Shown piece by piece: positions 1 through 64,000 of a stretch of DNA of 64,000 bases. Under the pieces are notes generated by a model that saw nothing but the letters and a program-made list of their open reading frames with translations, searched no databases and was not told where the DNA came from. This DNA comes from Phenylobacterium montanum (lineage in GTDB: Bacteria; Pseudomonadota; Alphaproteobacteria; Caulobacterales; Caulobacteraceae). The position numbers were made by a program, and so were the translations under genes. The stretch is from contig NZ_CP073078.1 in assembly GCF_018135625.1 (NCBI RefSeq), positions 4,248,501 through 4,312,500 of the forward strand, given 5' to 3'. How positions within the stretch are numbered: the stretch's first letter is position 1; each line of letters opens with the position of its first letter.

Positions 1-795
1 ATTTGGCAGATCGATATGCCTGACGCGGCGTAAGATCAACTCGTGCAGGCTTGGGCCGGCGACGACTAGGCTGGGGACCTTGGGCGAGGGGCGATTGAAG
101 GCGAAATCGCGGCCCTTGTGATCGCTGACCGCGCAGCCGGCCTCGCGGGCGATCAGGCCGGCCGCGGCCAGATCCCACTCGGCCTTGGACGACAGCGCCA
201 GGGTGGCGTCGAACTCGGCCGAGGCCACCGAGCAGATGCGGTAGGCGACCGAGTTGCGGCTCTCGATCCGCATCTGCGGCCACGGCTCCGCCCAGGCCGG
301 ATGGCGCATCATCGGGGCGTCGGCCAGCATGGCGCAGTCGGCGATCGCCTCGCGGTCGCCGCAGGCCAGGGGCAAGCCGTTCATCGCCGCACCCTCGCCG
401 GCTATCGCCTGGTAGATCTCATCGCGGTCCGGGGCGAACACCACCCCTGCCAGCGACCGGCCGTCCTCGACCACGGCGATCGAGACCGCCCACCAGGGCC
501 GGTGCTTGACGAAGGCGCGGGTGCCGTCGATCGGATCGACCACAAACACCCGACGGCGTTCCAGTCGCGCCGGATCGTCCGCCGTCTCTTCCGAGAGCCA
601 GCCATAGTCCGGCCGGGCGCGGGCCAGGGTGTCGCGCAGCAAGGTGTCGACGGCCAGGTCGGCGTTGCTGACCGGTGTCTTGTCGGCCTTGTAGGTGGTG
701 GTCAGGCCGGCGGCCCGCAGAGTCAGGGCCACGGCGCCGGCGGCGCGCGCGGCTTCGGTGATCAGGTCGAGGTCGGCCTGGGCGTTCGCTGTCAT
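1..795 (-). CDS. cysQ: 3'(2'),5'-bisphosphate nucleotidase / inositol monophosphatase family protein (C-terminus cut by window edge)
   Basis: Reading the minus strand from the ATG at 793-795 gives 265 open codons that run off the window without a stop. The family is usually about 250-270 residues, so nearly the whole protein is present. The metal-binding signatures of the inositol monophosphatase fold are visible: WLSEE near residues 66-70, DPIDGTRAF from residue 87, and EWDLAAAGLIAREAG from about 206. CysQ hydrolyses 3'-phosphoadenosine 5'-phosphate to AMP during sulfate assimilation; a plain inositol-phosphatase role cannot be excluded. The start overlaps the stop of the upstream pmbA gene by ATGA, so the two are probably cotranscribed. 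Confidence 0.88.
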   Translation of the reverse strand, partial: MTANAQADLDLITEAARAAGAVALTLRAAGLTTTYKADKTPVSNADLAVDTLLRDTLARARPDYGWLSEETADDPARLERRRVFVVDPIDGTRAFVKHRPWWAVSIAVVEDGRSLAGVVFAPDRDEIYQAIAGEGAAMNGLPLACGDREAIADCAMLADAPMMRHPAWAEPWPQMRIESRNSVAYRICSVASAEFDATLALSSKAEWDLAAAGLIAREAGCAVSDHKGRDFAFNRPSPKVPSLVVAGPSLHELILRRVRHIDLPN

Positions 796-2123
796 CGCCC
801 CGCGATCGCCAGGGCGTCGACCAGCAGCGAAGGCGAATTGGATGCGCCGCGGATCTCGAGGTCCGAGCCGGCCACCAGCCTCTGATAGATGTCGACCAGG
901 TTGCCGGCCACGGTGATCTCGGTGACCGGATAGGCCATCTCGCCCTTCTCGAACCAGAAGCCGGACACCCCGACCGACCAGTCGCCGGTGTGCGGATTGA
1001 GCGACGGGCCGAACATGGAGGTGACCAAGAGGCCCTCGCCGGCGTCGCGCATCAGCCCGGCCTGGTCCAGGGTTCCGGGCCGGACGGTCAGGTTGGTGGT
1101 CGAAACCCCGGGCGACCCGGCCAGGCCGCGAGAGGCGTGGCCGGTGGTCGTAAGACCCAGCTGCTTCGCCGAGCTGCAGTTTAGGAGCCAGGTGGTCAGG
1201 ACCCCGTCGTCGATCAGGTTGCGGGCGTGGTTGGCCACGCCCTCGTCGTCGAAGGGGCTGGAGCCCAGGCCGCGCCGGCGATGGGGATCCTCGGCGACCA
1301 CGAAGCCGGCGGGAAAGATCTGCTCGCCCAGCCTGTCCTTCAGGAACGAGGCGCCGCGGGCGATGGCTGGGCCGGCTATGGCCCCCAGCATCGGTCCGAT
1401 CAGCGACATGGCCAGGCGGTTTTCGAAGATCACGGGGGCAGTGGTCGAGGCGATCTTGCGCGCGCCCAGACGGCTGACCGCCCGCTTGCCCGCCTCGGCG
1501 CCGATGGCCTCGGGGGTGGGCAGGTCGGCCTGCCATCGCTGGCTGCGCCCCTCGCCGCCGCGCTCCATGCCGTTTTCGTCGCCGGCCACGACCGAAGCCG
1601 AGATCGAGAAACCGGAGGCCGCGTGCGGACCGGAGAAACCGTTGCTGGTGACCAGCCGCCAGGCCGAGCTGGACCAGCCGGCCGAACCGCCCTCGCTGTT
1701 GGTCACGCCCGGGGTGGCCAGGGCTGTGCTCTCGGCCGCGAGGGCCTGATCCTCCAACTCGGCGGCGGTGGGCTCGGTAGGGTCGAACAGGTCCAGTTCG
1801 GGCCAGGGGCCGCGGGAGAGGATCTCCGACGGCGCGAGGCCGGCATAGGGCTCCTCGGGCGCCAGCCGGGCCATGGCCACGGCGCGCTCGACCAGCCGCG
1901 CGCGGGCGGCGGCCGAGAGGTCCGAGCCGGACACGCTGGCCTGGCGCTTGCCGATGAAGACGCGCAGGCCCAGGTCGCGCGCCTCCTCGCGCTCGACCTC
2001 CTCCAGCTTGCCCATGCGCACCGAGATCGACAGCGACTGGCGCTCGGCGCCCACCGCCTCGGCCGCGTCGGCGCCGGCCTTCAGCGCGGCCGACACCAAG
2101 TCTTGCAGCAGATTTTCATCCAT
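792..2123 (-). CDS. pmbA: PmbA/TldE-type metallopeptidase family protein
   Basis: This 443-residue protein matches the PmbA (TldE) half of the TldD/TldE protease pair in length and layout. It has an N-terminal alpha/beta region with the conserved LRVFIGKRQASVSGSD stretch and a C-terminal region ending in TGDWSVGVSGFWFEKGE. In E. coli TldD/TldE process peptides such as the microcin B17 precursor and degrade CcdA. TldE itself lacks the catalytic HExxxH motif, and none is seen here, so the protein likely works with a TldD partner that is not in the window. It lies between ubiD (46 bases upstream) and cysQ (4-base overlap). Confidence 0.9.
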   Translation of the reverse strand: MDENLLQDLVSAALKAGADAAEAVGAERQSLSISVRMGKLEEVEREEARDLGLRVFIGKRQASVSGSDLSAAARARLVERAVAMARLAPEEPYAGLAPSEILSRGPWPELDLFDPTEPTAAELEDQALAAESTALATPGVTNSEGGSAGWSSSAWRLVTSNGFSGPHAASGFSISASVVAGDENGMERGGEGRSQRWQADLPTPEAIGAEAGKRAVSRLGARKIASTTAPVIFENRLAMSLIGPMLGAIAGPAIARGASFLKDRLGEQIFPAGFVVAEDPHRRRGLGSSPFDDEGVANHARNLIDDGVLTTWLLNCSSAKQLGLTTTGHASRGLAGSPGVSTTNLTVRPGTLDQAGLMRDAGEGLLVTSMFGPSLNPHTGDWSVGVSGFWFEKGEMAYPVTEITVAGNLVDIYQRLVAGSDLEIRGASNSPSLLVDALAIAGR

Positions 2124-2169
2124 GGGCGGAGTTATGAACGATGGGGGGGCGCGGCGGCAACCGGGAAGC

Positions 2170-3699
2170 TCACTTCCAGATCGGCTTGCCCTCGCCCGGC
2201 AGGCCGAGGCGGTCCCAGATTTCGCTGACCCGCTCGACCACGCCCGGGTCCATGGAGAGCTTCTGGCCCCACTCGCGCCTGGTCTCCGGCGGCCACTTGT
2301 CGGTGGCGTCCAGGCCGATCTTCGAGCCCAGGCCGGACTCGGGCGAGGCGAAGTCCAGATAGTCGATCGGGGTGTTCTCGATCACGGTGATGTCGCGGGC
2401 TGGGTCCATTCGGGTGGAGATGGCCCACATCACGTCCTTCCAATCACGGGCGTCGATGTCGTCGTCCACCACGATCACCCACTTGGTGTACATGAACTGG
2501 CGCAGGTACGACCATACGCCCAGCATCACCCGCTTGGCGTGGCCGGGATAGGCCTTCTTCATCGACACCACGGCGATGCGGTAGCTGCAGCCCTCGGGCG
2601 GCAGCCAGAAGTCGACGATCTCGGGGAATTGCTGCTGGATCAGGGGAATGAACACCTCGTTCAGCGCCTCGCCGAGCACGCTGGGCTCGTCCGGCGGGCG
2701 GCCAGTGAAGGTGGTCAGGTAGATGGGGTCGCGCCGCATGGTGACGGCGGTGACCTCGAAGATCGGGAAGCGCTCGACCGAGTTGTAGTAGCCGGTGTGG
2801 TCTCCGTAGGGGCCCTCGTCGGCATATTCGTCGAGGAGCACGTGGCCCTCCAGCACGATCTCGGCCTCGGCGGGAACCATCAGGGGCTGGGTTTTGGCCG
2901 GGACCAGTTCGGCCTTGGCCCCGCGCAGCAGCCCGGCGAACTGGTATTCCGACAGGGTGTCCGGCACCGGCGTCACCGCGGCCAGAATCAGGCCGGGATC
3001 GGCCCCAAGGACCGCGCAGGCGGGCAGGGGCTCTGGCTTGCCGGCCGCCTTCCAGCGGCGATGGTGCTGCGCCCCGCCGCGGTGGGCCAGCCAGCGCATG
3101 ATGCAGCGGTTCTTACCGACCACCTGCATGCGGTAGATGCCGAGGTTGAAGTCGTCCTCGCGGCTCTCGGAGGGGCCCTTGGTCACCACCAGGGGCCAGG
3201 TGATCAGGGGCGCCGGCTCGCCGGGCCAGCAGGTCTGGATCGGCAGTTTGGCGAGGTCGATGTCCTCGCCCTTCAGCACCACCTCCTGCACCGCCGCCTT
3301 CTTCACCGTCTTGGGCCGCATGCCCATCACGGTCTTGGCCAGGGGCAGCATGTCCCAGGCGTCCTTCAGGCCCCGCGGCGGCTCGGGCTGACGCAGGAAG
3401 GCCAGCAGTTCGCCAACTTCGCGCAGTTCGCCGGCGGTGGTGCGCTCCTGGTCGTCCAGGGTCACGCCCATGGCCACGCGCTTGACCGTGCCGAAGAGGT
3501 TGACCAGACAGGGGATGGACGAGGGCTGGCCGTCGGCGCGGACAGGGTTTTCGAAAAGCACCGCCGGGCCGCCGGTCGCCAGCAGGCGGGTGCAGATCTC
3601 GGTCATCTCCAGCACGGTGGAGACGGGCTCTTTCACCCGCACCAGCTCGCCGGCTGCTTCCAGCTTGGCGATGAATTCCCGCAGGGACCGATAGGCCAT
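2170..3699 (-). CDS. ubiD: UbiD family decarboxylase (3-octaprenyl-4-hydroxybenzoate carboxy-lyase)
   Basis: The 509-residue product has the length and motifs of UbiD. The N-terminus starts [22 protein letters not shown], followed by [24 protein letters not shown], the loop [19 protein letters not shown] near residue 290, and [20 protein letters not shown]. UbiD uses prenylated FMN to decarboxylate the aromatic ring in ubiquinone synthesis. The flavin prenyltransferase UbiX is not in the window. The minus-strand gene heads a probable ubiD-pmbA-cysQ transcript. Its 64-base upstream gap is shared with the divergent antitoxin gene. Confidence 0.93.
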
Positions 3700-3763
3700 G
3701 AAATGCTCCGCTGTGCGGCCGCGGAAGCTAGAGGGTTTCGCCGCTGTGGCCTAGACTTGAGCC

Positions 3764-4000
3764 ATGCTGTTCGAAATCGAAGTCGAAGAAGCGCCGGCGC
3801 GTTTCGCCGAACTGATGGCCACCATCGCTGCCGGCTACGGCGTCCTGATCAAGCGCGGCGACGAGGTGGTGGCGCGGCTTGTGCCTGAAGCTGCGTTTCA
3901 TGAGGGGACGGAGGCCGATGACGATGGCCTGACGCCTGAGGAGCGCGAGGCGCGGGAGACCATGGAAGCGTTCGCTGCGGCGATGAACGATAGTTTCTAG
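3764..4000 (+). CDS. Phd/YefM-type antitoxin, orphan
   Basis: This 78-residue acidic protein has the N-terminal pattern of Phd/prevent-host-death antitoxins: an EAPARFAELMATIAAGYGVLIKRGDEVVARLVP stretch in which a short strand is followed by a helix and then a hairpin. In other bacteria such proteins bind and neutralise VapC/PIN or Doc toxins and repress their own operon. No toxin gene follows: the next 65 bases are an intergenic repeat and the following gene is on the other strand. It is therefore either an orphan or a remnant of a toxin-antitoxin pair. The C-terminal tail (EEREARETMEAFAAAMND) is highly charged, as expected for a disordered toxin-binding arm. Confidence 0.7.
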   Translation: MLFEIEVEEAPARFAELMATIAAGYGVLIKRGDEVVARLVPEAAFHEGTEADDDGLTPEEREARETMEAFAAAMNDSF

Positions 4001-4002
4001 TT

Positions 4003-4062
4003 CCCTTCTCCCCTTGCGGGAGAAGGAGGGGCCCGCGGCGAAGCCGTGGGAGGATGAGGGGT
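4003..4062 (+). repeat. Intergenic palindromic repeat, copy A (inverted relative to copy B)
   Basis: This 60-base element starts CCTTCTCCCCTTGCGGGAG, can fold into two hairpins and ends GAGGATGAGGGGT. An inverted second copy lies at 4447-4508. The two differ mainly in the second hairpin (GCGGCGAAGCCGT here, TTCGCGAAGCGAA in copy B). Such repeats are typical of REP-like intergenic families in alphaproteobacteria. Confidence 0.85.
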
Positions 4063-4066
4063 CGCG

Positions 4067-4525
4067 CTAGCCTTTGCCGATCACGTGCAGGATCGCGCTG
4101 CAGACCCCTTCCAGATTGTCGTTGACCTCGTTGTTCCAGAACCTCAGTACCCGGTAGCCCCTAGTGCTGAGCCAAGCGTCGCGCTCCGCGTCATAAGCGT
4201 TGTCAGCGTGTTGTCCGCCATCGCACTCGATGACGAGCCTGGGCGAGTGGCAGGCAAAATCGACAATGTAGAGGCCGATTGGAACCTGCCGACGGATCTT
4301 CAGGCCTCCGACTTGACCGCCCCTCAGCGCGGACCAGAGTCTGCGTTCGGCGGGCGTGAGTTCGCGACGCATAGAGCGGGCGCGGGTCTTCAGAACTTGG
4401 CGGATCGGCTGTGGCGCGTCGGGATCGCTGGATCGAGGCCAGTGTGACCCCTCATCCTCCCGTTCGCTTCGCGAACGGGCCCCTCCTTCTCCCGCAAGGG
4501 GAGAAGGGTTAGTCACGCTCCGCAT
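4067..4525 (-). CDS. DUF559 protein, PD-(D/E)XK (Vsr-like) endonuclease fold
   Basis: The conserved domain covers the last 105 or so residues: RARSMRRELTPAERRLW, then IGLYIVDFACHSPRLVIE followed by CDGGQH, and GYRVLRFWNNEV. This is the DUF559 pattern, related to very-short-patch-repair endonucleases. VDF and ECDGGQH supply the candidate catalytic acidic residues. The biochemical role is unknown. The first 35-40 residues (NPSPLAGEGGA...) are a read-through of repeat copy B, so the true start may be the internal ATG at 4370-4372 (101 residues) or GTG at 4516. I list the longest form because the domain seems to begin slightly before Met52. The gene is bracketed by inverted repeats and overlaps the 3' end of the next gene. 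Confidence 0.75.
   Translation of the reverse strand: MRSVTNPSPLAGEGGARSRSEREDEGSHWPRSSDPDAPQPIRQVLKTRARSMRRELTPAERRLWSALRGGQVGGLKIRRQVPIGLYIVDFACHSPRLVIECDGGQHADNAYDAERDAWLSTRGYRVLRFWNNEVNDNLEGVCSAILHVIGKG
4447..4508 (-). repeat. Intergenic palindromic repeat, copy B
   Basis: On the minus strand this reads AACCCTTCTCCCCTTGCGGG and continues to AGGATGAGGGGT, as in copy A at 4003-4062. The copies are in inverted orientation and lie immediately on each side of the DUF559 domain. The second hairpin here has a perfect CCCGTTCGC/GCGAACGGG stem. Confidence 0.85.
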
Positions 4526-4853
4526 CCCGCTGCTTGACCAGCTTCTTCGGCGCCACGGCGCGCCAGCGGCGTTCCAGGAAGCCGCGCAATGAGCCTGGGT
4601 CGATAGAGGCGATGCGGGCCAGGACGATGGGATAGTTCTTGTAGTGGTCGGTGAGGTGGAAGGTCTCGGGCTCGACTTCCATCAGCATCTCGCGCTCGTC
4701 GAAATCGACGCCCAGGAGGACCAGGCTGGCGTCCTCGGCCCTGAGGCGGGTGAAGAACTTGCCATTGGCCTTGAAAGAGGGGTGGCCATAGGAGGTTCCC
4801 TCCTCGACCAGGGGGAAGGACAGCACCAGCGCCTTGACCTCATCCTCGGTCAT
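4509..4853 (-). CDS. MmcQ/YjbR family protein
   Basis: The 114-residue product matches the small MmcQ/YjbR family (CyaY-like fold, sometimes annotated as DNA-binding). It has the opening VKALVLSFPLVEEGTSYGHP, then FKANGKFFTRLR and the C-terminal WRAVAPKKL helix. The molecular role of the family is not established. Its last codons overlap the upstream part of the DUF559 reading frame, and its stop abuts repeat copy B. It follows the VOC gene on the same strand after 34 bases. Confidence 0.88.
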   Translation of the reverse strand: MTEDEVKALVLSFPLVEEGTSYGHPSFKANGKFFTRLRAEDASLVLLGVDFDEREMLMEVEPETFHLTDHYKNYPIVLARIASIDPGSLRGFLERRWRAVAPKKLVKQRDAERD

Positions 4854-4887
4854 GCCGAGCCCTCCGGAGCCCTAAAGTCAAAGCGTC

Positions 4888-5232
4888 CTACGCCTCGGCG
4901 AACACCGCAAGCTCGTTGCCGGCCGGGTCGCGGAAATGGAAGCGGCGTCCGCCGGGGAACGAGAAGATCGGCACGCTGATCACCCCGCCGGCGGCCTTGA
5001 CCCTGGCCTCCATGGCCTCCAGGTCGTGGGCGAACAGCACCACCAGCGGCTTTTTCACTCCGGTCGCGGGATCGGCGTCGAAGCCGCCGTCCAGGCCGCC
5101 ATCCTCGAAGGCGGCGTAGCTCGGGCCATAGTCGACGAAGCGCCAGCCGAAGGCGGTCTGGTAGAAGCTCTTGGTCGCCGGAAGGTCGCCGCCGGGCATC
5201 TCCACATAGTCGATCTTGCCGTCCTCGCGCAT
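4888..5232 (-). CDS. VOC family (glyoxalase/bleomycin-resistance-like) protein
   Basis: This 114-residue single-domain protein has the vicinal-oxygen-chelate pattern: KIDYVEMPGGDLPATKSFYQ at the start, the GWRF turn, an IPIFSFPGGRRF-like loop and the terminal FRDPAGNELAVF strand, where the metal-ligand Glu sits. The substrate cannot be told from sequence. Proteins of this subgroup often act on or bind small electrophiles. It lies between a methyltransferase gene 63 bases upstream and the YjbR gene, all on the minus strand. Confidence 0.88.
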   Translation of the reverse strand: MREDGKIDYVEMPGGDLPATKSFYQTAFGWRFVDYGPSYAAFEDGGLDGGFDADPATGVKKPLVVLFAHDLEAMEARVKAAGGVISVPIFSFPGGRRFHFRDPAGNELAVFAEA

Positions 5233-5295
5233 GGCGTCGCCCTCAAAAGTTCCTTTTTTGTTCTTATCCGGAAGGCGGCGGCGAGTCGAGTCGAT

Positions 5296-5946
5296 TCAGT
5301 CCGGAAAGGTCCACACCGCCGTGCGCTTGACGGTCATGTCCTCGAGCTCGCGGGTGGTCTCGACCTGGTATTCGGCGAGCTTCTTCAGGCCGTCCTTGGG
5401 GAAGTAGGTGCGGCCGGGGTCGCCGATCAGGACCCGGGTTCCGTTGGCCCTCGCCGCGGCCAGCCAGGCCAGCACCCGCTCGGCCAGAGGTTTTTCGTAG
5501 CAGATGTCGCCTGCGGTGATCAGGCCACAGGCCGGGGGCGGGGCGTCCAGCAGGTTGATGTCGGTGAAGCTCAGGGTGAGGTCATTCGCCGTGGCGTTGG
5601 CTTCCACGGCGGCTGAGCAGAAGACATCTATGTCGGCGGCCAGTGCGCTCTTCGCGCCAGCCTTCATCGCTGCGATCGCCACCAATCCCGAGCCTGAGGC
5701 GAAATCGACCACGGTCTTGCCGGCCGCTTCCTCGGGATGATCCATCAGATAGCGCGCCAGGGCCTGGCCGCCGGCCCAGGCGAAGGCCCAGAACGGCGGC
5801 GGCAGGCCCATCTCGCCTAGCTCCTCCTCGGTCAGCCGCCAGATCGGAGTTATCTCGTCGGCCAGCCAGAGCTGGATCTCGGGCGTATGCGGCGGGCGCT
5901 GCAGGCGGGTGTTGTCGCGGATGAACTGGGCGCGGTCCTGGATCAC
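5296..5946 (-). CDS. Class I SAM-dependent methyltransferase, COG3897 / ETF-beta lysine methyltransferase-like
   Basis: The GTG at 5944-5946 overlaps the stop of the desaturase gene (GTGA) and opens a 216-residue protein. It begins with the characteristic N-terminal block RDNTRLQRPPHTPEIQLWL, followed by the WAFAWAGGQALARYL segment and SAM motif I VVDFASGSGLVAIAA near residue 80. This is the nicotinamide-N-methylase-like COG3897 family. Characterised relatives, human METTL20 and its Agrobacterium homologue, methylate lysines of the electron-transfer flavoprotein beta subunit. The setting next to an acyl-CoA dehydrogenase, an electron donor to ETF, is consistent with that role, but the substrate assignment is an inference. 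Confidence 0.85.
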   Translation of the reverse strand: MIQDRAQFIRDNTRLQRPPHTPEIQLWLADEITPIWRLTEEELGEMGLPPPFWAFAWAGGQALARYLMDHPEEAAGKTVVDFASGSGLVAIAAMKAGAKSALAADIDVFCSAAVEANATANDLTLSFTDINLLDAPPPACGLITAGDICYEKPLAERVLAWLAAARANGTRVLIGDPGRTYFPKDGLKKLAEYQVETTRELEDMTVKRTAVWTFPD

Positions 5947-6893
5947 GCCCCGGCCATATCGACCGGGGCGGCCCGGCGCAACACGGCGAGATAGCCGGGC
6001 GCAGTCTCCATGCGCCCAGTCACGCCCCTGGCTCTCAGCATGCGGTTGATCTTCGGCAGCCGATAGCAGGGGACGTGCATGAACAGGTGATGTTCGCCGT
6101 GATAGTTCACGTAGTAGGGGGCCAGCAGGGCCCGCTCGATCAGGCCCGCATGGGTGGTGCGGGCATGGCGCAGCGGGTCGGGCTCGTTCTTGGCCACCAG
6201 GGCGTGCTCGGCGATGTTGCGGATGCGGGTGATCAGCGGGTACCAACTGGCCATCGGGACCAGCCACAGCACGAAATAGGCCCACCAGGCGCCGGCCAGG
6301 CTGCAGGCGGCCAGGATGGCCAGCTGCCAGCCATAGAAGCGGCGCTGGCGCCTGACCTCGGCCAGAAAGATCGGCAGCACCGGCGCGCCCTTGGGCCGGG
6401 CCTTGAGCTGGGCGCGCAGGACGGCGCTGCGCTGCTTGAAGAAGGTCTGCCCCGTGAGGTCGCGCACGACCTTGCGCCACAGCGAGGAGCGGGTGATCGG
6501 GAACGGGGCCGAGAGGCCCAGGTCCGGGTCTTCGGCCTGCTGGGCGAACTTGTGGTGGCCCAGGTGATAGTCGCGATAGCTGGAAAGCCGCGCCCCCACC
6601 GGCGCGCCGCACAGCCACTCGCCCAGGAAGTCGTTGGTCTTCTGGTCCGGGTGGATCGCCCCATGGGCGGCGTCGTGCATCAGGATGGCGAGGCCCAGCT
6701 GGCGCGCGCCGATCAGCATGATCGCCAGGGGAATGGTCACCGGCCAGATCACGCCGACAATCATGCAGCCAGCGATCACCGCCCAGCAGTGCGCGATCAT
6801 CAGCGGCCCAGCCCAGGCCGAACGCATCGCCAGGGGCGCCCATTCCTCCTGGGTGAAGAACTCCTTGGGGCTGACGCGAGCGGCGACGGGCAT
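5943..6893 (-). CDS. Membrane fatty acid desaturase family protein
   Basis: The 316-residue protein has the three histidine boxes of membrane di-iron desaturases: HDAAHGAIH from residue 73, HLGHHKF from 110 and HGEHHLFMH from 265. Hydrophobic segments lie around residues 30-65 and 185-220. Enzymes of this family insert double bonds into, or hydroxylate, acyl chains or carotenoids in the inner membrane; the regiochemistry is not visible. It starts 76 bases downstream of the enoyl-CoA hydratase gene and overlaps the following methyltransferase gene by four bases. Confidence 0.9.
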   Translation of the reverse strand: MPVAARVSPKEFFTQEEWAPLAMRSAWAGPLMIAHCWAVIAGCMIVGVIWPVTIPLAIMLIGARQLGLAILMHDAAHGAIHPDQKTNDFLGEWLCGAPVGARLSSYRDYHLGHHKFAQQAEDPDLGLSAPFPITRSSLWRKVVRDLTGQTFFKQRSAVLRAQLKARPKGAPVLPIFLAEVRRQRRFYGWQLAILAACSLAGAWWAYFVLWLVPMASWYPLITRIRNIAEHALVAKNEPDPLRHARTTHAGLIERALLAPYYVNYHGEHHLFMHVPCYRLPKINRMLRARGVTGRMETAPGYLAVLRRAAPVDMAGA

Positions 6894-6969
6894 TGTCTTC
6901 AGTCTTCTTCTTTGTCTTGAGCGCCAGGATGAGCCTTTCGGCCCAACCCGGCAACCTTGGCCGGGGTGA

Positions 6970-7752
6970 TCAGGCCCCAGTGAAGGCGCCCGGGCGGCGC
7001 TCGGCCACCGCGCGGACGCCCTCGGCGAAGTCCTTGGTCTTCATCAGCCGCTGCTGCTCGGCGAACTCGTGGTTGGTCTGGGCGCGGACCGCGGCGGCGA
7101 GGCCTTGGCGCAAGGTCGCCCGGCTCGACTGGACGGCGAGGGGCGCGTTCTCGGCGATCTCCTGGGCCAGGGCGATGGCCGCCTGGCGGACTTCCTCGAG
7201 CGGGACCACGGCGTCCACCAGGCCCCATTCCAGCGCCTCGTCCGCCTTGATACGCCTTGCGGTCTGCAGCATCAGCGCGGCCCGCTGCTGGCCGATCAGG
7301 CGAGGCAGGGTGTGGCTGATGCCGAAGCCGGCGTGGAAGCCCAGCTTGACGAAATTGGCCGAGAACCGCGCCTCGGGCGCGGCGATGCGGAAGTCGGCGA
7401 CCAGGGCCAGGCCCAGGCCTGCGCCCACGGCGGCTCCCTGGATCGCAGCCACGATCGGCTTCGTGTTGGAGAATAGCCGCACCGCCTCGGTGTAGAGCGG
7501 ATTGATCCCCGCCCCGTCGCCGCGGGTCACGGCGTTGGGCGCATGCAGGTCGGCGCCGCCACAGAACACCCGGCCCTCGGTCGCCAGAACGACGGCGCGA
7601 ACCTCGTTGTCGGCATCCAGCGCCTCGAATGCGTCTGCCAAGGCGCGCATCAGGGGCGTGGAGACGTGGTTGTTCGGCGGATGGTCGATGATGGCCAGGG
7701 CTACATGGCCCCGCCGTTCGATGCGCACGTCCCCATAGGCCTCGGCGGTCAT
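6970..7752 (-). CDS. Enoyl-CoA hydratase/isomerase family protein
   Basis: A crotonase-fold protein of 260 residues when started at the ATG overlapping the acyl-CoA dehydrogenase stop (ATGA at 7749-7752); the longer upstream frame is judged spurious. Oxyanion-hole segments are visible at FCGGADLHAPN and at AAIQGAAVGAGLGLALVADF. The position of the first catalytic Glu of true hydratases reads GFHAGFGISHTLPRLIG, so substrate and exact reaction are uncertain. It pairs with the acyl-CoA dehydrogenase upstream in beta-oxidation-like catabolism of a CoA thioester. Confidence 0.92.
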   Translation of the reverse strand: MTAEAYGDVRIERRGHVALAIIDHPPNNHVSTPLMRALADAFEALDADNEVRAVVLATEGRVFCGGADLHAPNAVTRGDGAGINPLYTEAVRLFSNTKPIVAAIQGAAVGAGLGLALVADFRIAAPEARFSANFVKLGFHAGFGISHTLPRLIGQQRAALMLQTARRIKADEALEWGLVDAVVPLEEVRQAAIALAQEIAENAPLAVQSSRATLRQGLAAAVRAQTNHEFAEQQRLMKTKDFAEGVRAVAERRPGAFTGA

Positions 7753-8930
7753 CGGCTTCTCCCCAGCAGGTTTCTCGCGACCACCCATTTATGCACCTCG
7801 GTCGGGCCGTCATAGATGCGCATGGTCCGCAGCTTGGCCGCCATCAGCTGCAACGGCAGCTCCTTGGTCATGCCCATGGCGCCGAAGGTCTGCATGGCCC
7901 GGTCGACCACGGTCCAGGCCATTTCGGTGGCGAAGGCCTTGATCATCGATATCTCGACCCTGACGTCCTTGCCGGCGTCCAGCTTGACGGCGCAGTCATA
8001 GGTCATGAGGCGCGCGGCGTGGATCTGGGTCGCGGCGTCCGCCACCCACCACTGGATCGCCTGGCGTTCCGACAGCGGCAGACCGAAGGTCTTCCGCTGG
8101 GGCGCGTACTCGCAGATCATGTCCAGCGCCCGCTGGGCCATGCCGATCGACCAGCTGGCCATTTCGATGCGGCGTGTGCCCAGCCGCACCTGCATCGGCG
8201 CAAAGCCCTGGCCCTCGACGCCCAGCAGCTTCCAGCCGGGCACGCGGCAGTCCTCCAGCGCCACCTCATAGGTCACCGCGCCGCCGACCATCGGGATGGC
8301 GCGCAGCACGTTGAAGCCGGGCGTGCCCTTGTCGACCAGGAAGGCCGACATGCCGCCGCGGGCGCGCTTTTCCTTGTCAGTCACCGCCATGACGATGGTG
8401 AAGTCGGCGTCAGCGGCGCGACTGATCCAGATCTTGCGCCCGTTCAGCACCCAGTCGTCGGTCCCATCTGGGTTTTTGGCGCGCTCAGCCTTGGTCAGCA
8501 TGCCGGCCGGGTCTGCGCCGGCGCCCGGCTCGGAGATGCCGATGGCCGAGATGGTTTCGCCGCGGACGTAAGGAGCCAGATAGGCCTCGCGCTGCCGCTC
8601 GGTCACCGTGGCCATCATCATGCGAAGGTTCGGGGAGTCCGGCGGGATGGTGTAGGGCGTGACGGTCCGGCCCAGCTCCTCATTGACCCCGACCATGGCC
8701 ACGCTGGGCAGGTCCGAGCCGCCGACATCCTCCGGCGCGTCCAGTCCCCACAGCCCCAGCTCCTTGGTTATCCCGTCCAGGCGGATGCGGTCGGCCTCGG
8801 GAAGGCCAAGCCCATGCCCCTTGGCCTCGCGCTCCAGGACGCCCGCCTCCATCGGCATCAACTGGTCGCGCACGAAGCGGGCGACCAGGTCCTTGAGCAT
8901 CTGGTGCTCTTCGCTGAGCTCGAAATTCAT
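7749..8930 (-). CDS. Acyl-CoA dehydrogenase family protein
   Basis: The 393-residue product has the full acyl-CoA dehydrogenase layout. It has the N-terminal helical part from MNFELSEEHQMLKDLVARFV, the middle beta domain with ISEPGAGADPAG and WVLNGRKIWISRA, and the C-terminal helical domain ending in RIYDGPTEVHKWVVARNLLG. It is an FAD enzyme that passes electrons to ETF. Gene order with an enoyl-CoA hydratase (4-base overlap) and a divergent IclR regulator plus CoA-transferase suggests a substrate-inducible acyl-CoA degradation module. Confidence 0.94.
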   Translation of the reverse strand: MNFELSEEHQMLKDLVARFVRDQLMPMEAGVLEREAKGHGLGLPEADRIRLDGITKELGLWGLDAPEDVGGSDLPSVAMVGVNEELGRTVTPYTIPPDSPNLRMMMATVTERQREAYLAPYVRGETISAIGISEPGAGADPAGMLTKAERAKNPDGTDDWVLNGRKIWISRAADADFTIVMAVTDKEKRARGGMSAFLVDKGTPGFNVLRAIPMVGGAVTYEVALEDCRVPGWKLLGVEGQGFAPMQVRLGTRRIEMASWSIGMAQRALDMICEYAPQRKTFGLPLSERQAIQWWVADAATQIHAARLMTYDCAVKLDAGKDVRVEISMIKAFATEMAWTVVDRAMQTFGAMGMTKELPLQLMAAKLRTMRIYDGPTEVHKWVVARNLLGRSR

Positions 8931-8981
8931 GGCGGCGTCCCTACCGTTCTCGTCTTGACGCCGATCTTAGACCGAACGCAC

Positions 8982-9023
8982 AATTTGCCCATATGTGGAC
9001 GCTAAATACACATATGTGAAATT
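8982..9023. promoter_or_regulatory. Palindromic operator candidate between acyl-CoA dehydrogenase and iclR-type gene
   Basis: CATATGTG occurs at 8990-8997 and again at 9011-9018, two helical turns (21 bases) apart. The second lies in the perfect palindrome CACATATGTG (9009-9018). Flanking AATTT (8982) and AAATT (to 9023) extend this into an imperfect inverted repeat. The site sits between divergent genes just upstream of the regulator start, a usual place for an IclR-family operator. Binding is inferred. Confidence 0.55.
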
Positions 9024-9032
9024 GGAGCCGGA

Positions 9033-9770
9033 ATGGCGGAGGATGCGGTCAAGTCGGCGCGGCGGGTGTTCGAGATTCTCGAACTCTTCGAACGCCAGCG
9101 CCGGCCCATGGCGCTGAAGGAGATTCTGGACGGCCTCGGCTATCCGGCCTCCAGCGGCTCGGCCCTGCTCAAGTCGCTGGTGGCCTTGGGCTATCTCGAC
9201 TACGACCGCGAACGGCGCAGCTATTTCCCGACCATGCGCATCGCCGCCCTGGGCGGCTGGGTGCACGACAGCCTGTTCGGTGACGGCCAGGTCTCGCGGC
9301 TGATGAACCATCTCTACGAGGCCACCGGCGAGACGGTGATCCTGGCCGCCCAGAGCGATCTCAGAGCTCAGTACGTGCACCTGATCCGCTCGGCCGAGCC
9401 CTTGAGCGTCGCGGTGCCGCCGGGCGCGCGCCGGCCGCTGGGCAAGTCGGGCCTGGGCTGGCTGCTGCTCAGCGCCAAGAGCGACGCCGAGATCGAAAAG
9501 CTTCGCCGGCGGATCAACGCCGAGGACGGCGGGGACAAGCTTTCGCGCGACGATCTGATGGCCACCATCAACGAGGTGCGGCTGAAGGGCTACGCCTTCT
9601 CCAAGCACACGGTTTCGGACGGGGTGGGGGTGATCGGCGCCCTGCTGCCGCCCGCCGCCCACGGCCGCACCTACGCCATCGGCGTCGCCGGCCCGGTCGA
9701 ACGGCTGGAGCGCAAGGAAGCCCTGATCCTGGCCGAACTGCGCGCCGGCGTCGGGCGAATGGCGGCGTGA
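9033..9770 (+). CDS. IclR family transcriptional regulator
   Basis: The 245-residue protein has an N-terminal winged helix (RRVFEILELFERQRRPMALKEILDGLGYPASSGSALLKSL) and a C-terminal IclR effector domain (GETVILAAQSDL, RRPLGKSGLGWLLLS, GVGVIGALLPP). Regulators of this family respond to aromatic or acyl compounds. It is divergent from the acyl-CoA dehydrogenase operon and upstream of a CoA-transferase. It probably controls both, using the palindromes at 8982-9023. Confidence 0.9.
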   Translation: MAEDAVKSARRVFEILELFERQRRPMALKEILDGLGYPASSGSALLKSLVALGYLDYDRERRSYFPTMRIAALGGWVHDSLFGDGQVSRLMNHLYEATGETVILAAQSDLRAQYVHLIRSAEPLSVAVPPGARRPLGKSGLGWLLLSAKSDAEIEKLRRRINAEDGGDKLSRDDLMATINEVRLKGYAFSKHTVSDGVGVIGALLPPAAHGRTYAIGVAGPVERLERKEALILAELRAGVGRMAA

Positions 9771-9816
9771 CGGCCGGCCGCCCATTTCAGCTGATGAATT
9801 GCAAAGGAACGCATTG

Positions 9817-11049
9817 ATGCCCCCCCGCCCCCACGACCTCGCCGCCGAAGCAACCGGTCCCCTGAAGGGGGTCAGGATCATCGACCTGACCAGCGTGGTC
9901 CTGGGCGCCTACGCCACCCAGATGCTGGCCGACATGGGCGCGGACGTGATCAAGGTCGAGTTCCCGGCCTCGGGCCGCGGCGCTGGTGGAGACATCATGC
10001 GCTGGGCCGGCCATACGCCGAACCCCGATGTCCGCGACATGGGCCCGATCTTCATGACCATCAACCGCAACAAGCGTGGGGTGCTGTTCGACCTGCGCGA
10101 GCCGGAGGTGATGGAGAAATTCAAGGCCCTGATCGCCACTGCCGACGTGTTCGCCGCCTCGGTCCGCTACGACGGGCTGAAGCGCCTGGGCCTCTCCTAC
10201 GAGGACGTCAATGCGATCAGGCCGGACATCGTCTATGTCCATGCCGCCGGCTACGGCTCGGACGGGCCCTATGCCGGCGAGCCGGCCTATGACGACCTGA
10301 TCCAGGCGGCGTCTGGCTTCGCCGACCTCTTGGGCCGCACCGACGGCGAGCCCAAGCCGCGCATCCTGCCTAGCCTGGTGGCCGACAAGGTCTCGGGCCT
10401 GTTCATGGCCCAGGCGACGCTGGCGGCCCTGTTCCATCGCCAGCGCACCGGCGAGGGCCAGTTCGTCGAGGTGCCGATGCTGGAATGCGTGACCAGCTTC
10501 AACCTGGCCGAACACATGTACGGCCACGTCTATGATCCGCCGACGGGCCAGTGGTCCTATCCGCGGGTGACCAATCCCTTCCGCGTCCCCTACGAGACCA
10601 AGGACGGGCATATCGGGCTTCTGCCCTATACCGACAAGCAGTGGGACCAGTTCTTCGAGGTCGCCGGCTGGGGCGAGCGCATCGCAGCCGATGAGCGCTT
10701 CTCCGACTACATGACCCGCGGCAAGCATATCCGCGAGCTCTATGCCCTGGTCCACACCATCACCCCGGAGAAGACCACCGAGGAATGGCTGGGGCTCCTC
10801 AAGCCGCTGTCGATTCCGGCGGTGAAGATGAACCGGCTGGACGACCTGATCGAGGATCCGCACCTCGACGCGGTCGGGCTGTTCGAAGCCTATCAGCACC
10901 CGGAGGCGGGGCCATACGTCTCCATGCGCCCGCCGGTGAAGTTCTCGGCCACGCCCAGCAATATCCGCCGCCATCCGCCGCGGCTTGGTGAGCACACCGA
11001 GGAACTGCTGGCGGAGGCCGAGGCGCTGCTGGCGCGCGGCGTGGAGTGA
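9817..11049 (+). CDS. Class III CoA-transferase (CaiB/BaiF family)
   Basis: The ATG at 9817 is preferred over an upstream TTG at 9799 because AAGGA lies about nine bases before it; this gives 410 residues. Family features are GVRIIDLTSVVLGAYATQMLADMGADVIKVE at the N-terminus, NRNKRGVLFDL, and the AGYGSDGPYAGEPAYDDLIQAASG region containing the candidate catalytic Asp. Such enzymes transfer CoA between carboxylic acids. It follows the IclR gene by 46 bases and could activate the substrate oxidised by the divergent acyl-CoA dehydrogenase operon. Confidence 0.92.
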   Translation: MPPRPHDLAAEATGPLKGVRIIDLTSVVLGAYATQMLADMGADVIKVEFPASGRGAGGDIMRWAGHTPNPDVRDMGPIFMTINRNKRGVLFDLREPEVMEKFKALIATADVFAASVRYDGLKRLGLSYEDVNAIRPDIVYVHAAGYGSDGPYAGEPAYDDLIQAASGFADLLGRTDGEPKPRILPSLVADKVSGLFMAQATLAALFHRQRTGEGQFVEVPMLECVTSFNLAEHMYGHVYDPPTGQWSYPRVTNPFRVPYETKDGHIGLLPYTDKQWDQFFEVAGWGERIAADERFSDYMTRGKHIRELYALVHTITPEKTTEEWLGLLKPLSIPAVKMNRLDDLIEDPHLDAVGLFEAYQHPEAGPYVSMRPPVKFSATPSNIRRHPPRLGEHTEELLAEAEALLARGVE

Positions 11050-11084
11050 CGACCGGGGCTCGGTCGGAAAGTCGCGAAACGGCC

Positions 11085-12569
11085 TCAGCCGCCGACTCGG
11101 CAACCCTGCCCGATCGCGTCGACCCGCGGCCCTGAGACTAGCGCCATCTGGTAGCGGCTTTCATGGCTTCGGCCGCCGTCGCGCAGCGCAGGGCCGATAG
11201 GGCGCACAAACGTGAAGCAGGCCGACAGCGCGGCCGGCGAGACGCGCCGCTCCAGGTCGACCACCAGCCCGGGGCGCGCGAGGTCGGGCCGCGGCGCGTC
11301 ATGGTCCATGGCGTAGCGGTCGCGCTCGATCAGTTCGACGACCGGGGCCTGGATGGCGCGCTGAGCCAGGAGCTGGCTGGTGACGCCATAGCTGAGGGTT
11401 CCGACCCAGGCGGCGCCGGCGGCCCTGCGGCTGGCCTCGATCCGCGCGGCGAAACCCGGCCAATCGCGAAGCTGCACGGCCGGATCGCCCTTCTTGAGGT
11501 CGGTTTGCGGCAGCGCGGCGTGGGCGAGGCCGAGGGCGGCGAGGCCCAGGCCGAAGGGGGCGGCCAGAGCGCGGACGACACGCCAGCCGCCGCCTTGCGG
11601 GCCTGAGGCCATGGCGGCCGCGGCCAGGGCCAGGGCTGGATAGACCGGAACCGGCCAGTGCGCCTGCACCCGGTCATGCAGGGCGTGCAGCAGCAGATAG
11701 GCGGCGAAGGGCGCTGTGGTCAGCAGCGGCAGGCTGAGGTCTCCGCCATCGCGAGAGCGCCAGCGGGGTAGGGCGCGCAGGGCGAAGACCGCGACGAACG
11801 GGTTGAGCAGCAGGAACTGGCCGGCCATGAGTTCAAGCTCGAACCGCGGATCGAAACGCCCCGGCGCCGCGCGGCCGAACTGCTTGGCGAAAGAGACCCA
11901 GTGGTGCTCGGCGTTCCAGGCGAGGTTGAGGCTGAAGATCGCTGCGGCGACCAGGGCCGCGAGCCAGGGCCAGGGCTTCTTCAGGCTCGCCAGGCCACCG
12001 GGCTGAAGCAGCAGCCACAGGACGGCGCCTGGGGCCAGGAACAGGGCCGAATATTTGGACAGGCAGGCCAGGCCCGCCGCCGCGCCCGCCGCCACCCACC
12101 AGCCTGGCGCACCCGGGCCGCGGGTCCTGGCGAGACAGCACAGGGTCAGGGTCCAGAACGGGGTCGAGGCTGCGTCGGGAATGGCCAGCAGGCCCCCGGC
12201 GCCGATCAGCAGGGTGGCGTTGCACCACACCGCAGCCCGGCCGGCCGTCGCTTCATCCCAGCTGAGTTGCGCTGCGAGATCGAAGGCCATCAGGCTGGTG
12301 GCGAGACAGGAGAGGCAGGGGATCAGCCGCACGCCTAGCGGCGTGTCGCCGGCCAGGGCCATGCCGGCATGGATCCACCAGGCCACCATGGGCGGGTGGT
12401 CGTAATAGCCGAAGGCCGGATGCAGGGCCCAGAGCCGGTAATAGGCCTCGTCTTCGGTCAGGGGGATGAAGGCTGCGGCCAGAAGTCGCAGGGCAGTGAT
12501 GGCGCCCAGGATCAGGAGCAGGGAGAGCCCCGGCCTGAACCGGGCGGCGGGCGTGGCGGTTGCAGTCAC
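11085..12569 (-). CDS. GT39/ArnT-like membrane glycosyltransferase
   Basis: The 494-residue protein is strongly hydrophobic with about ten or more predicted membrane segments. Its first periplasmic loop carries PLTEDEAYYRLWALHP and YYDHPPMVAWW, the acidic loop typical of the PMT/ArnT (GT-C) fold. Such enzymes use polyprenyl-phosphate sugars to glycosylate lipids or proteins on the periplasmic side. Donor and acceptor are unknown. It overlaps the preceding glycosyltransferase gene by four bases, so the two probably function together. It converges with the CoA-transferase gene. Confidence 0.85.
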   Translation of the reverse strand: MTATATPAARFRPGLSLLLILGAITALRLLAAAFIPLTEDEAYYRLWALHPAFGYYDHPPMVAWWIHAGMALAGDTPLGVRLIPCLSCLATSLMAFDLAAQLSWDEATAGRAAVWCNATLLIGAGGLLAIPDAASTPFWTLTLCCLARTRGPGAPGWWVAAGAAAGLACLSKYSALFLAPGAVLWLLLQPGGLASLKKPWPWLAALVAAAIFSLNLAWNAEHHWVSFAKQFGRAAPGRFDPRFELELMAGQFLLLNPFVAVFALRALPRWRSRDGGDLSLPLLTTAPFAAYLLLHALHDRVQAHWPVPVYPALALAAAAMASGPQGGGWRVVRALAAPFGLGLAALGLAHAALPQTDLKKGDPAVQLRDWPGFAARIEASRRAAGAAWVGTLSYGVTSQLLAQRAIQAPVVELIERDRYAMDHDAPRPDLARPGLVVDLERRVSPAALSACFTFVRPIGPALRDGGRSHESRYQMALVSGPRVDAIGQGCRVGG

Positions 12570-13618
12570 TGGAGCAGGGTCGGCCAGGGGTAGTCGGCCG
12601 GGTCGATGTCGCCCAGGGCGACCTCCAGCACGTACTTGGCCACCCGCTGCTCATTGAAGAGCGCGTGGTAGCGGGCGCGTCCGGCGGCGGCCAGGGTCAT
12701 ACGGCGGCGCGGCTCGGCGATCAGGGCCGCGATCTTCTCGGCCAGGTCGTCCATGCCGTCGAAGAACACCATCTCCTCGTCCGAGAACAGGGTGTCGTAG
12801 CCGACCGTGCGGGCGATCAGGATCGCCTGGCCGTTGCCGCACATGTGGGCCAGCCGGTCGGAGGAATAGAGGAAATTGTCGTCCCGCCGGCTGATGTTCA
12901 ATCCCAGGGCCGCCTGCTCCAGCCCGGCCTGGTAGGCCGCGCCGGCCAGGTGCGGCGCCCCGGCTATGCCGGGGGCCAGGACGCGCGCGTCGGGGAGCTT
13001 GGCCAGGAGCCGGGCCATGTATTCGTTCATGTCCCAGTCGATCCCAGCGACCTCGCGCAGAGGCTGCGACGGATTGCCGCAAGCATAGAACAGGTCATAG
13101 GGCAGGTGTTCGACTTCATGGCAGCGGCCGCGCTCGATCGAGAAGTCCACCGGATTGGGCAGGAAGCCCAGCAGCATGCCGGGCCGCTTCAGCAGCGCCA
13201 GGGCCTCGCCGGCGGTGGAGACCAGGGTCGCGTGCACCACTTCGGTCTTGCTCAGCAATCGCGCGACGTTGTTGGTCTCGAACATCGGGTCGACGTTCCA
13301 CTGAAGGATCCGAATACTCGGACTGTCTTGGCGGATGGCGGCGATGGTCTCGGCGGCGATTACGTCGGCCTGGCCGAACAGCACCACGTCGGGGCCCATG
13401 TGCCGGCAGAGGGATCGAAGGGATTTGTTGGCGGCGCCGCGGCCGCCGAACTTGCTGCGGCCCAGGACCGAACCGGCGCGGGCGGCGTCGCGATCCGAGA
13501 AATTGACCACCTGGTGGCCGTTGCGGATCAAGCCGTTGGAGAGCTTGTGCTCCACGCTGTGCTGGAAAGCGCCCTTGGCCTTGAGGCTGAAGTTTCCAAC
13601 GTGGAGAATTCGGGCCAT
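12566..13618 (-). CDS. Glycosyltransferase, GT-B fold with CgeB-like C-terminal domain
   Basis: This 350-residue soluble protein starts MARILHVGNFSLKAKGAFQH and ends with a GT-B donor-side domain. The latter contains LGLNISRRDDNFLYSSDRLAHMCGNGQAILI and ERP-like RRMTLAAAGRARYHALFNEQRVAKYVLEV, the pattern of CgeB/GT1-like glycosyltransferases. The sugar donor is unknown. The overlap with the GT39-type gene suggests a shared surface-glycan pathway. A 232-base gap with weak hairpins separates it from the next minus-strand gene. Confidence 0.75.
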   Translation of the reverse strand: MARILHVGNFSLKAKGAFQHSVEHKLSNGLIRNGHQVVNFSDRDAARAGSVLGRSKFGGRGAANKSLRSLCRHMGPDVVLFGQADVIAAETIAAIRQDSPSIRILQWNVDPMFETNNVARLLSKTEVVHATLVSTAGEALALLKRPGMLLGFLPNPVDFSIERGRCHEVEHLPYDLFYACGNPSQPLREVAGIDWDMNEYMARLLAKLPDARVLAPGIAGAPHLAGAAYQAGLEQAALGLNISRRDDNFLYSSDRLAHMCGNGQAILIARTVGYDTLFSDEEMVFFDGMDDLAEKIAALIAEPRRRMTLAAAGRARYHALFNEQRVAKYVLEVALGDIDPADYPWPTLLQ

Positions 13619-13807
13619 TCGCTCCGCCGCGCTGACTGCTGGACCGGCGGTTTAGAAGAGCCCCGCCCCAAGCTCAAGCGCGCAAGGGCTCAAGGCTTGG
13701 GGCGACTGGCGTTTACGAGACGCTGTACGGAAGAGGGCCAGACCTTTCGGCCTGACCCCAACCGTCTATCAATTTGAGCGCGGCCATCTGATGGGCCGCT
13801 CCTCGTT

Positions 13808-13830
13808 CCCCGGCGAACCTTACGCCGGGG
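13808..13830. terminator. Hairpin downstream of the TonB-C-like gene
   Basis: CCCCGGCG (13808-13815) pairs perfectly with CGCCGGGG (13823-13830) around a seven-base loop, 20 bases past the stop of the minus-strand gene at 13851. No U-run follows, so intrinsic termination is uncertain. Confidence 0.35.
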
Positions 13831-13850
13831 CCCTCAGGCTCAAGTCGCTG

Positions 13851-14159
13851 TTAGGCGCCTTGGAACTTGAGCGGGACGCGAATGGTGCCGGTCTTGGCGC
13901 CGATCGGCAGGAACGAGGCCACGCACAGGGCGGCCTTGTCGAAGCCCTTACCGGCCGCGCTGTTTTCGACCACCTTGCAGTCGGACAGCTTGCCGCCGGC
14001 GGCGGAGCATTCCAGCACGACGCTGGCGGTGTCCGAGGCCGACGCGAACTTGTCGACGCAGGCGCTCATGTGTTCTTGGAAGCCACCGTCGGCGAGCGAC
14101 GCACCGGCGATGACGAAACTGGCGAGAATACCCCCGGCCAAGGCGACTGACTTCTTCAT
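13851..14159 (-). CDS. Small secreted protein resembling the TonB C-terminal domain
   Basis: The 102-residue product has a clear signal peptide (MKKSVALAGGILASFVIAGASLA) with cleavage expected near residue 23. The mature part ends GKLSDCKVVENSAAGKGFDKAALCVAS...GTIRVPLKFQ, which resembles the short TonB-C fold of energy-transducer proteins. It lacks the transmembrane anchor and Pro-rich linker of TonB, so it is probably a free periplasmic protein of unknown function. The mature part contains four cysteines, which could form disulfides in the periplasm. It is divergent from the chemoreceptor gene. Confidence 0.7.
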   Translation of the reverse strand: MKKSVALAGGILASFVIAGASLADGGFQEHMSACVDKFASASDTASVVLECSAAGGKLSDCKVVENSAAGKGFDKAALCVASFLPIGAKTGTIRVPLKFQGA

Positions 14160-14241
14160 CCGCTTCTCCTTTGTACTAAGACGGTGAGCGGAAGTTCGCA
14201 GATGGAAGTTAAAAATGTCCTCAGGAACACTGATATTTAGA

Positions 14242-14256
14242 TTAATTGTAGAGTAA
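14242..14256. promoter_or_regulatory. Possible CtrA-like box upstream of the chemoreceptor gene
   Basis: The sequence TTAA-TTGTAGA-GTAA matches the CtrA consensus TTAA-N7-TTAA at seven of eight bases. It lies in the AT-rich 256-base gap between the divergent TonB-C-like gene and the chemoreceptor gene. Chemotaxis genes in Caulobacter are often under CtrA control. The single-site evidence is weak. Confidence 0.3.
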
Positions 14257-14415
14257 CCATGAGGTCTACATTCATGCTCGTGGCGCTCGCTTTATAGATT
14301 CACGCAAGGCCGGCGGCCCTTCCGCCTTTTTCGCTATAGTTAGGAAGCGTTAGCACTCTTTGTGGATGATAACCCTGCTGAGCTTTGCCGGCGGAATGAT
14401 CTAGCGGGGATTGAA

Positions 14416-16374
14416 ATGAAGGGCTTTCGGCTTTCGGACGTGCCGATGATCGTCAAGATCGGCTTCGCTCCGGCCATCGCGCTGCTGATGTTCGTAGCGA
14501 TGGCGATGGGCAGCATCATGGTGCAACAAGGCTCGTCGCGCGAGCTGAAGCAGGTCGTGCAGGTCGACATGCCGGCTTCGCAGAAGCTGCAGGACATCTC
14601 GCGACGGATCGCCGCAGCCCACGGTCAGCTCTATCTGATCATGACCCACCAGGCGGGCGGCATCGACAAGGACAAGGTCGACGGCCAGATGAAGGCCCTG
14701 CTGACCGAGTTCGACTCGATCACCGCCGAGGTCAAGCAGGTGAAGGCCCAGGAGCCGGTCTCCCAGAAGGCCCTGTTCGACAAGCTGATCAAGCAGCTGG
14801 ACGACACCAAGAGCGCGGTCGACGTGGTCGGCGGCATGGTCTCGGTCGACTTCGGCACCGCCGCAGGCTTCGTCGCGCCCTTCGAAGACAGCTACAACCA
14901 GATGACCGCGACCCTGGACCAGGCCGACAAGTTCGCCGAGGCCCAGACCAACCAGCGCGCCGAACAGACCGCCAAGAATTCGCAGACCGCCATCGTCGCA
15001 ACCGTGGTGATCGGCGCCCTGACCCTACTGGTCGTCGGCTTCATCTCGCTGGTCACCGTGCTGACCACCCGGCGCTCGATCGACCAGATCGCCAAGGCCA
15101 CCGAAACCCTGGCCGCCGGCAACAACAACGTCGATCTCGACCGCATGACCCGCGGTGATGAGCTGGGCGCCGTGGTCAAGTCGCTGATGGTGTTCCGCAA
15201 CAACCAGCTGCACCTGGAAGAGCTGCGCGCCGAACAGGAAGCCGCCCGCGCCCTGACGGAAGACGAGCGCCGGGCCAAGGAAGAAGCCGCCGCCGCCGCC
15301 GCTCGCGAGCAGGCCCTGGTGGTTTCGAACCTGGCCCACGGCCTCGATCGCCTGGCTTCGGGCGACATGACTTACCGCATCGACGCCGAGTTCCCGGGCG
15401 AGTACCGCAAGCTGCGCGATGACTTCAACGGCGCGATCACCCAGCTGGAAGACGCCCTGCGCGTGATCCACGAAGGCACCACCGGCATCCAGACCGGCTC
15501 CAGCGAGATCAGCCAGGCTGCGGACGACCTGTCGCGCCGCACCGAGCAGCAGGCCGCCGCCTTGGAGCAGACCGCCGCCGCCCTCGACCAGATCACCGCC
15601 ACCGTCAAGAAGACCGCCGAGGGCGCCACCCATGCCCGCGAAGTGGTCGGCAGCGCCAAGACCGATGCCGTCCGCTCCGGCGAGATCGTCAACGGCGCGG
15701 TCGCGGCGATGAACGAGATCGAGACCTCGTCCAAGCAGATCAGCCAGATCATCGGGGTGATCGACGAGATCGCCTTCCAGACCAACCTTCTGGCCCTGAA
15801 CGCCGGCGTCGAAGCGGCGCGGGCGGGCGAGGCGGGCCGCGGCTTCGCCGTGGTCGCCCAGGAAGTGCGGGCCCTGGCCCAGCGTTCGGCGGAAGCGGCC
15901 AAGGAGATCAAGTCCCTGATCACCGCCTCGTCCAACCAGGTCGACCAGGGTGTCCAGCTGGTCGGCCAGACCGGCAAGGCGCTGGAGCGGATCGTCTCCC
16001 AGGTGGCCGAGATCAACACGGTCGTCGCCGAGATCGCCGCCTCCGCCCAGGAGCAGTCCACGGGCCTGGCTCAGGTCAACACGGCCATCAACCAGATGGA
16101 CCAGGTCACCCAGCAGAACGCGGCCATGGTCGAGGAATCGACCGCCGCAAGCCACTCGCTGCAGCACGAGGCCAACGACCTCGCCCGGCTCCTGGGCCGG
16201 TTCCAGCTCAGCGGCACGGGCCAGGCGGTCTCCCGCGGTCGCCAGGCGGCTCCCGCCGCCCAGCCGGCTCGCCGCGGCGAACGCGTGCTGAAGGCGATGG
16301 GCGGCGGCCACGGCGGCGGCGCCGCCGCGGCCCAGCTGCAGCAGTCGATCGACTCGAGCTGGGAAGAGTTCTAG
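14416..16374 (+). CDS. Methyl-accepting chemotaxis protein
   Basis: The start is taken at ATG 14416, with GGGGA just upstream; an in-frame GTG at 14362 would add 18 residues. The 652-residue protein has a first membrane segment near residues 12-34 and a periplasmic four-helix-type region to about 195. A second segment follows (IVATVVIGALTLLVVGFISL), then HAMP, then a second HAMP-like stretch around LASGDMTYRID. The signalling hairpin is EIAFQTNLLALNAGVEAARAGEAGRGFAVVAQEVRALAQRS near residues 449-490. The C-terminus SWEEF fits the CheR/CheB tethering pentapeptide x-aromatic-x-x-aromatic, so it is probably a high-abundance receptor. No che operon is adjacent, and a strong terminator follows. 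Confidence 0.95.
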   Translation: MKGFRLSDVPMIVKIGFAPAIALLMFVAMAMGSIMVQQGSSRELKQVVQVDMPASQKLQDISRRIAAAHGQLYLIMTHQAGGIDKDKVDGQMKALLTEFDSITAEVKQVKAQEPVSQKALFDKLIKQLDDTKSAVDVVGGMVSVDFGTAAGFVAPFEDSYNQMTATLDQADKFAEAQTNQRAEQTAKNSQTAIVATVVIGALTLLVVGFISLVTVLTTRRSIDQIAKATETLAAGNNNVDLDRMTRGDELGAVVKSLMVFRNNQLHLEELRAEQEAARALTEDERRAKEEAAAAAAREQALVVSNLAHGLDRLASGDMTYRIDAEFPGEYRKLRDDFNGAITQLEDALRVIHEGTTGIQTGSSEISQAADDLSRRTEQQAAALEQTAAALDQITATVKKTAEGATHAREVVGSAKTDAVRSGEIVNGAVAAMNEIETSSKQISQIIGVIDEIAFQTNLLALNAGVEAARAGEAGRGFAVVAQEVRALAQRSAEAAKEIKSLITASSNQVDQGVQLVGQTGKALERIVSQVAEINTVVAEIAASAQEQSTGLAQVNTAINQMDQVTQQNAAMVEESTAASHSLQHEANDLARLLGRFQLSGTGQAVSRGRQAAPAAQPARRGERVLKAMGGGHGGGAAAAQLQQSIDSSWEEF

Positions 16375-16408
16375 GGCCCGCCAGAAGGCCCACTATTGCG
16401 CCCCTTCG

Positions 16409-16436
16409 AAGGGCCCAGGCTTCGGCCTGGGCCCTT
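16409..16436 (+). terminator. Intrinsic terminator after the chemoreceptor gene
   Basis: AAGGGCCCAGGC (16409-16420) pairs perfectly with GCCTGGGCCCTT (16425-16436) around a UUCG tetraloop and is followed by CTTCTAT. It lies 35 bases past the stop codon. Confidence 0.85.
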
Positions 16437-16521
16437 CTTCTATGGCGGCCGCGCTTTGCAAGCGGCCCGTTCGATCCTAGATACGGCCGCGCCCGAAATC
16501 CGGGCGATTTGGGAACTGCGT

Positions 16522-17187
16522 GTGAAGACCTTCGACCTGTCGACCCCTGCCGGCCGCTTCGCGACCTATGTCGACTACAATCTGAACGACCACGCCTTCC
16601 TGAGGCTCAGGTTCCAGAACGCCCACTGGCTGGGCGACAGGTTGGTGCGCACCAACCAACCCTGGCCCTTCCAGCTGAAGCGCTGGCGGGACAAGGGCGT
16701 GCGCACGGTGATCAACCTGCGCGGCGGCTTCGACGCGAGCTTTTATGCTCTCGAGCGCGACGCCTGCGCCCGCCTTGGGCTGAAGCTGATCGATTTCACC
16801 GTCCGCTCGCGCGCGGCCCCCAGCCGGGAGCAGATCCTGGGCGCCCGCGACATGTTCGCGCAGCTGGAATATCCGGCCCTGATGCACTGCAAGTCCGGCG
16901 CGGACCGGGCCAGCCTGATGAGCGTGCTCTACGCCCACTTCCAGCTCGGCTGGCCGATCAGCCAGGCGGTCGAGCAGCTCAGCTTCCGCTACCTGCACAT
17001 GAAGACCAGCAAGACCGGGGTGCTGGACCACGTGTTCGCGACCTATCTCAGCGAAGCCGAGCCCAGGGGAATCAGTTTCCTGGACTGGGTGATGAGCGAC
17101 GCCTACGACGCCGACGCCCTGACGCGAGAGTTCCACGCCGGCTGGTGGGGCAATCTCCTGGCCGACAAGATCCTGCGGCGGGAGTAG
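16522..17187 (+). CDS. Protein-tyrosine-phosphatase-like protein
   Basis: The frame is open from 16396, but that region is the terminator of the previous gene, so I start at GTG 16522, giving 221 residues. The active-site loop HCKSGADR (Cys about residue 123, Arg about 129) is the CxxxxxR signature of tyrosine/dual-specificity phosphatases. It is preceded by the VRTVINLRGG strand seen in the DSP/SIW14-like group and followed by a helical C-terminus. The substrate is unknown; relatives act on phosphotyrosine, inositol phosphates or lipid phosphates. It converges with the hydroxylase gene at 17195, leaving seven bases between stops. Confidence 0.8.
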   Translation: MKTFDLSTPAGRFATYVDYNLNDHAFLRLRFQNAHWLGDRLVRTNQPWPFQLKRWRDKGVRTVINLRGGFDASFYALERDACARLGLKLIDFTVRSRAAPSREQILGARDMFAQLEYPALMHCKSGADRASLMSVLYAHFQLGWPISQAVEQLSFRYLHMKTSKTGVLDHVFATYLSEAEPRGISFLDWVMSDAYDADALTREFHAGWWGNLLADKILRRE

Positions 17188-17194
17188 CCGCACC

Positions 17195-17983
17195 CTATTT
17201 CGGCGGTCCCTCCGCCCAGGCCCTCAGGCCCCGCCGCGCGTCCTGCACGAACCGCGAATGGCGTACCGCCGACAGGAACAGGCCGCCGATCAGCTTGCCG
17301 CGCAGGCCCACCGGCCGGCGGAACTGCACCAAAAGGATGATACGGGTCTCCGGCGTGTCGTTCAGCACCTCGTGCTGGTAGATGTCGTCGAAGACGAAGG
17401 CCTTGCCCTCAGCCCAGCCGGTAAATTGGTCGGCGACGCGCATCTGGCACTTGTCGGCGGCCTTCGGCACCTGGATGCCCAGGTGACAGGTCAGGATCGC
17501 TTTTGTCACGCCGGTGTGGGCGGGGATGTGGGTGCCGGGAACCAGCACCGAGAACAGGGCCGAGTTCAACCCCGGGACCTTGCCCACCAGGGCCGCCGTC
17601 TTCGGGCACTTGGCGCAGTTCTCATCGACCTTGTAGCCGTAGCCGTAGAGGAAGAACGAGCGCCACATGCCGGCCGGGGCGATGCGGCGATGGTCGGGCG
17701 AGATCTCGGCCAGGGGCGGGATGGCGTTGATGTCGCAGAGGGCGGCGGCGGCCTCGGCGCGGATATCCTCCCAGTGCGCTTCCAGCTCGGCGATCCAGGG
17801 GAATTCGGCGGTGTCGTGAAACGGCTTGTCGCCGACCCGCGAGGAGCGGGCGATCTGCCGGTTGGTCCAGGGTTGCAGCCGCCGGCCGATCCGCATCAGC
17901 AGCGGCCGCTTGGGAATCAGGGCCGAACTGGGCTTGGGATGCGCCTTGGGCCGCGGCGCGTCGGTGTCGATCTGCTCGGTCAA
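17195..17983 (-). CDS. Aspartyl/asparaginyl beta-hydroxylase (LpxO-like) family protein
   Basis: The 262-residue protein shows the PF05118-type core. It has SVLVPGTHIPAHTGVTKAIL with the first iron-ligand His, HLGIQVPKAADKCQMRV, then GKAFVFDDIYQHEVLNDTPETRIILLVQFRRP with the second His and the 2-oxoglutarate-binding Arg. Members hydroxylate Asp/Asn side chains or, as in LpxO, the lipid A acyl chain. No signal peptide is evident. It is followed upstream on the same strand by another 2-oxoglutarate oxygenase gene, 24 bases away, so the two are probably cotranscribed. Confidence 0.88.
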   Translation of the reverse strand: MTEQIDTDAPRPKAHPKPSSALIPKRPLLMRIGRRLQPWTNRQIARSSRVGDKPFHDTAEFPWIAELEAHWEDIRAEAAAALCDINAIPPLAEISPDHRRIAPAGMWRSFFLYGYGYKVDENCAKCPKTAALVGKVPGLNSALFSVLVPGTHIPAHTGVTKAILTCHLGIQVPKAADKCQMRVADQFTGWAEGKAFVFDDIYQHEVLNDTPETRIILLVQFRRPVGLRGKLIGGLFLSAVRHSRFVQDARRGLRAWAEGPPK

Positions 17984-18007
17984 GCCCCGCTACTCCCCGA
18001 ACGCTGT

Positions 18008-18634
18008 TTACGCCTTGGCCGGCGTCAGCTTCTTCACCGCCGCCGAGACCCGGTGGCGGAACTGCTGCCAGGCGGCGACCTTGTCCGAGGTCACCCAGTT
18101 CATCTGCACCACCCGCCGGGGGCCGGCGAAGGGCTTGTGGCCGTGCCAGGAGTTTTCCGAGCGGCGGAACACCAGCAGCGTGCCGAAGTCGGGCGGCACT
18201 TCGGCGGCCACCGCCTCGAGGTCGTCGCCGTTGCGCAGCACCCTCAGGCGCCCGCCGTCCGGCGCCCAGGCGTCGTTGAGATAGAGCAGGACGGTGATCA
18301 CCTTGGTCTTGGAATCGGTATGGATCTGGCCGTCATGGGCGCCGCACATGCCGCGCACGGTGAACATGGTGGGCAGGGAGCCGAGCTCCAGCCCGAACTT
18401 GGCCTCGATCGCCGTGCGGAAGGGCTCAGCGTCCAGCTCCTCGATCAGCTCGGCCAGGGCGCCCGAGACCTTGACGTCGTCGAGGGTGAAGGAGCCGGGC
18501 TTGTCGATCTTCGGATAGTCGCGGGCGATGGCCTCCGCCGCTTCGGCTTTCACGAAACCCGGCAGGATCAGATAGTCGTAGGGGTCATGCTGGATCGGGG
18601 TCGCCGTCAGGGCGTCGATGTCGAGATAGGCCAT
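18008..18634 (-). CDS. 2-oxoglutarate/Fe(II)-dependent oxygenase
   Basis: The correct start is the ATG at 18632-18634, preceded by GGAAGGGA, giving 208 residues; the frame stays open much further upstream but without family similarity. The double-stranded beta-helix motif is present: HDGQIHTDSKTKVITVLLYL (HxD), FRRSENSWHGHKP (distal His) and PRRVVQMNW (Arg for 2-oxoglutarate). The substrate is unknown. It resembles the oxygenase at 19739-20437, which suggests paralogous enzymes with related substrates. Confidence 0.85.
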   Translation of the reverse strand: MAYLDIDALTATPIQHDPYDYLILPGFVKAEAAEAIARDYPKIDKPGSFTLDDVKVSGALAELIEELDAEPFRTAIEAKFGLELGSLPTMFTVRGMCGAHDGQIHTDSKTKVITVLLYLNDAWAPDGGRLRVLRNGDDLEAVAAEVPPDFGTLLVFRRSENSWHGHKPFAGPRRVVQMNWVTSDKVAAWQQFRHRVSAAVKKLTPAKA

Positions 18635-18788
18635 TCGGTCCCTTCCGCGTGCAGGACAAAAGCTCTGCGCGCCTCCAATTGGCGATGCTGTCGCCGCCGC
18701 GCAAGCGCGTTGCCCTGGCTCGGCGGCGTTTCTATGGCGCCCCGACTCGGCGCATGGGGAAATTAGATCAGACGGCGGGATCACGCGA

Positions 18789-19766
18789 ATGGGCGCCTTG
18801 AGCGCATGGTTCATGACCTCGGGCGAGGCGGGGTTTCGCACCCAGGCGCGTGGCTTGGCGATGGCCGTGGCCGGCGAGGCGCGCGAACTGGTGGTCGGGC
18901 TGAAACCGCCCTGGCGCGCCCTGCCGGGCGCCTGGGCCGCGCCCTTCGCCCTTGCAAACCTTTCCAGGGAAAGCGACCGGCCGACGCCGCCCTGGCCGGA
19001 TCTGCTGATCAGTTGTGGACGCCGCACCACCGCGCTTTCGATCGCCATCCGGCGCGCCAGCCGCGGCAGGACGGTGACGGTCCATGTGCAGAACCCACTG
19101 ACCGCGGTCTCGGCCTTCGACCTGGTCATCGCCATGGAACACGACCAGGTGTCCGGGCCCAACGTCATCTCCGCGCCCACCGCCCTGCACGACGTCACGC
19201 CGGACAGGCTGGCGGCGGCGGGCGAGGCCTGGCGCGCGCGGTTGGCGCGACCCGGCCGGCCGCTGATCGGGGTGATGCTGGGCGGGACCACTCGCCACCA
19301 TCCCTTTGAAACCGCCGAGGCCCAGGTGCTGATTGATCGGCTGCAAGCCGTGCGCCGGGCCACAGGCGCGGCCCTGGCGGTGACGCCTTCCCGCCGCACG
19401 CCGGTCGCGGCGCGGGCCTTGTTCGAGGAGGCCCTGGCGGGCGATCCGGACGCCTATCTGTGGGACCTGCAGGGCGACAATCCCTATCGCGGCATCCTGG
19501 CCCTGTCGGATCGGCTGGTGGTGACCAGCGACAGCGTCTCGATGATCTCCGAGGCCCTGGCCACGCCGCATCCGGTAGAGGTGTTCGGCCCCGACGGCGG
19601 GCGTCGCCACGCCGCCTTCCTGCACGGTCTCCTGGCCAAAGGCCTGGTGCGGCGGTTTCTTGGCGATCCGGTTCCGCCGCCGGCCGGGGGGCCGATCGAC
19701 GCCACTGAGGCCGCGGCGGCCGCGGTCCGCAGCCTGCTTCAGGCGCGGCGGACGGGCGTCGGATAG
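18789..19766 (+). CDS. Mitochondrial fission ELM1 family protein (DUF1022)
   Basis: The 325-residue protein matches the ELM1/COG3660 family: FMTSGEAGFRTQARGLAMAV at the start, DLLISCGRRTTALSIAIRR, VHVQNPLTAVSAFDLVI, RPLIGVMLGGTTRHHPF, and LVVTSDSVSMISEALATPHPVEVF. The fold resembles GT-B glycosyltransferases. The bacterial role is unknown, though many alphaproteobacteria carry one copy. Its 3' end overlaps the convergent oxygenase gene by 28 bases. Confidence 0.88.
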   Translation: MGALSAWFMTSGEAGFRTQARGLAMAVAGEARELVVGLKPPWRALPGAWAAPFALANLSRESDRPTPPWPDLLISCGRRTTALSIAIRRASRGRTVTVHVQNPLTAVSAFDLVIAMEHDQVSGPNVISAPTALHDVTPDRLAAAGEAWRARLARPGRPLIGVMLGGTTRHHPFETAEAQVLIDRLQAVRRATGAALAVTPSRRTPVAARALFEEALAGDPDAYLWDLQGDNPYRGILALSDRLVVTSDSVSMISEALATPHPVEVFGPDGGRRHAAFLHGLLAKGLVRRFLGDPVPPPAGGPIDATEAAAAAVRSLLQARRTGVG

Positions 19767-20437
19767 GCCAGCTGTTCGCGGGCGCGCCACTCGTCGGTGA
19801 CGTAGTTGATGATCACGCTGCGGCGCACGCCCTTGATCGCCCGCGGCTCAAAGCCGTGCCAGGTGTTGTTCGAGGGCACGAACATCATCGCCGTGTTGGG
19901 CGAAAACGCTGAACGCTTGGTCCAGGTGTCGGCGTCCGCGTAGATGTCGGTGCCCAGCTCGTCCTGGCCCGGTTCGTCGGCCAGATAGTAGAGCAGGGTC
20001 AGCTTCTTCACGCCCAGGTCGGTGTGCGGCTTCAGCCAGAAGCCGTCGATGTCCTGGGCGTATTCGATGCGCAGGAAGCAGTCCTCGATCGCCGCGCCAG
20101 TGGCGTCCATGATCGCGCCCACGGTCACCGGGTCCTGGAAAGCCTCGGCCACGGCGCCGCAGACCGGATGCAGCGCGTTGTTCTCGGGGTCGAAATAGCA
20201 GCGGGTGTTGTTGTGCAGCTCGCGCGCGCCGGAAACCCCTTCCAGGTCCGGTACGGGAAATGGCAATTGCGACAGGGCCGCGACCACGTCGGCCGGGAAC
20301 ATGTCCGCCAGGGCCCAGTGCCGATAGGGCGCTTCTGTGACCTGGGCCGCCTTCAGGCTGTCGATGAAGCCGCCCCGGACGGCCCTAGAGTCCGACAAGA
20401 GGGAACCCGACACGCGCGCCGGCGAAAGCTGGTCCAA
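19739..20437 (-). CDS. 2-oxoglutarate/Fe(II)-dependent oxygenase
   Basis: This 232-residue protein carries the HxD...H...R pattern: FWLKPHTDLGVKKLTLLYYL, SNNTWHGFEPRAIKGVRRSVIINYV. The N-terminal part (RHWALADMFPADVVAALSQLPF) is typical of the group of small oxygenases often found in surface-sugar and peptide-modification loci. The substrate is unknown. It is the third Fe(II)-dependent hydroxylase in 3.2 kb. It overlaps the ELM1 gene tail-to-tail and is followed by the largest non-coding stretch in the window. Confidence 0.85.
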   Translation of the reverse strand: MDQLSPARVSGSLLSDSRAVRGGFIDSLKAAQVTEAPYRHWALADMFPADVVAALSQLPFPVPDLEGVSGARELHNNTRCYFDPENNALHPVCGAVAEAFQDPVTVGAIMDATGAAIEDCFLRIEYAQDIDGFWLKPHTDLGVKKLTLLYYLADEPGQDELGTDIYADADTWTKRSAFSPNTAMMFVPSNNTWHGFEPRAIKGVRRSVIINYVTDEWRAREQLAYPTPVRRA

Positions 20438-20835
20438 ATCAAGATCCTCTATGGGTCACGGGCCTTCGGGGCCTGGATGTAAGATGGCCGTGTCCGGAAT
20501 GAAGGCCGCAGCGCGCGACCAATGCCACAAAACCGCGGTCAAGGCGATGGCGGCCGTACGGACCAATCGCCGCTCTCGAAACGCTTTGAGGCTGTGGGGG
20601 GTGTCGACTGACCAGCGCCGCCGATCCAGGGGGGCTGGGGGGGCTGTTCAGGTACCGGGATCCGCTAAGCAATCCGGTCAGCCGACGGTGAGGTTTTCCC
20701 AGCCGGATGCGGCCCCGGCGCGACCAGAATAGGGCCATTTGGTGTTCTTTTCCGCGGCTCGCCTGATTGGTGACGTTGTGTTCAGCGAGCCACAGGGGGC
20801 GCACGAAAGTCGCCTGCGTCGCCGAGGGCGGTTGC

Positions 20836-21021
20836 CGGGACCCCGCCAGCCCCGCCAGAATGAGCGCGATATCTTGGCGAGGTCGGAACCACCGATCTCG
20901 TCGGGGTGAGGGGGAGCTCCGCGGGAGGCTTCCGCCGGAATTCGGGCATGGCGCCCCAATTCCGCGCCGCGGGCTCTTTAGAAGCCGAACGAAGGGCGAT
21001 CCGGCGACGGATCGCCCTTTT
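20836..21021 (+). ncRNA. Candidate structured RNA or terminator-type leader
   Basis: Several consecutive hairpins can be drawn. GAGGTCGG pairs with CCGATCTC around AACCA (about 20878-20898). GCGGGA pairs with TTCCGC (about 20921-20935). GGAATT pairs with AATTCC, enclosing GGGC/GCCC (about 20936-20962). GAGCTCCGCGG can pair at longer range with CCGCGGGCTC. The run ends in a perfect U-tailed terminator at 20994-21021. It could be an independent small RNA or an attenuator leader of the phosphoesterase gene, which starts 56 bases later. I do not recognise it as 6S, SRP, tmRNA or a known riboswitch. Confidence 0.35.
20994..21021 (+). terminator. Intrinsic terminator upstream of the metallophosphoesterase gene
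   Basis: GGGCGATCCG (20994-21003) pairs perfectly with CGGATCGCCC (21008-21017) around GCGA, followed by TTTTGTTTT. No protein gene on the plus strand lies immediately before it. Confidence 0.8.
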
Positions 21022-21076
21022 GTTTTGCGCGCCGATCTGGTCAAGCAGGCGCATCAGGACGGGGTAGGAGAGGCTG

Positions 21077-22369
21077 ATGCGAATGGCGATGCTGGTTCTC
21101 CTGGCGGTCGCCCTGACCCTGCAGGGCTCGGCGCCCGGCCCGGCGATGAACCAGACCGGCGGCGGCGATGGCCCAAAGCCCTTCGCTTGGACCGAACTGA
21201 CCGGCGCCGGGCAGGAGCTGCGCGCCATCGCCCTGGACGGGCGCTGCCCGGAGGCGGTGATCGACGGCGTGCGGACCCCCATGCGTCTCCGTGCGCCGCC
21301 GGGCGAGGGCTTTCCCGTGGCCGCCTGCCAGGTCCTGGTTCCCTCCGGCGCCGTCAAGGCCGAGATCGCCGGCCGACCCCTGCCGCTGATGGCCCGGCCG
21401 CCGCAGCGCATACTGATCTTCGGCGACACCGGCTGCCGAATCCGCGGCGACCAGGTCCAGGACTGCAACAATACCTCGAGCTGGCCTTTCCCCCTGGTGG
21501 CGAAGCTGGCGGCGAAACATCGGCCGGACCTGATCATTCATGTGGGCGACTACTATTACCGGGAAAGCGCCTGTCCGCCCGGGCGGCAGGGTTGCGTCGG
21601 CAGCCCGCACGGCGACGCCTGGGACAGTTGGCGCGCCGACTTCTTCGATCCCGCCCAGCCCCTGTTCCAGGCCGCGCCCTTCGTCTTCGCCCGCGGCAAT
21701 CACGAGGTCTGCTATCGCGGTGGCCAGGGCTGGACCCGTTTCCTGGATGCTGGCGACCAGGCCCTGGGCTGCGCCGACACCGAGGCGCCCTACAAGATCG
21801 ATATCGGCGGGCTGAACCTCTACGTCATCGACAGCGCCGAGTCCGAAGACCGCGCGGCCCCGCCGCCGGACGTGGCGCGCATCGCCGGCCAACTCGACGC
21901 CCTGGCCCCGGATCTGGCTTCCAAGCCTGGCTGGATCGTCACCCACAGGCCGGTCTGGGCTGTGACCCCGTTCGCGCGCCTGGGTCCTGTGGGACCGGCC
22001 GAGATCAGCTTGGACAAGACCCTGCAGGCCGCCGTCCGCGGCCGCGACCTCTCGGCGGTCAGCCTGATCGTCTCCGGCCACGTGCATCACTTCGCAGCCT
22101 ACGATTTCGGGGGGCGGAGGCCCTCGCAGCTGGTGGCCGGCACCGGCGGCGATGCGGCCGAGGAATCCGACCTGCGCCGGCCGCGCGCCGGGCCCAGGCG
22201 CATCGAGGGCATGACCGCCCAGCGGCTGACCTTCCAGCGCTTCGGATTCTTCATGATGGAGAGGGCTGGCGCGGCCTGGACCGGGACCTTCCGCGACCTG
22301 GACGACCAGGTTGTGGCGACCTGCCGCCTGGAGGGGCGCGATCTGACGTGCGCGGCTGTACAGCGCTGA
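21077..22369 (+). CDS. Secreted metallophosphoesterase (purple-acid-phosphatase-like)
   Basis: The 430-residue protein begins with a signal peptide (MRMAMLVLLAVALTLQGSAP). It then shows the calcineurin-like metal motifs in order: ILIFGDTG (residues 113-119), IIHVGDYYY (from about 154), FARGNHEVC, WIVTHRPVW and IVSGHVHHF. It is thus a periplasmic or outer-membrane dinuclear phosphoesterase. The substrate is unknown. The position downstream of a terminator and a structured segment suggests attenuation, which is an inference. Confidence 0.88.
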   Translation: MRMAMLVLLAVALTLQGSAPGPAMNQTGGGDGPKPFAWTELTGAGQELRAIALDGRCPEAVIDGVRTPMRLRAPPGEGFPVAACQVLVPSGAVKAEIAGRPLPLMARPPQRILIFGDTGCRIRGDQVQDCNNTSSWPFPLVAKLAAKHRPDLIIHVGDYYYRESACPPGRQGCVGSPHGDAWDSWRADFFDPAQPLFQAAPFVFARGNHEVCYRGGQGWTRFLDAGDQALGCADTEAPYKIDIGGLNLYVIDSAESEDRAAPPPDVARIAGQLDALAPDLASKPGWIVTHRPVWAVTPFARLGPVGPAEISLDKTLQAAVRGRDLSAVSLIVSGHVHHFAAYDFGGRRPSQLVAGTGGDAAEESDLRRPRAGPRRIEGMTAQRLTFQRFGFFMMERAGAAWTGTFRDLDDQVVATCRLEGRDLTCAAVQR

Positions 22370-22445
22370 TCAGCGTCGCCTGTGTTCCAGAATTGTGGCG
22401 AAGCGGTGATCAGTTCGCCATAGTTGGCCGGCTTAAGGAGGGCCG

Positions 22446-23177
22446 ATGAACGCTCCTGCCCTGGCGGCCGCCGGTCCGCATCTGCTGCTGGTCGACGACG
22501 ACGCCGGCCTGCGCGCGGAAATCTCCGCCTATCTCACCCAGCACGGATTTGTCGTGCACCTGGCCAAGGACGCGGCCGGGATCGAGCCGGCCCTGCGCGC
22601 CGATCCGATCCGGCTGATCATCCTCGACGTGATGATGCCCGGCGAGGACGGCCTGGCGGCCTGCCGCCGCCTGCGCGAGGCGGGCGGCCCGCCGATCATC
22701 ATCATGAGCGCCATGGGGGACGAGATCGACCGCATCGTCGGCCTGGAGCTGGGCGCCGACGACTACCTGCCGAAGCCCTGCAGTCCGCGGGAGCTGGTGG
22801 CGCGCATCCGCGCCGTGATGCGTCGCGCCGACGAGCGCCAGGAGCGGGGCCGCTCGGCCAGCCAGACCTATGAGTTCGCCGGCTATCGCCTCGACGTGCT
22901 GCGCCGGCAGCTGCTCTCGCCGGCCGGCGAGACCGTGCTGCTGACCGAGGGCGAGTTCTCGCTGCTGACCGCCTTCCTCGACAATCCGGGCCGCATCCTG
23001 GGCCGCGAAGAGCTGATCGAGCACGCCAAGGGCGCCGACGCCGACATTTTCGACCGCGCCATCGACGTGCAGGTCAGTCGCTTGCGCCGCAAGCTGAGCC
23101 AGGGCGACAACAGCGACATGATCCGCACTATCCGCGGCGCCGGCTACATGTTCACAGCCCGGGTGCGGCGGGGTTAG
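22446..23177 (+). CDS. OmpR family response regulator
   Basis: The start has a strong AAGGAGG nine bases upstream. The 243-residue protein has a receiver domain with the acidic pocket LLVDDDAG, the phospho-acceptor Asp61 in LIILDVMMPGEDG, and Lys110 in GADDYLPKP. A C-terminal winged helix contains TEGEFSLLTAFLDNPGRILG and SRLRRKLSQGD. It is followed after 14 bases by its cognate sensor kinase. Target genes are not apparent; the T1SS operon 2.5 kb downstream is one candidate. Confidence 0.94.
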   Translation: MNAPALAAAGPHLLLVDDDAGLRAEISAYLTQHGFVVHLAKDAAGIEPALRADPIRLIILDVMMPGEDGLAACRRLREAGGPPIIIMSAMGDEIDRIVGLELGADDYLPKPCSPRELVARIRAVMRRADERQERGRSASQTYEFAGYRLDVLRRQLLSPAGETVLLTEGEFSLLTAFLDNPGRILGREELIEHAKGADADIFDRAIDVQVSRLRRKLSQGDNSDMIRTIRGAGYMFTARVRRG

Positions 23178-23191
23178 ACCGCGAACCGCCT

Positions 23192-24706
23192 GTGACCTCC
23201 TCGCCTCGCTCCAAAGCCTCGGTCGCCACCACGCCCTTCGCCGTGCAGGTGGTGGCGCTGCTGATCGCCGGCCTGGTGGTGGCCCAGCTGGTGAACCTGG
23301 CCGTGGTCCTGCTGCTGCCGCCGCCCCGGCCGCCGATCTATACCCTGGGCGAGATCGCCGCGGCCCTGGAGGCGCGCCCGGTCCAGCCACGCCTTGGCCC
23401 GCCTCTGGTTCGCGCCGAGACGGCGAGCCCGCCCGCCGACAGCCGAATGGCCCCGCCCCGGGCCCGGCGCGAGCTGGCGGCGTTGCTGGGCGCCCAGCCG
23501 GACGCCGTGCGCCTCAGCTACAATACTGCGCCGATGTGGGCGGCCGCGCTTCAGCATCTGGTGATGCTGGGGCGCGATCCGCAGGACGACATGGCGGGGC
23601 TGCATCGCCGGCCCTTCCGCCGGATGGATGGGCCGGGATTCGGGCCGCCGACTCAGGACGGTCCGCCCCAAGGGGGGCCGGCTCCCGGTGGGCCTCCGCC
23701 GCGTGGGCCGCCGCCGATGGACGGGCGTTTCGGGCCTCGGCCGTTCGGTGACCCGGCGCAACGGCCACTCTATGGCGACTTCACCGCCGCCCTGCGTCTG
23801 CCGAACGGGAGCTGGGCCACCGTGACGCCTGCGCCCGGCTCGTTCCCGTCGAGCTGGCAATGGCGGATCATCCTGTGGTTCGTAGCCTGCATAGGGGTCT
23901 TCTCCCTGGTCGGCATATTGTTCGCCCGCCGCATGACCGCACCCTTCGGCGCCTTCGCCGCCGCCGCCGAGCGGCTGGGTCGCGATCCCCGCGGACCGCC
24001 CCTGGACCTGACCGGTCCCGCCGAACTGGGCGCTGTCGCCCGCGCCTTCAACGAGATGCAGGTGCGCATCAAGCGCTATGTCGAGGACCGCACCGCCATG
24101 GTCGGGGCCATCTCGCATGACCTGCGCACGCCCCTGACCCGCATCCGCTTCAAGCTGGAAGGCGCCGAGCCCGCCCTGCGCGCCAACGTCCTGGCCGATG
24201 TGGAGCAGATGGAGGACATGATCAGCGCCGTCCTCGTCTTCATCCGTGACGCCAACGCCCCGGCGCGCCGCGAGCGGCTGGACCTGCTGTCGCTGATCGA
24301 GTGCGAGGTCGACGGCGCCGCCCTTACCGGGGCGGCCGTGACCCTGGAGGAGTCCCAGCCGGTCGCCATCGGCGCCGACCCGGTGGGGCTAAAGCGCATG
24401 GTGGGCAACCTGATCGACAACGCCGTCAAATATGGCGGCGGGGCCAAGGTCAGCCTGCACGCCGAGGGTGGCGAGGCGGTGATCGAGGTCGCCGACGAGG
24501 GGCCCGGCCTGCCGCCGGAAGAGCTGGAGCGGGTGTTCGAGCCCTTCTACCGCGTCGAGGCCTCGCGCAACCGCGACACCGGCGGAGTGGGGCTGGGCCT
24601 GGCGGTGGCCCGCTCGATCGCCCGCGCCCATGGCGGCGAGCTGGTGCTGGCGCGCCGCACCAAGGGTTTGGTCGCGATAGCGCGCCTGCCGCTGCCGGCG
24701 GCGTGA
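23192..24706 (+). CDS. Sensor histidine kinase with Pro/Gly-rich periplasmic domain
   Basis: The GTG at 23192 gives 504 residues. Membrane segments lie at about 17-43 and 224-246 and flank a 180-residue periplasmic domain. Residues about 145-190 of that domain are almost all Pro, Gly, Arg and Asp (for example GPPPRGPPPMDGRFG). HAMP follows to about residue 300, then the dimerisation helix with His309 in ISHDLRTPLTRIRF, the N box NLIDNAVKYGG and the G boxes DEGPGLPPEELERVFEPF and GGVGLGLAVARS. It phosphorylates the upstream regulator. The signal is unknown. Confidence 0.94.
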   Translation: MTSSPRSKASVATTPFAVQVVALLIAGLVVAQLVNLAVVLLLPPPRPPIYTLGEIAAALEARPVQPRLGPPLVRAETASPPADSRMAPPRARRELAALLGAQPDAVRLSYNTAPMWAAALQHLVMLGRDPQDDMAGLHRRPFRRMDGPGFGPPTQDGPPQGGPAPGGPPPRGPPPMDGRFGPRPFGDPAQRPLYGDFTAALRLPNGSWATVTPAPGSFPSSWQWRIILWFVACIGVFSLVGILFARRMTAPFGAFAAAAERLGRDPRGPPLDLTGPAELGAVARAFNEMQVRIKRYVEDRTAMVGAISHDLRTPLTRIRFKLEGAEPALRANVLADVEQMEDMISAVLVFIRDANAPARRERLDLLSLIECEVDGAALTGAAVTLEESQPVAIGADPVGLKRMVGNLIDNAVKYGGGAKVSLHAEGGEAVIEVADEGPGLPPEELERVFEPFYRVEASRNRDTGGVGLGLAVARSIARAHGGELVLARRTKGLVAIARLPLPAA

Positions 24707-24709
24707 TCG

Positions 24710-24734
24710 CCCTTCCCCCGTTCTGGGGGAAGGG
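24710..24734. terminator. Bidirectional hairpin terminator between convergent genes
   Basis: CCCTTCCCCC (24710-24719) pairs with GGGGGAAGGG (24725-24734) around GTTCT. It sits between the stops of the sensor kinase (24706) and the EF-hand gene (24746). Confidence 0.65.
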
Positions 24735-24745
24735 TGTCTCGAACG

Positions 24746-25378
24746 TCAGGCTGTCGCCGAAGCTATGCCCGACGCCCAGGGCGGCGGAGACTGCGTAGCC
24801 ATGAAGCTCTGGATGGCCGAGGTCAGCTCGTCCGCGCTGAGCTGGCCGTCGCCATTGGTGTCGAGCTTGGAGAATTCGGCCGACAGGGTGGCGTCGCTCG
24901 AGCTGGACGCACTGGTGGTGCTCGACGTGCTGGAATCCGTGCTCGAACTGGACGATCCGTTCAGGGCGTTCTCGATCTGCGACAGGCTGATCCCGCCATT
25001 GCCGCCCAGCGCGCTGACCAACTGGTCGGCGATGTCGGAGGCCGAAGGCGGCTGGGGTGGGGACCATCTGGACGAGCCCGACGAGTTCGACCCGTTGGTC
25101 GAGCTGGTCGAGCCCGTCGAGGACGAACTCGAATCCGTCTCTTGCGCCGCCAGCAGCGAGGCCAGTGTGTCGGCGCTGAATTGGGATGAACTCGATCCGC
25201 CGCTCGGCGGCGGGCCCGGCGGCGGCCCGGGCGGCGGGCCGCCCTGGGCGCCATTGGCCTCGCTCGGCTGATTTTGCCCAGTGGATTGGGTGCTCGACGA
25301 CGACTGCGACTGCAGAAGGCTCAGCAACTGCTGGGCGTAGTTGTCGGCGTAAGACCCGGACGAGCCGGAGATTTGCAT
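24746..25378 (-). CDS. Ser-rich EF-hand protein
   Basis: The 210-residue protein starts at ATG 25378 with AGGAAAGGA upstream. Long Ser/Thr runs and a GGPPPGPPPGPPPSGG segment separate short helical blocks. Near the C-terminus FSKLDTNGDGQLSADELTSA is a canonical calcium-binding EF-hand loop. GGNGGISLSQIENAL is a degenerate EF-hand partner. No classical signal peptide is present. The role is unknown; calcium binding is supported by the loop. It is divergent from the type I secretion operon 362 bases away and might share its function, but nothing in the sequence proves that. Confidence 0.85.
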   Translation of the reverse strand: MQISGSSGSYADNYAQQLLSLLQSQSSSSTQSTGQNQPSEANGAQGGPPPGPPPGPPPSGGSSSSQFSADTLASLLAAQETDSSSSSTGSTSSTNGSNSSGSSRWSPPQPPSASDIADQLVSALGGNGGISLSQIENALNGSSSSSTDSSTSSTTSASSSSDATLSAEFSKLDTNGDGQLSADELTSAIQSFMATQSPPPWASGIASATA

Positions 25379-25740
25379 GAGTTATGTCCTTTCCTTGCGA
25401 TCGCGCCGGGAGCGGCGCTCGCCAGCCGTGAGAACCGATCTCGCCGCCAGCAAACCGAAAGGCCTGCAAGCCTCGGGCTAAGTAATTGTGGGAAATACTT
25501 TGAAACGCTCCGTAATATATTTGGGTTTGGCAGTAATAAATGAACTCTGCTGGGCGTGTGTCGGCGGGAGGTGATGTTCGGGGCAGCGGTGATCTGTCGC
25601 GGGCGGCCGGGACCGGAAACGTCCTGCAGCCCGGTCATGGTTAAGCGGGATTAACTGCGCCTCAAGGATTCCAGGCGAGGTTCGGGGCGGGAGACGACGC
25701 GGCGATTCCGCGGCCTCCGCGTACGAGGTGTCGACCCCGA
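25379..25740. promoter_or_regulatory. 362-base divergent regulatory gap before the type I secretion operon
   Basis: The gap is clearly AT-richer than its surroundings around 25485-25545 (runs such as AATATATTTGG and AGTAATAAATG), consistent with promoters in both directions. TTAA occurs twice at 25641-25654 separated by six bases, one short of the CtrA spacing, so I do not call it a CtrA site. No gene is visible. Confidence 0.4.
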
Positions 25741-27453
25741 ATGAGCCTGAATATCCCGCCCCTGTTGCGCCAGGCCTATGCCGGCTCCAAGAGCGCGATC
25801 CTGGCCGCGGCGGGCTTTTCCTTCGCGCTCAACCTGCTCAGCCTGGCCATGCCGCTGTTCACCATGCAGCTCTACAATCGCGTGCTGCTCTCGGGCAGCG
25901 AGGCGACGCTGACGGTGATCTGCGTCGCGGCCCTGGCCGCGCTCGGCGCCTCAGCCCTGCTGGAAGACGTGCGATCGCGACTTCTGGTCTCGTTCGGTTG
26001 CCGCCTCGACGCCCAGTTCTCGGCGCCCCTGTTTGCGCGCCTGGTGGAGACTTCCGTGCGGACCGGCGGAATGGCCGGGGCTCAGGCCTTGCGCGACCTC
26101 GACACCCTGCGTCAGGTGATGACCGGCGGTGGGACCCTTGCGCTCTTGGACCTACCCTGGGCGCCCCTGTTCATCCTGGGCTGCGCCTTCCTGCACCCGC
26201 TGTTGGGGCTGGTGTCGCTGATCGGCGCGGCTTCGTTGCTGGCCCTGGCCGTGCTGAACCAGCAGGTCGTTGAAGAGCCCTTGGCCGAGTCAGGCCGTAG
26301 CGGCGAGGCCAGCTACGGCCTGACCGATTCGGTGATGCGCAACGCCGAGGTGGTGCAGGCCATGGGCATGCTGCCGGCCATCCTGGTCGACTGGCGCCGC
26401 CTGCGCCTGGTGATGATGCACCGCCAGGCCGAAGCCTCGATGCGCAACGCCAATATCGGCGCCATGGTCAAGTTCTTCCGCTATGCCCTGCAAGTGGCGA
26501 TCTTCGCCACCGGCGCCTGGCTGGTGGTGAGCCAGAAGATGTCCTCCGGCGCCCTGTTCGCCGCCTCGATCATGACCACCCGCGCGCTGGCCCCAATCGA
26601 TCAGACCGTCGGCGTTTGGCGCCAGTTGGTCGCCGGCAAGACCGCGCTGCAGCGCGTCGAGGCCGCCTTCACGGCTGCGCCGCGCCCCTCGGCCATGCCC
26701 CTGCCCAATCCGGTCGGCCGCCTGTCGGCCGAGGGTTTGGCCTATGTCGCGCCCGGTGGCCGCGCCCCGATCCTGAACAATGTCAGCTTCGCGCTGGAGC
26801 CCGGCGAATCGGTCGGCATCGTCGGCGCCAGCGCCGCCGGCAAGTCCACCCTGGCCCGCCTGATCGTCGGTGCGGTCAAGCCCACCGGCGGGGTGGTGCG
26901 GCTGGACAGCGGCGACGTCTACAGCTGGGACCGCGAGGCCTTCGGCCGCGCCGTCGGCTATCTGCCGCAGGACATCGAGCTGTTCGACGGGACCATCAAG
27001 GACAACATCGCCCGCTTCCGCGCCTGCGAACCCGATCAGGTCGTGCTGGCCGCGCGCATTGCCGGGGCGCACGAGATGATCCTGCGCCTGCCGAACGGCT
27101 ACGACACGGTGATCGGCGCCACGGGCGCCACGCTCTCCGGCGGTCAGCGCCAGCGGATCGGCCTGGCTCGCGCCGTGTTCGGCGACCCGCGCCTGGTGGT
27201 GCTGGACGAGCCCAACGCCAGTCTGGACGGGGAGGGCGAGGCGGCTCTGGCCCAACTCCTGGGCCGGCTCAAGACCCGCGGCTGTTCGGTGGTGATGATC
27301 GCACACAAGCCCAGCGCCCTGGCGGGGCTCGACAAGGTGCTGGTGCTGATGAATGGCGGCGTCGCCGCCTTCGGCCTCACCGGCCAGATCCTGCCCATGA
27401 TCGCGCCCGGCTTCAGGGCCGCCGCGCCCCAGCCCATGCAGGCCCGCGCATGA
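25741..27453 (+). CDS. Type I secretion system permease/ATPase (PrtD/RsaD family)
   Basis: The 570-residue half-transporter has six membrane helices in its first 300 residues (AILAAAGFSFALNLLSLAMPLFTMQLYNRVL and following). An ABC domain follows: Walker A GASAAGKST near residue 362, signature LSGGQRQRIGLARA near 465, Walker B LVVLDEPNASLD, and the H-loop AHKPSAL. It has no N-terminal C39 peptidase domain, as expected for exporters of RTX-type proteins with C-terminal signals. With the overlapping adaptor gene it forms the inner-membrane exporter. The likely cargo is the giant repeat protein encoded at 33971. Confidence 0.95.
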   Translation: MSLNIPPLLRQAYAGSKSAILAAAGFSFALNLLSLAMPLFTMQLYNRVLLSGSEATLTVICVAALAALGASALLEDVRSRLLVSFGCRLDAQFSAPLFARLVETSVRTGGMAGAQALRDLDTLRQVMTGGGTLALLDLPWAPLFILGCAFLHPLLGLVSLIGAASLLALAVLNQQVVEEPLAESGRSGEASYGLTDSVMRNAEVVQAMGMLPAILVDWRRLRLVMMHRQAEASMRNANIGAMVKFFRYALQVAIFATGAWLVVSQKMSSGALFAASIMTTRALAPIDQTVGVWRQLVAGKTALQRVEAAFTAAPRPSAMPLPNPVGRLSAEGLAYVAPGGRAPILNNVSFALEPGESVGIVGASAAGKSTLARLIVGAVKPTGGVVRLDSGDVYSWDREAFGRAVGYLPQDIELFDGTIKDNIARFRACEPDQVVLAARIAGAHEMILRLPNGYDTVIGATGATLSGGQRQRIGLARAVFGDPRLVVLDEPNASLDGEGEAALAQLLGRLKTRGCSVVMIAHKPSALAGLDKVLVLMNGGVAAFGLTGQILPMIAPGFRAAAPQPMQARA

Positions 27454-28796
27454 CCGGCGCCGCCCTGCCCGACACCCGCGACGCTGCGGCCGAGTTCGCC
27501 GCCCTTACCGGAGATGGCGCGATCAAGCGCCAAATACGCACCGGTCTGGTGATTGTGGGCGTGCTGGCGGCCTTTCTGATCGCCGGCTCGACCTTCGCCC
27601 GGCTGGACAGCGCGGTGATGGCCTATGGCGTGGTCCAGGCCGAGGGTCAGGACAAGGTGGTCGAGCATCCCGACGGAGGGGTGGTTTCGGCTATCCTGGT
27701 CAGGGAAGGGGACCTGGTGAAGCAGGGTCAGGTGCTGATGCGCCTCGACCCCACCCAGGCCAACGCCAGCCTGGCCATCGAACAGACTGCGGTCGACACC
27801 CTGGCCGCCCAGCTGGCGCGGCTGGAGGCTGAGGCGGTCGGGGCGCCCACGATCGCCTTCCCCAAGTCGCTGACCGATCGCGCGTCCGATCCAGCGGTGG
27901 CCGCGATCATGGCGGGCCAGACCCAGCTGCTCGGCGCCCGCCGCCACGCCCTCCGCGGCCAGGCCGGCGCCATTTCCGAGGAGATCGGACAGGCGCACAG
28001 CATGGCCGACGGCTATCGCGGTCAGATCGCCGCCGTCGACCAGCAGGCCCAGACCATCAGCGAAGAACTGGCCGGCATGAAGAAGCTCTACGCCAAGGGT
28101 TTCGCCACCAAGTCCCAGGTGGACCAGCTGGAGCGCGCCGCCTCGGCGCTCGAGGGGCAGAAGCGCGAGTACCAGGCTAATCTCGACCGGCTGGGGCACT
28201 CGGTCGGTCAGTACCAGGAACAGGCTTCGCAGCTCGGCCGCGATCGGCTCTCCTCGGTCGCAGAGCAGCTCGACGACGCCCGCGCCAAGCTGGCCGAGGC
28301 GACCCAGCGCCTGGCCGCCATCCAGGCCGTGGTCGACCACACGACCATCCGTGCGCCTGTCACCGGCTATGTGTTCGGCCTCGCCGCCAACGGCGCCGGC
28401 GCCGTGGTCGCCAAGGGCGAGAAGCTTTTGGAAATCCTGCCCAAGGACGCCAGCCCGATCGTCGAAACCCGCGTGCGACCCGGCGACGGGGGCCGGCTGC
28501 AGAAGGGCATGAAGGTCCAGGTGCGGGTGACCGCGTCCCAGTGGCGGGGGCTTCCCGCCCTGCACGGGACGGTGCAATCTCGCTCGGCCGATCTGATTGC
28601 CGACCCCAAGACCGGCCAGCCGTTCTACAGTCTGGTGGTCGCGATCGACCGCGACGAGGTCGATCGGCCTGGCGGGCCGAGCCTCGACGTCGGCACGCCG
28701 GTCGAGGTGGTGGTGCCAACCGGCTCGCGCACCGCGCTGGCCTATATGTTCCAGCCCATGATGGAGTCCCTCGGCCATGGCCTCAAAGAGCAATAG
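27450..28796 (+). CDS. HlyD/PrtE family type I secretion periplasmic adaptor
   Basis: The ATG overlaps the exporter stop (ATGA) and gives 448 residues. One membrane segment (GLVIVGVLAAFLIAGSTFA, about residues 30-48) is followed by the biotinyl-lipoyl half VVEHPDGGVVSAILVREGDLVKQGQVLMRLD. A long coiled coil spans about 120-290, then comes the second lipoyl half AVVDHTTIRAPVTGYVFGL and a beta-barrel C-terminus. It would bridge the ABC exporter to an outer-membrane TolC-like channel, which is not in this window. The last 20 bases overlap the next gene. Confidence 0.95.
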   Translation: MTGAALPDTRDAAAEFAALTGDGAIKRQIRTGLVIVGVLAAFLIAGSTFARLDSAVMAYGVVQAEGQDKVVEHPDGGVVSAILVREGDLVKQGQVLMRLDPTQANASLAIEQTAVDTLAAQLARLEAEAVGAPTIAFPKSLTDRASDPAVAAIMAGQTQLLGARRHALRGQAGAISEEIGQAHSMADGYRGQIAAVDQQAQTISEELAGMKKLYAKGFATKSQVDQLERAASALEGQKREYQANLDRLGHSVGQYQEQASQLGRDRLSSVAEQLDDARAKLAEATQRLAAIQAVVDHTTIRAPVTGYVFGLAANGAGAVVAKGEKLLEILPKDASPIVETRVRPGDGGRLQKGMKVQVRVTASQWRGLPALHGTVQSRSADLIADPKTGQPFYSLVVAIDRDEVDRPGGPSLDVGTPVEVVVPTGSRTALAYMFQPMMESLGHGLKEQ

Positions 28797-29589
28797 AGCC
28801 GCTGGCCTCGACGCCCTGATCTTGTGCGGCGGGCTTGGCACGCGCCTGCGCGAGGAGACGGAGTTCAAGCCCAAGCCCATGGTCGAGATCGGCGGCCGGC
28901 CGATCCTGTGGCACATCATGAAGCACTATGGCGCCCACGGCGCCGACCGTTTCGTGCTGTGCCTGGGCTACAAGGGCGATGCGATCCGCGACTACTTCAT
29001 CCACTACCACAACCGCTCGCACGACCTGGAGGTCGACGTCGGCTCCGGCGCCCTTGAGGTGATCCCCACCGCCCGGGAGGACAAGCTGGACTGCCGCGTG
29101 GTGCTGGCGGAGACCGGCCACGACAGCCTGACCGGCCGGCGGATACTGAAGGCCCTGAAGCACGTCCGCGGCGACATCTTCCTGGCCACCTATGGCGACG
29201 CCGTGGCCGACGTCGAGATCGACGAGCTGATCGAGACCCACCAGCGCATGGGCAAGCTGGCCACCGTCACGGCCGTCCACCCCTCCTCGCGTTTCGGCGA
29301 GCTGGCCATCGACGGCGGGGTGATCAGAAGCTTCGCCGAAAAGCCCCAGGTCACCGAGGGCTGGATCAACGGCGGCTATTTCGTGTTCCAGAAGAAGGCC
29401 TTCGAGCTGTTGCACGAGGACCAGAACGAGCCCTTGGAAACCGCGCTGCTGGAGCAGCTGGCGCGCATGGGCGAGCTGGCGGTGCACCATCACCGCGGCT
29501 TCTGGCAGTGCATGGACACCTTCCGCGAGATGCAGCTGTTGAACGATCTCTGGACTTCCGGCGCCGCGCCGTGGCGCGTCTGGGCCTGA
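28777..29589 (+). CDS. rfbF: Glucose-1-phosphate cytidylyltransferase
   Basis: The 270-residue protein has the nucleotidyltransferase signature ILCGGLGTRLREETEFKPKP and then MVEIGGRPILWHIMKHY. TYGDAVADVEID holds the metal-binding Asp, and WINGGYFVFQKKAFELL follows. This matches RfbF in length and motifs. It converts glucose-1-phosphate and CTP to CDP-glucose. The start overlaps the adaptor gene by 20 bases, so sugar synthesis and secretion appear to be one transcription unit. Confidence 0.93.
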   Translation: MASKSNRAAGLDALILCGGLGTRLREETEFKPKPMVEIGGRPILWHIMKHYGAHGADRFVLCLGYKGDAIRDYFIHYHNRSHDLEVDVGSGALEVIPTAREDKLDCRVVLAETGHDSLTGRRILKALKHVRGDIFLATYGDAVADVEIDELIETHQRMGKLATVTAVHPSSRFGELAIDGGVIRSFAEKPQVTEGWINGGYFVFQKKAFELLHEDQNEPLETALLEQLARMGELAVHHHRGFWQCMDTFREMQLLNDLWTSGAAPWRVWA

Positions 29590-29596
29590 GGGCGAG

Positions 29597-30643
29597 ATGG
29601 ATTTCTGGCGTGACCGGCGGGTGTTCGTCACCGGCCATACGGGCTTCAAGGGCGGCTGGCTGACCGCCCTGCTGCATCGGCTGGGCGCGGCCACCACCGG
29701 CTACGCCCTGGCGCCGGAGCCGGGTCCCAGCCTGTTCGAGGGCGCCCGGATCGGCGAACTCGGAACCTCGATCATCGCCGACATTCGCGATCGCGAGCGC
29801 CTGACCGCAGCCCTGGCCCACGCCCAGCCCGAAGTGGTGCTGCACCTGGCCGCCCAGCCCCTGGTGCGTCGGGCGCGCAAGGATCCGGACGAGACCTTCG
29901 AGACCAACGTCATGGGCACGGTGCGGCTCTTGGAGGCCATCCGGCGCACCCCCTCGGTGAAGGCCGCTGTCGTGGTCACCAGCGACAAGGTCTATGACAA
30001 TGTCGAATGGCCCTGGGCCTATCGCGAGACCGATGCGCTCGGGGGCAAGGAGCCCTACGGCGCCAGCAAGGCCGCCTGCGAGATCGTGGTCCAGGCCTGG
30101 CGCCACGCCTATTTCGACGAGGGGCCGCGTATCGCCACCGCCCGCGCCGGCAATGTCATCGGCGGCGGCGACTGGTCCGAGGACCGGCTGATCCCCGACG
30201 CCATGCGCGCCTTCATCGCCGGCCAGCCGCTGGTGATCCGCAACCCCGCCGCTGTGCGGCCCTGGCAGCACGTGATCGAGCCCCTCACCGGCTACCTGAG
30301 CCTGGCCGAGGCCATGCTGGCTGAAGACACCCTGCCGGCGGACATGGCCTTCAACTTCGGTCCTTTGGGAAGCGAGGCTCGCCCGGTAGCCTGGATCGCC
30401 GACGCGGCCGCCGCGCGCTGGGGCGACGGCGCCGCCTGGACCCAGGACCCGGGCGTGCAGCCCTACGAGGCCCGCCTTTTGGAGGTCGACTCGGCGCGGG
30501 CTCGGGCAGTCTTGGACTGGTCGCCGCGCTGGGGGCTCGAGGAAGGACTGGACCGCACCGTCGCCTGGTATAGAGCGGTGGCGCGCGGCGTGGACGCCCG
30601 GGCCGTCACGATGGCCCAGATCGAGGACCACCTGAATGGCTGA
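29597..30643 (+). CDS. rfbG: CDP-glucose 4,6-dehydratase
   Basis: The 348-residue short-chain dehydrogenase has the NAD-binding TGHTGFKGGW motif at the N-terminus, the VVLHLAAQPLVRRA segment, and the catalytic YGASKAACE motif with Tyr and Lys. IGGGDWSEDRLIPDAMRAF is characteristic of RfbG. It turns CDP-glucose into CDP-4-keto-6-deoxyglucose. It lies seven bases after rfbF. No RfbH 3-dehydratase follows, so the intermediate is probably routed to the C-methyltransferase encoded next. Confidence 0.93.
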   Translation: MDFWRDRRVFVTGHTGFKGGWLTALLHRLGAATTGYALAPEPGPSLFEGARIGELGTSIIADIRDRERLTAALAHAQPEVVLHLAAQPLVRRARKDPDETFETNVMGTVRLLEAIRRTPSVKAAVVVTSDKVYDNVEWPWAYRETDALGGKEPYGASKAACEIVVQAWRHAYFDEGPRIATARAGNVIGGGDWSEDRLIPDAMRAFIAGQPLVIRNPAAVRPWQHVIEPLTGYLSLAEAMLAEDTLPADMAFNFGPLGSEARPVAWIADAAAARWGDGAAWTQDPGVQPYEARLLEVDSARARAVLDWSPRWGLEEGLDRTVAWYRAVARGVDARAVTMAQIEDHLNG

Positions 30644-31883
30644 GGCCGCCCAGCTCTCCTGCCGGTCCTGCGGCGCGCCGCTGGAACAGGTGTTCGTCGA
30701 CCTTGGCCTCTCGCCGATCTCCAACGCCATGCGCCGGCCGGAACAGGCCGGCGAGGCCGAGCGCTTCTATCCGCTGAAGACCTTCGTATGTGGCCAGTGC
30801 AAGCTGGTGCAGATCCAGGACATCGAGAGCCGCGAGGCGCACTTCCACGGCGACTACACCTATTTCTCGTCCTTCTCGGCCTCCTGGCTGGCCCATGCCG
30901 AGGCCTATGTGGCGATGATGGTCGAGCGCTTCGGCGTCACGCCTTCTTCGCAAGTTGTCGAGGTGGCCAGCAACGACGGCTACCTGCTGCAATACTTCAA
31001 GCAGCGCGGGGTGCCCGTGCTTGGCGTCGACCCCGCCGCCAATTGCGCCGAGGCGGCCTGGAGCGAGCGCGGCGTGCCGACCCATGTGGGCTTCTTCGGC
31101 GCTGATCTCGCCGCTCAGCTGGTCGCCGAGGGCAAGGCCGCCGACATCACCGCCGCCAACAACGTCCTGGCCCACGTGCCGGACATCAACGACTTCGTGG
31201 CCGGCTTCAAGCTGCTCTTGAAGCCCAAGGGCGTGGCCACCTTCGAGTTCCCGCACCTCCTGCGGCTGATCGAGGCCAATTATTTCGACACCATCTATCA
31301 CGAGCACTATTCCTACCTCTCGCTGCTGGCGGTCGAGCGGCTGTTCGAGCGGCACGGGCTGGAGGTGTTCGACGTCGAGGAGCTGAAGACCCACGGCGGA
31401 TCCTTACGCATCTTCGCCGGCCATGCGGGCGCCCACGGGCCGGCCTCGGACCGGGTCGAGGCCTTCCGCGCCAAGGAGGAGCGGGCGGGGCTGGACGACC
31501 TGGCCGCCTATGCCGACTTCGCCGAGCGGGTAAAAGGCACCAAGCGCCGCTTCCTGGAACTGCTGATCGGACTGAAGGACCAAGGCCAAAGCATCGTCGC
31601 CTATGGCGCCCCGGCCAAGGGCAATACGCTATTGAACTATTGCGGGGTGCGCGGCGATTTCATCGACTATGCGGTCGACGCAAATCCGCACAAGCAGGGC
31701 CTGCTCTTGCCCGGGACCGGCATCCCGGTCCACGCGCCCGACCGGATCTACCAGACCCGCCCTGACTATGTGCTGATCCTGCCCTGGAACCTGAAGGACG
31801 AAATTATCGGCCAGATGGGGCGGATCCGCGAATGGGGCGGGCGCTTCATCCTGCCCCTGCCAGAGCCTATCATCCTGGAATGA
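30636..31883 (+). CDS. NDP-hexose C-methyltransferase family protein (TylC3/TcaB9-like)
   Basis: The 415-residue protein has the three-part layout of sugar C-methyltransferases. An N-terminal zinc-binding pair is present (CRSCG near residue 11 and CGQC near 52), then a SAM-binding core (VVEVASNDGYLLQYFKQRG), and the YHEHYSYLSLLAVERLF segment, which in relatives carries the catalytic Tyr/His. A C-terminal Rossmann half follows (AYGAPAKGNTLLNYCG). Members methylate C-3 of 4-keto sugars. Here the expected substrate is CDP-4-keto-6-deoxyglucose from RfbG. The start overlaps rfbG by eight bases. Confidence 0.9.
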   Translation: MAEAAQLSCRSCGAPLEQVFVDLGLSPISNAMRRPEQAGEAERFYPLKTFVCGQCKLVQIQDIESREAHFHGDYTYFSSFSASWLAHAEAYVAMMVERFGVTPSSQVVEVASNDGYLLQYFKQRGVPVLGVDPAANCAEAAWSERGVPTHVGFFGADLAAQLVAEGKAADITAANNVLAHVPDINDFVAGFKLLLKPKGVATFEFPHLLRLIEANYFDTIYHEHYSYLSLLAVERLFERHGLEVFDVEELKTHGGSLRIFAGHAGAHGPASDRVEAFRAKEERAGLDDLAAYADFAERVKGTKRRFLELLIGLKDQGQSIVAYGAPAKGNTLLNYCGVRGDFIDYAVDANPHKQGLLLPGTGIPVHAPDRIYQTRPDYVLILPWNLKDEIIGQMGRIREWGGRFILPLPEPIILE

Positions 31884-32431
31884 GGATCGAAGAGACTCCG
31901 CTGGCCGGCGCCTTCCTGATCACGCCCGAGCCCGCCCGGGACGATCGCGGCGAGTTCGCCCGGCTGATCGACGCCGAGACCTTCGCCGCCCACGGCCTGG
32001 TCAACCGGTTCGAACAGACCAGCTATTCCTTCAATCGCCACGCCGGGACCCTGCGCGGCCTGCACCTGCAGCGCCCGCCCCACGCCGAGGTCAAGCTGAT
32101 CCGCGTCACGGCCGGGGCGGTGTTCGATGTGATCGTCGACCTGCGCGCCGGCTCGCCCACCTACGGCCGCTGGCACGGGGTCGAGCTCAGCGCCGACAAC
32201 CGCCGCCAGTTCTATGTCCCTGCCGGCTTCGCCCACGGCTTCCAGGCGCTGAAGGACGACAGCGAGCTGACCTATCACATCACCCCGCCGTATGCGCCGG
32301 GCTCGCAGGACGGCGTGGCCTTCGACGATCCCGGCCTCGCCATCGCCTGGCCCGATCCCTCCGGGGCGATCCTCTCCGACCGCGACCGCGCCCTGCCACG
32401 GCTCGCCGACTTCAAGCCGATCGAGCTCTGA
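31880..32431 (+). CDS. RmlC-like NDP-4-keto-6-deoxyhexose epimerase
   Basis: The ATG overlaps the methyltransferase stop (ATGA) and gives 183 residues, the length of dTDP-4-dehydrorhamnose 3,5-epimerases. The cupin core shows the catalytic His in LRGLHLQRPPHAEVKLIRV, VDLRAGSPTYGRWHGVELS, and FYVPAGFAHGFQAL. In this CDP-sugar context it probably epimerises C-3 and/or C-5 of the methylated keto sugar and not dTDP-rhamnose; no rmlA, rmlB or rmlD is present. Confidence 0.9.
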   Translation: MRIEETPLAGAFLITPEPARDDRGEFARLIDAETFAAHGLVNRFEQTSYSFNRHAGTLRGLHLQRPPHAEVKLIRVTAGAVFDVIVDLRAGSPTYGRWHGVELSADNRRQFYVPAGFAHGFQALKDDSELTYHITPPYAPGSQDGVAFDDPGLAIAWPDPSGAILSDRDRALPRLADFKPIEL

Positions 32432-32432
32432 C

Positions 32433-32921
32433 ATGCTGGTCGCCGATCCCGCCGCCAAGATCTCACCCCTGGCCGACATCGAGCCCTCGGTGCGCGGCTC
32501 CAGGGTGGTGGTGGCGGCCGGGGCGGTGATCGACGCCTTCGTAAAGGTCAAGCCGGCCGGCGGCGCGGGCGACGTCACCATCGGACCGGGCAGCGTGATC
32601 AATTCCGGCTGCGTGCTCTATACCGGCAACGGCATCGCCATCGGGGCCGACGTGCTGATCGCCGCCAACTGCACCCTGGCCCCTACCAATCACGAGTTCC
32701 GCGACCCCGGCCGGCCGATTCGCACCCAGGGGTTCATGGAGAGCCGGGGCGGCATCGTCATCGAGGATGACGTCTGGATCGGGGCCAACAGCGTGATCCT
32801 GGACGGGGCGATCATCCGCAAGGGCTCGATCATCGCCGCCGGCTCGGTGGTGCGCGACGAGCGGCCGGCCTATTCGATCAGCGCCGGGGCGCCGGCCAAG
32901 ACCATCGGCTGGCGCAAGTGA
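32433..32921 (+). CDS. Left-handed beta-helix (hexapeptide-repeat) acyltransferase
   Basis: The ATG one base after the epimerase stop gives 162 residues. Hexapeptide repeats run through the protein (VTIGPGSVINSGCVLYTGNGIAIGADV). LAPTNHEFRDPGRPIRTQG contains the His expected at the active site, and the WIGANSVILDGAIIRKGSIIAAGSVV block is typical of WbbJ/maltose-O-acetyltransferase-like enzymes. It probably acetylates the sugar or glycan made by this cluster. Donor and site of acylation are not visible. Confidence 0.88.
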   Translation: MLVADPAAKISPLADIEPSVRGSRVVVAAGAVIDAFVKVKPAGGAGDVTIGPGSVINSGCVLYTGNGIAIGADVLIAANCTLAPTNHEFRDPGRPIRTQGFMESRGGIVIEDDVWIGANSVILDGAIIRKGSIIAAGSVVRDERPAYSISAGAPAKTIGWRK

Positions 32922-33742
32922 GGGCGACCGTCTTCGGCGCCCAGGGCTTCGTCGGTCGGCATCTGACGCAACACCTGCGCCGCGAGGGCTGGGAGGTTGT
33001 CGCGCTCGGCCGGGGTGACGCTCCGCCGGCGGACGGATCGCTGGGCCACGTCTTCTATTGCATCGGCCTGACCGCGGACTTCCGCAGCCGCCCGTTCGAG
33101 ACCATCGAGGCCCATGTCAGCCTCGCCGCCGAGCTGCTGCGCGAAGGCCGCTTCGACAGCTTCCTCTATTGCTCCTCGACCCGGGTCTATGCCGGCGCCG
33201 CGGAGGCGACCGAGACGGCGCGGATCGAGGTCGATCCCGGCGACCCCAGCGACCTCTACAATCTCTCCAAGTTGATGGGGGAGGCGGCCTGCCTGGCCGT
33301 AAGCCGGCCCGAGGCGCGCATCGCCCGGCTGTCCAACGTGTTCGGCGCCGACGACGCGTCGGAGAATTTCCTGACCTCGATCCTGACTGACGCGGTTAGG
33401 GATGCGCGGGTGGTGCTGCAGTCGTCGCCGGACAGCGCCAAGGACTATGTGGCGGTGGAGGACGTGGCTACAGCCCTGGCACGCATCGCCGTCCAGGGCC
33501 GCGAGCGGATCTACAATGTCGCGGCCGGGCGCAACACAAGCCACGCCGCCCTGCTGGCCGCGATTCGGGCGGCCACGGGATGCGAGGTCGCCGTCGCGCA
33601 TGACAAAAGGCCGCAGGTGTTCCCGTTAATCGCCACCGAGCGGCTGCAAGCTCTGGGCGATTGGCGCCCTGTCCCGGTCGAGGCGTGCATCCCGGCCCTT
33701 GTCGAAGGCGCGCGCCGCCGGCTAAGCCTTGCCAGGCAATGA
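32918..33742 (+). CDS. NAD-dependent epimerase/dehydratase family protein, probable 4-keto-sugar reductase
   Basis: GTG 32918 overlaps the acyltransferase stop (GTGA). The 274-residue SDR protein has TVFGAQGFVGRHL near the start, LYCSSTRVYAG, and the YNLSKLMGEAACL motif with Tyr and Lys. Its small size suits NDP-keto-sugar reductases. As the last gene of the sugar cluster it would complete the deoxysugar by reducing the 4-keto group. An epimerase role is the alternative. Confidence 0.85.
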   Translation: MRATVFGAQGFVGRHLTQHLRREGWEVVALGRGDAPPADGSLGHVFYCIGLTADFRSRPFETIEAHVSLAAELLREGRFDSFLYCSSTRVYAGAAEATETARIEVDPGDPSDLYNLSKLMGEAACLAVSRPEARIARLSNVFGADDASENFLTSILTDAVRDARVVLQSSPDSAKDYVAVEDVATALARIAVQGRERIYNVAAGRNTSHAALLAAIRAATGCEVAVAHDKRPQVFPLIATERLQALGDWRPVPVEACIPALVEGARRRLSLARQ

Positions 33743-33794
33743 ATGTAGGTTCGTGTTAACCATGTTTCGTAATACTCAATAAACCATACAATAG

Positions 33795-33852
33795 CTGAAG
33801 ATCAGGGTAAATTTATTTGCCTGAAGTGATCTGTGTTATCTCTGAAGATCAC
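33795..33852. promoter_or_regulatory. Iterated CTGAAGATCA elements upstream of the giant repeat protein
   Basis: CTGAAGATCA occurs at 33795-33804 and 33842-33851, with a variant CTGAAGTGATC at 33821. GTGATCT (33826-33832) and AGATCAC (33846-33852) form an inverted repeat with 20-base centre spacing. They lie in an AT-rich 228-base gap in otherwise GC-rich DNA. This arrangement suggests a regulator-binding region with its own promoter for the gene at 33971. Confidence 0.45.
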
Positions 33853-33970
33853 CCAATTTTAAGGATCGTTACCTAGCGTCCCCCGTGGATGATGCTGTCC
33901 TTCGTGCGGCCAAAGGGAGAAGCCCGGCGGCGTATCGGGGGAGGCGCATTGAGAGGCCTCGGGGGTCCAG

Positions 33971-36900
33971 ATGGCGATCGACATTACGCTTGGCAACAAT
34001 GGCAACAACGTCACCCTCAGTGACGTCGACAGCCTGCTTGGCGGCACCGGCAACGACATTGTCACCTTCACCGGCGGCCTGACCAACGCCGTGATCGACC
34101 TGGGCGCGGGCGAGGACAAGATCGTCCTCGCCAATGCGACCAACACCGTGACGGTGTCGAACGTCGAGAGCATCGTCGGCGGTACCGGCGCGGACACCAT
34201 CACCCTGGGCGCGGCGGCCTCCAACGCCTCGATCGACCTGGGCGTGGGCTCCGACACCCTGACCCTCGGCAACTTCGCCAACACCGCCACGGTCTCCAAT
34301 GTCGAGACCCTGACCGGCGGCACGGGCGCGGACACCATCACCCTGGGCGCAGCCCTGACCACCGCCATGTCGCTGGACCTGGGCGCTGGCGCCGATAAGC
34401 TGATCCTGGCCGCTGGCGGCAACACCGGCACCATCTCCAATGTCGAGACTGTCGTCGGCGGTTCGGGCGCCGACGCCGTGACTCTCGGCACGGTCGCTTC
34501 CAACGCCTCGGTGGACCTGGGAGCCGGCAGCGACACCCTGACCCTGGCCAACGGCGCCAACACCGCGACGGTCTCCAACGTCGAGACCCTGACCGGCGGC
34601 ACCGGCGCCGACACCATCACCCTGGGCGCGGCGGCCTCCAATGCGTCTATCGATCTGGGCGTCGGCGGCGACGCCCTGACCCTGGGCAATTTCGCCAACA
34701 CCGCCACCATCGCCAATACTGAGACCATCACCGGCGGGACCGGCAACGACACGGTGACCCTGGCGGGCGCCTTGACGACGTCCATGTCGGTGGACCTGGG
34801 CGCGGGCTCTGACAAGCTGACCCTGGCCAATGTGGCCAACACCGGCACGGTGTCGAACGTCGAGACCCTGGCCGGCGGCACGGGCGCGGACACGGTCACC
34901 TACGCCACGGCCCTGTCCAACGGCTCGGTGGACCTGGGCGCGGGTTCGGACACCCTGACCCTGGCCAACGCGGCCAACACCGCCACGGTCTCCAATGTCG
35001 AGACCCTGACCGGCGGCACGGGCGCGGACACCATCACCCTGGGTTCGGCCCTGACCACCGCCATGTCGCTGGACCTGGGCGCGGGCAATGACAAGCTGAC
35101 CCTGGCCAACGGGACCAACACCGGCACGGTCTCGGGCGTCGAGACCCTGGTCGGCGGCACCGGGGCGGACACCATCACCCTGGCTACCGCCGCCGCCTTT
35201 ACCGGTTCGGTGGACCTTGGGGCCGGCAATGACAGCCTGACCCTGGGTAACTTCCCCAACACCGTCACGGTCTCCAACGTCGAGACCCTGCTGGGTGGGA
35301 CGGGCGCGGACACCATCACCCTGGGCGCGGCGGCCTCCAACGCCTCGATCGACCTGGGCGTGGGCTCCGACACCCTGACCCTCGGCAACTTCGCCAACAC
35401 CGCGACGGTCTCCAATGTCGAGACCCTGACCGGCGGGACCGGCAACGACACCGTCACCCTCGGCACGGCCCTGACCACCGCCATGTCGGTGAACCTGGGC
35501 GCGGGCGAGGACAAGCTGACCCTGGCCAATGCGGCCAACACCGGCACGGTGTCGGGCGTCGAGACCCTGGCCGGCGGCACGGGCGCGGACGCCATCACCC
35601 TCGGCGCGGCGGTCTCCAACGCCTCGATCGACCTGGGCGCGGGCTCCGACACCCTGACCCTGGCCAACGGCGCCAACACCGCCACGGTCTCCAATGTCGA
35701 GACCCTGACCGGCGGCACGGGCGCGGACACCATCACCTTGGGCACGGCCCTGACCAACGCCATGGCGGTGGACCTGGGCGCGGGCGCTGACAAGCTGACC
35801 CTGGCCAATGTCGCCAACACCGGCACGGTCTCCAACGTCGAGACCATCGTCGGCGGCACGGCGGCGGACGCGGTCACCCTGGGCACGGCCGTCACCGGCG
35901 GGTCGTTCGACCTCGGCGCCGGCGCCGACAGCCTGACCTTCGCCAACGGGACCAACACCGCCACCGTCTCCAACGTCGAGACCGTCACCGGCGGCACCGG
36001 CGCCGACACCATCACCCTCGGCGCCGCCGCGGTGAACGCCTCCATCGACCTCGGCGTCGGCGCCGACGTCCTGACCCTCGGCGGGTTCACCAACACCGCC
36101 ACGGTGTCGAACGTCGAGACCCTGACCGGCGGATCGGGCGCCGACACCATCACCCTGGGCACGGCGCTCACCACCGGCATGTCGGTGGACCTGGGCGCGG
36201 GCTCTGACAAGCTGACCCTGGCCAATGTGGCCAACACCGGCACGGTGTCGAACGTCGAGACCCTGGCCGGCGGCACGGGCGCGGACACGGTCACCTACGC
36301 CACGGCCCTGTCCAACGGCTCGGTGGACCTGGGCGCGGGTTCGGACACCCTGACCCTGGCCAACGCGGCCAACACCGCCACGGTCTCCAATGTCGAGACC
36401 CTGACCGGCGGCACGGGCGCGGACACCATCACCCTGGGTTCGGCCCTGACCACCGCCATGTCGCTGGACCTGGGCGCGGGCAATGACAAGCTGACCCTGG
36501 CCAACGGGACCAACACCGGCACGGTCTCGGGCGTCGAGACCCTGGTCGGCGGCACCGGGGCGGACACCATCACCCTGGCTACCGCCGCCGCCTTTACCGG
36601 TTCGGTGGACCTTGGGGCCGGCAATGACAGCCTGACCCTGGGTAACTTCCCCAACACCGTCACGGTCTCCAACGTCGAGACCCTGCTGGGTGGGACGGGC
36701 GCGGACACCATCACCCTGGGCGCGGCGGCCTCCAACGCCTCGATCGACCTGGGCGTGGGCTCCGACACCCTGACCCTCGGCAACTTCGCCAACACCGCGA
36801 CGGTCTCCAATGTCGAGACCCTGACCGGCGGGACCGGCAACGACACCGTCACCCTCGGCACGGCCCTGACCACCGCCATGTCGGTGAACCTGGGCGCGGG

Positions 36901-39900
36901 CGAGGACAAGCTGACCCTGGCCAATGCGGCCAACACCGGCACGGTGTCGGGCGTCGAGACCCTGGCCGGCGGCACGGGCGCGGACGCCATCACCCTCGGC
37001 GCGGCGGTCTCCAACGCCTCGATCGACCTGGGCGCGGGCTCCGACACCCTGACCCTGGCCAACGGCGCCAACACCGCCACGGTCTCCAATGTCGAGACCC
37101 TGACCGGCGGCACGGGCGCGGACACCATCACCTTGGGCACGGCCCTGACCAACGCCATGGCGGTGGACCTGGGCGCGGGCGCTGACAAGCTGACCCTGGC
37201 CAATGTCGCCAACACCGGCACGGTCTCCAACGTCGAGACCATCGTCGGCGGCACGGCGGCGGACGCGGTCACCCTGGGCACGGCCGTCACCGGCGGGTCG
37301 TTCGACCTCGGCGCCGGCGCCGACAGCCTGACCTTCGCCAACGGGACCAACACCGCCACCGTCTCCAACGTCGAGACCGTCACCGGCGGCACCGGCGCCG
37401 ACACCATCACCCTCGGCGCCGCCGCGGTGAACGCCTCCATCGACCTCGGCGTCGGCGCCGACGTCCTGACCCTCGGCGGGTTCACCAACACCGCCACGGT
37501 GTCGAACGTCGAGACCCTGACCGGCGGATCGGGCGCCGACACCATCACCCTGGGCACGGCGCTCACCACCGGCATGTCGGTGGACCTGGGCGCGGGCTCT
37601 GACAAGCTGACCCTGGCCAATGTGGCCAACACCGGCACGGTGTCGAACGTCGAGACCCTGGCCGGCGGCACGGGCGCGGACACGGTCACCTACGCCACGG
37701 CCCTGTCCAACGGCTCGGTGGACCTGGGCGCGGGTTCGGACACCCTGACCCTGGCCAACGCGGCCAACACCGCCACGGTCTCCAATGTCGAGACCCTGAC
37801 CGGCGGCACGGGCGCGGACACCATCACCCTGGGTTCGGCCCTGACCACCGCCATGTCGCTGGACCTGGGCGCGGGCAATGACAAGCTGACCCTGGCCAAC
37901 GGGACCAACACCGGCACGGTCTCGGGCGTCGAGACCCTGGTCGGCGGCACCGGGGCGGACACCATCACCCTGGCTACCGCCGCCGCCTTTACCGGTTCGG
38001 TGGACCTTGGGGCCGGCAATGACAGCCTGACCCTGGGTAACTTCCCCAACACCGTCACGGTCTCCAACGTCGAGACCCTGCTGGGTGGGACGGGCGCGGA
38101 CACCATCACCCTGGGCGCGGCGGCCTCCAACGCCTCGATCGACCTGGGCGTGGGCTCCGACACCCTGACCCTCGGCAACTTCGCCAACACCGCGACGGTC
38201 TCCAATGTCGAGACCCTGACCGGCGGGACCGGCAACGACACCGTCACCCTCGGCACGGCCCTGACCACCGCCATGTCGGTGAACCTGGGCGCGGGCGAGG
38301 ACAAGCTGACCCTGGCCAATGCGGCCAACACCGGCACGGTGTCGGGCGTCGAGACCCTGGCCGGCGGCACGGGCGCGGACGCCATCACCCTCGGCGCGGC
38401 GGTCTCCAACGCCTCGATCGACCTGGGCGCGGGCTCCGACACCCTGACCCTGGCCAACGGCGCCAACACCGCCACGGTCTCCAATGTCGAGACCCTGACC
38501 GGCGGCACGGGCGCGGACACCATCACCTTGGGCACGGCCCTGACCAACGCCATGGCGGTGGACCTGGGCGCGGGCGCTGACAAGCTGACCCTGGCCAATG
38601 TCGCCAACACCGGCACGGTCTCCAACGTCGAGACCATCGTCGGCGGCACGGCGGCGGACGCGGTCACCCTGGGCACGGCCGTCACCGGCGGGTCGTTCGA
38701 CCTCGGCGCCGGCGCCGACAGCCTGACCTTCGCCAACGGGACCAACACCGCCACCGTCTCCAACGTCGAGACCGTCACCGGCGGCACCGGCGCCGACACC
38801 ATCACCCTCGGCGCCGCCGCGGTGAACGCCTCCATCGACCTCGGCGTCGGCGCCGACGTCCTGACCCTCGGCGGGTTCACCAACACCGCCACGGTCAACA
38901 ACGTCGAGACCATCGTTGGCGGCTCGGGTTCGGACACCATCACCCTGGCCAACGCCTTGACCACCGGGATGTCGATCGATCTCGGGGCCGGGATCAACAA
39001 GCTGACCCTGGCCAACGTGGCCAACACCGGCACGGTCAGCAACGTGACCAGCCTGGTCGGCGGCTCGGGCGTGGACACCATCACGCTCGGAAGCGCGATC
39101 TCCAACGGCTCCATCGACCTCGCCGCCGGCAACGACGTCCTGACCTTCGGCAACTTCGCCAACACGGCGACGGTGGCCAATGTGGAGACCATCACCGGCG
39201 GCACGGGCAATGACTCGATCACCCTGGGCTCGGTCCTGACCACCGGCCTGTCGATCGACCTCGGGGCCGGCGCCGACAAGCTGACCCTGGGCGCCTTCAC
39301 CAACACCGGTACGCTGTCCAATGTCGAGAGCGTGATCGGCGGCACCGGGGCGGACACCATCACCCTGGCGACGGCGGTGACGAACGGCTCCTTCGACCTG
39401 GGCCTAGGTAACGACACCCTGACCCTGGCCAACGGGACCAACTCGGCCACGGTCTCCAACGTCGAGACCCTGCTGGGCGGGACGGGCGCCGACACCATCA
39501 CCCTGGGCGCGGCGACCTCGAACGCCTCCATCGACCTGGGCGTGGGCAACGACAGCCTGACCCTCGGCAATTTCGCCAACACCCTGACGGTCAACAACGT
39601 CGAGACCCTGACCGGCGGCACGGGCAACGACACGGTCACCCTGGGCAACGCCCTGACCACCTCGATGGCCATCGACCTGGGCGCGGGCGAGGACAAGCTG
39701 GTGCTCGGCAACTTCGCCAACACCGGCACGGTCAGTCACGTCGAGACCCTGATCGGCGGCTCGGCCAACGACACCATCACCTTCGGCTCGGGCGTCACCG
39801 GCGGCTCGATCGACCTGGGGGCCGGCACGAACGTGCTGAACTTCGGGGCCTTCAACAACACGGCCACGGTGTCGAACGTCGAGACCATCAACGCCGGGGC

Positions 39901-40498
39901 GGGCAACGACACCATTACGCTCGGATCGTCCATGGTGGGCGGCCAGGTCAACTTCACCGCCGGCGGCTCGGACAGCCTGATCCTGGCGGCGGGGACCAAC
40001 CACGTCAGCGTGGCCAACGCCCAGACCATCCTGGGCGGGACCGGCAACGACACCATCACGGTGAGCGGGACCGGGCCGGTGGACATCGCCGCCGGTGGCG
40101 GGGTGAACCAGGTCTATGGCCACAGCGCCGCCGACGTGTTCGTGTTCGACCAGGACAGCTCGAACAACTTCACCACGGTGATGAACTTCGACCAGGCGCA
40201 CGGCAACAAGATCGGCCTGGACACCTCCGGGGTCTGGACCGGCCACGCCCCGACCTACTCGATCTCCGGCGGCCTGGTGAACGGGACCAACATCACCTCG
40301 GTGGCCAACGCCACGGCCCTGCACGCCACCACCCTGGCGACCGGTGGCCACGGCGGCTTCGTCTACGAGCAGGACACCGGCGAGCTGTTCTACAGCGCCA
40401 ACGGCGCCTTCTCGACCGGCGGCACCCTGATCGGGGTGATCACCACCGACGGGTCGACGCCCTGGACCTACAACTTCGGCAGCTTCCAGACCGTCTAA
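33971..40498 (+). CDS. Giant RTX-like repeat protein, probable type I secretion substrate (S-layer/adhesin-like)
   Basis: The 2175-residue protein has no signal peptide and no cysteine. From about residue 15 to 2040 it is built of some 44 repeats of about 46 residues. Each holds an RTX-like turn GGTGADTIT and a second acidic turn DLGAGSDTLTL separated by SNAS/SNGS/TTAMS linkers, then NTATVSNVETL. Ten such repeats form a 465-residue unit present almost three times. The last 120 or so residues differ: ADVFVFDQDSSNNFTTVMNF, and the only Trp residues lie there, as expected for a T1SS C-terminal signal domain. Calcium-dependent beta-solenoid folding outside the cell is inferred. The T1SS and sugar genes lie upstream and the GT41 gene downstream. 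Confidence 0.9.
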   Translation: MAIDITLGNNGNNVTLSDVDSLLGGTGNDIVTFTGGLTNAVIDLGAGEDKIVLANATNTVTVSNVESIVGGTGADTITLGAAASNASIDLGVGSDTLTLGNFANTATVSNVETLTGGTGADTITLGAALTTAMSLDLGAGADKLILAAGGNTGTISNVETVVGGSGADAVTLGTVASNASVDLGAGSDTLTLANGANTATVSNVETLTGGTGADTITLGAAASNASIDLGVGGDALTLGNFANTATIANTETITGGTGNDTVTLAGALTTSMSVDLGAGSDKLTLANVANTGTVSNVETLAGGTGADTVTYATALSNGSVDLGAGSDTLTLANAANTATVSNVETLTGGTGADTITLGSALTTAMSLDLGAGNDKLTLANGTNTGTVSGVETLVGGTGADTITLATAAAFTGSVDLGAGNDSLTLGNFPNTVTVSNVETLLGGTGADTITLGAAASNASIDLGVGSDTLTLGNFANTATVSNVETLTGGTGNDTVTLGTALTTAMSVNLGAGEDKLTLANAANTGTVSGVETLAGGTGADAITLGAAVSNASIDLGAGSDTLTLANGANTATVSNVETLTGGTGADTITLGTALTNAMAVDLGAGADKLTLANVANTGTVSNVETIVGGTAADAVTLGTAVTGGSFDLGAGADSLTFANGTNTATVSNVETVTGGTGADTITLGAAAVNASIDLGVGADVLTLGGFTNTATVSNVETLTGGSGADTITLGTALTTGMSVDLGAGSDKLTLANVANTGTVSNVETLAGGTGADTVTYATALSNGSVDLGAGSDTLTLANAANTATVSNVETLTGGTGADTITLGSALTTAMSLDLGAGNDKLTLANGTNTGTVSGVETLVGGTGADTITLATAAAFTGSVDLGAGNDSLTLGNFPNTVTVSNVETLLGGTGADTITLGAAASNASIDLGVGSDTLTLGNFANTATVSNVETLTGGTGNDTVTLGTALTTAMSVNLGAGEDKLTLANAANTGTVSGVETLAGGTGADAITLGAAVSNASIDLGAGSDTLTLANGANTATVSNVETLTGGTGADTITLGTALTNAMAVDLGAGADKLTLANVANTGTVSNVETIVGGTAADAVTLGTAVTGGSFDLGAGADSLTFANGTNTATVSNVETVTGGTGADTITLGAAAVNASIDLGVGADVLTLGGFTNTATVSNVETLTGGSGADTITLGTALTTGMSVDLGAGSDKLTLANVANTGTVSNVETLAGGTGADTVTYATALSNGSVDLGAGSDTLTLANAANTATVSNVETLTGGTGADTITLGSALTTAMSLDLGAGNDKLTLANGTNTGTVSGVETLVGGTGADTITLATAAAFTGSVDLGAGNDSLTLGNFPNTVTVSNVETLLGGTGADTITLGAAASNASIDLGVGSDTLTLGNFANTATVSNVETLTGGTGNDTVTLGTALTTAMSVNLGAGEDKLTLANAANTGTVSGVETLAGGTGADAITLGAAVSNASIDLGAGSDTLTLANGANTATVSNVETLTGGTGADTITLGTALTNAMAVDLGAGADKLTLANVANTGTVSNVETIVGGTAADAVTLGTAVTGGSFDLGAGADSLTFANGTNTATVSNVETVTGGTGADTITLGAAAVNASIDLGVGADVLTLGGFTNTATVNNVETIVGGSGSDTITLANALTTGMSIDLGAGINKLTLANVANTGTVSNVTSLVGGSGVDTITLGSAISNGSIDLAAGNDVLTFGNFANTATVANVETITGGTGNDSITLGSVLTTGLSIDLGAGADKLTLGAFTNTGTLSNVESVIGGTGADTITLATAVTNGSFDLGLGNDTLTLANGTNSATVSNVETLLGGTGADTITLGAATSNASIDLGVGNDSLTLGNFANTLTVNNVETLTGGTGNDTVTLGNALTTSMAIDLGAGEDKLVLGNFANTGTVSHVETLIGGSANDTITFGSGVTGGSIDLGAGTNVLNFGAFNNTATVSNVETINAGAGNDTITLGSSMVGGQVNFTAGGSDSLILAAGTNHVSVANAQTILGGTGNDTITVSGTGPVDIAAGGGVNQVYGHSAADVFVFDQDSSNNFTTVMNFDQAHGNKIGLDTSGVWTGHAPTYSISGGLVNGTNITSVANATALHATTLATGGHGGFVYEQDTGELFYSANGAFSTGGTLIGVITTDGSTPWTYNFGSFQTV
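34783..38895 (+). repeat. 1395-bp tandem repeat, 2.95 copies, within the giant gene
   Basis: The sequence beginning CATGTCGGTGGACCTGGGCG at 34783 recurs at 36178 and 37573, each 1395 bases on, and identity ends at 38895. I found no difference between copies where compared, including synonymous positions. The period is exactly 465 codons (ten 46/47-residue protein repeats), so the frame is kept. Older, diverged repeats flank the block on both sides. Confidence 0.95.
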
Positions 40499-40512
40499 GC
40501 GACCATGAAGCA

Positions 40513-40539
40513 GCGGCCTCTCCCCAGCGGAGAGGCCGC
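40513..40539 (+). terminator. Hairpin terminator after the giant repeat gene
   Basis: GCGGCCTCTCC (40513-40523) pairs perfectly with GGAGAGGCCGC (40529-40539) around CCAGC, followed by CCATTT. It lies 15 bases past the stop codon. Confidence 0.75.
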
Positions 40540-40630
40540 CCATTTCGTCGCAGCGGCGCCATGGTTAATGGGCCGGTAACCGAAATCGGGGGTATTGAAG
40601 CCTGTCAGGCTGCAAGGACCCGCCCTTTCC

Positions 40631-41392
40631 ATGATTACGATCGATGAAGCTCGCGGCCAGGTTACGGTCGAGGGGCCGAACGGGACTGTGACCCACCCCC
40701 TGGCCTCGCCCGAGGCGTTCAAGATCGTCTCCGACGCCTGGATCCGCTGCGGCTGGGACACCAAGTACGTCTACAGCTTTTCCTGGATGGGCCGGCCGAT
40801 CATCCAGCTGCCGGACGACATGGTCCGCATCCAGGAGGTGATCTACGCCATCAAGCCGGACGTGATCATCGAGACCGGCGTCGCCCACGGCGGCTCGCTG
40901 ATCTTCTACGCCAGCCTGTGCAAGGCCATGGGCAAGGGCCGCATCGTCGGCATCGACATCGAGATCCGCCCGCACAACCGCAAGGCCATCGAGGCGCACG
41001 AGATGTCGTCCCTGATCACCCTGATCGAGGGCAGCTCGGTGGACGCCGCCACCGTCGAACAGGTCGCCGCCCAGGTGAAGCCGGGCGAGACCACCCTGGT
41101 GCTGCTCGATTCCAACCACACCAAGGCCCACGTCCTGGCCGAGCTCGAGGCCTATGGCCCGATGGTGACCAAGGGCTCCTACATCGTCGCCACCGACGGG
41201 ATCATGGCCCAGGTCGTGGGCGCCCCGCGCTCGGCCCCTGATTGGGCCTGGAACAACCCGATCGGCGCGGTCGAGGCCTTCCTGCCCGCCCATCCGGAGT
41301 TCGTGCTGGAGGAGCCGGCTTTCCCGTTCAACGAGGGGGTGGTGCAGGATCGCGTCACCTACTGGCCCAGCGCCTATCTGAAGCGGATCTGA
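40631..41392 (+). CDS. CmcI (cephalosporin hydroxylase) family protein, probable SAM-dependent methyltransferase
   Basis: The ATG at 40631 gives 253 residues. Family marks are VIIETGVAHGGSLIFYASLCK, GRIVGIDIEIRPHNRKAIE, and TTLVLLDSNHTKAHVLAELE. These correspond to the SAM-binding and metal-binding parts of the CmcI/rhamnosyl-O-methyltransferase family (PF04989 type). Many members sit in polysaccharide loci and O-methylate sugars. Its position between the repeat protein and the multi-GT41 protein, four bases ahead of the latter, suggests methylation of the attached glycan. This is an inference. Confidence 0.85.
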   Translation: MITIDEARGQVTVEGPNGTVTHPLASPEAFKIVSDAWIRCGWDTKYVYSFSWMGRPIIQLPDDMVRIQEVIYAIKPDVIIETGVAHGGSLIFYASLCKAMGKGRIVGIDIEIRPHNRKAIEAHEMSSLITLIEGSSVDAATVEQVAAQVKPGETTLVLLDSNHTKAHVLAELEAYGPMVTKGSYIVATDGIMAQVVGAPRSAPDWAWNNPIGAVEAFLPAHPEFVLEEPAFPFNEGVVQDRVTYWPSAYLKRI

Positions 41393-41396
41393 CCCG

Positions 41397-44300
41397 TTGA
41401 GCCGGGGCGATCGCGTGACCGCCGCCAGCCGACCGACCGTGCAGGACGCCCTGGCGGCCCTGCAGGGCGGCGATCTCGATCGCGCCCGCGCCCTGGCGCT
41501 GGCCGTGACCGAGCAGGCGCCCGATGACGCCTTCGCCCACGAGTTGCTCAGCCTCGCCTGCTACCAGCTGGGCGACGCCGCCGGCGGCCTGCCCGCGGCC
41601 GAGCGGGCGGTGATGCTGCAGGCCAGCGCCGGCCGCTTCGCCAACCTCGGCGTGCTGCTGAGGGCGGTCGGCCGCGACCATGACGCCGAGATGGCCTATC
41701 GCCACGCGATCGAGCTCGACCCTGGCTTCGTCGCCGCCCACCACAATCTCGGCAACCTCTTGTTCGACCGCGGCGACATGGCCTCGGCCGAGATCGCCCT
41801 GCGCCAGGCGCTGAACCACAACGCCGACCACGCCGAGGCCTGGCGCAGCCTGGGCCTGGTGCTGCAGCGGACCGGCCGGCTGGAGGAGGCGGTCAGCGCC
41901 TTCCAACAGCTGCTGGCGCGCATCCCCGGCCACGCCCGTGGGCTGAACGACCTCGGCTGCTGCCTGATGGCGCTGGAACGCTATGACGAGGGCCTGGCCG
42001 CCTTTCAGGAAGCCAACGTCCGACATCCGAACTACGCGGACACCTACGGCAACCTCGGCGCCCTGCTGCTCCGCGCCGGCTGCCCGTTCAACGCCATGCT
42101 CGCCAGCGAGCGGGCCCTGGAGCTCGATCCCGGCCAGCATCGCTGGATGAGCAACCTGGCCACGGCGCTGAAGGATCTCGGCGACTTCGACCGGGCCGAG
42201 GCCCTGTTCCGCCAGGCCCTGGCGGCGCAGCCTGACTATGTGGTCGGCCACGGCAACCTGTTGTTCTGCCTGAACTATCATCCGGACAAGCCGGCCGAGG
42301 AGATCGTCGCCGAGTACCATCGCTGGGATGAGGCGCACGCCAAGCCGCTGCTGCCCCAGCCGCTGCGCTTCGACAATGACCGCAACCCTGAGCGCCGCCT
42401 GCGTGTGGGCCTGGTCTCGCCGGACTTCCGCGAGCACTCGGCCCGCCACTTCATCCTGCCCATGCTGCAGGGCCTGGACCGCGAGCGGCTTGAGATCGTC
42501 TGCTACGCCGAGGTCGCACGGCCCGACGAAACCACCCGACAGTTCATGGCCCTGGCCGACCATTGGCGCTCGACCGTCGGCCTGACCGACGAGGACCTGG
42601 CCGAGCTGATCCGCAGCGACCAGACCGACATTCTGATCGACCTCGGCGGACACTCGGCCTCCAGCCGGCTGATGGTGTTCGCGCGCAAGCCGGCCCCGGT
42701 GCAGGTGGCCCACATGCTGGGCTGCGGCTACACCTCTGGCATGTCGGCCATGGACGCCTTCCTGGCCGACGAGGCACTGGCGCCGGAAGGCGCCGAGACC
42801 CTGTTCGTCGAGCCGTTGCTGCGGCTGGATCGAATCCCGATCGCCTATAGCCCGCCCGAGGATATGCCGGCGGTGGGCCCGACCCCGGCTCTGGCCCGGG
42901 GCCACATCACCTTCGGCTATTTCGGCCGGCCCGAGCGGATCAACGACAAGGTGCTGGCCGCCTGGAGCGCGATCCTGAACGGGGTTCCAGGCTCGCGCCT
43001 GGTGCTGAACTCCAAGGCCTTCCAGGAAGAGACCTTCCGCACCCTCTATCTGCAGCGCTTCGCCGCCTTCGGCGTCGCGCCCGAGCGGCTGGACCTGGTG
43101 TTCACCACGCCTCAGCCGAAGACCTGGTCGGCCTATGGCGAGATCGACATTGCGCTCGATCCCTTCCCGCACAACGCCGGCACCACGACCATCGAGGCCC
43201 TGTGGCTGGGCGTGCCGGTGCTGTCGATCAAGGACCGGCCCTCGGTCGGCCGTTTCGGCGCCTCGATCCTGGGCGCGGTCGGGCTGAGCGACTGGGTCGC
43301 CGACGACGCGGCCGGCTATGTGGCCAAGGGGATCGCCGCAGCTTTGGACGTTCCGGGCCTGCAAGCCTTGCGCGAAGGCATGCGCGAGCGGTTCCTGGCA
43401 TCGCCCCTGGCCGATGGCGCGGGCCTTGGCCGGTCGCTGAGCGAGGCCCTGCGCGGGCTCTGGCGCGACTGGTGCGCCAATGACCAGGCGCAGAACTGGG
43501 CCGAGGCCGAGCGCCTGACCCGCCTCTCCGACCAGTTCCGCCTGCAGGGGCGCATGGCCGAGGCCGAGGCCGCCGCCCGCCAGGCCATGGCCCTCGATCC
43601 CACCCACGCCGGCGCGGCCATGCACCTGGGCAACGCCCTGGCCGGCCAGTCACGCCTGGCCGAGGCCGAGGCCGCCTTCGGCCGGGCCCTGGCGCTAAAG
43701 CCTGACCTCGCCGAGGCGCACAACAATCGTGGCCTCTCATACATGCGCCGCGGCCAGGTCACCGCAGCGGAGCACGACCTCAGGCGAGCGATGGAACTTC
43801 GCCCGGACAAGCCGGAGATCGGCTTCAACCTCGCCGTCGTGCTGCAGGACCAGGGGCGGCTGGAAGAGGCCATGGCGGTCTATCAGACGGCGATCGAGGC
43901 GCGGCCCGACATCTCCCAGGGCCACGGCGCCTTCCTGTTCTGCATCAACTACCAGCCGCAGGTTTCGGCCGAGGAAGCCTTCGCCGAGTTCCAGCGCTGG
44001 AACCGCCGCCACGCCCTGCCGCACCTGCCGGACAAGCCGGCCCACGCCAACGACCCGGACCCCGACCGGCGCTTAAGGATCGGCTATGTCTCGCCCGACT
44101 TCGCCGCCAAGTCCGGCCGCCACTTCATCGAGCCCATGCTTGCCGGCCATGACCGCCGCGCGGTCGAGGTGTTCGCCTATGCCGAGGTCGCCCACCCGGA
44201 CGCGGTGACCGCCTATTTCAAGACCCTGGCCGACCACTGGCGCCCGACCGTGGGCCTGAGCGACGACGAACTGGCGGCGCTGATCCGCCATGACCGCATC

Positions 44301-47300
44301 GACGTCCTGATCGACCTCGGCGGCCACACGGCCAAGAACCGCCTGCTGGCCCTGGCGCGCAAGCCGGCGCCGGTGCAGATCGCCCACTTCCTGGGGCACG
44401 GCTACACCTCGGGCATGACGGCCATGGACGCCTTCCTGGCCGACGAGCGCCTGGCGCCTGCGGGCAGCGAGGGCCTGTTCGCCGAGCGGGTGGTGCGCCT
44501 GCCCCGCATTCCCATCGCCTACCAGGCCCCGCCCGAACTGCCGCCGGTCGCGCCCCTGCCGGCCCTGGCCAAGGGCCATGTCACCTTTGGCCACTTCGGC
44601 CGCACCGTGCGCATCAACGAGCGGGTGATCGAGGCTTGGGCGCGGATCCTGAACGGCGTCCCCGGCTCGCGCCTGATGCTGAACACTGGCCCGTTCGGCG
44701 ACGAGGGGGTGCGCGAGCGCTATCGCCAGCGCTTCGCCGCTCATGGGATCGATCCCGAGCGGCTGGACCTGGTCTACACCACACCGCAGCCTAACACCTG
44801 GGCCGCCTATGGCGCGGTCGACATCGCCCTCGACCCGTTCCCGCATAACGCCGGCACCACCACCATCGAGGCCCTGTGGCTGGGCGTGCCGGTGGTGACC
44901 ATGGCCGACCGGCCCTCGGTGGGGCGCTTCGGCCTCAGCATCCTGCACGCGGCCGAACTGGACGACTGGGTCGCGGAAGACATCGACGCCTATGTCGCCC
45001 GAGCCATCGCCGCGGCGGGCGACCTGCCAGCCCTGGCCGAGCTGCGCGCGGGCCTGAGGATGCGCATGCAGGCCTCGCCGCTGGGCGATGGGCCGGGCCT
45101 GGCGCACAATCTGGAGCGGGTCTATCGCGGCCTGTGGCGCGAATGGTGCGCCGAGCATGGCCTGGACCACGGGGCGCTGACCGCTAAGGCGGCCGGCCTG
45201 TTCCAGGCCGGCGACGCGGCCGGGGCGGCGGCGATCTTCGACAAGCTGGCGCGGGGGCTGGGCGACGCCGGCAGCTGGTCCAACCTCGGGGTGGCGCTGA
45301 AGGCGCTGGGCCGCACCGGCGAGGCTGAAGCCGCCTTCCGAGAGGCCCTGTCGCGCGATGCGGCCCTGGCCAGCGCCCATGGCAACCTGGCCAACCTCTT
45401 GACCGGTCGCGGCCTGCACGCCGAGGCGCTGGAGCGCTACCGCTCGGCGCTGGATATCGAGCCGGAAGCCGCCGAGACCTGGCGCGCCTACGCAGTCTGT
45501 CTCCTGGCCTCGGGCGATATCGACGCCGCCCAGGAGGCGGCCCGGCGCGCCCTGGCGCTCGATCCCAGCCGGCCCGCCGTTCACGAGACCCTGGCCTCGG
45601 CCCTGCGCGCCGGCGGCCAGCCGGTGGCGGCGGTGCGCGAATACGCCTTGGCCGTGGCCGGCGCGCCCGACGACGCTCGCACCCTCTGCAACATGGCCAT
45701 CGCCGTGCAGGACCTGGGCCGCTTCGACGAGGCCGAGACCCTGTTCCGTCGCGGGCTGGCGGCGCGGCCGGACTACGCCGTAGGCCATTCCAACCTGTTG
45801 TTCTGCCTGAACTATCACCCGGATCGTTCGGCCGAGGCGGTGTTCGCCGAATACCAGCGCTGGGACGCCCGCCACGCGCGGCCGCTGGCCTCCGCCCATC
45901 CGGTGTTCGCCAACGCCAAGGACCCTGAGCGGCGGCTGAGGCTGGGCATCGTCTCGCCGGATTTCCGTGGCCACTCGGCCCGCCACTATATCGAGCCGAT
46001 CCTGGCCGGCCTCGACCGTCATGAGCTGGAGGTGTTCTGCTACGCCGAGGTGGCGCAGCCGGACGAGGCGACCGAGCGCTTCAAGGCCATGGCCGACCAC
46101 TGGCGCTCCAGCGTCGGCCTGTCGGACGCCGCTCTGGCCGAGCAGATCCGCGCCGACCGGATCGACATCCTGATGGACCTCGGCGGCCACACCGCCGCCA
46201 GCCGCCTGCGGGTCTTCGCCCGCAAGCCGGCGCCGATCCAGGTCGAGCATATGCTGGGCCATGGCTACAGCTCTGGCCTCTCGGCCATGGACGCCTTCCT
46301 GGCCGACGACCTGCTGGCGCCGCCGGGGGCGGAGGTGGTGTTCTCGGAAAAGCTGGTGCGTCTGCCGCGCATTCCGCTGGCCTATGTGGCGCCGGAGGGG
46401 ATGCCCGAGCCCGGCCCGACCCCGGCCCTGGCCAAGGGCTATGTCACCTTCGGCTATTTTGGCCGGCCGGAGCGGATCAACGATAAGGTGATCGCCGCCT
46501 GGAGCCGAATCCTTCTGGGCGTTCCGGGTTCGCGGCTGATGCTGAACACCCGCGCCTTCGAGGAGGCCGAGTGCCGCCAGCTCTACCAGGCCCGCTTCGC
46601 CGCCCACGGCGTCGGGCCCGAGCAGCTGGAGCTGGTGTTCACCTCGCCCCAGCCCAGGACCTGGGCGGCCTATGGCGAGGTCGACATCGCCCTCGACCCG
46701 TTCCCGCACAATGCCGGGGCCACCACCATCGAGGCCCTGTGGCTGGGCGCGCCGGTGCTGTCGCTGAAGGACCGGCCCTCGGTCGGCCGCTTCGGCGCTT
46801 CGATCCTGGGCGCCATGGGCCTGGACGACTGGGTGGCCGATGACGCGGACGCCTATGTCGCCAAGGCGGTGGCGGCGGCCGGCGACCTGGACGCCCTGCA
46901 GGCCCTGCGCGCCGGAATGCGCGCGCGGTTCCTGGCCTCGCCCCTGGCCGACGCCGAGGGCCTGGGGCGAGCGCTGGGCAAGGCCTTCCGCGGGCTCTGG
47001 CGCGCCTGGTGCGGCGCCTCAGAAGCCGACCTGGTGCGCGAGGCCATAGCCGCCTTCGGTCGTGGCGATCACGCGGGCGCTGTGGTGCTGGCCGAGCGGG
47101 TCCTGGCCATCGATCCCGACCACTTCGACGCCCTCCAGCTGCGCGGTGCGGCGGCGTTCCGGCAAGGACGGCTGGCCGAGGCCGAAGCGGACCTGCGCGC
47201 GGCCATGCAGCTCGATCCCAGCCGGCCCGAGCCGGCCTGGAACCTGATTGCGGTGCTGCGCGCCCGGGGCGAACTCGAGGGGGCGGAGGCGGTCGGCCTC

Positions 47301-48881
47301 TCCGCCATCGAGGCCTCGCCCGAGGCGCCCGAACCGCACAACAACCTGGGCTCGGTCTATCTGGACCGCAACGAGGCCAGCCGAGCCGAGGCATGTTTCC
47401 GCATCGCCATCCAGCACCGGCCGGGCATGGCCGACGCCTGGACCAACCTCGCCTGGACCCTCAACCGACTGGGCCGCGCCGCCGAGGCGGAGGCCGCCGC
47501 GCGGCAGTCGCTGGCGCTGAACCCGAATGACGCCAACAGCTACAACAACCTCGCCACGGCCCTGATGCACCAGGACCGTCTGGTCGAGGCCGGCGACGCA
47601 TTCCAGACCGCCCTGACCAAGCGCCCCGGCTTCGTCATGGCGCACTCGAACCTGCTCTTCTGCCTGAATTATCACCCCAGCCTGCCGGCCGAGGCGATCT
47701 TCGCCGAGTACCGCCGCTGGAACGAGGTCCACGCCGCACCCCTGGCGCCGTCCGAGCCACCGGCGTTCGCGTTCGGTGATCCGGGTCGGCGGCTGCGCAT
47801 CGGCTATGTCTCGCCCGACTTCCGCCACCATGCGGTCAGCTTCTTTATCGAGCCGCTGCTGGCGGCCCACGACAAGAGCCAGGTCGAGGTGTTCTGCTAC
47901 GCCGAGGTGGCCAATCCCGACGCGGTGACCGAGCGCTTCAAGGCCCATGCCGACCACTGGCGCTCGACTGTGGGGCTGAGCGACGCCGAGGTCGCCGACC
48001 TGGTCCGCCAGGACGGGATCGATGTGCTGGTCGATCTGGCCGGCCATACCGCGCACAATCGCCTGCTGGCCTTCGCCCGGCGCGCCGCGCCGGTGCAGCT
48101 GGCGCACATGGTGGGCTCGGGCTGCACCAGCGGCCTGACCGAGATGGACGGCTTCCTGGCCGACGAGGCCCTGGCGCCGGTGGGGGCGCAGGTGCTGTTC
48201 AGCGAGCCCCTGATCCGCCTGCCGCGCATCCCGCTGGTCTATGCCCCGCCCGAGGGCATGCCGCAGGTTTCGCCCCTGCCTGCGCTGAAGAAGGGCCATG
48301 TGACCTTCGGCTGCTTCAGCCGCACGGCGCGAATGAACGACGACGTGCTCGACCTCTGGACCGAGATCCTGAAGCAGGTCCCGGGCTCGCGCCTGATGCT
48401 GAACGCCAAGCCGTTCCAGGAAGAGGCGACGCGCGAGGCCTTCGAACGCCGGTTTGAGGCGCGGGGTATCGAGGCCGAGCGGCTGGACCTGGTGTTCACC
48501 TCGCCCCAACCGAACACCTGGGCGGCCTATGGCGCGGTCGACATCGCCCTGGATCCCTTCCCGCACAACGCCGGCACCACGACCATCGAAGCCCTGTGGC
48601 TGGGCGTGCCCGTGATCTCCCTCGCCGACCGGCCACCGATGGGGCGCTTCGGCAAGTCGATCCTGGGGGCGGTGGGACTGGACGACTGGGCCGTCGACAC
48701 GCCGCAGGACTATGTGGCCAAGGCGGTCGCTGCGGCGGGCGACCTGAAGGCGCTGAAAGCCCTGCGCGCGGGCCTGCGCCAACGCGTGGAGGCCTCGCCC
48801 CTGCGCGACGCCGAAGGCCTGGCGCGGGCGATGGAGGCGGCCTATCGGTCAGCCTGGTTGGCCAGGGCAGGGCGGCCTTAA
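41397..48881 (+). CDS. Four-module TPR + GT41 (O-GlcNAc transferase/SPINDLY-like) glycosyltransferase
   Basis: The 2494-residue protein repeats one design four times: a block of TPRs, then a GT41 catalytic region. Catalytic regions start near residues 333 (RRLRVGLVSPDFREHSARHF), 890 (RRLRIGYVSPDFAAKSGRHF), 1512 (RRLRLGIVSPDFRGHSARHY) and 2131 (RRLRIGYVSPDFRHHAVSFF). Each holds DILIDLGGH-like, TTPQP/TSPQP, and DPFPHNAGTTTIEALWLG motifs. No signal peptide is present, so it acts in the cytoplasm. GT41 enzymes glycosylate Ser/Thr or, as HMW1C, Asn of proteins; single-catalytic-domain members are about 600-1100 residues. The start is TTG 41397 or, perhaps better, GTG 41415. The giant repeat protein next door is the obvious candidate substrate. 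Confidence 0.93.
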   Translation: MSRGDRVTAASRPTVQDALAALQGGDLDRARALALAVTEQAPDDAFAHELLSLACYQLGDAAGGLPAAERAVMLQASAGRFANLGVLLRAVGRDHDAEMAYRHAIELDPGFVAAHHNLGNLLFDRGDMASAEIALRQALNHNADHAEAWRSLGLVLQRTGRLEEAVSAFQQLLARIPGHARGLNDLGCCLMALERYDEGLAAFQEANVRHPNYADTYGNLGALLLRAGCPFNAMLASERALELDPGQHRWMSNLATALKDLGDFDRAEALFRQALAAQPDYVVGHGNLLFCLNYHPDKPAEEIVAEYHRWDEAHAKPLLPQPLRFDNDRNPERRLRVGLVSPDFREHSARHFILPMLQGLDRERLEIVCYAEVARPDETTRQFMALADHWRSTVGLTDEDLAELIRSDQTDILIDLGGHSASSRLMVFARKPAPVQVAHMLGCGYTSGMSAMDAFLADEALAPEGAETLFVEPLLRLDRIPIAYSPPEDMPAVGPTPALARGHITFGYFGRPERINDKVLAAWSAILNGVPGSRLVLNSKAFQEETFRTLYLQRFAAFGVAPERLDLVFTTPQPKTWSAYGEIDIALDPFPHNAGTTTIEALWLGVPVLSIKDRPSVGRFGASILGAVGLSDWVADDAAGYVAKGIAAALDVPGLQALREGMRERFLASPLADGAGLGRSLSEALRGLWRDWCANDQAQNWAEAERLTRLSDQFRLQGRMAEAEAAARQAMALDPTHAGAAMHLGNALAGQSRLAEAEAAFGRALALKPDLAEAHNNRGLSYMRRGQVTAAEHDLRRAMELRPDKPEIGFNLAVVLQDQGRLEEAMAVYQTAIEARPDISQGHGAFLFCINYQPQVSAEEAFAEFQRWNRRHALPHLPDKPAHANDPDPDRRLRIGYVSPDFAAKSGRHFIEPMLAGHDRRAVEVFAYAEVAHPDAVTAYFKTLADHWRPTVGLSDDELAALIRHDRIDVLIDLGGHTAKNRLLALARKPAPVQIAHFLGHGYTSGMTAMDAFLADERLAPAGSEGLFAERVVRLPRIPIAYQAPPELPPVAPLPALAKGHVTFGHFGRTVRINERVIEAWARILNGVPGSRLMLNTGPFGDEGVRERYRQRFAAHGIDPERLDLVYTTPQPNTWAAYGAVDIALDPFPHNAGTTTIEALWLGVPVVTMADRPSVGRFGLSILHAAELDDWVAEDIDAYVARAIAAAGDLPALAELRAGLRMRMQASPLGDGPGLAHNLERVYRGLWREWCAEHGLDHGALTAKAAGLFQAGDAAGAAAIFDKLARGLGDAGSWSNLGVALKALGRTGEAEAAFREALSRDAALASAHGNLANLLTGRGLHAEALERYRSALDIEPEAAETWRAYAVCLLASGDIDAAQEAARRALALDPSRPAVHETLASALRAGGQPVAAVREYALAVAGAPDDARTLCNMAIAVQDLGRFDEAETLFRRGLAARPDYAVGHSNLLFCLNYHPDRSAEAVFAEYQRWDARHARPLASAHPVFANAKDPERRLRLGIVSPDFRGHSARHYIEPILAGLDRHELEVFCYAEVAQPDEATERFKAMADHWRSSVGLSDAALAEQIRADRIDILMDLGGHTAASRLRVFARKPAPIQVEHMLGHGYSSGLSAMDAFLADDLLAPPGAEVVFSEKLVRLPRIPLAYVAPEGMPEPGPTPALAKGYVTFGYFGRPERINDKVIAAWSRILLGVPGSRLMLNTRAFEEAECRQLYQARFAAHGVGPEQLELVFTSPQPRTWAAYGEVDIALDPFPHNAGATTIEALWLGAPVLSLKDRPSVGRFGASILGAMGLDDWVADDADAYVAKAVAAAGDLDALQALRAGMRARFLASPLADAEGLGRALGKAFRGLWRAWCGASEADLVREAIAAFGRGDHAGAVVLAERVLAIDPDHFDALQLRGAAAFRQGRLAEAEADLRAAMQLDPSRPEPAWNLIAVLRARGELEGAEAVGLSAIEASPEAPEPHNNLGSVYLDRNEASRAEACFRIAIQHRPGMADAWTNLAWTLNRLGRAAEAEAAARQSLALNPNDANSYNNLATALMHQDRLVEAGDAFQTALTKRPGFVMAHSNLLFCLNYHPSLPAEAIFAEYRRWNEVHAAPLAPSEPPAFAFGDPGRRLRIGYVSPDFRHHAVSFFIEPLLAAHDKSQVEVFCYAEVANPDAVTERFKAHADHWRSTVGLSDAEVADLVRQDGIDVLVDLAGHTAHNRLLAFARRAAPVQLAHMVGSGCTSGLTEMDGFLADEALAPVGAQVLFSEPLIRLPRIPLVYAPPEGMPQVSPLPALKKGHVTFGCFSRTARMNDDVLDLWTEILKQVPGSRLMLNAKPFQEEATREAFERRFEARGIEAERLDLVFTSPQPNTWAAYGAVDIALDPFPHNAGTTTIEALWLGVPVISLADRPPMGRFGKSILGAVGLDDWAVDTPQDYVAKAVAAAGDLKALKALRAGLRQRVEASPLRDAEGLARAMEAAYRSAWLARAGRP

Positions 48882-49732
48882 GGCTTCTCGCCGGTCCACT
48901 CCCAGTGCCAGGGCTCGAATACGTAGTTGACGAAGCCGTAGCGCCGCGCGTTGCGCACCAGCCAGCGATAGGCCGCGGTTTTCGACTGGAACAGGCGGTT
49001 GGGGTCGGCTGTGGAGTCCACGGTGTAGCCGGGCGCCGAGCCCAGGTTCAGGTCGAGGGCAAGACCGGTGCGGTGGGCCGAGCAGGCGGCGCGGACCAGG
49101 CCCTGGCAGTTGTTCTCGGTGAGACAGCGGGCGGCGTCCTCCTCGGGGCTGCGAAAGCCTGAGAACAGCTTCAGGGCGTCGGGATCGCCGGCCACGGCCC
49201 GGTCTCGGCGCGCGGCGGCGACCATGCGCCGCCAGGCCCGGAGCGCGCGCTTGCGCAGGCGAACCGCCTTGCCGCCCTCGAGCATCTCGCCTTCCCGGGC
49301 GGCGGCCAGGCGCTCGTCCGTCGGCGGGTCGGGGCAGACCTGCGCTTCGCGCAGTGCATAGAAGGGACGGCGCGATTGCCAATCGGCCTTCATGGCCTGG
49401 AGGGTGACGGCGTCCATCATGCCGGTGTCCGGCATGGCGTGACGGCCCTGCCACCGGGCCAGTGCGGCGGCGAAGGCAGGCCTTTCCGCGGCGCAGCGCG
49501 AACCGATCTCGCGCTGAGCGGCCGGGGCATAGATCGCCCAGCCTGTCTCGGGCCGCCCAAACAGGTTCACGCTCAGGTTTCCGAGATGTTCGGCGTTCAC
49601 GCGCGCAGCCTCGCGCTGGCTTGTGGTCCCGCCGCAGGCGCCGCCCGGATGTGCATGTCGCGGCCGCGCCTCGGTCCTGGTCATGAGGGTCAGAACGATC
49701 AGGGGAACCAGGGCCAAGGCCAGGGGGCGCAT
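48878..49732 (-). CDS. M15 family D-alanyl-D-alanine carboxypeptidase (VanY-like)
   Basis: The ATG at 49730-49732 gives 284 residues beginning with a signal peptide (MRPLALALVPLIVLTLMTRTEA). The zinc-site motifs of LAS/M15B peptidases are present: SAHRTGLALDLNLG (SxHxxGxAxD) and VFEPWHWEWTG (ExxH). It should trim D-Ala-D-Ala or related peptides of peptidoglycan in the periplasm. Its stop codon shares the palindromic TTAA at 48878-48881 with the convergent GT41 gene. Confidence 0.88.
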   Translation of the reverse strand: MRPLALALVPLIVLTLMTRTEARPRHAHPGGACGGTTSQREAARVNAEHLGNLSVNLFGRPETGWAIYAPAAQREIGSRCAAERPAFAAALARWQGRHAMPDTGMMDAVTLQAMKADWQSRRPFYALREAQVCPDPPTDERLAAAREGEMLEGGKAVRLRKRALRAWRRMVAAARRDRAVAGDPDALKLFSGFRSPEEDAARCLTENNCQGLVRAACSAHRTGLALDLNLGSAPGYTVDSTADPNRLFQSKTAAYRWLVRNARRYGFVNYVFEPWHWEWTGEKP

Positions 49733-49864
49733 CGCGCGGACCGATTCTCTCGTGAAGCCGGAAAGGGGTGATGAAAACCCGTTCCGGGGCGGTGCGGAAG
49801 GGCCGCTGAGCCGAGCCTTCCGCCGCCCATTGACCAGACTCGCGACGCATCCCCCAATAGGGCC

Positions 49865-51280
49865 ATGACGCGACCGTTGCGGCTCGATCCGGATCGCTTC
49901 TTCCCTGCCGACGAGCGGGTGCGGGGCATCGCTCGTGAGCTGTTCGCCGCTGTCGAGAACGCGCCGATCATCAGCCCCCACGGCCACACCGACCCGGCCT
50001 GGTTCGCCTATGACGAGGCTTTCCGCGATCCGGTCAGCCTGTTGCTGTGGCCCGATCACTATCTGCTCAGGATGCTCTACAGCCAGGGCGTCCGGCTGGA
50101 GAGCCTGGGGATCAAGCCGCTGGACACCTCGGTCACCGAGACCGACCGGCGGCTGATCTGGCGTCGCTTCGCCGAGCACTACCGCCTGTTCCGCGGCACG
50201 CCCTCCAGGCTCTGGCTCGATCACGTGTTCGCCGAGGTGTTCGGCCTGGACATGCGGCTGAGCCCCGTTACCGCCGACATCTATTTCGACGCCATCAGCG
50301 CGGCCCTCGCCAAGCCCGAGTTCCGCCCCCGGGCCCTGTTCGACCGCTTCAACATCGAGGTCCTGGCCACCACCGAGCCGGCCCTGGACGGCCTGAACCA
50401 CCATCGGGCGATCAGGAGTTCGGGCTGGATGGGGCGGGTGATCACCACCTTCCGGCCCGACGACGTCACCGATCCGGACCGCGCGGACTTCGTGGTCAAC
50501 CTCCAACGCCTGGGGGCCATGACCAACGAGGACACCAGCCGCTGGGGCGGATACATCGCCGCTCTGGTCCAGCGGCGGGCTGCGTTCCGCAAGCTGGGGG
50601 CTACGGCGACCGACCACGGCCACCCCACCGCCCGCACCGCCGACCTATCGCCTGAGGCCTGCCAGGCCATGCTGGACCGTATCCTTCAGGGCCGAATGGA
50701 GCCACGCGACCCGGAGCTGTTCCGCGCCCAGATGCTGACCGAGATGGCGCAAATGGCCTGCGAGGACGGCATGGTCATGCAGTTGCACCCCGGCTCCTGG
50801 CGCAACCACAATTCCTGGCTTCTGAAGCGCTTCGGCCCCGACAAGGGCGCCGACATCCCCATGCGCACCGACTATGTTCAGGCGCTGAAGCCGCTCCTGG
50901 ACAAGTGCGGGCGCAAGCCCGGCTTCTCCCTGATCGTCTTCACCCTGGACGAGGCCGCCTATTCGCGCGAGCTCGCGCCCATGGCCGGCCACTATCCGTG
51001 CCTGAAGCTGGGGCCGCCCTGGTGGTTCCACGACAGCCCCGAAGGCATGCTGCGCTTTCGCCGGGCCACCACCGAGACGGCCGGCTTCTACAACACTGTC
51101 GGCTTCAACGACGACACCCGCGCCTTCCTGTCGATCCCGGCCCGCCACGATCTGGCCCGGCGGATGGATTGCGGCTATCTGGCCGAACTGGTCGCCACCG
51201 GGCGGCTGGAAGACGATGAGGCGGCGGAGCTGGCGATGGACCTGGCCTACAACTTCGCCAAGGCGGCGTACCACCTGTGA
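49865..51280 (+). CDS. uxaC: Glucuronate isomerase
   Basis: The 471-residue protein has the length and motifs of UxaC: LRLDPDRFFPADERVRGIARE at the N-terminus, PIISPHGHTDPAWF with the metal His residues, ALFDRFNIEVLATTEPALDG, and QLHPGSWRNHN. It isomerises glucuronate to fructuronate (and galacturonate to tagaturonate) in the cytoplasm. It is the first gene of a tight plus-strand operon with kdgK, a mannonate dehydratase and a GH31 glycosidase. Confidence 0.95.
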   Translation: MTRPLRLDPDRFFPADERVRGIARELFAAVENAPIISPHGHTDPAWFAYDEAFRDPVSLLLWPDHYLLRMLYSQGVRLESLGIKPLDTSVTETDRRLIWRRFAEHYRLFRGTPSRLWLDHVFAEVFGLDMRLSPVTADIYFDAISAALAKPEFRPRALFDRFNIEVLATTEPALDGLNHHRAIRSSGWMGRVITTFRPDDVTDPDRADFVVNLQRLGAMTNEDTSRWGGYIAALVQRRAAFRKLGATATDHGHPTARTADLSPEACQAMLDRILQGRMEPRDPELFRAQMLTEMAQMACEDGMVMQLHPGSWRNHNSWLLKRFGPDKGADIPMRTDYVQALKPLLDKCGRKPGFSLIVFTLDEAAYSRELAPMAGHYPCLKLGPPWWFHDSPEGMLRFRRATTETAGFYNTVGFNDDTRAFLSIPARHDLARRMDCGYLAELVATGRLEDDEAAELAMDLAYNFAKAAYHL

Positions 51281-52191
51281 CCCGCGCCGTTTCGATCGGC
51301 GAGTGCATGGTCGAACTGCGCGAGGAGGGGCCGAGTCTATATCGCCGCGCCTTCGCTGGCGACGCCTACAACACAGCGGTCTATCTGAAGCGATCCGCGC
51401 GGGATCTCGACGTCCAGTTCCTGACCGCGACCGGCGACGGCCGCTTGAGCCGCGAGATGCGCCAGGCCTGGGCTGCGGAGGGGATCGGCGACGAGCTGGC
51501 CTTCCGGGTGCGCGGCGCCGAGCCGGGCCTCTACATGATCGAGCTCGACCCGCACGGCGACCGCAGCTTCCACTACTGGCGATCGGCCTCGGCGGCGCGG
51601 GGCTGGCTGCGCGAACTGGTCAAGGCCGGCGGCGCGGACAAGCTGGCCGGCGCGGCGTTGGTGCATCTGTCGGCCATATCCCTGGCCATCCTCTCCGACG
51701 ACGACCGCGCCGAGGCCGTCGCCCTGATCGCCGCGCTGAAGGGGCGGGTGGGCCGGATATCTTTCGACACCAATATCCGTCCCGCCCTCTGGCGCGACAT
51801 GTTCGCCGCCCGCATGGCGGTCGAACCGGTGCTGCGCGCCGCCGACGTGGTCCGGGCCAGCCGCGACGACGCCAAGGCCCTGTTCGGCGAGGACAATCCC
51901 AAGAGGCAGGTGGAAGCTCTGAGGGGCGCTGGCGCGCGCGAGCTGGTGCTGACCCTGGACGCCGCTGGCTGCATACTGGCGGCCGATAGGGCCGAGACCG
52001 TGCTGCCGGCGCCGGCGACCATGGTCAAGGACACGTCCGGAGCGGGGGACAGCTTCAACGGCGCCTACCTGGCCGCGCGCCTAGCCGGTCAATCGCCGCT
52101 TGACGCCGCCCATGCGGGGCTCAACCTCGCGGCCCGAGTGGTGACCTGGCCCGGCGCCGTGGTCCCCGTCGAGGTTTCGCATCCGGAGTAG
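51277..52191 (+). CDS. kdgK: 2-dehydro-3-deoxygluconokinase (PfkB family)
   Basis: GTG 51277 overlaps the uxaC stop (GTGA). The 304-residue sugar kinase has the PfkB patterns VSIGECMVELREEGPSLYRR, AGDAYNTAVYLKR at the sugar site, and the anion-hole motif DTSGAGDSFNGAYLA with the catalytic Asp. It phosphorylates 2-keto-3-deoxygluconate to KDPG, feeding the Entner-Doudoroff aldolase. The context with uxaC and mannonate dehydratase supports the assignment. Confidence 0.93.
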   Translation: MTRAVSIGECMVELREEGPSLYRRAFAGDAYNTAVYLKRSARDLDVQFLTATGDGRLSREMRQAWAAEGIGDELAFRVRGAEPGLYMIELDPHGDRSFHYWRSASAARGWLRELVKAGGADKLAGAALVHLSAISLAILSDDDRAEAVALIAALKGRVGRISFDTNIRPALWRDMFAARMAVEPVLRAADVVRASRDDAKALFGEDNPKRQVEALRGAGARELVLTLDAAGCILAADRAETVLPAPATMVKDTSGAGDSFNGAYLAARLAGQSPLDAAHAGLNLAARVVTWPGAVVPVEVSHPE

Positions 52192-52197
52192 AGCCCC

Positions 52198-53409
52198 ATG
52201 GCCAGGATCAAGAGCGCGCGGGTCATCCTGACCTGCCCGGGGCGCAACTTCACCACGCTCAAGATCGAGACCGAGGACGGCCTGACGGGCCTGGGCGACG
52301 CCACGGTCAACGGCCGCGAACTGGCGGTGGCCAGCTACCTGACCGACCACATGATCCCGGCCCTGATCGGCCGCGAGGCGCACCAGATCGAGGATATCTG
52401 GCAATACTTCTACCGCGGCGCCTATTGGCGGCGGGGGCCGATCACCATGGCCGCCATCGCCGCGGTCGATACGGCGCTCTGGGACATCAAGGCCAAGGCG
52501 GCGGGTATGCCGCTCTACCAGCTTTTGGGCGGGGCCAGCCGCACCGGGGTGATGGTCTATGGCCACGCCAATGGCGGAACGCTCGACGAGACCATCGCCG
52601 AGGCCCGGCGCTATCGCGAGATGGGCTACAAGGCGATACGGCTGCAGACAGGCGTGCCGGGCCTGGCCTCCACCTACGGCGTCTCCGGCGACAAGCTGTT
52701 CTACGAGCCGGCCGACGCGGCCCTGCCGACCGAGAATGTCTGGTCGACGGTCAAGTACCTCCCGACAGTCCCCAGGCTGTTCGAGGCCGCGCGCGAAGCC
52801 CTGGGCTGGGACGTGCATCTGCTGCACGACGTGCACCATCGCCTCACCCCCATCGAGGCGGCGCGGCTGGGCAAGGACCTGGAACCCTATCGCCCGTTCT
52901 GGATCGAGGATCCGACCCCGGCCGAGAACCAGGAGAGCTTCAGGCTGATCCGCCAGCATACGACGACGCCCCTGGCGGTAGGCGAGGTGTTCAACACCGT
53001 CTGGGACTGCAAGGACCTGATCCAGAACCAGCTGATCGACTATATCCGCACGACGGTGGTCCACGCCGGCGGGATCAGCCATATGCGCCGTATCGCCCAC
53101 CTGGCCGAGCTCTACGGCGTGCGCACCGGCAGCCACGGCGCCACCGACCTGTCGCCGGTCTGCATGGGCGCGGCCCTGCACTTCGACCTCTGGGTTCCCA
53201 ATTTCGGGGTCCAGGAATACATGCGCCACACCGCCGAGACCGACGCGGTGTTCCCCCATGCCTACAGCTTCAAGGACGGCGATCTGCATCCCGGCGAAGC
53301 TGTGGGGCACGGCGTGGAGATCGACGAGGCCCTGGCCGCCCAATTCCCCTACCGCCCCGCCAGCCTGCCGGTGAACCGGCTGGAGGACGGGACGATGCAC
53401 AATTGGTGA
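52198..53409 (+). CDS. manD: Mannonate dehydratase, enolase superfamily (ManD type)
   Basis: The 403-residue protein begins [23 protein letters not shown] and has the ManD features. These are [35 protein letters not shown] with metal-ligand and acid/base residues, [11 protein letters not shown] and AVGEVFNT. It would dehydrate D-mannonate to 2-keto-3-deoxygluconate, the KdgK substrate. The linking enzyme, fructuronate reductase (UxuB), is not in the window. The gene lies six bases after kdgK. Confidence 0.93.
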
Positions 53410-53422
53410 GAGGCGGAGGGCC

Positions 53423-55762
53423 GTGAGCTCCATCGCCCATCCCCCCATCTTCGCGTTAACCGACAGGGCGCCCGGCCGGCTGACCCTGCAGAGCGCCGAC
53501 GGTCACATCGCCCATGTCTTCGTCCTCGAACACGACATCCTGCGCGTGCTCGCCTTGCCGGAAGGCCGGCTGGATCAGCCGCGGACCTGGGCGATTGCGC
53601 CGGGGCTGGACGATGTGCCCGCCGAGGGGCGCGATCGGTTCGACCTGTCGGGGTTTTCACTTCCCGCGTTCGAGGTCGCTGAGTCCGAGGGGCGGCTCAC
53701 TCTCACCACCGCAAAGGTCCGCCTGACCGTCCGCATGACCGGCCTGCTCTGCGCCTGGGAAATCCGCCGGGGCGGCGACTGGGTCCTGGCCGCGCGGGAC
53801 CGGCCGACCCAGGCCCATAACTGGGGCTGGTGGGACGAGAAGGTCTATCACTACCTGCGCCGGGAGCCGGGCGAGCGCTATTTCGGCCTGGGCGAACGGT
53901 CGGGCAAGATGGACCGCTCGGGCCGGCGCCTACGGCTCTGCAACGTCGACGCCATGGGCTATGACGCCCGCACGTCCGACCCGCTCTACAAGCACCTACC
54001 GGTCTACATCACCGCCCGGCCGGAGGAGCAGCTGGCCTTCGGGCTGCTCTACGACACCCTGTCGGACTGCACCTTCGATTTCGGGCAGGAGCGGGACAAC
54101 TATCATGGGCTCTATCGGAGCTTCGTCGCCGACCGCGGGGACCTCGACTACTGGTTCGTCGCCGGGCCGGAGGTGGCGCAGGTGGTCCGCCACCTGACCT
54201 GGCTGACCGGACGGCCAGCCTTTCCGCCGCGCTGGAGCCTGGGCTATTCCGGATCGACCATGGCCTATACCGATGCGCCGGACGCTCAAGACCAGATGGC
54301 GCGGTTCCTGGAGAAGTGCGCCGAGCACGACATCCTCTGCGAAAGCTTCCACCTCTCGTCCGGCTACACCTCGATCGGCCATCGCAGGCACGTGTTCCAC
54401 TGGAACCTGGACAAATTCCCCGACCCGGAGGGCTTTGCGAAGTCCTATACAGACAAGGGCGTGCGGCTGGTCCCCAACATCAAGCCGTGCCTCTTGGCCG
54501 ACAACCCGCGCTTTGCCGAGGCGAAAGCGGCGGGCCTGTTGATCTCCGAAGCCGACGGGGAGCCGGCCTGGGTGCAGTTCTGGGACGGGCCGGGGGCCTA
54601 TCTCGACTTCACCAATCCGGCGACGGCGGCCTGGTGGCGGGCGCGGGTGCGCGAGAGCCTGCTGGACAAGGGCCTCGGCTCGACCTGGAACGACAACAAC
54701 GAGTTCGAGATCTGGTCGCCCAAGGCCCTGGCCCATGGCTTTGGCGAAGCGCGGCCGGCGCGTGAACTGAAGCCGTTGCAGACTCTGCTGATGATGCGCG
54801 CCTCGCGCGATGCGCAGGTCGAGCAATCGCCGGACAAGCGCCCCTATCTGGTCTCGCGCTCGGGCGGCCTCGGCATGCACCGCTATGTGCAGACCTGGTC
54901 CGGGGACAATCACACCAGCTGGGAGACGCTGAGGTACAACATCAAGATGGGACTGGGCCTGGCCCTGTCCGGCGTCTCCAACATCGGCCATGACGTGGGC
55001 GGCTTTTCCGGGCCGAAGCCGGACGCCGAGCTGTTCGTGCGCTGGGTCCAGTTCGGCATCTTCATGCCGCGGTTCTCGATCCACTCGTGGAACGACGATC
55101 AGACCGCCAACGAGCCCTGGATGCACCCGGAGGTGACGGAGACCATCGCCGGGCTGATCAAGCTCAGGGCCTGGCTGACGCCCTACCTCTACGATCTCGT
55201 CTGGCGCTATCGCCAGGATTTCCAGCCGATCGTGCGGCCGACTTTCCTCGATTTTCCCGAGGATCCGAACTGCTGGCGCGAGGGCGACGACTTCCTGCTG
55301 GGCGGCTCGCTGCTGGTCGCGCCGGTGGTTGAGCCCGGCGTGAGCGAGCGCGAGGTCTATCTGCCCGCCGGGACCTCTTGGTACGACCTCTGGACCGGCA
55401 AGGCTTTCGAGGGCGGCCAGGCCGTGCGCCGGCCGGCGGACTGGGCGCGGCCGATCGCCTTCGCCGCCGAGGGCGCTGTCATTCCGGTCAATATCGCCGA
55501 GCAGCATTTCGCCCGGCCTGCGGACGAGCGCGCCGTGCTGGTCTGCCCGACCCTCGGCGAGGGCGCCTTCTCAGGCTGCGTGTTCGAGGACGATGGCGAG
55601 ACCGCGCCCGTCCGCGACCAGAGCTGGTCGATCGACGTCGCCTGCGGCGAGCGCCAGATTCGCGTCCGGCTGGAGGTTCTCGCGGGCAGCGATCCGCCCA
55701 AGGTGATCCTGCCCCAGGGCGAGCGCCGGCCCGTCCAGGTCGAAATCATCGAGAAATCCTAG
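53423..55762 (+). CDS. Glycoside hydrolase family 31 (alpha-glucosidase/alpha-xylosidase)
   Basis: GTG 53423 opens a 779-residue GH31 enzyme. It has an N-terminal beta-sandwich, then the barrel with RYFGLGERSGKMDRSG and FPPRWSLGYSGSTMAY. STWNDNNEFEIW holds the nucleophile Asp and YVQTWSGDNHTSWETLRYN the acid/base Asp; C-terminal beta domains follow. No signal peptide is seen, so it works in the cytoplasm on imported oligosaccharides. With the glucuronate genes it probably trims glucuronoxylan- or xyloglucan-derived oligomers; whether it prefers xylosyl or glucosyl bonds is not visible. Confidence 0.92.
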   Translation: MSSIAHPPIFALTDRAPGRLTLQSADGHIAHVFVLEHDILRVLALPEGRLDQPRTWAIAPGLDDVPAEGRDRFDLSGFSLPAFEVAESEGRLTLTTAKVRLTVRMTGLLCAWEIRRGGDWVLAARDRPTQAHNWGWWDEKVYHYLRREPGERYFGLGERSGKMDRSGRRLRLCNVDAMGYDARTSDPLYKHLPVYITARPEEQLAFGLLYDTLSDCTFDFGQERDNYHGLYRSFVADRGDLDYWFVAGPEVAQVVRHLTWLTGRPAFPPRWSLGYSGSTMAYTDAPDAQDQMARFLEKCAEHDILCESFHLSSGYTSIGHRRHVFHWNLDKFPDPEGFAKSYTDKGVRLVPNIKPCLLADNPRFAEAKAAGLLISEADGEPAWVQFWDGPGAYLDFTNPATAAWWRARVRESLLDKGLGSTWNDNNEFEIWSPKALAHGFGEARPARELKPLQTLLMMRASRDAQVEQSPDKRPYLVSRSGGLGMHRYVQTWSGDNHTSWETLRYNIKMGLGLALSGVSNIGHDVGGFSGPKPDAELFVRWVQFGIFMPRFSIHSWNDDQTANEPWMHPEVTETIAGLIKLRAWLTPYLYDLVWRYRQDFQPIVRPTFLDFPEDPNCWREGDDFLLGGSLLVAPVVEPGVSEREVYLPAGTSWYDLWTGKAFEGGQAVRRPADWARPIAFAAEGAVIPVNIAEQHFARPADERAVLVCPTLGEGAFSGCVFEDDGETAPVRDQSWSIDVACGERQIRVRLEVLAGSDPPKVILPQGERRPVQVEIIEKS

Positions 55763-55777
55763 AGCCGGAGCGGCCTC

Positions 55778-56401
55778 ATGATGTACCGACACGACCCTGT
55801 GCTCGACCCGGTCAAGGTCGGCGACCTGCGTCCGACCCAGATGACGGTCGGCTATCGCGAGGTGAAGGAGAAGCGGCGGCGCTGGCGCGAGCGAGCGGAA
55901 CGAGATGGACCGGAATTTCTCGGCCGCCATACCATCCCGGTGGTCAAGGGGCCGAAGGAAGCTCTCTATGTGGTCGATCACCACCACCTGGCGCGGGCGC
56001 TGCACGAGGAAGGGGTGGACGTGATCGCGGTCAATGTGATCGCCGACCTCAGGGCTCTGAAACGCGATGAGTTCTGGACCCTGTGCGATAACCGCGGCTG
56101 GTGCCACCCCTATGACGACGAGGGTGAGCGCCGCACCTTCGCCGATATTCCCAAGTCGATCGACAGGCTGGCCGACGATCCCTTCCGCAGCCTGGCCGGC
56201 GAACTGCGCCGCGCCGGCGGCTACGCCAAGGAGGACACCCCGTTCACCGAGTTCATGTGGGCCGATTTCCTGCGCCGGCGGGTCAAGCGCAAGCTGGTGC
56301 AGGAGGATTTCGGCTCGGCCCTTACCAAGGCCCTTGCCCTGGCCAAGTCGCCGGCTGCGGGACACCTGCCCGGCTGGTGCGGGCCGGCGAGCGACCTCTA
56401 G
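55778..56401 (+). CDS. ParB-like (ParBc_2/COG4318-type) nuclease-fold protein
   Basis: The 207-residue protein begins with a ParB-like core: DLRPTQMTVGYREVKEKRRRW, FLGRHTIPVVKGPKEALYVVDHHHLARAL. These correspond to the R-x-x-x and DGHHR-like motifs of the ParB/sulfiredoxin fold. It lacks the helix-turn-helix of chromosomal ParB. The family is poorly understood. It follows the GH31 gene by 15 bases, so it is cotranscribed with uronate catabolism. It overlaps the convergent exporter gene by four bases. Confidence 0.8.
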   Translation: MMYRHDPVLDPVKVGDLRPTQMTVGYREVKEKRRRWRERAERDGPEFLGRHTIPVVKGPKEALYVVDHHHLARALHEEGVDVIAVNVIADLRALKRDEFWTLCDNRGWCHPYDDEGERRTFADIPKSIDRLADDPFRSLAGELRRAGGYAKEDTPFTEFMWADFLRRRVKRKLVQEDFGSALTKALALAKSPAAGHLPGWCGPASDL

Positions 56402-57651
56402 GTCAGGCGATCGGCCTTGCGCAGGGTCGGGAACAGCGCCGACCACAGGCCGGTGACCGCCAGCGCGCCGAGGCCGCCGAACAGGGCCGCGCCGATCGGG
56501 CCGAGGAGGCGCGCGGCGACCCCGCTTTCGAACTCGCCGAGTTCATTCGAGGCGCTGATGAACAGGGTCGAGACCGCCGCCACCCGGCCGCGCATGGGGT
56601 CGGGGGTGACGATCTGGACCAGGGTCTGGCGGACATAGACGCTGAGCATGTCCGCCCCGCCCAGCACCACCAGGGCCGCGATCGAGAGTGCGAACAGCTT
56701 GGAGAGGGCGAACACCACCGTCGCTGCGCCATAGACCGCAACGCCCGCGAACATGAAGGCGCCCGCATGGCGGCGGATCGGCCGCGCGGCCAGCACCAGG
56801 GCCACGGCCGCGGCGCCGATCGAAGGACCGGCGCGCAGGAGGCCGAAGCCTTGCGCACCCACCTGCAGCACATCGCGGGCGAAGACGGGTAGCAGGGCTG
56901 TGGCGCCGCCCAATAGAACGGCGAAAAGGTCCAGTGAGATGGCCCCGATCACCACCCGGCTGGTCCAGATATAGGTCAGGCCCTCCTTGACCAGGGCCCA
57001 GCGCGAGCCGGGCTGGGCCACGGGACGGGTTTCGCCGCGGATGGTCAGGGCGGCGAGGCAGCTCAGCCCATAGAGCGCCACCGCGACCACGAAGGCGGCG
57101 GTGGGCGAGACGGCGCAGATCAGCCCGCCGATCGCCGGGCCGGTGATCGAGGCGGCCTGCATCGACAGCGAGTTCCAGGCGATCGCCTTGGGCAAGAGCT
57201 CGCGCGGGACCAGCATGGGGGCCAGGGCCGTGGTGGCGGGGGCGAGGAAGGCGCGGGCGCAGCCGAACGCCGCCGCCAGGGCGTAGATCGGCCACAGGGC
57301 GCCGATGCGGGCGAAGGAGACGGCGGCGAAGGCCGCCGCGGTCAGGGCCTGGCCGGCGATACAGGCGGCGACGATCGCCTTGCGGTCCCGCCGGTCGGCC
57401 ATCTCGCCGGCGGTGAGCGTCAGAAGCGACAGGGGCAGGAACTGGGCCAGGCCCACCATGCCGACAGCGAAGGAGGCGTGCTTGACGTCGGCATGGGCGC
57501 GGGCGAGGGCGTAGATCAGCCAGGCGATGGTCACCCCCTGGATCTGCCCTGCAAGCACCCCCATGAACCGCGCCGCCCACAGGCGCAGGAAGGCGGACTG
57601 GCGCACGAGGCTGGGCGCGCCCGCGGCGAGATCGGAAGCTGGGGAGGCCAT
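56398..57651 (-). CDS. MFS transporter (EntS-like MFS_3 group)
   Basis: The ATG at 57649-57651 gives 417 residues with twelve predicted membrane helices; the frame stays open upstream but without family similarity. Features are FLRLWAARFMGVLAGQIQGVTIAW, GEMADRRDRKAIVAAC (the loop 2-3 motif), and the central DPMRGRVAAVSTLFI segment seen in EntS-like exporters. The substrate is unknown; siderophore or drug export is typical. It is divergent from the acetyltransferase gene with a 207-base gap. Confidence 0.9.
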   Translation of the reverse strand: MASPASDLAAGAPSLVRQSAFLRLWAARFMGVLAGQIQGVTIAWLIYALARAHADVKHASFAVGMVGLAQFLPLSLLTLTAGEMADRRDRKAIVAACIAGQALTAAAFAAVSFARIGALWPIYALAAAFGCARAFLAPATTALAPMLVPRELLPKAIAWNSLSMQAASITGPAIGGLICAVSPTAAFVVAVALYGLSCLAALTIRGETRPVAQPGSRWALVKEGLTYIWTSRVVIGAISLDLFAVLLGGATALLPVFARDVLQVGAQGFGLLRAGPSIGAAAVALVLAARPIRRHAGAFMFAGVAVYGAATVVFALSKLFALSIAALVVLGGADMLSVYVRQTLVQIVTPDPMRGRVAAVSTLFISASNELGEFESGVAARLLGPIGAALFGGLGALAVTGLWSALFPTLRKADRLT

Positions 57652-57858
57652 CACCGGCAAAATGGAGCGCGCCGCCTTTTGCCGCAACGGCTTTGCGTTG
57701 ACGCGCCGGCCGATAGGCCCTATTGCGCCAGCCTTCTTCGGTTTGGACCTCACCATCCCATGCGACGACTGCGACGATACCGGCCGATGCGGAGCGCGCT
57801 CCGCGCCTGACGCACCCGTTTCGCCGCCTCGCCTGGGCTTCACGATTCGGGATCCGAC

Positions 57859-58416
57859 ATGACCCGTTTCCCTGAGGCGCCAGACTTCATGACCGTTCAA
57901 AGCCGCATCGCCGATTCCGCCGCCGACACGCCGGTGATCGCCCCCGAGACCCCCGCCGACCTCGCCGCCGTCTCCGCCCTGATCGAGGCCGCGTTCGGCC
58001 CGGGCCGCTACGCCAAGGCGGCCGAGCGGTTGCGCGAGACCAACCATGTGCTGCACGACCTGTCCTTCACCGCCAAGGCGCGCGGGGCGGTTGTCGGCTG
58101 CGTGCGCCAGTGGCCGATCCGCATCGGTGGCCAGCCGGCGGTGTTCCTGGGGCCGATCGCGGTCGATCCGGCTTGGCGCCACCACGGCCTGGGCGGGATT
58201 CTGGTTGAGCAGGCCTGCGCGGCGGCCAAGGACGCCGGCCACGACCTTATCTTCCTGGTGGGCGATATGCCTTTCTTCGGTCCGCACGGCTTCGAGGTCG
58301 TCAAACCCGGGAGCGTGATCATGCCCGGACCGGTCGATCCGCGCCGCGAATTGGCCCGGGCGCTGAAGCCGGGGGCGCTGGATGGCCTGGCCGGGCCGGT
58401 CACGCCAGGCTGGTAG
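57859..58416 (+). CDS. GNAT family N-acetyltransferase
   Basis: The 185-residue protein has the GNAT core: VIAPETPADLAAVSALIEAAF, then VFLGPIAVDPAWRHHGLGGILVEQACAAAKDAGHDLIFLVGD with the acetyl-CoA loop RHHGLG, and FFGPHGFEVV. It resembles the YhbS-like subgroup. The acceptor is unknown. An internal ATG at 57889 is an alternative start that would remove ten weakly conserved residues. It stands alone on the plus strand, 59 bases before the DUF1285 gene. Confidence 0.87.
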   Translation: MTRFPEAPDFMTVQSRIADSAADTPVIAPETPADLAAVSALIEAAFGPGRYAKAAERLRETNHVLHDLSFTAKARGAVVGCVRQWPIRIGGQPAVFLGPIAVDPAWRHHGLGGILVEQACAAAKDAGHDLIFLVGDMPFFGPHGFEVVKPGSVIMPGPVDPRRELARALKPGALDGLAGPVTPGW

Positions 58417-58474
58417 GCGGGCGATTTCGCACATCGCCGCTTTGCAGCGCTGAGAAGCGCACTAGATTTGGCGC

Positions 58475-59047
58475 ATGAGCACCAAGAGCGAGACAGGCCT
58501 GGACGGCGTGATCGCCGCGGCCCGGCAGGCGCCGGAGCGCGGCCTGCCGCCCGTGCACCTGTGGAATCCGGCGCGCTCCGGCGAAATCGACATCGTCATC
58601 CGCCGCGACGGCCGCTGGTTCCACGAGGGCGCGGTGATCGGGCGCGAGGCGATGGTGCGCCTGTTCTCCACCGTGCTGCGCAAGGATCCGGACGGCTACT
58701 GGCTGGTGACGCCGGCGGAAAAGCTGCGCATCACCGTCGAGGATGCGCCCTTCATCGCCGTGCGGGTGGACCGCGAGGGTGACGCCTTGCGCTTCCTGAC
58801 CAATGTTGGCGATGAGGTTATCGCCGGCCCTGATCATTCGATCCGCGTCGAGACCGACCCCTATACCGGCGAGCCGCAGCCCTATCTGCACGTGCGGCGG
58901 GGCCTTGAGGCCCGGATCGCGCGGCCGGTGTTCTACGAGCTGGTGGAGCTGGCCGAGGAGCGCGAGCTGCGGGAAGGCCTGTGCCTGGGCGTGACCTCGA
59001 ACGGGGCCTGGTTCCCGCTGGGCGCCGCCGGATCGCACCTGCCATGA
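58475..59047 (+). CDS. DUF1285 family protein
   Basis: The 190-residue protein matches DUF1285: PPVHLWNPARSGEIDIVIRRDGRWFHEGAVIGREAMVRLFSTVLRKDPDG, then YWLVTPAEKLRITVEDAPFIAV. The function is not established; structures show two small beta-rich domains. It is the first gene of a three-gene unit with a nudix hydrolase and a CCA-adding enzyme, each overlapping the next by four bases. This order is common in alphaproteobacteria. Confidence 0.92.
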   Translation: MSTKSETGLDGVIAAARQAPERGLPPVHLWNPARSGEIDIVIRRDGRWFHEGAVIGREAMVRLFSTVLRKDPDGYWLVTPAEKLRITVEDAPFIAVRVDREGDALRFLTNVGDEVIAGPDHSIRVETDPYTGEPQPYLHVRRGLEARIARPVFYELVELAEERELREGLCLGVTSNGAWFPLGAAGSHLP

Positions 59048-59682
59048 AGCCGGCGGACCTCAGGGCCTGGGTCCAGGGGCGGCTTGACCCTATCGAGGCC
59101 TACGGCGCCGCCGTCGGCAAGCGCGCCTCCGACTTCGATCTCAATCCCGGCCAGCTGAACCCGGCGCAAGACCGCCCCCTGTCGCCGGCGGCGGTGCTGG
59201 TGCCCCTGGTCGAGCACGAGGACGGGGTCACGGTGCTGCTGACTCGCCGAGCCGACACCCTGCGCAGCCATACCGGACAGGTCGCCTTGCCGGGCGGTCG
59301 CTGCGATCCCGGGGAATGGCCGTGGGACACGGCCTTGCGCGAGGCGGAGGAGGAGGTCGGCCTGGCGCGTGATTTCGTCACCTTGGCCGGGCTGTCGACG
59401 CCCTATCAGACCGGTTCCGGCTTCGACATCACCCCGGTGGTCGGCTTCGTGCGGCCGGGCTTCGCCCTGGTCCCCAATCCGGCCGAGGTGGCCGAGATCT
59501 TCGAGGCGCCCTTCGCCTTCCTGATGAATCCGGACAATCACGAGCGCCGTTCGATGAAGGCCTCGGACGGGATGTTGCGCCACTTCTACGCCATGCCCTA
59601 CCAGGAGCAGCTGATCTGGGGCGCCACGGCGGGCATGCTGCGCGCCCTCTATGAGCGTCTGTTCGGGGCGGAGGCGGCGTGA
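59044..59682 (+). CDS. CoA pyrophosphatase-type nudix hydrolase
   Basis: The ATG overlaps the DUF1285 stop (ATGA) and gives 212 residues. The nudix box GGRCDPGEWPWDTALREAEE followed by EVGL is complete (Gx5Ex7REUxEExGU). The upstream SHTGQVALPGG is the NuCoA motif of NudL-type CoA pyrophosphatases. It likely hydrolyses CoA or related nucleoside diphosphates. It is translationally coupled to the tRNA nucleotidyltransferase gene downstream. Confidence 0.92.
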   Translation: MKPADLRAWVQGRLDPIEAYGAAVGKRASDFDLNPGQLNPAQDRPLSPAAVLVPLVEHEDGVTVLLTRRADTLRSHTGQVALPGGRCDPGEWPWDTALREAEEEVGLARDFVTLAGLSTPYQTGSGFDITPVVGFVRPGFALVPNPAEVAEIFEAPFAFLMNPDNHERRSMKASDGMLRHFYAMPYQEQLIWGATAGMLRALYERLFGAEAA

Positions 59683-60923
59683 CCACGATTTCGAAACCCT
59701 GGCTGCAGGCCAAGGAAACCCGCGCGGTGATGGCCGCCCTGGAGGCGGCCGGCGGCGCCGGCTCGGCGCGTTTCGTCGGCGGTTGCGTGCGCAACGCCCT
59801 GCTGGGCAAGCCGGTGGACGATATCGACATTGCGACCACACTGACGCCGCCCGAAGTCATCTCGGCGGTCAAGGGTGCGGGATTGAAGGCCGTGCCGACG
59901 GGGATCGACCACGGCACGGTGACGGTGGTCTCCGGCGGCAAGCCGTTCGAGGTCACCACCCTGCGCCGGGACGTGGAGACCGACGGCCGCCGCGCTGTGG
60001 TCGCCTTCACCACCGACTGGGTCGAGGACGCCCAGCGGCGGGATTTCCGCCTGAACGCCCTTTATGCCGACGCGGCGGGGGTGGTGTTCGACCCGACCGG
60101 CGAGGGGGTGGCCGACGCTGCGGCCGGACGGATCGTGTTCGTCGGCGACGCCGAGCAGCGCATCCTGGAGGACGGCCTTCGCATCCTGCGCTTCTTCCGC
60201 TTCTGCGCCTGGTACGGCCGCGGCGAGCCGGACGCGGATGGCTTGGCGGCCTGTGCGCGGCTCAAGGACCGCCTGGGGCAGCTTTCGGCCGAGCGGGTGT
60301 CCAAGGAGCTTCTGAAACTGCTGGCGGCCGACGATCCGCGCCCGGTGGTGCGCGTGATGGCGGCGAGCGGCGTCCTGAGCGCGGTCCTGCCGCAAGCGCA
60401 AGGACTGGCGCGGTTCGACAGCCTGGTGGGGATCGAGACCGAGCAGCTGTTCCAGTGCGATCCGCTGCTCCGCCTGGCCGCCTTGCTGCCGGACGACTCG
60501 ACCGTAGGGCTTGAAGTCGCCGAGGCCCTGCGCCTCTCCAACGCCCAGCGCGACCGGCTGGTCGCCGCCCTGGGCCGCGAGCCGCGGGTGGTCTCCTGGA
60601 TGAGCCCCCGCGAGGCCCGCCGGGCGGTCTATCGCCTGGGCGCCCAGGCCTTCTGCGACCGCACCCTGCTCGCCTGGGCCGCCTCTGACCGGCCGGCCGC
60701 GACCATCCAGTGGCGCGCCCTTTTGCCCATGGCCCAGACCTGGCCCCGACCGGTGTTTCCGCTATCCGGCGAGGAGGTCATGGCCGCCGGCGTGCCCAAG
60801 GGCCCCATGATCGGCCTGATCATGCGCGAAGTCGAAGACTGGTGGATCGACCACGACTTCACCGACGACAAGCTGTCGATGGTCGAGCAGCTCAAGGCGG
60901 TGGCTCAGGGGATGGCGTACTGA
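59679..60923 (+). CDS. cca: CCA tRNA nucleotidyltransferase / poly(A) polymerase family
   Basis: GTG 59679 overlaps the nudix stop (GTGA). The 414-residue protein has the class II nucleotidyltransferase head ARFVGGCVRNALLGKPVDDIDIAT with the Gly-rich loop and DxD metal site. DAQRRDFRLNALYADAAG and RILEDGLRILRFFRFCAWYG follow. It adds CCA to tRNA 3' ends; a poly(A) polymerase activity is the alternative in this family. Its position after DUF1285 and nudix genes matches the usual alphaproteobacterial order. Confidence 0.92.
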   Translation: MTTISKPWLQAKETRAVMAALEAAGGAGSARFVGGCVRNALLGKPVDDIDIATTLTPPEVISAVKGAGLKAVPTGIDHGTVTVVSGGKPFEVTTLRRDVETDGRRAVVAFTTDWVEDAQRRDFRLNALYADAAGVVFDPTGEGVADAAAGRIVFVGDAEQRILEDGLRILRFFRFCAWYGRGEPDADGLAACARLKDRLGQLSAERVSKELLKLLAADDPRPVVRVMAASGVLSAVLPQAQGLARFDSLVGIETEQLFQCDPLLRLAALLPDDSTVGLEVAEALRLSNAQRDRLVAALGREPRVVSWMSPREARRAVYRLGAQAFCDRTLLAWAASDRPAATIQWRALLPMAQTWPRPVFPLSGEEVMAAGVPKGPMIGLIMREVEDWWIDHDFTDDKLSMVEQLKAVAQGMAY

Positions 60924-61032
60924 CGCTGCGCGGCAAGGTCTGGCACTGGGAGAAGCGCCAGGGACGGCTTCGACCCCGTTGCTGGCGCACAGCGTCGCGC
61001 TATGGAGGTAGCCGAGCATTGGGGCATGTCGA

Positions 61033-61305
61033 ATGGCGCTCGTGATCGCAGACGTCGCGTTAGGAGCCTATTTTCTCAGCGGCTTTGCATTGCTGATCTG
61101 GAGTCTGGCGATCAGGCGGAAAACGCTAAACAAGAGCGCACTACCGCATCCCCTCGCGTTTATCGGCCCTTCCTCGTGGGCCTATGCCTTTAGCGGCCGA
61201 CATCGTGGCGCGGACGATCGGGTCCTGTCGATCCTGGTCATCTTTTGGCGCTGGGCGATCTTGCTTCTTCCTCTTGGCATCGTGGCGTTCTTCAGATCCA
61301 GCTAA
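61033..61305 (+). CDS. Small hypothetical membrane protein
   Basis: The 90-residue frame has two hydrophobic segments, ADVALGAYFLSGFALLIWSL near the N-terminus and VIFWRWAILLLPLGIVAFF at the C-terminus. A polar loop between them contains IRRKTLNKS. I do not recognise a family. No strong ribosome-binding site precedes the ATG and base composition is less GC-rich than in the neighbours. It could be a recently acquired or poorly expressed gene. It lies between cca and the toxin-antitoxin pair. Confidence 0.5.
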   Translation: MALVIADVALGAYFLSGFALLIWSLAIRRKTLNKSALPHPLAFIGPSSWAYAFSGRHRGADDRVLSILVIFWRWAILLLPLGIVAFFRSS

Positions 61306-61324
61306 CGGCGATCTTTCTCCCTCT

Positions 61325-61651
61325 TCAGCCCTTCACATCTCCCGGCTTCGGCCATGCTTCGTCGGGCCAATCTTGCGCCGCGTGGATCACGCGCAGGATC
61401 GTTATGGCCTCGCGTTCGCCTTCAAGGATGATGCCGTAGGCGATAATGTATGGCAGACCCCTGATCACCTTTTCGTAGGTCCGGCTGACTCGCCCCGGGC
61501 GGCCGGTGCTCATCTGGCCGAGGCTCGCTGCGGTCGCGCCGATTCGCTGAGCTACGCGCCGCGCTGCGCTCGGGTTTTCGGCGGCGATGTAGTCAATCTT
61601 GCCCTTCACGTCGTCCAGAGCGGCCCGAGCCCACCGAACGGGGCGCTTCAT
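61325..61651 (-). CDS. ParE/RelE-family toxin
   Basis: The 108-residue protein has the ParE pattern: VRWARAALDDVKGKIDYIAAENPSAARRVAQRI, then GRPGRVSRTYEKVIRGLPYIIAY, and the strand REAITILRVIHAAQDWP. ParE toxins inhibit gyrase; RelE relatives cleave ribosomal mRNA. Sequence alone favours ParE. The gene overlaps the upstream antitoxin gene by four bases, the normal order antitoxin then toxin on the minus strand. Confidence 0.88.
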   Translation of the reverse strand: MKRPVRWARAALDDVKGKIDYIAAENPSAARRVAQRIGATAASLGQMSTGRPGRVSRTYEKVIRGLPYIIAYGIILEGEREAITILRVIHAAQDWPDEAWPKPGDVKG

Positions 61652-61911
61652 GCCTTGCGGCGCAGCTCTGCCGCCTTGATGACGGCTTCGATCTCGGCCA
61701 TCGCCTCGTCATGCGAGACGACCCGCCCGGCCTCCACGTCAGCGAGGCCCCGCTTGATGCCTTCGATGATCTCGAGTTCGCGATCGACATAGTTCGACAC
61801 GGCTTCACCGGCCAGGAAAGAGCGGCTTCGGCGCGTGTCCTGGGCAAGCCGATCGAGTTTCTCTTTGACGTCCGTGCTGACGCGGATGGTCATCGTGGTG
61901 CTGGAGGCCAT
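61648..61911 (-). CDS. Ribbon-helix-helix antitoxin (CopG/ParD-like)
   Basis: The 87-residue protein starts MASSTTMTIRVSTDVKEKLDRLAQDTRRSRSFLAGEAVSNYV, a ribbon-helix-helix DNA-binding fold. An acidic C-terminal arm (GRVVSHDEAMAEIEAVIKAA) presumably neutralises the cotranslated ParE-like toxin. It should repress the operon from the short inverted repeats just upstream. Confidence 0.88.
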   Translation of the reverse strand: MASSTTMTIRVSTDVKEKLDRLAQDTRRSRSFLAGEAVSNYVDRELEIIEGIKRGLADVEAGRVVSHDEAMAEIEAVIKAAELRRKA

Positions 61912-61920
61912 GCGGGCGCC

Positions 61921-61950
61921 TTGTGTTCGGATGTGTACAATCTAGCACAA
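61921..61950. promoter_or_regulatory. Possible operator of the toxin-antitoxin operon
   Basis: TTGTG at 61921-61925 and CACAA at 61946-61950 are inverted. Inside them TGTG (61932-61935) and CACA (61946-61949) also pair. The site is ten bases upstream of the antitoxin start. The half-sites are short, so this is tentative. Confidence 0.25.
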
Positions 61951-62023
61951 TTCCTCCCGCAAACACATGTGCATCGGCGTGGATTTGGCGCGATTATCAA
62001 TGCGTCTGCACCGGAGGTTTCCC

Positions 62024-62371
62024 ATGCCATTCGTCGATGTCGGATCGCTGGCCCCGTTCGAGAAGGGCGTCGGCTGGCGGGCGCGGCTGTTCCACACCGG
62101 CTCGGTGACGATTTCGCATTGGGAGTTCGACGCCGGCGCCAGCGTCCACCCGCACCATCACCCGCAGGAAGAGGTGTGGGAGATTTTTGAAGGCGTGGTC
62201 GAGGTGACGATCGGCGAGGAGACGCGGGTCGCGCGACCCGGCGTGGTGGCGGTCGTCCCGCCGAACTCTGTTCATTCCGTGCGAGCCCTCGAAGCGGGGC
62301 GGGCCGTCGTGATCGACCAGCCGCTAAGGCTCGGCTTCGGCCCTGAGCCGGAATTTCACGCCGCCGGCTAG
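62024..62371 (+). CDS. Cupin domain protein
   Basis: The ATG at 62024 with GGAGG upstream gives 115 residues; an upstream ATG in the same frame is not favoured. Cupin motif 1 is [19 protein letters not shown] (metal-binding His residues and Glu) and motif 2 [18 protein letters not shown]. It is a single-domain metal-binding beta-barrel of unknown substrate. Its stop overlaps the convergent hemF stop by four bases. Confidence 0.88.
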
Positions 62372-63243
62372 GGCCACCGCACCATCGGCGGCATCGAGCT
62401 CAGGATGGTCTCGATGTTGCCGCCCATCTTCAGGCCGAACATGGTGCCGCGGTCGTAGAGCAGGTTGAACTCGACATAACGGCCGCGGCGGACCAGCTGC
62501 TCCTCGCGCTCGGCCTCGGTCCAGGGTTCGGCCATGCGGCCCCGCACGATGTTCGGATAGATGTCCAGGAACGCCTCGCCGACCGCGCGGGTGAAGGCGA
62601 AGTCGGCGTCGAAATCGCCGGTGTTGTGGCGGTCGTAGAAGATGCCGCCGATGCCGCGAGGCTCGTTCCGGTGGGGCAGGAAGAAGTATTCGTCGCACCA
62701 GGCCTTGAATCGGTCGTAGAAGCCGGGATCGTGGTCGTCGCAGGCGCGACGCATCGCCGCATGGAAGGCGACGGCGTCAGGGGCGTCCGGGCGGCGCTGC
62801 TCGTCCAGCAGCGGGGTCAGGTCGGCGCCGCCGCCGAACCAGTATTCGCCCGTCGACAGGAACCGCGTGTTCATGTGCACGGTCGGTACGCGCGGCGAGC
62901 GGGGATGGATGATCAGGCTGATCGAGGAGGAGACATAGTCCGGGTCGGCCTCGGCCCCGGGCATGGTCTTGGCCATCTCGGACGAAAAGCGTCCGGTGGC
63001 GGAGGAGGTGTGCACGCCGGCCTTCTCGAACAGCCGGCCGGTCAGGTGGCCGCCCAGGCCGCCGCCGGCGGTTCCTTCGCGCGACCAGGGGCGATAGTCG
63101 AACCGGCCCGGCTGGCCCTCGTAGAGCGCAGGATCGGCCTCGTCCTCCAACTGCTCCAGGGCGGCGCAGATTCGGTCGCGCAGGGATTCGAACCAGGCCT
63201 TGGCCGCTTGGCGGCGCTGTTCGGTGACGGGGGCGATGGGCAT
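62368..63243 (-). CDS. hemF: Oxygen-dependent coproporphyrinogen III oxidase
   Basis: The 291-residue protein contains the HemF signatures [44 protein letters not shown], and [20 protein letters not shown]. It converts coproporphyrinogen III to protoporphyrinogen IX with oxygen in haem synthesis. It lies 30 bases downstream of trmL on the same strand, and the cytochrome bc1 gene candidate is divergent from trmL. This fits a haem and respiration neighbourhood. Confidence 0.95.
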
Positions 63244-63273
63244 GCGGAAGGGTCCTGCTCTGAGGCCTTGCCT

Positions 63274-63747
63274 CTAACCCTCAACCGCCCGCACTGGAAA
63301 CCCCTGCGTCTGCCTCAGCGCCTCACCCAGGCCCATGGCGGCGGCGGTGACGATGTTCAGCGAGCGGGTCTCCGGTGCGATCGGCACGATCAGGCGCGCC
63401 TGGGCCGCCTCGTGCACGAAATCCGGCGCGCCGGCGCTCTCCTGGCCCATCAACAGGGTGTCGCCGGGCTGGAAAGAGAAGCCTGCATAGGGCTCGGCCG
63501 CCTTGGTGGTGAACAGGACCAGCCGGCCTTCTCCCCGTTCCGGGGCGGCCAGAAACTCCGCCCACGAACGGCGGCGGATCACAGCCGCCCGGCCGGCATA
63601 GTCCATGGCCGTGCGCTTCAAGGCCCGGTCGGTCAACGGAAAGGCGCAGGGCTCGATTATTTCCAGATCGACGTGCAAACAGGCGCAAAGTCTGAGGCTC
63701 GCGCCAACGTTTTGCGGAATGTCTGGTTGAAAAAGGGCGAGGCGCAT
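63274..63747 (-). CDS. trmL: tRNA (cytidine(34)-2'-O)-methyltransferase
   Basis: The ATG at 63745-63747 gives 157 residues, the usual TrmL length; the frame continues upstream without similarity. SPOUT-fold motifs are visible: MRLALFQPDIPQNVGASLRLC, LLMGQESAGAPDFV, and IPIAPETRSLNIVTAAAMGLGEALRQ forming the knot. It 2'-O-methylates the wobble nucleotide of leucine tRNAs. It is upstream of hemF and divergent from the petA candidate. Confidence 0.92.
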   Translation of the reverse strand: MRLALFQPDIPQNVGASLRLCACLHVDLEIIEPCAFPLTDRALKRTAMDYAGRAAVIRRRSWAEFLAAPERGEGRLVLFTTKAAEPYAGFSFQPGDTLLMGQESAGAPDFVHEAAQARLIVPIAPETRSLNIVTAAAMGLGEALRQTQGFPVRAVEG

Positions 63748-63933
63748 TCTAAGCGAACCGTGCAAGATGCAGGGCGGGTCTGTCGACTCGCGTTGGGGGG
63801 AGCGATGGGCGTCGATCTTGCGAGCCCTTTTCGCTTGACACCAGCCCTGCGACTTGGTGCAGCCGGCCTGCAAAGGTCGACAACGTTTCTGCGTGCGCCT
63901 GATTGGCGCCGACATATCGAGGGGTGAGCTGAG

Positions 63934-64000
63934 GTGGCCGACACCGTCGCAACGAATCCGGACGGGCACGCCCATCCGGGCCAGGATCCCAACCGGCGTG
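63934..64000 (+). CDS. petA: N-terminus of probable ubiquinol-cytochrome c reductase iron-sulfur subunit (cut by window edge)
   Basis: Only 22 codons are present. From GTG 63934, with GAGGGGTGA upstream, they read VADTVATNPDGHAHPGQDPNRR. This resembles the charged cytoplasmic leader of alphaproteobacterial Rieske proteins, which continues DPxRRDF before the twin-arginine segment. The divergent trmL-hemF neighbours agree with the usual petABC location. The call rests on a very short stretch. Confidence 0.55.
   Translation, partial: MADTVATNPDGHAHPGQDPNRR

What the first reader, a model, noticed from the sequence alone, without database searches (positions are those of the whole stretch)
41397..48881. 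Four GT41 catalytic modules in one 2494-residue chain
GT41 proteins normally have one TPR array and one catalytic region. Here the whole unit occurs four times in one reading frame, starting near residues 1, 690, 1252 and 1872. Modules 1 and 3 resemble each other most (both FGYFGRPERINDKV), which suggests duplication. A multi-headed enzyme would suit a substrate that itself consists of dozens of identical repeats, allowing processive or multi-specific modification.
Basis: seen in the sequence. Interest (0 to 1): 0.9.

Follow-up and report, generated by a model that had tools for sequence, protein, structure and literature searches.

The report
Four-headed sugar transferase beside repeat protein
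A bacterial gene encodes one giant enzyme with four probable sugar-attaching heads, set beside a repeat-built, probably secreted protein and the genes for an unusual sugar, which suggests a dedicated assembly line for sugar-coating that protein before export.

Summary
Confirmed: ORF 41397-48881 (2494 aa) carries four complete TPR+GT41 units (modules 2-4 are 61-72% identical to module 1). It is not an assembly artefact: two Hyphomicrobium genomes encode full four-module chains (2562, 2556 aa); H. zavarzinii (third module partly unread) and two Caulobacteraceae MAGs (contig pieces) fit the same order, A-B-A'-C. The gene ends a conserved cluster: type I secretion ABC/HlyD, CDP-glucose pathway with 3-C-methyltransferase, giant Ser/Thr-rich RTX-like repeat protein, CmcI-type methyltransferase, GT41x4. 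A separate Hyphomicrobium clade has a three-module GT41 beside a similar repeat protein; related single-module enzymes sit with the same sugar genes, several beside flagellin. The SPY Lys665 position is Arg in all four heads and in 67 of 70 module rows from related loci, against 4 of 119 in a class-wide sample, and other donor-contact residues change with it. Module 2 lacks the SPY His495 residue in all six species readable there. Best reading: a cytoplasmic multi-headed O-glycosyltransferase that decorates the neighbouring repeat protein before export with a CDP-activated, C-methylated 6-deoxyhexose. Activity, donor, acceptor and processivity are inferred. Module number does not track repeat length. 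New variant of a known kind.

The parts
41397..48881 (+). Four-module TPR-GT41 protein, 2494 aa (frame start TTG is mechanical)
41397..42233 (+). Module 1 TPR segment (longest)
42234..43460 (+). Module 1 catalytic domain (type A; Arg at SPY K665 position, His at H495 position)
43461..43907 (+). Module 2 TPR segment (shortest)
43908..45134 (+). Module 2 catalytic domain (type B; SPY H495 position is Lys); AF2 model with 150 preceding residues, pLDDT 92.8
45135..45770 (+). Module 3 TPR segment
45771..46997 (+). Module 3 catalytic domain (type A')
46998..47627 (+). Module 4 TPR segment
47628..48854 (+). Module 4 catalytic domain (type C)
40595..41392 (+). CmcI/RMNT-type methyltransferase (PF04989, 242.5 bits, cut-off 23.2); ends 4 bases before the GT41 ORF; frame start is mechanical
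33971..40498 (+). Proposed acceptor: 2175-aa RTX-like repeat protein, ~46-aa units, 25.6% Ser+Thr, no Arg, no Cys
32918..33742 (+). Epimerase/RmlD-like NAD(P) sugar reductase (below the RmlD cut-off)
32292..32921 (+). Hexapeptide acyltransferase-like protein (frame start is mechanical)
31832..32431 (+). RmlC-type sugar 3,5-epimerase (TIGR01221, 168.5 bits, cut-off 155.75)
30636..31883 (+). Sugar 3-C-methyltransferase (best PDB matches: D-mycarose 3-C-methyltransferase, sugar 3-C-methyl transferase, TcaB9)
29597..30643 (+). CDP-glucose 4,6-dehydratase (TIGR02622, 449.6 bits, cut-off 278.45)
28777..29589 (+). Glucose-1-phosphate cytidylyltransferase-like (TIGR02623, 295.5 bits, just below cut-off 300.25)
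27450..28796 (+). T1SS periplasmic adaptor HlyD (TIGR01843, 321.8 bits, cut-off 208.65)
25741..27453 (+). T1SS ABC transporter PrtD type (TIGR01842, 635.1 bits, cut-off 510.15)

Best explanation
The protein is a cytoplasmic, four-headed GT41 O-glycosyltransferase devoted to the giant repeat protein encoded two genes upstream. Proposed steps: (1) the cluster makes CDP-6-deoxy-4-ketoglucose, methylates it at C3, epimerises and reduces it; (2) the TPR arrays of the four heads bind the Ser/Thr-rich repeat polypeptide while it is still unfolded in the cytoplasm; (3) heads A, A' and C (and perhaps B) transfer the sugar to Ser/Thr of many repeats, and the CmcI-type enzyme O-methylates it before or after transfer; (4) the PrtD/HlyD type I system exports the glycoprotein. 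Shown here: genes, order, conservation, selection, donor-pocket changes, fold. Inferred: the acceptor, the CDP donor, the linkage, the export route, and that module 2 is a specialised head.
For: Conserved cluster: the window's ABC, HlyD, RfbF, RfbG, CMT, RmlC, reductase, repeat protein, OMT and GT41x4 are also in Hyphomicrobium G595, G596 and G597 (module 3 partly unread in G595) and, in contig pieces, in G044 and G053. Within 199 Caulobacteraceae genomes, the closest modules (E<1e-180) and the repeat-protein C-terminus (E<1e-20) occur in the same 3 genomes; thresholds set after seeing the lists. A separate Hyphomicrobium clade has ABC-HlyD-repeat protein directly before a multi-module GT41: 3 modules in G586, two full plus one cut by the contig end in G568, 3+1+1 in G491; G584's contig begins inside the repeat gene and has 3. 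Donor: of 29 loci with an Arg-type GT41, 20 have RfbF+RfbG in the fetched stretch (20 of these with RmlC, 19 with CMT, 17 with the OMT), against 0 of 76 Lys-only loci. Donor-pocket positions shift together: of 65 distinct Arg-type modules N661 is kept in 0, H728 in 2, and Y744 is His in 64; of 115 Lys-type modules N661 is kept in 99 and H728 in 80. Related single-module Arg-type genes lie near a flagellin motif in 10 of 30 loci (two confirmed by Pfam), a known pre-export acceptor class. Selection: dN/dS 0.05-0.32 in 8 between-species comparisons of modules 1, 2 and 4 of four-module chains. Closest solved fold of module 2: SPINDLY, Z 53.0.
Against: No experiment and no glycoprotein data. Residues essential in characterised GT41 (SPY K665; H495 in module 2) are replaced, so activity cannot be assumed. 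Module number does not follow repeat length. In the three-module Hyphomicrobium clade the CDP genes are not beside the GT41; in G491, G568 and G584 they lie elsewhere, with no CMT among the genes picked in that stretch, and G586 has no TIGR02622 hit. CDP-glucose dehydratase is also present in 6 of 6 examined Hyphomicrobium genomes without close GT41 modules, so only proximity, not presence, supports the donor claim. Nine of the 29 Arg-type loci lack RfbF+RfbG in the stretch: L022 and L026 (short contigs; the genes are on other contigs of those genomes), L023-L025 (genes lie beyond the flank), L036 (RfbF only, short contig), and L027, L028, L049 with none in reach; the 4 Arg-type loci also lack them. 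One Lys-type double GT41 (L072) does lie beside RfbF- and CMT-like genes. Loci are not independent: 12 of the 20 are Undibacterium and 3 more other Oxalobacteraceae. RfbF scores just under its NCBIfam cut-off. Two further Caulobacteraceae genomes with modules at E<1e-120 (G013, G018) lack the repeat-protein match.
Confidence: 0.62

Rival explanations
1. Same acceptor, but the four heads are ordinary copies with one specificity; the fusion only raises local enzyme concentration (gene dosage), and Arg in place of Lys is a conservative change without a donor switch.
For: M1 and M3 catalytic DNA is 99.7% and 99.3% identical within L024 and L025, i.e. kept the same. G491 splits its heads into 3+1+1 genes, so fusion is not essential.
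Against: M2 and M4 form separate clades kept across two orders; within the chain M2 alone has Lys/Arg at the His position, in 6 of 6 species; TPR segments of the four heads are only 30-44% alike within a protein, while positional orthologues of T2 and T4 are 47-53% between orders; several donor-pocket positions change together.
Confidence: 0.22
2. The GT41 acts on another acceptor (flagellin or a surface polysaccharide), and the repeat protein is a neighbour by chance or shared regulation.
For: Arg-type single-module relatives lie near flagellin; the window genome's own single-module Arg-type GT41 lies among genes that look, by eye, like polysaccharide export (L064).
Against: No flagellin motif was found in the fetched stretches of the four-module loci, though the motif scan is not sensitive; the repeat protein and GT41 stay adjacent or one gene apart in two Hyphomicrobium clades and in Caulobacteraceae; co-occurrence in the same 3 of 199 genomes.
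Confidence: 0.1
3. Some or all heads are catalytically dead and the protein is mainly a TPR chaperone that keeps the repeat protein unfolded for type I export.
For: The essential SPY Lys is Arg in all heads, and the His is lost in module 2.
Against: Arg is also present in single-module enzymes that lie beside near-complete sugar pathways, which looks like a functional alternative; 11 of those have Gln at the His position, so the His too can vary there; purifying selection on the catalytic domains.
Confidence: 0.08

Closest known systems
SPINDLY (SPY), GT41 protein O-fucosyltransferase
   Same: TPR array plus GT41 catalytic region; best structural match to the module 2 model (7y4i, Z 53.0, rmsd 1.8, 542 aligned, 33% identity); intracellular protein O-glycosylation (PMC9715652, passages read).
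   Different: One head, not four; uses GDP-fucose; has Lys665, Asn661 and His728 for GDP, where the window modules have Arg, Gly/Ser and Thr.
Thermobaculum terrenum OGT (5djs) and Xanthomonas XcOGT (2jlb)
   Same: Bacterial TPR-GT41; sequence and fold relatives.
   Different: Single head in the solved chains; no secretion or CDP-sugar cluster association was examined for them.
FlmG of Caulobacter crescentus
   Same: TPR N-terminus that binds the acceptor, GT-B-like C-terminus, glycosylates a protein in the cytoplasm before export (PMC7591256, start of abstract and passages read). The window protein probably works like this.
   Different: FlmG is a 596-residue single unit, depends on pseudaminic acid and acts on flagellins; no sequence comparison with FlmG was made here.
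HMW1C-like glucosyltransferases with HMW1 adhesin
   Same: GT41-class enzyme paired with a large secreted adhesin (PMC3012730, start of abstract seen in the listing); fold match 3q3e Z 32.7.
   Different: Single head in the solved chains, N-linked hexoses, two-partner secretion; 13-15% identity in the structural alignments listed.
GT41-containing flagellin glycosylation islands of Enterobacteriaceae
   Same: Eleven GT41 types in flagellin islands, and one island type (type 23, 4 strains) with CDP-4-keto-6-deoxyglucose genes (PMC4875605, passages read).
   Different: The word 'tandem' does not occur in the main text; acceptor is flagellin; the authors suggest GlcNAc derivatives but allow wider specificity. 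The passages do not say whether type 23 holds a GT41.

Membership tests
GT41 (CAZy / PF13844) | Sequence match over the curated cut-off | tested here: met
   469 bits, cut-off 25, 8 stretches = 4 split domains
GT41 (CAZy / PF13844) | TPR superhelix plus GT-B catalytic fold | tested here: met
   AF2 of module 2 only, pLDDT 92.8; SPY Z 53.0
OGT/SPY-type functional GT41 (UDP-GlcNAc or GDP-Fuc transferase) | Essential phosphate-binding Lys (SPY K665; human K842 is recalled) | tested here: not met
   Arg in 4 of 4 window modules; K665 mutants inactive in SPY
OGT/SPY-type functional GT41 (UDP-GlcNAc or GDP-Fuc transferase) | Active-site His (SPY H495 = OGT H558) | tested here: inconclusive
   Kept in modules 1, 3 and 4; Lys in module 2; varies in relatives
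OGT/SPY-type functional GT41 (UDP-GlcNAc or GDP-Fuc transferase) | Transfer of sugar to protein Ser/Thr | not testable with these tools
   Needs biochemistry
FlmG class | Pseudaminic acid donor and flagellin acceptor | not tested
   No nonulosonate gene was among the cluster genes annotated here; genome not searched for NeuB
HMW1C-like N-glucosyltransferase | Asn-X-Ser/Thr acceptor and UDP-Glc donor | not tested
   The repeat protein has 48 N-X-S/T motifs in 2175 aa, not compared with an expectation
Type I secretion system | PrtD/HlyB ABC transporter and HlyD adaptor | tested here: met
   TIGR01842 635.1 vs 510.15; TIGR01843 321.8 vs 208.65
Type I secretion system | Outer-membrane TolC-type channel | tested here: inconclusive
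   None among the cluster genes scanned; genome not searched
RTX / Ca-binding repeat protein | HemolysinCabind repeats (PF00353) | tested here: met
   58.3 bits, cut-off 23, though no single stretch passes on its own
CDP-3-C-methyl-6-deoxyhexose pathway | CDP-glucose 4,6-dehydratase | tested here: met
   449.6 vs 278.45 bits; best PDB 1rkx, E 7.1e-112
CDP-3-C-methyl-6-deoxyhexose pathway | Glucose-1-phosphate cytidylyltransferase | tested here: inconclusive
   295.5 bits against a cut-off of 300.25
CDP-3-C-methyl-6-deoxyhexose pathway | Sugar 3-C-methyltransferase | tested here: met
   Best PDB 4rv9 D-mycarose 3-C-methyltransferase, E 2.6e-87; then 5t64 and TcaB9

The most novel reading that the evidence does not exclude
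A branch of GT41 not described in the papers that my searches listed ('Arg-type') uses CDP-activated, C-methylated 6-deoxyhexoses instead of UDP- or GDP-sugars. In two alphaproteobacterial orders it has been built into an ordered multi-headed glycosylation assembly line (A-B-A'-C, with B a specialised head lacking the active-site His) that coats a giant type I-secreted repeat protein before export.
Probability: 0.5. Interest if true: 0.87.

Novelty: new variant of a known kind. Interest (0 to 1): 0.74.

Why it matters
The OGT-like enzymes solved so far have one TPR array and one catalytic region. A chain of four distinct heads, conserved in order across two orders and tied to one giant repetitive neighbour and its own sugar pathway, offers a natural test of how TPR arrays set acceptor choice and whether several active sites on one chain cooperate. 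The donor-pocket signature (Arg plus accompanying changes) makes a new donor specificity in GT41 directly testable, and would suggest a donor for the related flagellin loci. It also suggests that glycosylation before type I export may be an overlooked route for building bacterial surface layers or adhesins.

Tried and rejected
Assembly artefact: rejected by independent four-module frames without unknown bases. A frameshift in H. zavarzinii L023: I first read its third module as frameshifted; a recheck shows a run of unknown bases there instead, so that module is simply unread. Module number scaling with repeat number: not seen. Presence of CDP-glucose dehydratase in a genome as a marker of the GT41 cluster: rejected, since it is also in 6 of 6 examined Hyphomicrobium genomes without close modules; only proximity is used. 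Co-occurrence test in the Hyphomicrobium family with the repeat-protein C-terminus: empty even where a repeat protein is present, so uninformative. The same query over the class at E<1e-15 found only the window genome and was too strict to use. In one search two further genomes matched at E 2.0e-4 and 3.5e-4 and were left out as near chance. Defence reading: no PADLOC match for the repeat protein. I first took SPY H495 as the equivalent of human H498; the paper says H558, and the report uses that. In one search the printed total length 4669 covers two proteins in one file; positions are unaffected.

Rows dropped: 12 near-identical or duplicate rows were left out of the tree; three module fragments under 280 model positions were left out. 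Two of the 70 rows are the same module read from overlapping stretches; without them it is 65 Arg of 68. 'Arg-type' is defined by the Arg, so its uniformity there is no finding. The 80 loci are 40 top hits from each of two lists, one per genome per list, chosen by me; many stretches are cut by contig ends. The tree warns of long branches (SPY, L049, L050), which I do not interpret. dN/dS is a simple Nei-Gojobori count on high-GC genes and is rough; within-genome pairs were not used as selection evidence; the three pairs of the three-module clade gave 0.12-0.15. Absence of other families in the VIA list was not used.

Literature: searches listed no paper whose title or abstract start describes tandem multi-head GT41 proteins, CDP-sugar use by GT41, or glycosylation of a type I-secreted repeat protein by GT41; the lists are capped and the library holds open-licence PMC papers only. 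Read: passages of PMC4875605, PMC9715652 and PMC7591256; the rest were seen as search listings. CDP-activated C-methyl deoxysugars such as vinelose are recalled; one search found no paper naming it.
Full report
What is there. The frame 41397-48881 encodes 2494 residues without a stop. Pfam finds GT41 in eight stretches, the two halves of four catalytic domains, with TPR families between them. The four catalytic domains are full length (409 residues each); modules 2, 3 and 4 are 63, 72 and 61% identical to module 1. Each is preceded by a TPR segment of about 284, 149, 212 and 210 residues. The genome is 5.65 Mb in two contigs and 99.32% complete, and holds one further single-module GT41 of 644 aa elsewhere.

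It is not an artefact of this assembly. A scan of one genome per species returned 30 loci. Two Hyphomicrobium genomes have four modules in a single frame (L024 2562 aa, L025 2556 aa), free of unknown bases. H. zavarzinii L023 shows modules 1, 2 and 4, with unknown bases inside module 3. A Caulobacteraceae MAG (L022) has two modules before its contig ends. A second one (G053) has pieces that group with modules 1/3, 2, 1/3 and 4 on three contigs.

History. In the maximum-likelihood tree, module 2 of the window groups with module 2 of the other species (support 100/98), module 4 with module 4 (99/95), and modules 1 and 3 together (97/93); each of the three groups spans Caulobacteraceae and Hyphomicrobium. 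So the order A-B-A'-C is shared by both lineages, by descent or by transfer of the whole gene. Modules 1 and 3 cluster by lineage rather than by position, so from the tree alone A' could be an old copy kept similar or a parallel duplication. In L024 and L025 the two A catalytic domains are 99.7% and 99.3% identical in DNA, with identical tracts of 1116 and 1139 bp inside the catalytic domain region, whereas their TPR segments are only 40 and 44% alike; that looks like gene conversion that keeps the chemistry of the A heads equal while their recognition arrays differ. In G053 the partial A domains are 91% alike, and in the window 72%. A different Hyphomicrobium clade (G491, G584, G586, G568) has three-module proteins that form their own branch (100/99), so multiplication of heads probably happened more than once; G491 has three in one gene plus two single genes behind it. 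In a sample of 385 genomes of the class, frames with two or more listed modules were seen in five genomes (window, G491, G568, G460, G381) among 92 with a match; only four candidates per genome were scored and the list is cut, so this is a lower bound.

Neighbours. Upstream lie, in order, a PrtD-type ABC transporter, HlyD, a cytidylyltransferase-like protein, CDP-glucose 4,6-dehydratase, a sugar 3-C-methyltransferase, an RmlC-type epimerase, a hexapeptide protein, a reductase-like protein, the 2175-residue repeat protein, and a CmcI/RMNT-type methyltransferase whose stop is 4 bases before the GT41 frame. The repeat protein has ~46-residue units, 25.6% Ser+Thr, no Arg and no Cys; a 2718-bp exact DNA run at an offset of 1395 bp shows near-threefold identical long copies. 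In Hyphomicrobium G595, G596 and G597 the transporter, sugar genes, repeat protein, methyltransferase and GT41 are all present, the first block in opposite orientation to the second. In G044 and G053 contig pieces show HlyD and the sugar genes running into the start of a repeat protein, and the methyltransferase running into module 1. In 199 Caulobacteraceae genomes, the closest modules (E<1e-180) and the repeat-protein C-terminus (E<1e-20) are found in the same three genomes, which is one of 1,293,699 possible sets of three (by hand); both thresholds were set after seeing the lists, and the three are of one genus. The three-module clade has ABC-HlyD-repeat protein-GT41 without the O-methyltransferase between. 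G460 shows a third arrangement: a Lys-type double GT41 fused to an FkbM methyltransferase domain, between T1SS genes and another giant protein without Pfam match.

Donor. The residue matching SPY Lys665, without which SPY is inactive (PMC9715652 passages), is Arg in the four window modules and in 67 of 70 module rows of the related loci (65 of 68 distinct). In 80 GT41 loci sampled over the class, 115 of 119 modules have Lys and 4 have Arg. In the 65 distinct Arg-type modules other GDP-contact or sugar-pocket positions also differ: N661 is S, G, T or A in all; H728 is T, S or P in 59 and His in 2; Y744 is His in 64. Among 115 Lys-type modules N661 is kept in 99 and H728 in 80. Of the 29 loci that hold an Arg-type gene, 20 have RfbF+RfbG in the stretch (all 20 with RmlC, 19 with CMT, 17 with the CmcI-type methyltransferase); the 76 Lys-only loci have neither, though one has a CMT-like gene. 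The nine others are L022 and L026 (short contigs; genes on other contigs of those genomes), L023-L025 (genes beyond the flank), L036 (RfbF only, short contig), and L027, L028 and L049, where none was seen. The four Arg-type loci lack them too, two of these on 3-kb contigs: G332 and G514, which carry the CDP cluster beside T1SS genes on another contig. L072 is a Lys-type counter-example with RfbF- and CMT-like neighbours. A flagellin-like frame was found by motif in 10 of the 30 loci and in none of the other loci scanned; two were checked by Pfam. So the simplest story is an enzyme and sugar pathway that serve flagellin in some Betaproteobacteria and a giant secreted repeat protein in these Alphaproteobacteria, where the head was multiplied. 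The loci are phylogenetically clumped (12 of the 20 are Undibacterium), so I give no p-value.

Module 2. In the six species where it can be read, module 2 has Lys or Arg where SPY has His495 (human H558), while modules 1, 3 and 4 keep His where read. SPY H495A and H495F are dead. On the other hand 11 single-module Arg-type relatives have Gln there, so loss of this His need not mean loss of activity. Module 2 has dN/dS of 0.11 to 0.27 in three comparisons, and a confident model whose best solved match is SPY. It is therefore maintained, and may be a binding head or one with altered chemistry.

Mechanism and limits. I think the chain binds the unfolded repeat protein through its four TPR arrays and glycosylates Ser/Thr with a CDP-activated 3-C-methyl-6-deoxyhexose before type I export, in the manner of FlmG on flagellin (PMC7591256, passages). 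The acceptor rests on gene neighbourhood and co-occurrence; the donor on gene neighbourhood and on the altered pocket; the linkage, export and processivity on analogy. Head number does not track repeat length: four heads go with 2175 aa here and 5990 aa in LHD-15.

Novelty. GT41, T1SS repeat proteins and CDP-sugar pathways are each known. The four-headed chain with conserved head order, the Arg-type pocket tied to CDP-sugar genes, and the link to a T1SS neighbour were not seen in the listings of my searches. I rate it a new variant of a known kind.

Noticed in passing
34783-38895: A 2718-bp exact DNA run at offset 1395 inside the repeat gene: long identical tandem copies, a recent amplification.
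   Followed up: partly
L071 (G460): Lys-type TPR-GT41-TPR-GT41-FkbM methyltransferase fusion of 2146 aa between T1SS ABC/HlyD genes and another giant protein; an independent multi-head case.
   Followed up: partly
L161, L162 (G332, G514): CDP-sugar genes, O-methyltransferase and T1SS genes, with a frame in L161 that looks RTX-like by eye, in genomes that have an Arg-type GT41 on short contigs.
   Followed up: partly
L156, L157, L158 (G491, G568, G584): CDP-sugar plus O-methyltransferase cluster elsewhere in the genomes of the three-module clade, with no C-methyltransferase among the genes picked.
   Followed up: partly
L064 9639-11552 (own genome): Single-module Arg-type GT41 among genes that look, by eye, like polysaccharide export; acceptor unknown.
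   Followed up: no
L029 6902-13642: Deltaproteobacterial MAG with a three-module GT41 (2246 aa), outer modules nearly identical to each other, CDP-sugar genes downstream.
   Followed up: partly
L027, L028: Arg-type GT41 proteins that begin near a Cys-rich motif resembling SEC-C (recalled), L028 followed by frames that look by eye like a T1SS transporter and adaptor.
   Followed up: no
18008-19399: 2OG-Fe(II) oxygenase-like gene in the window, unrelated to the cluster as far as seen.
   Followed up: no
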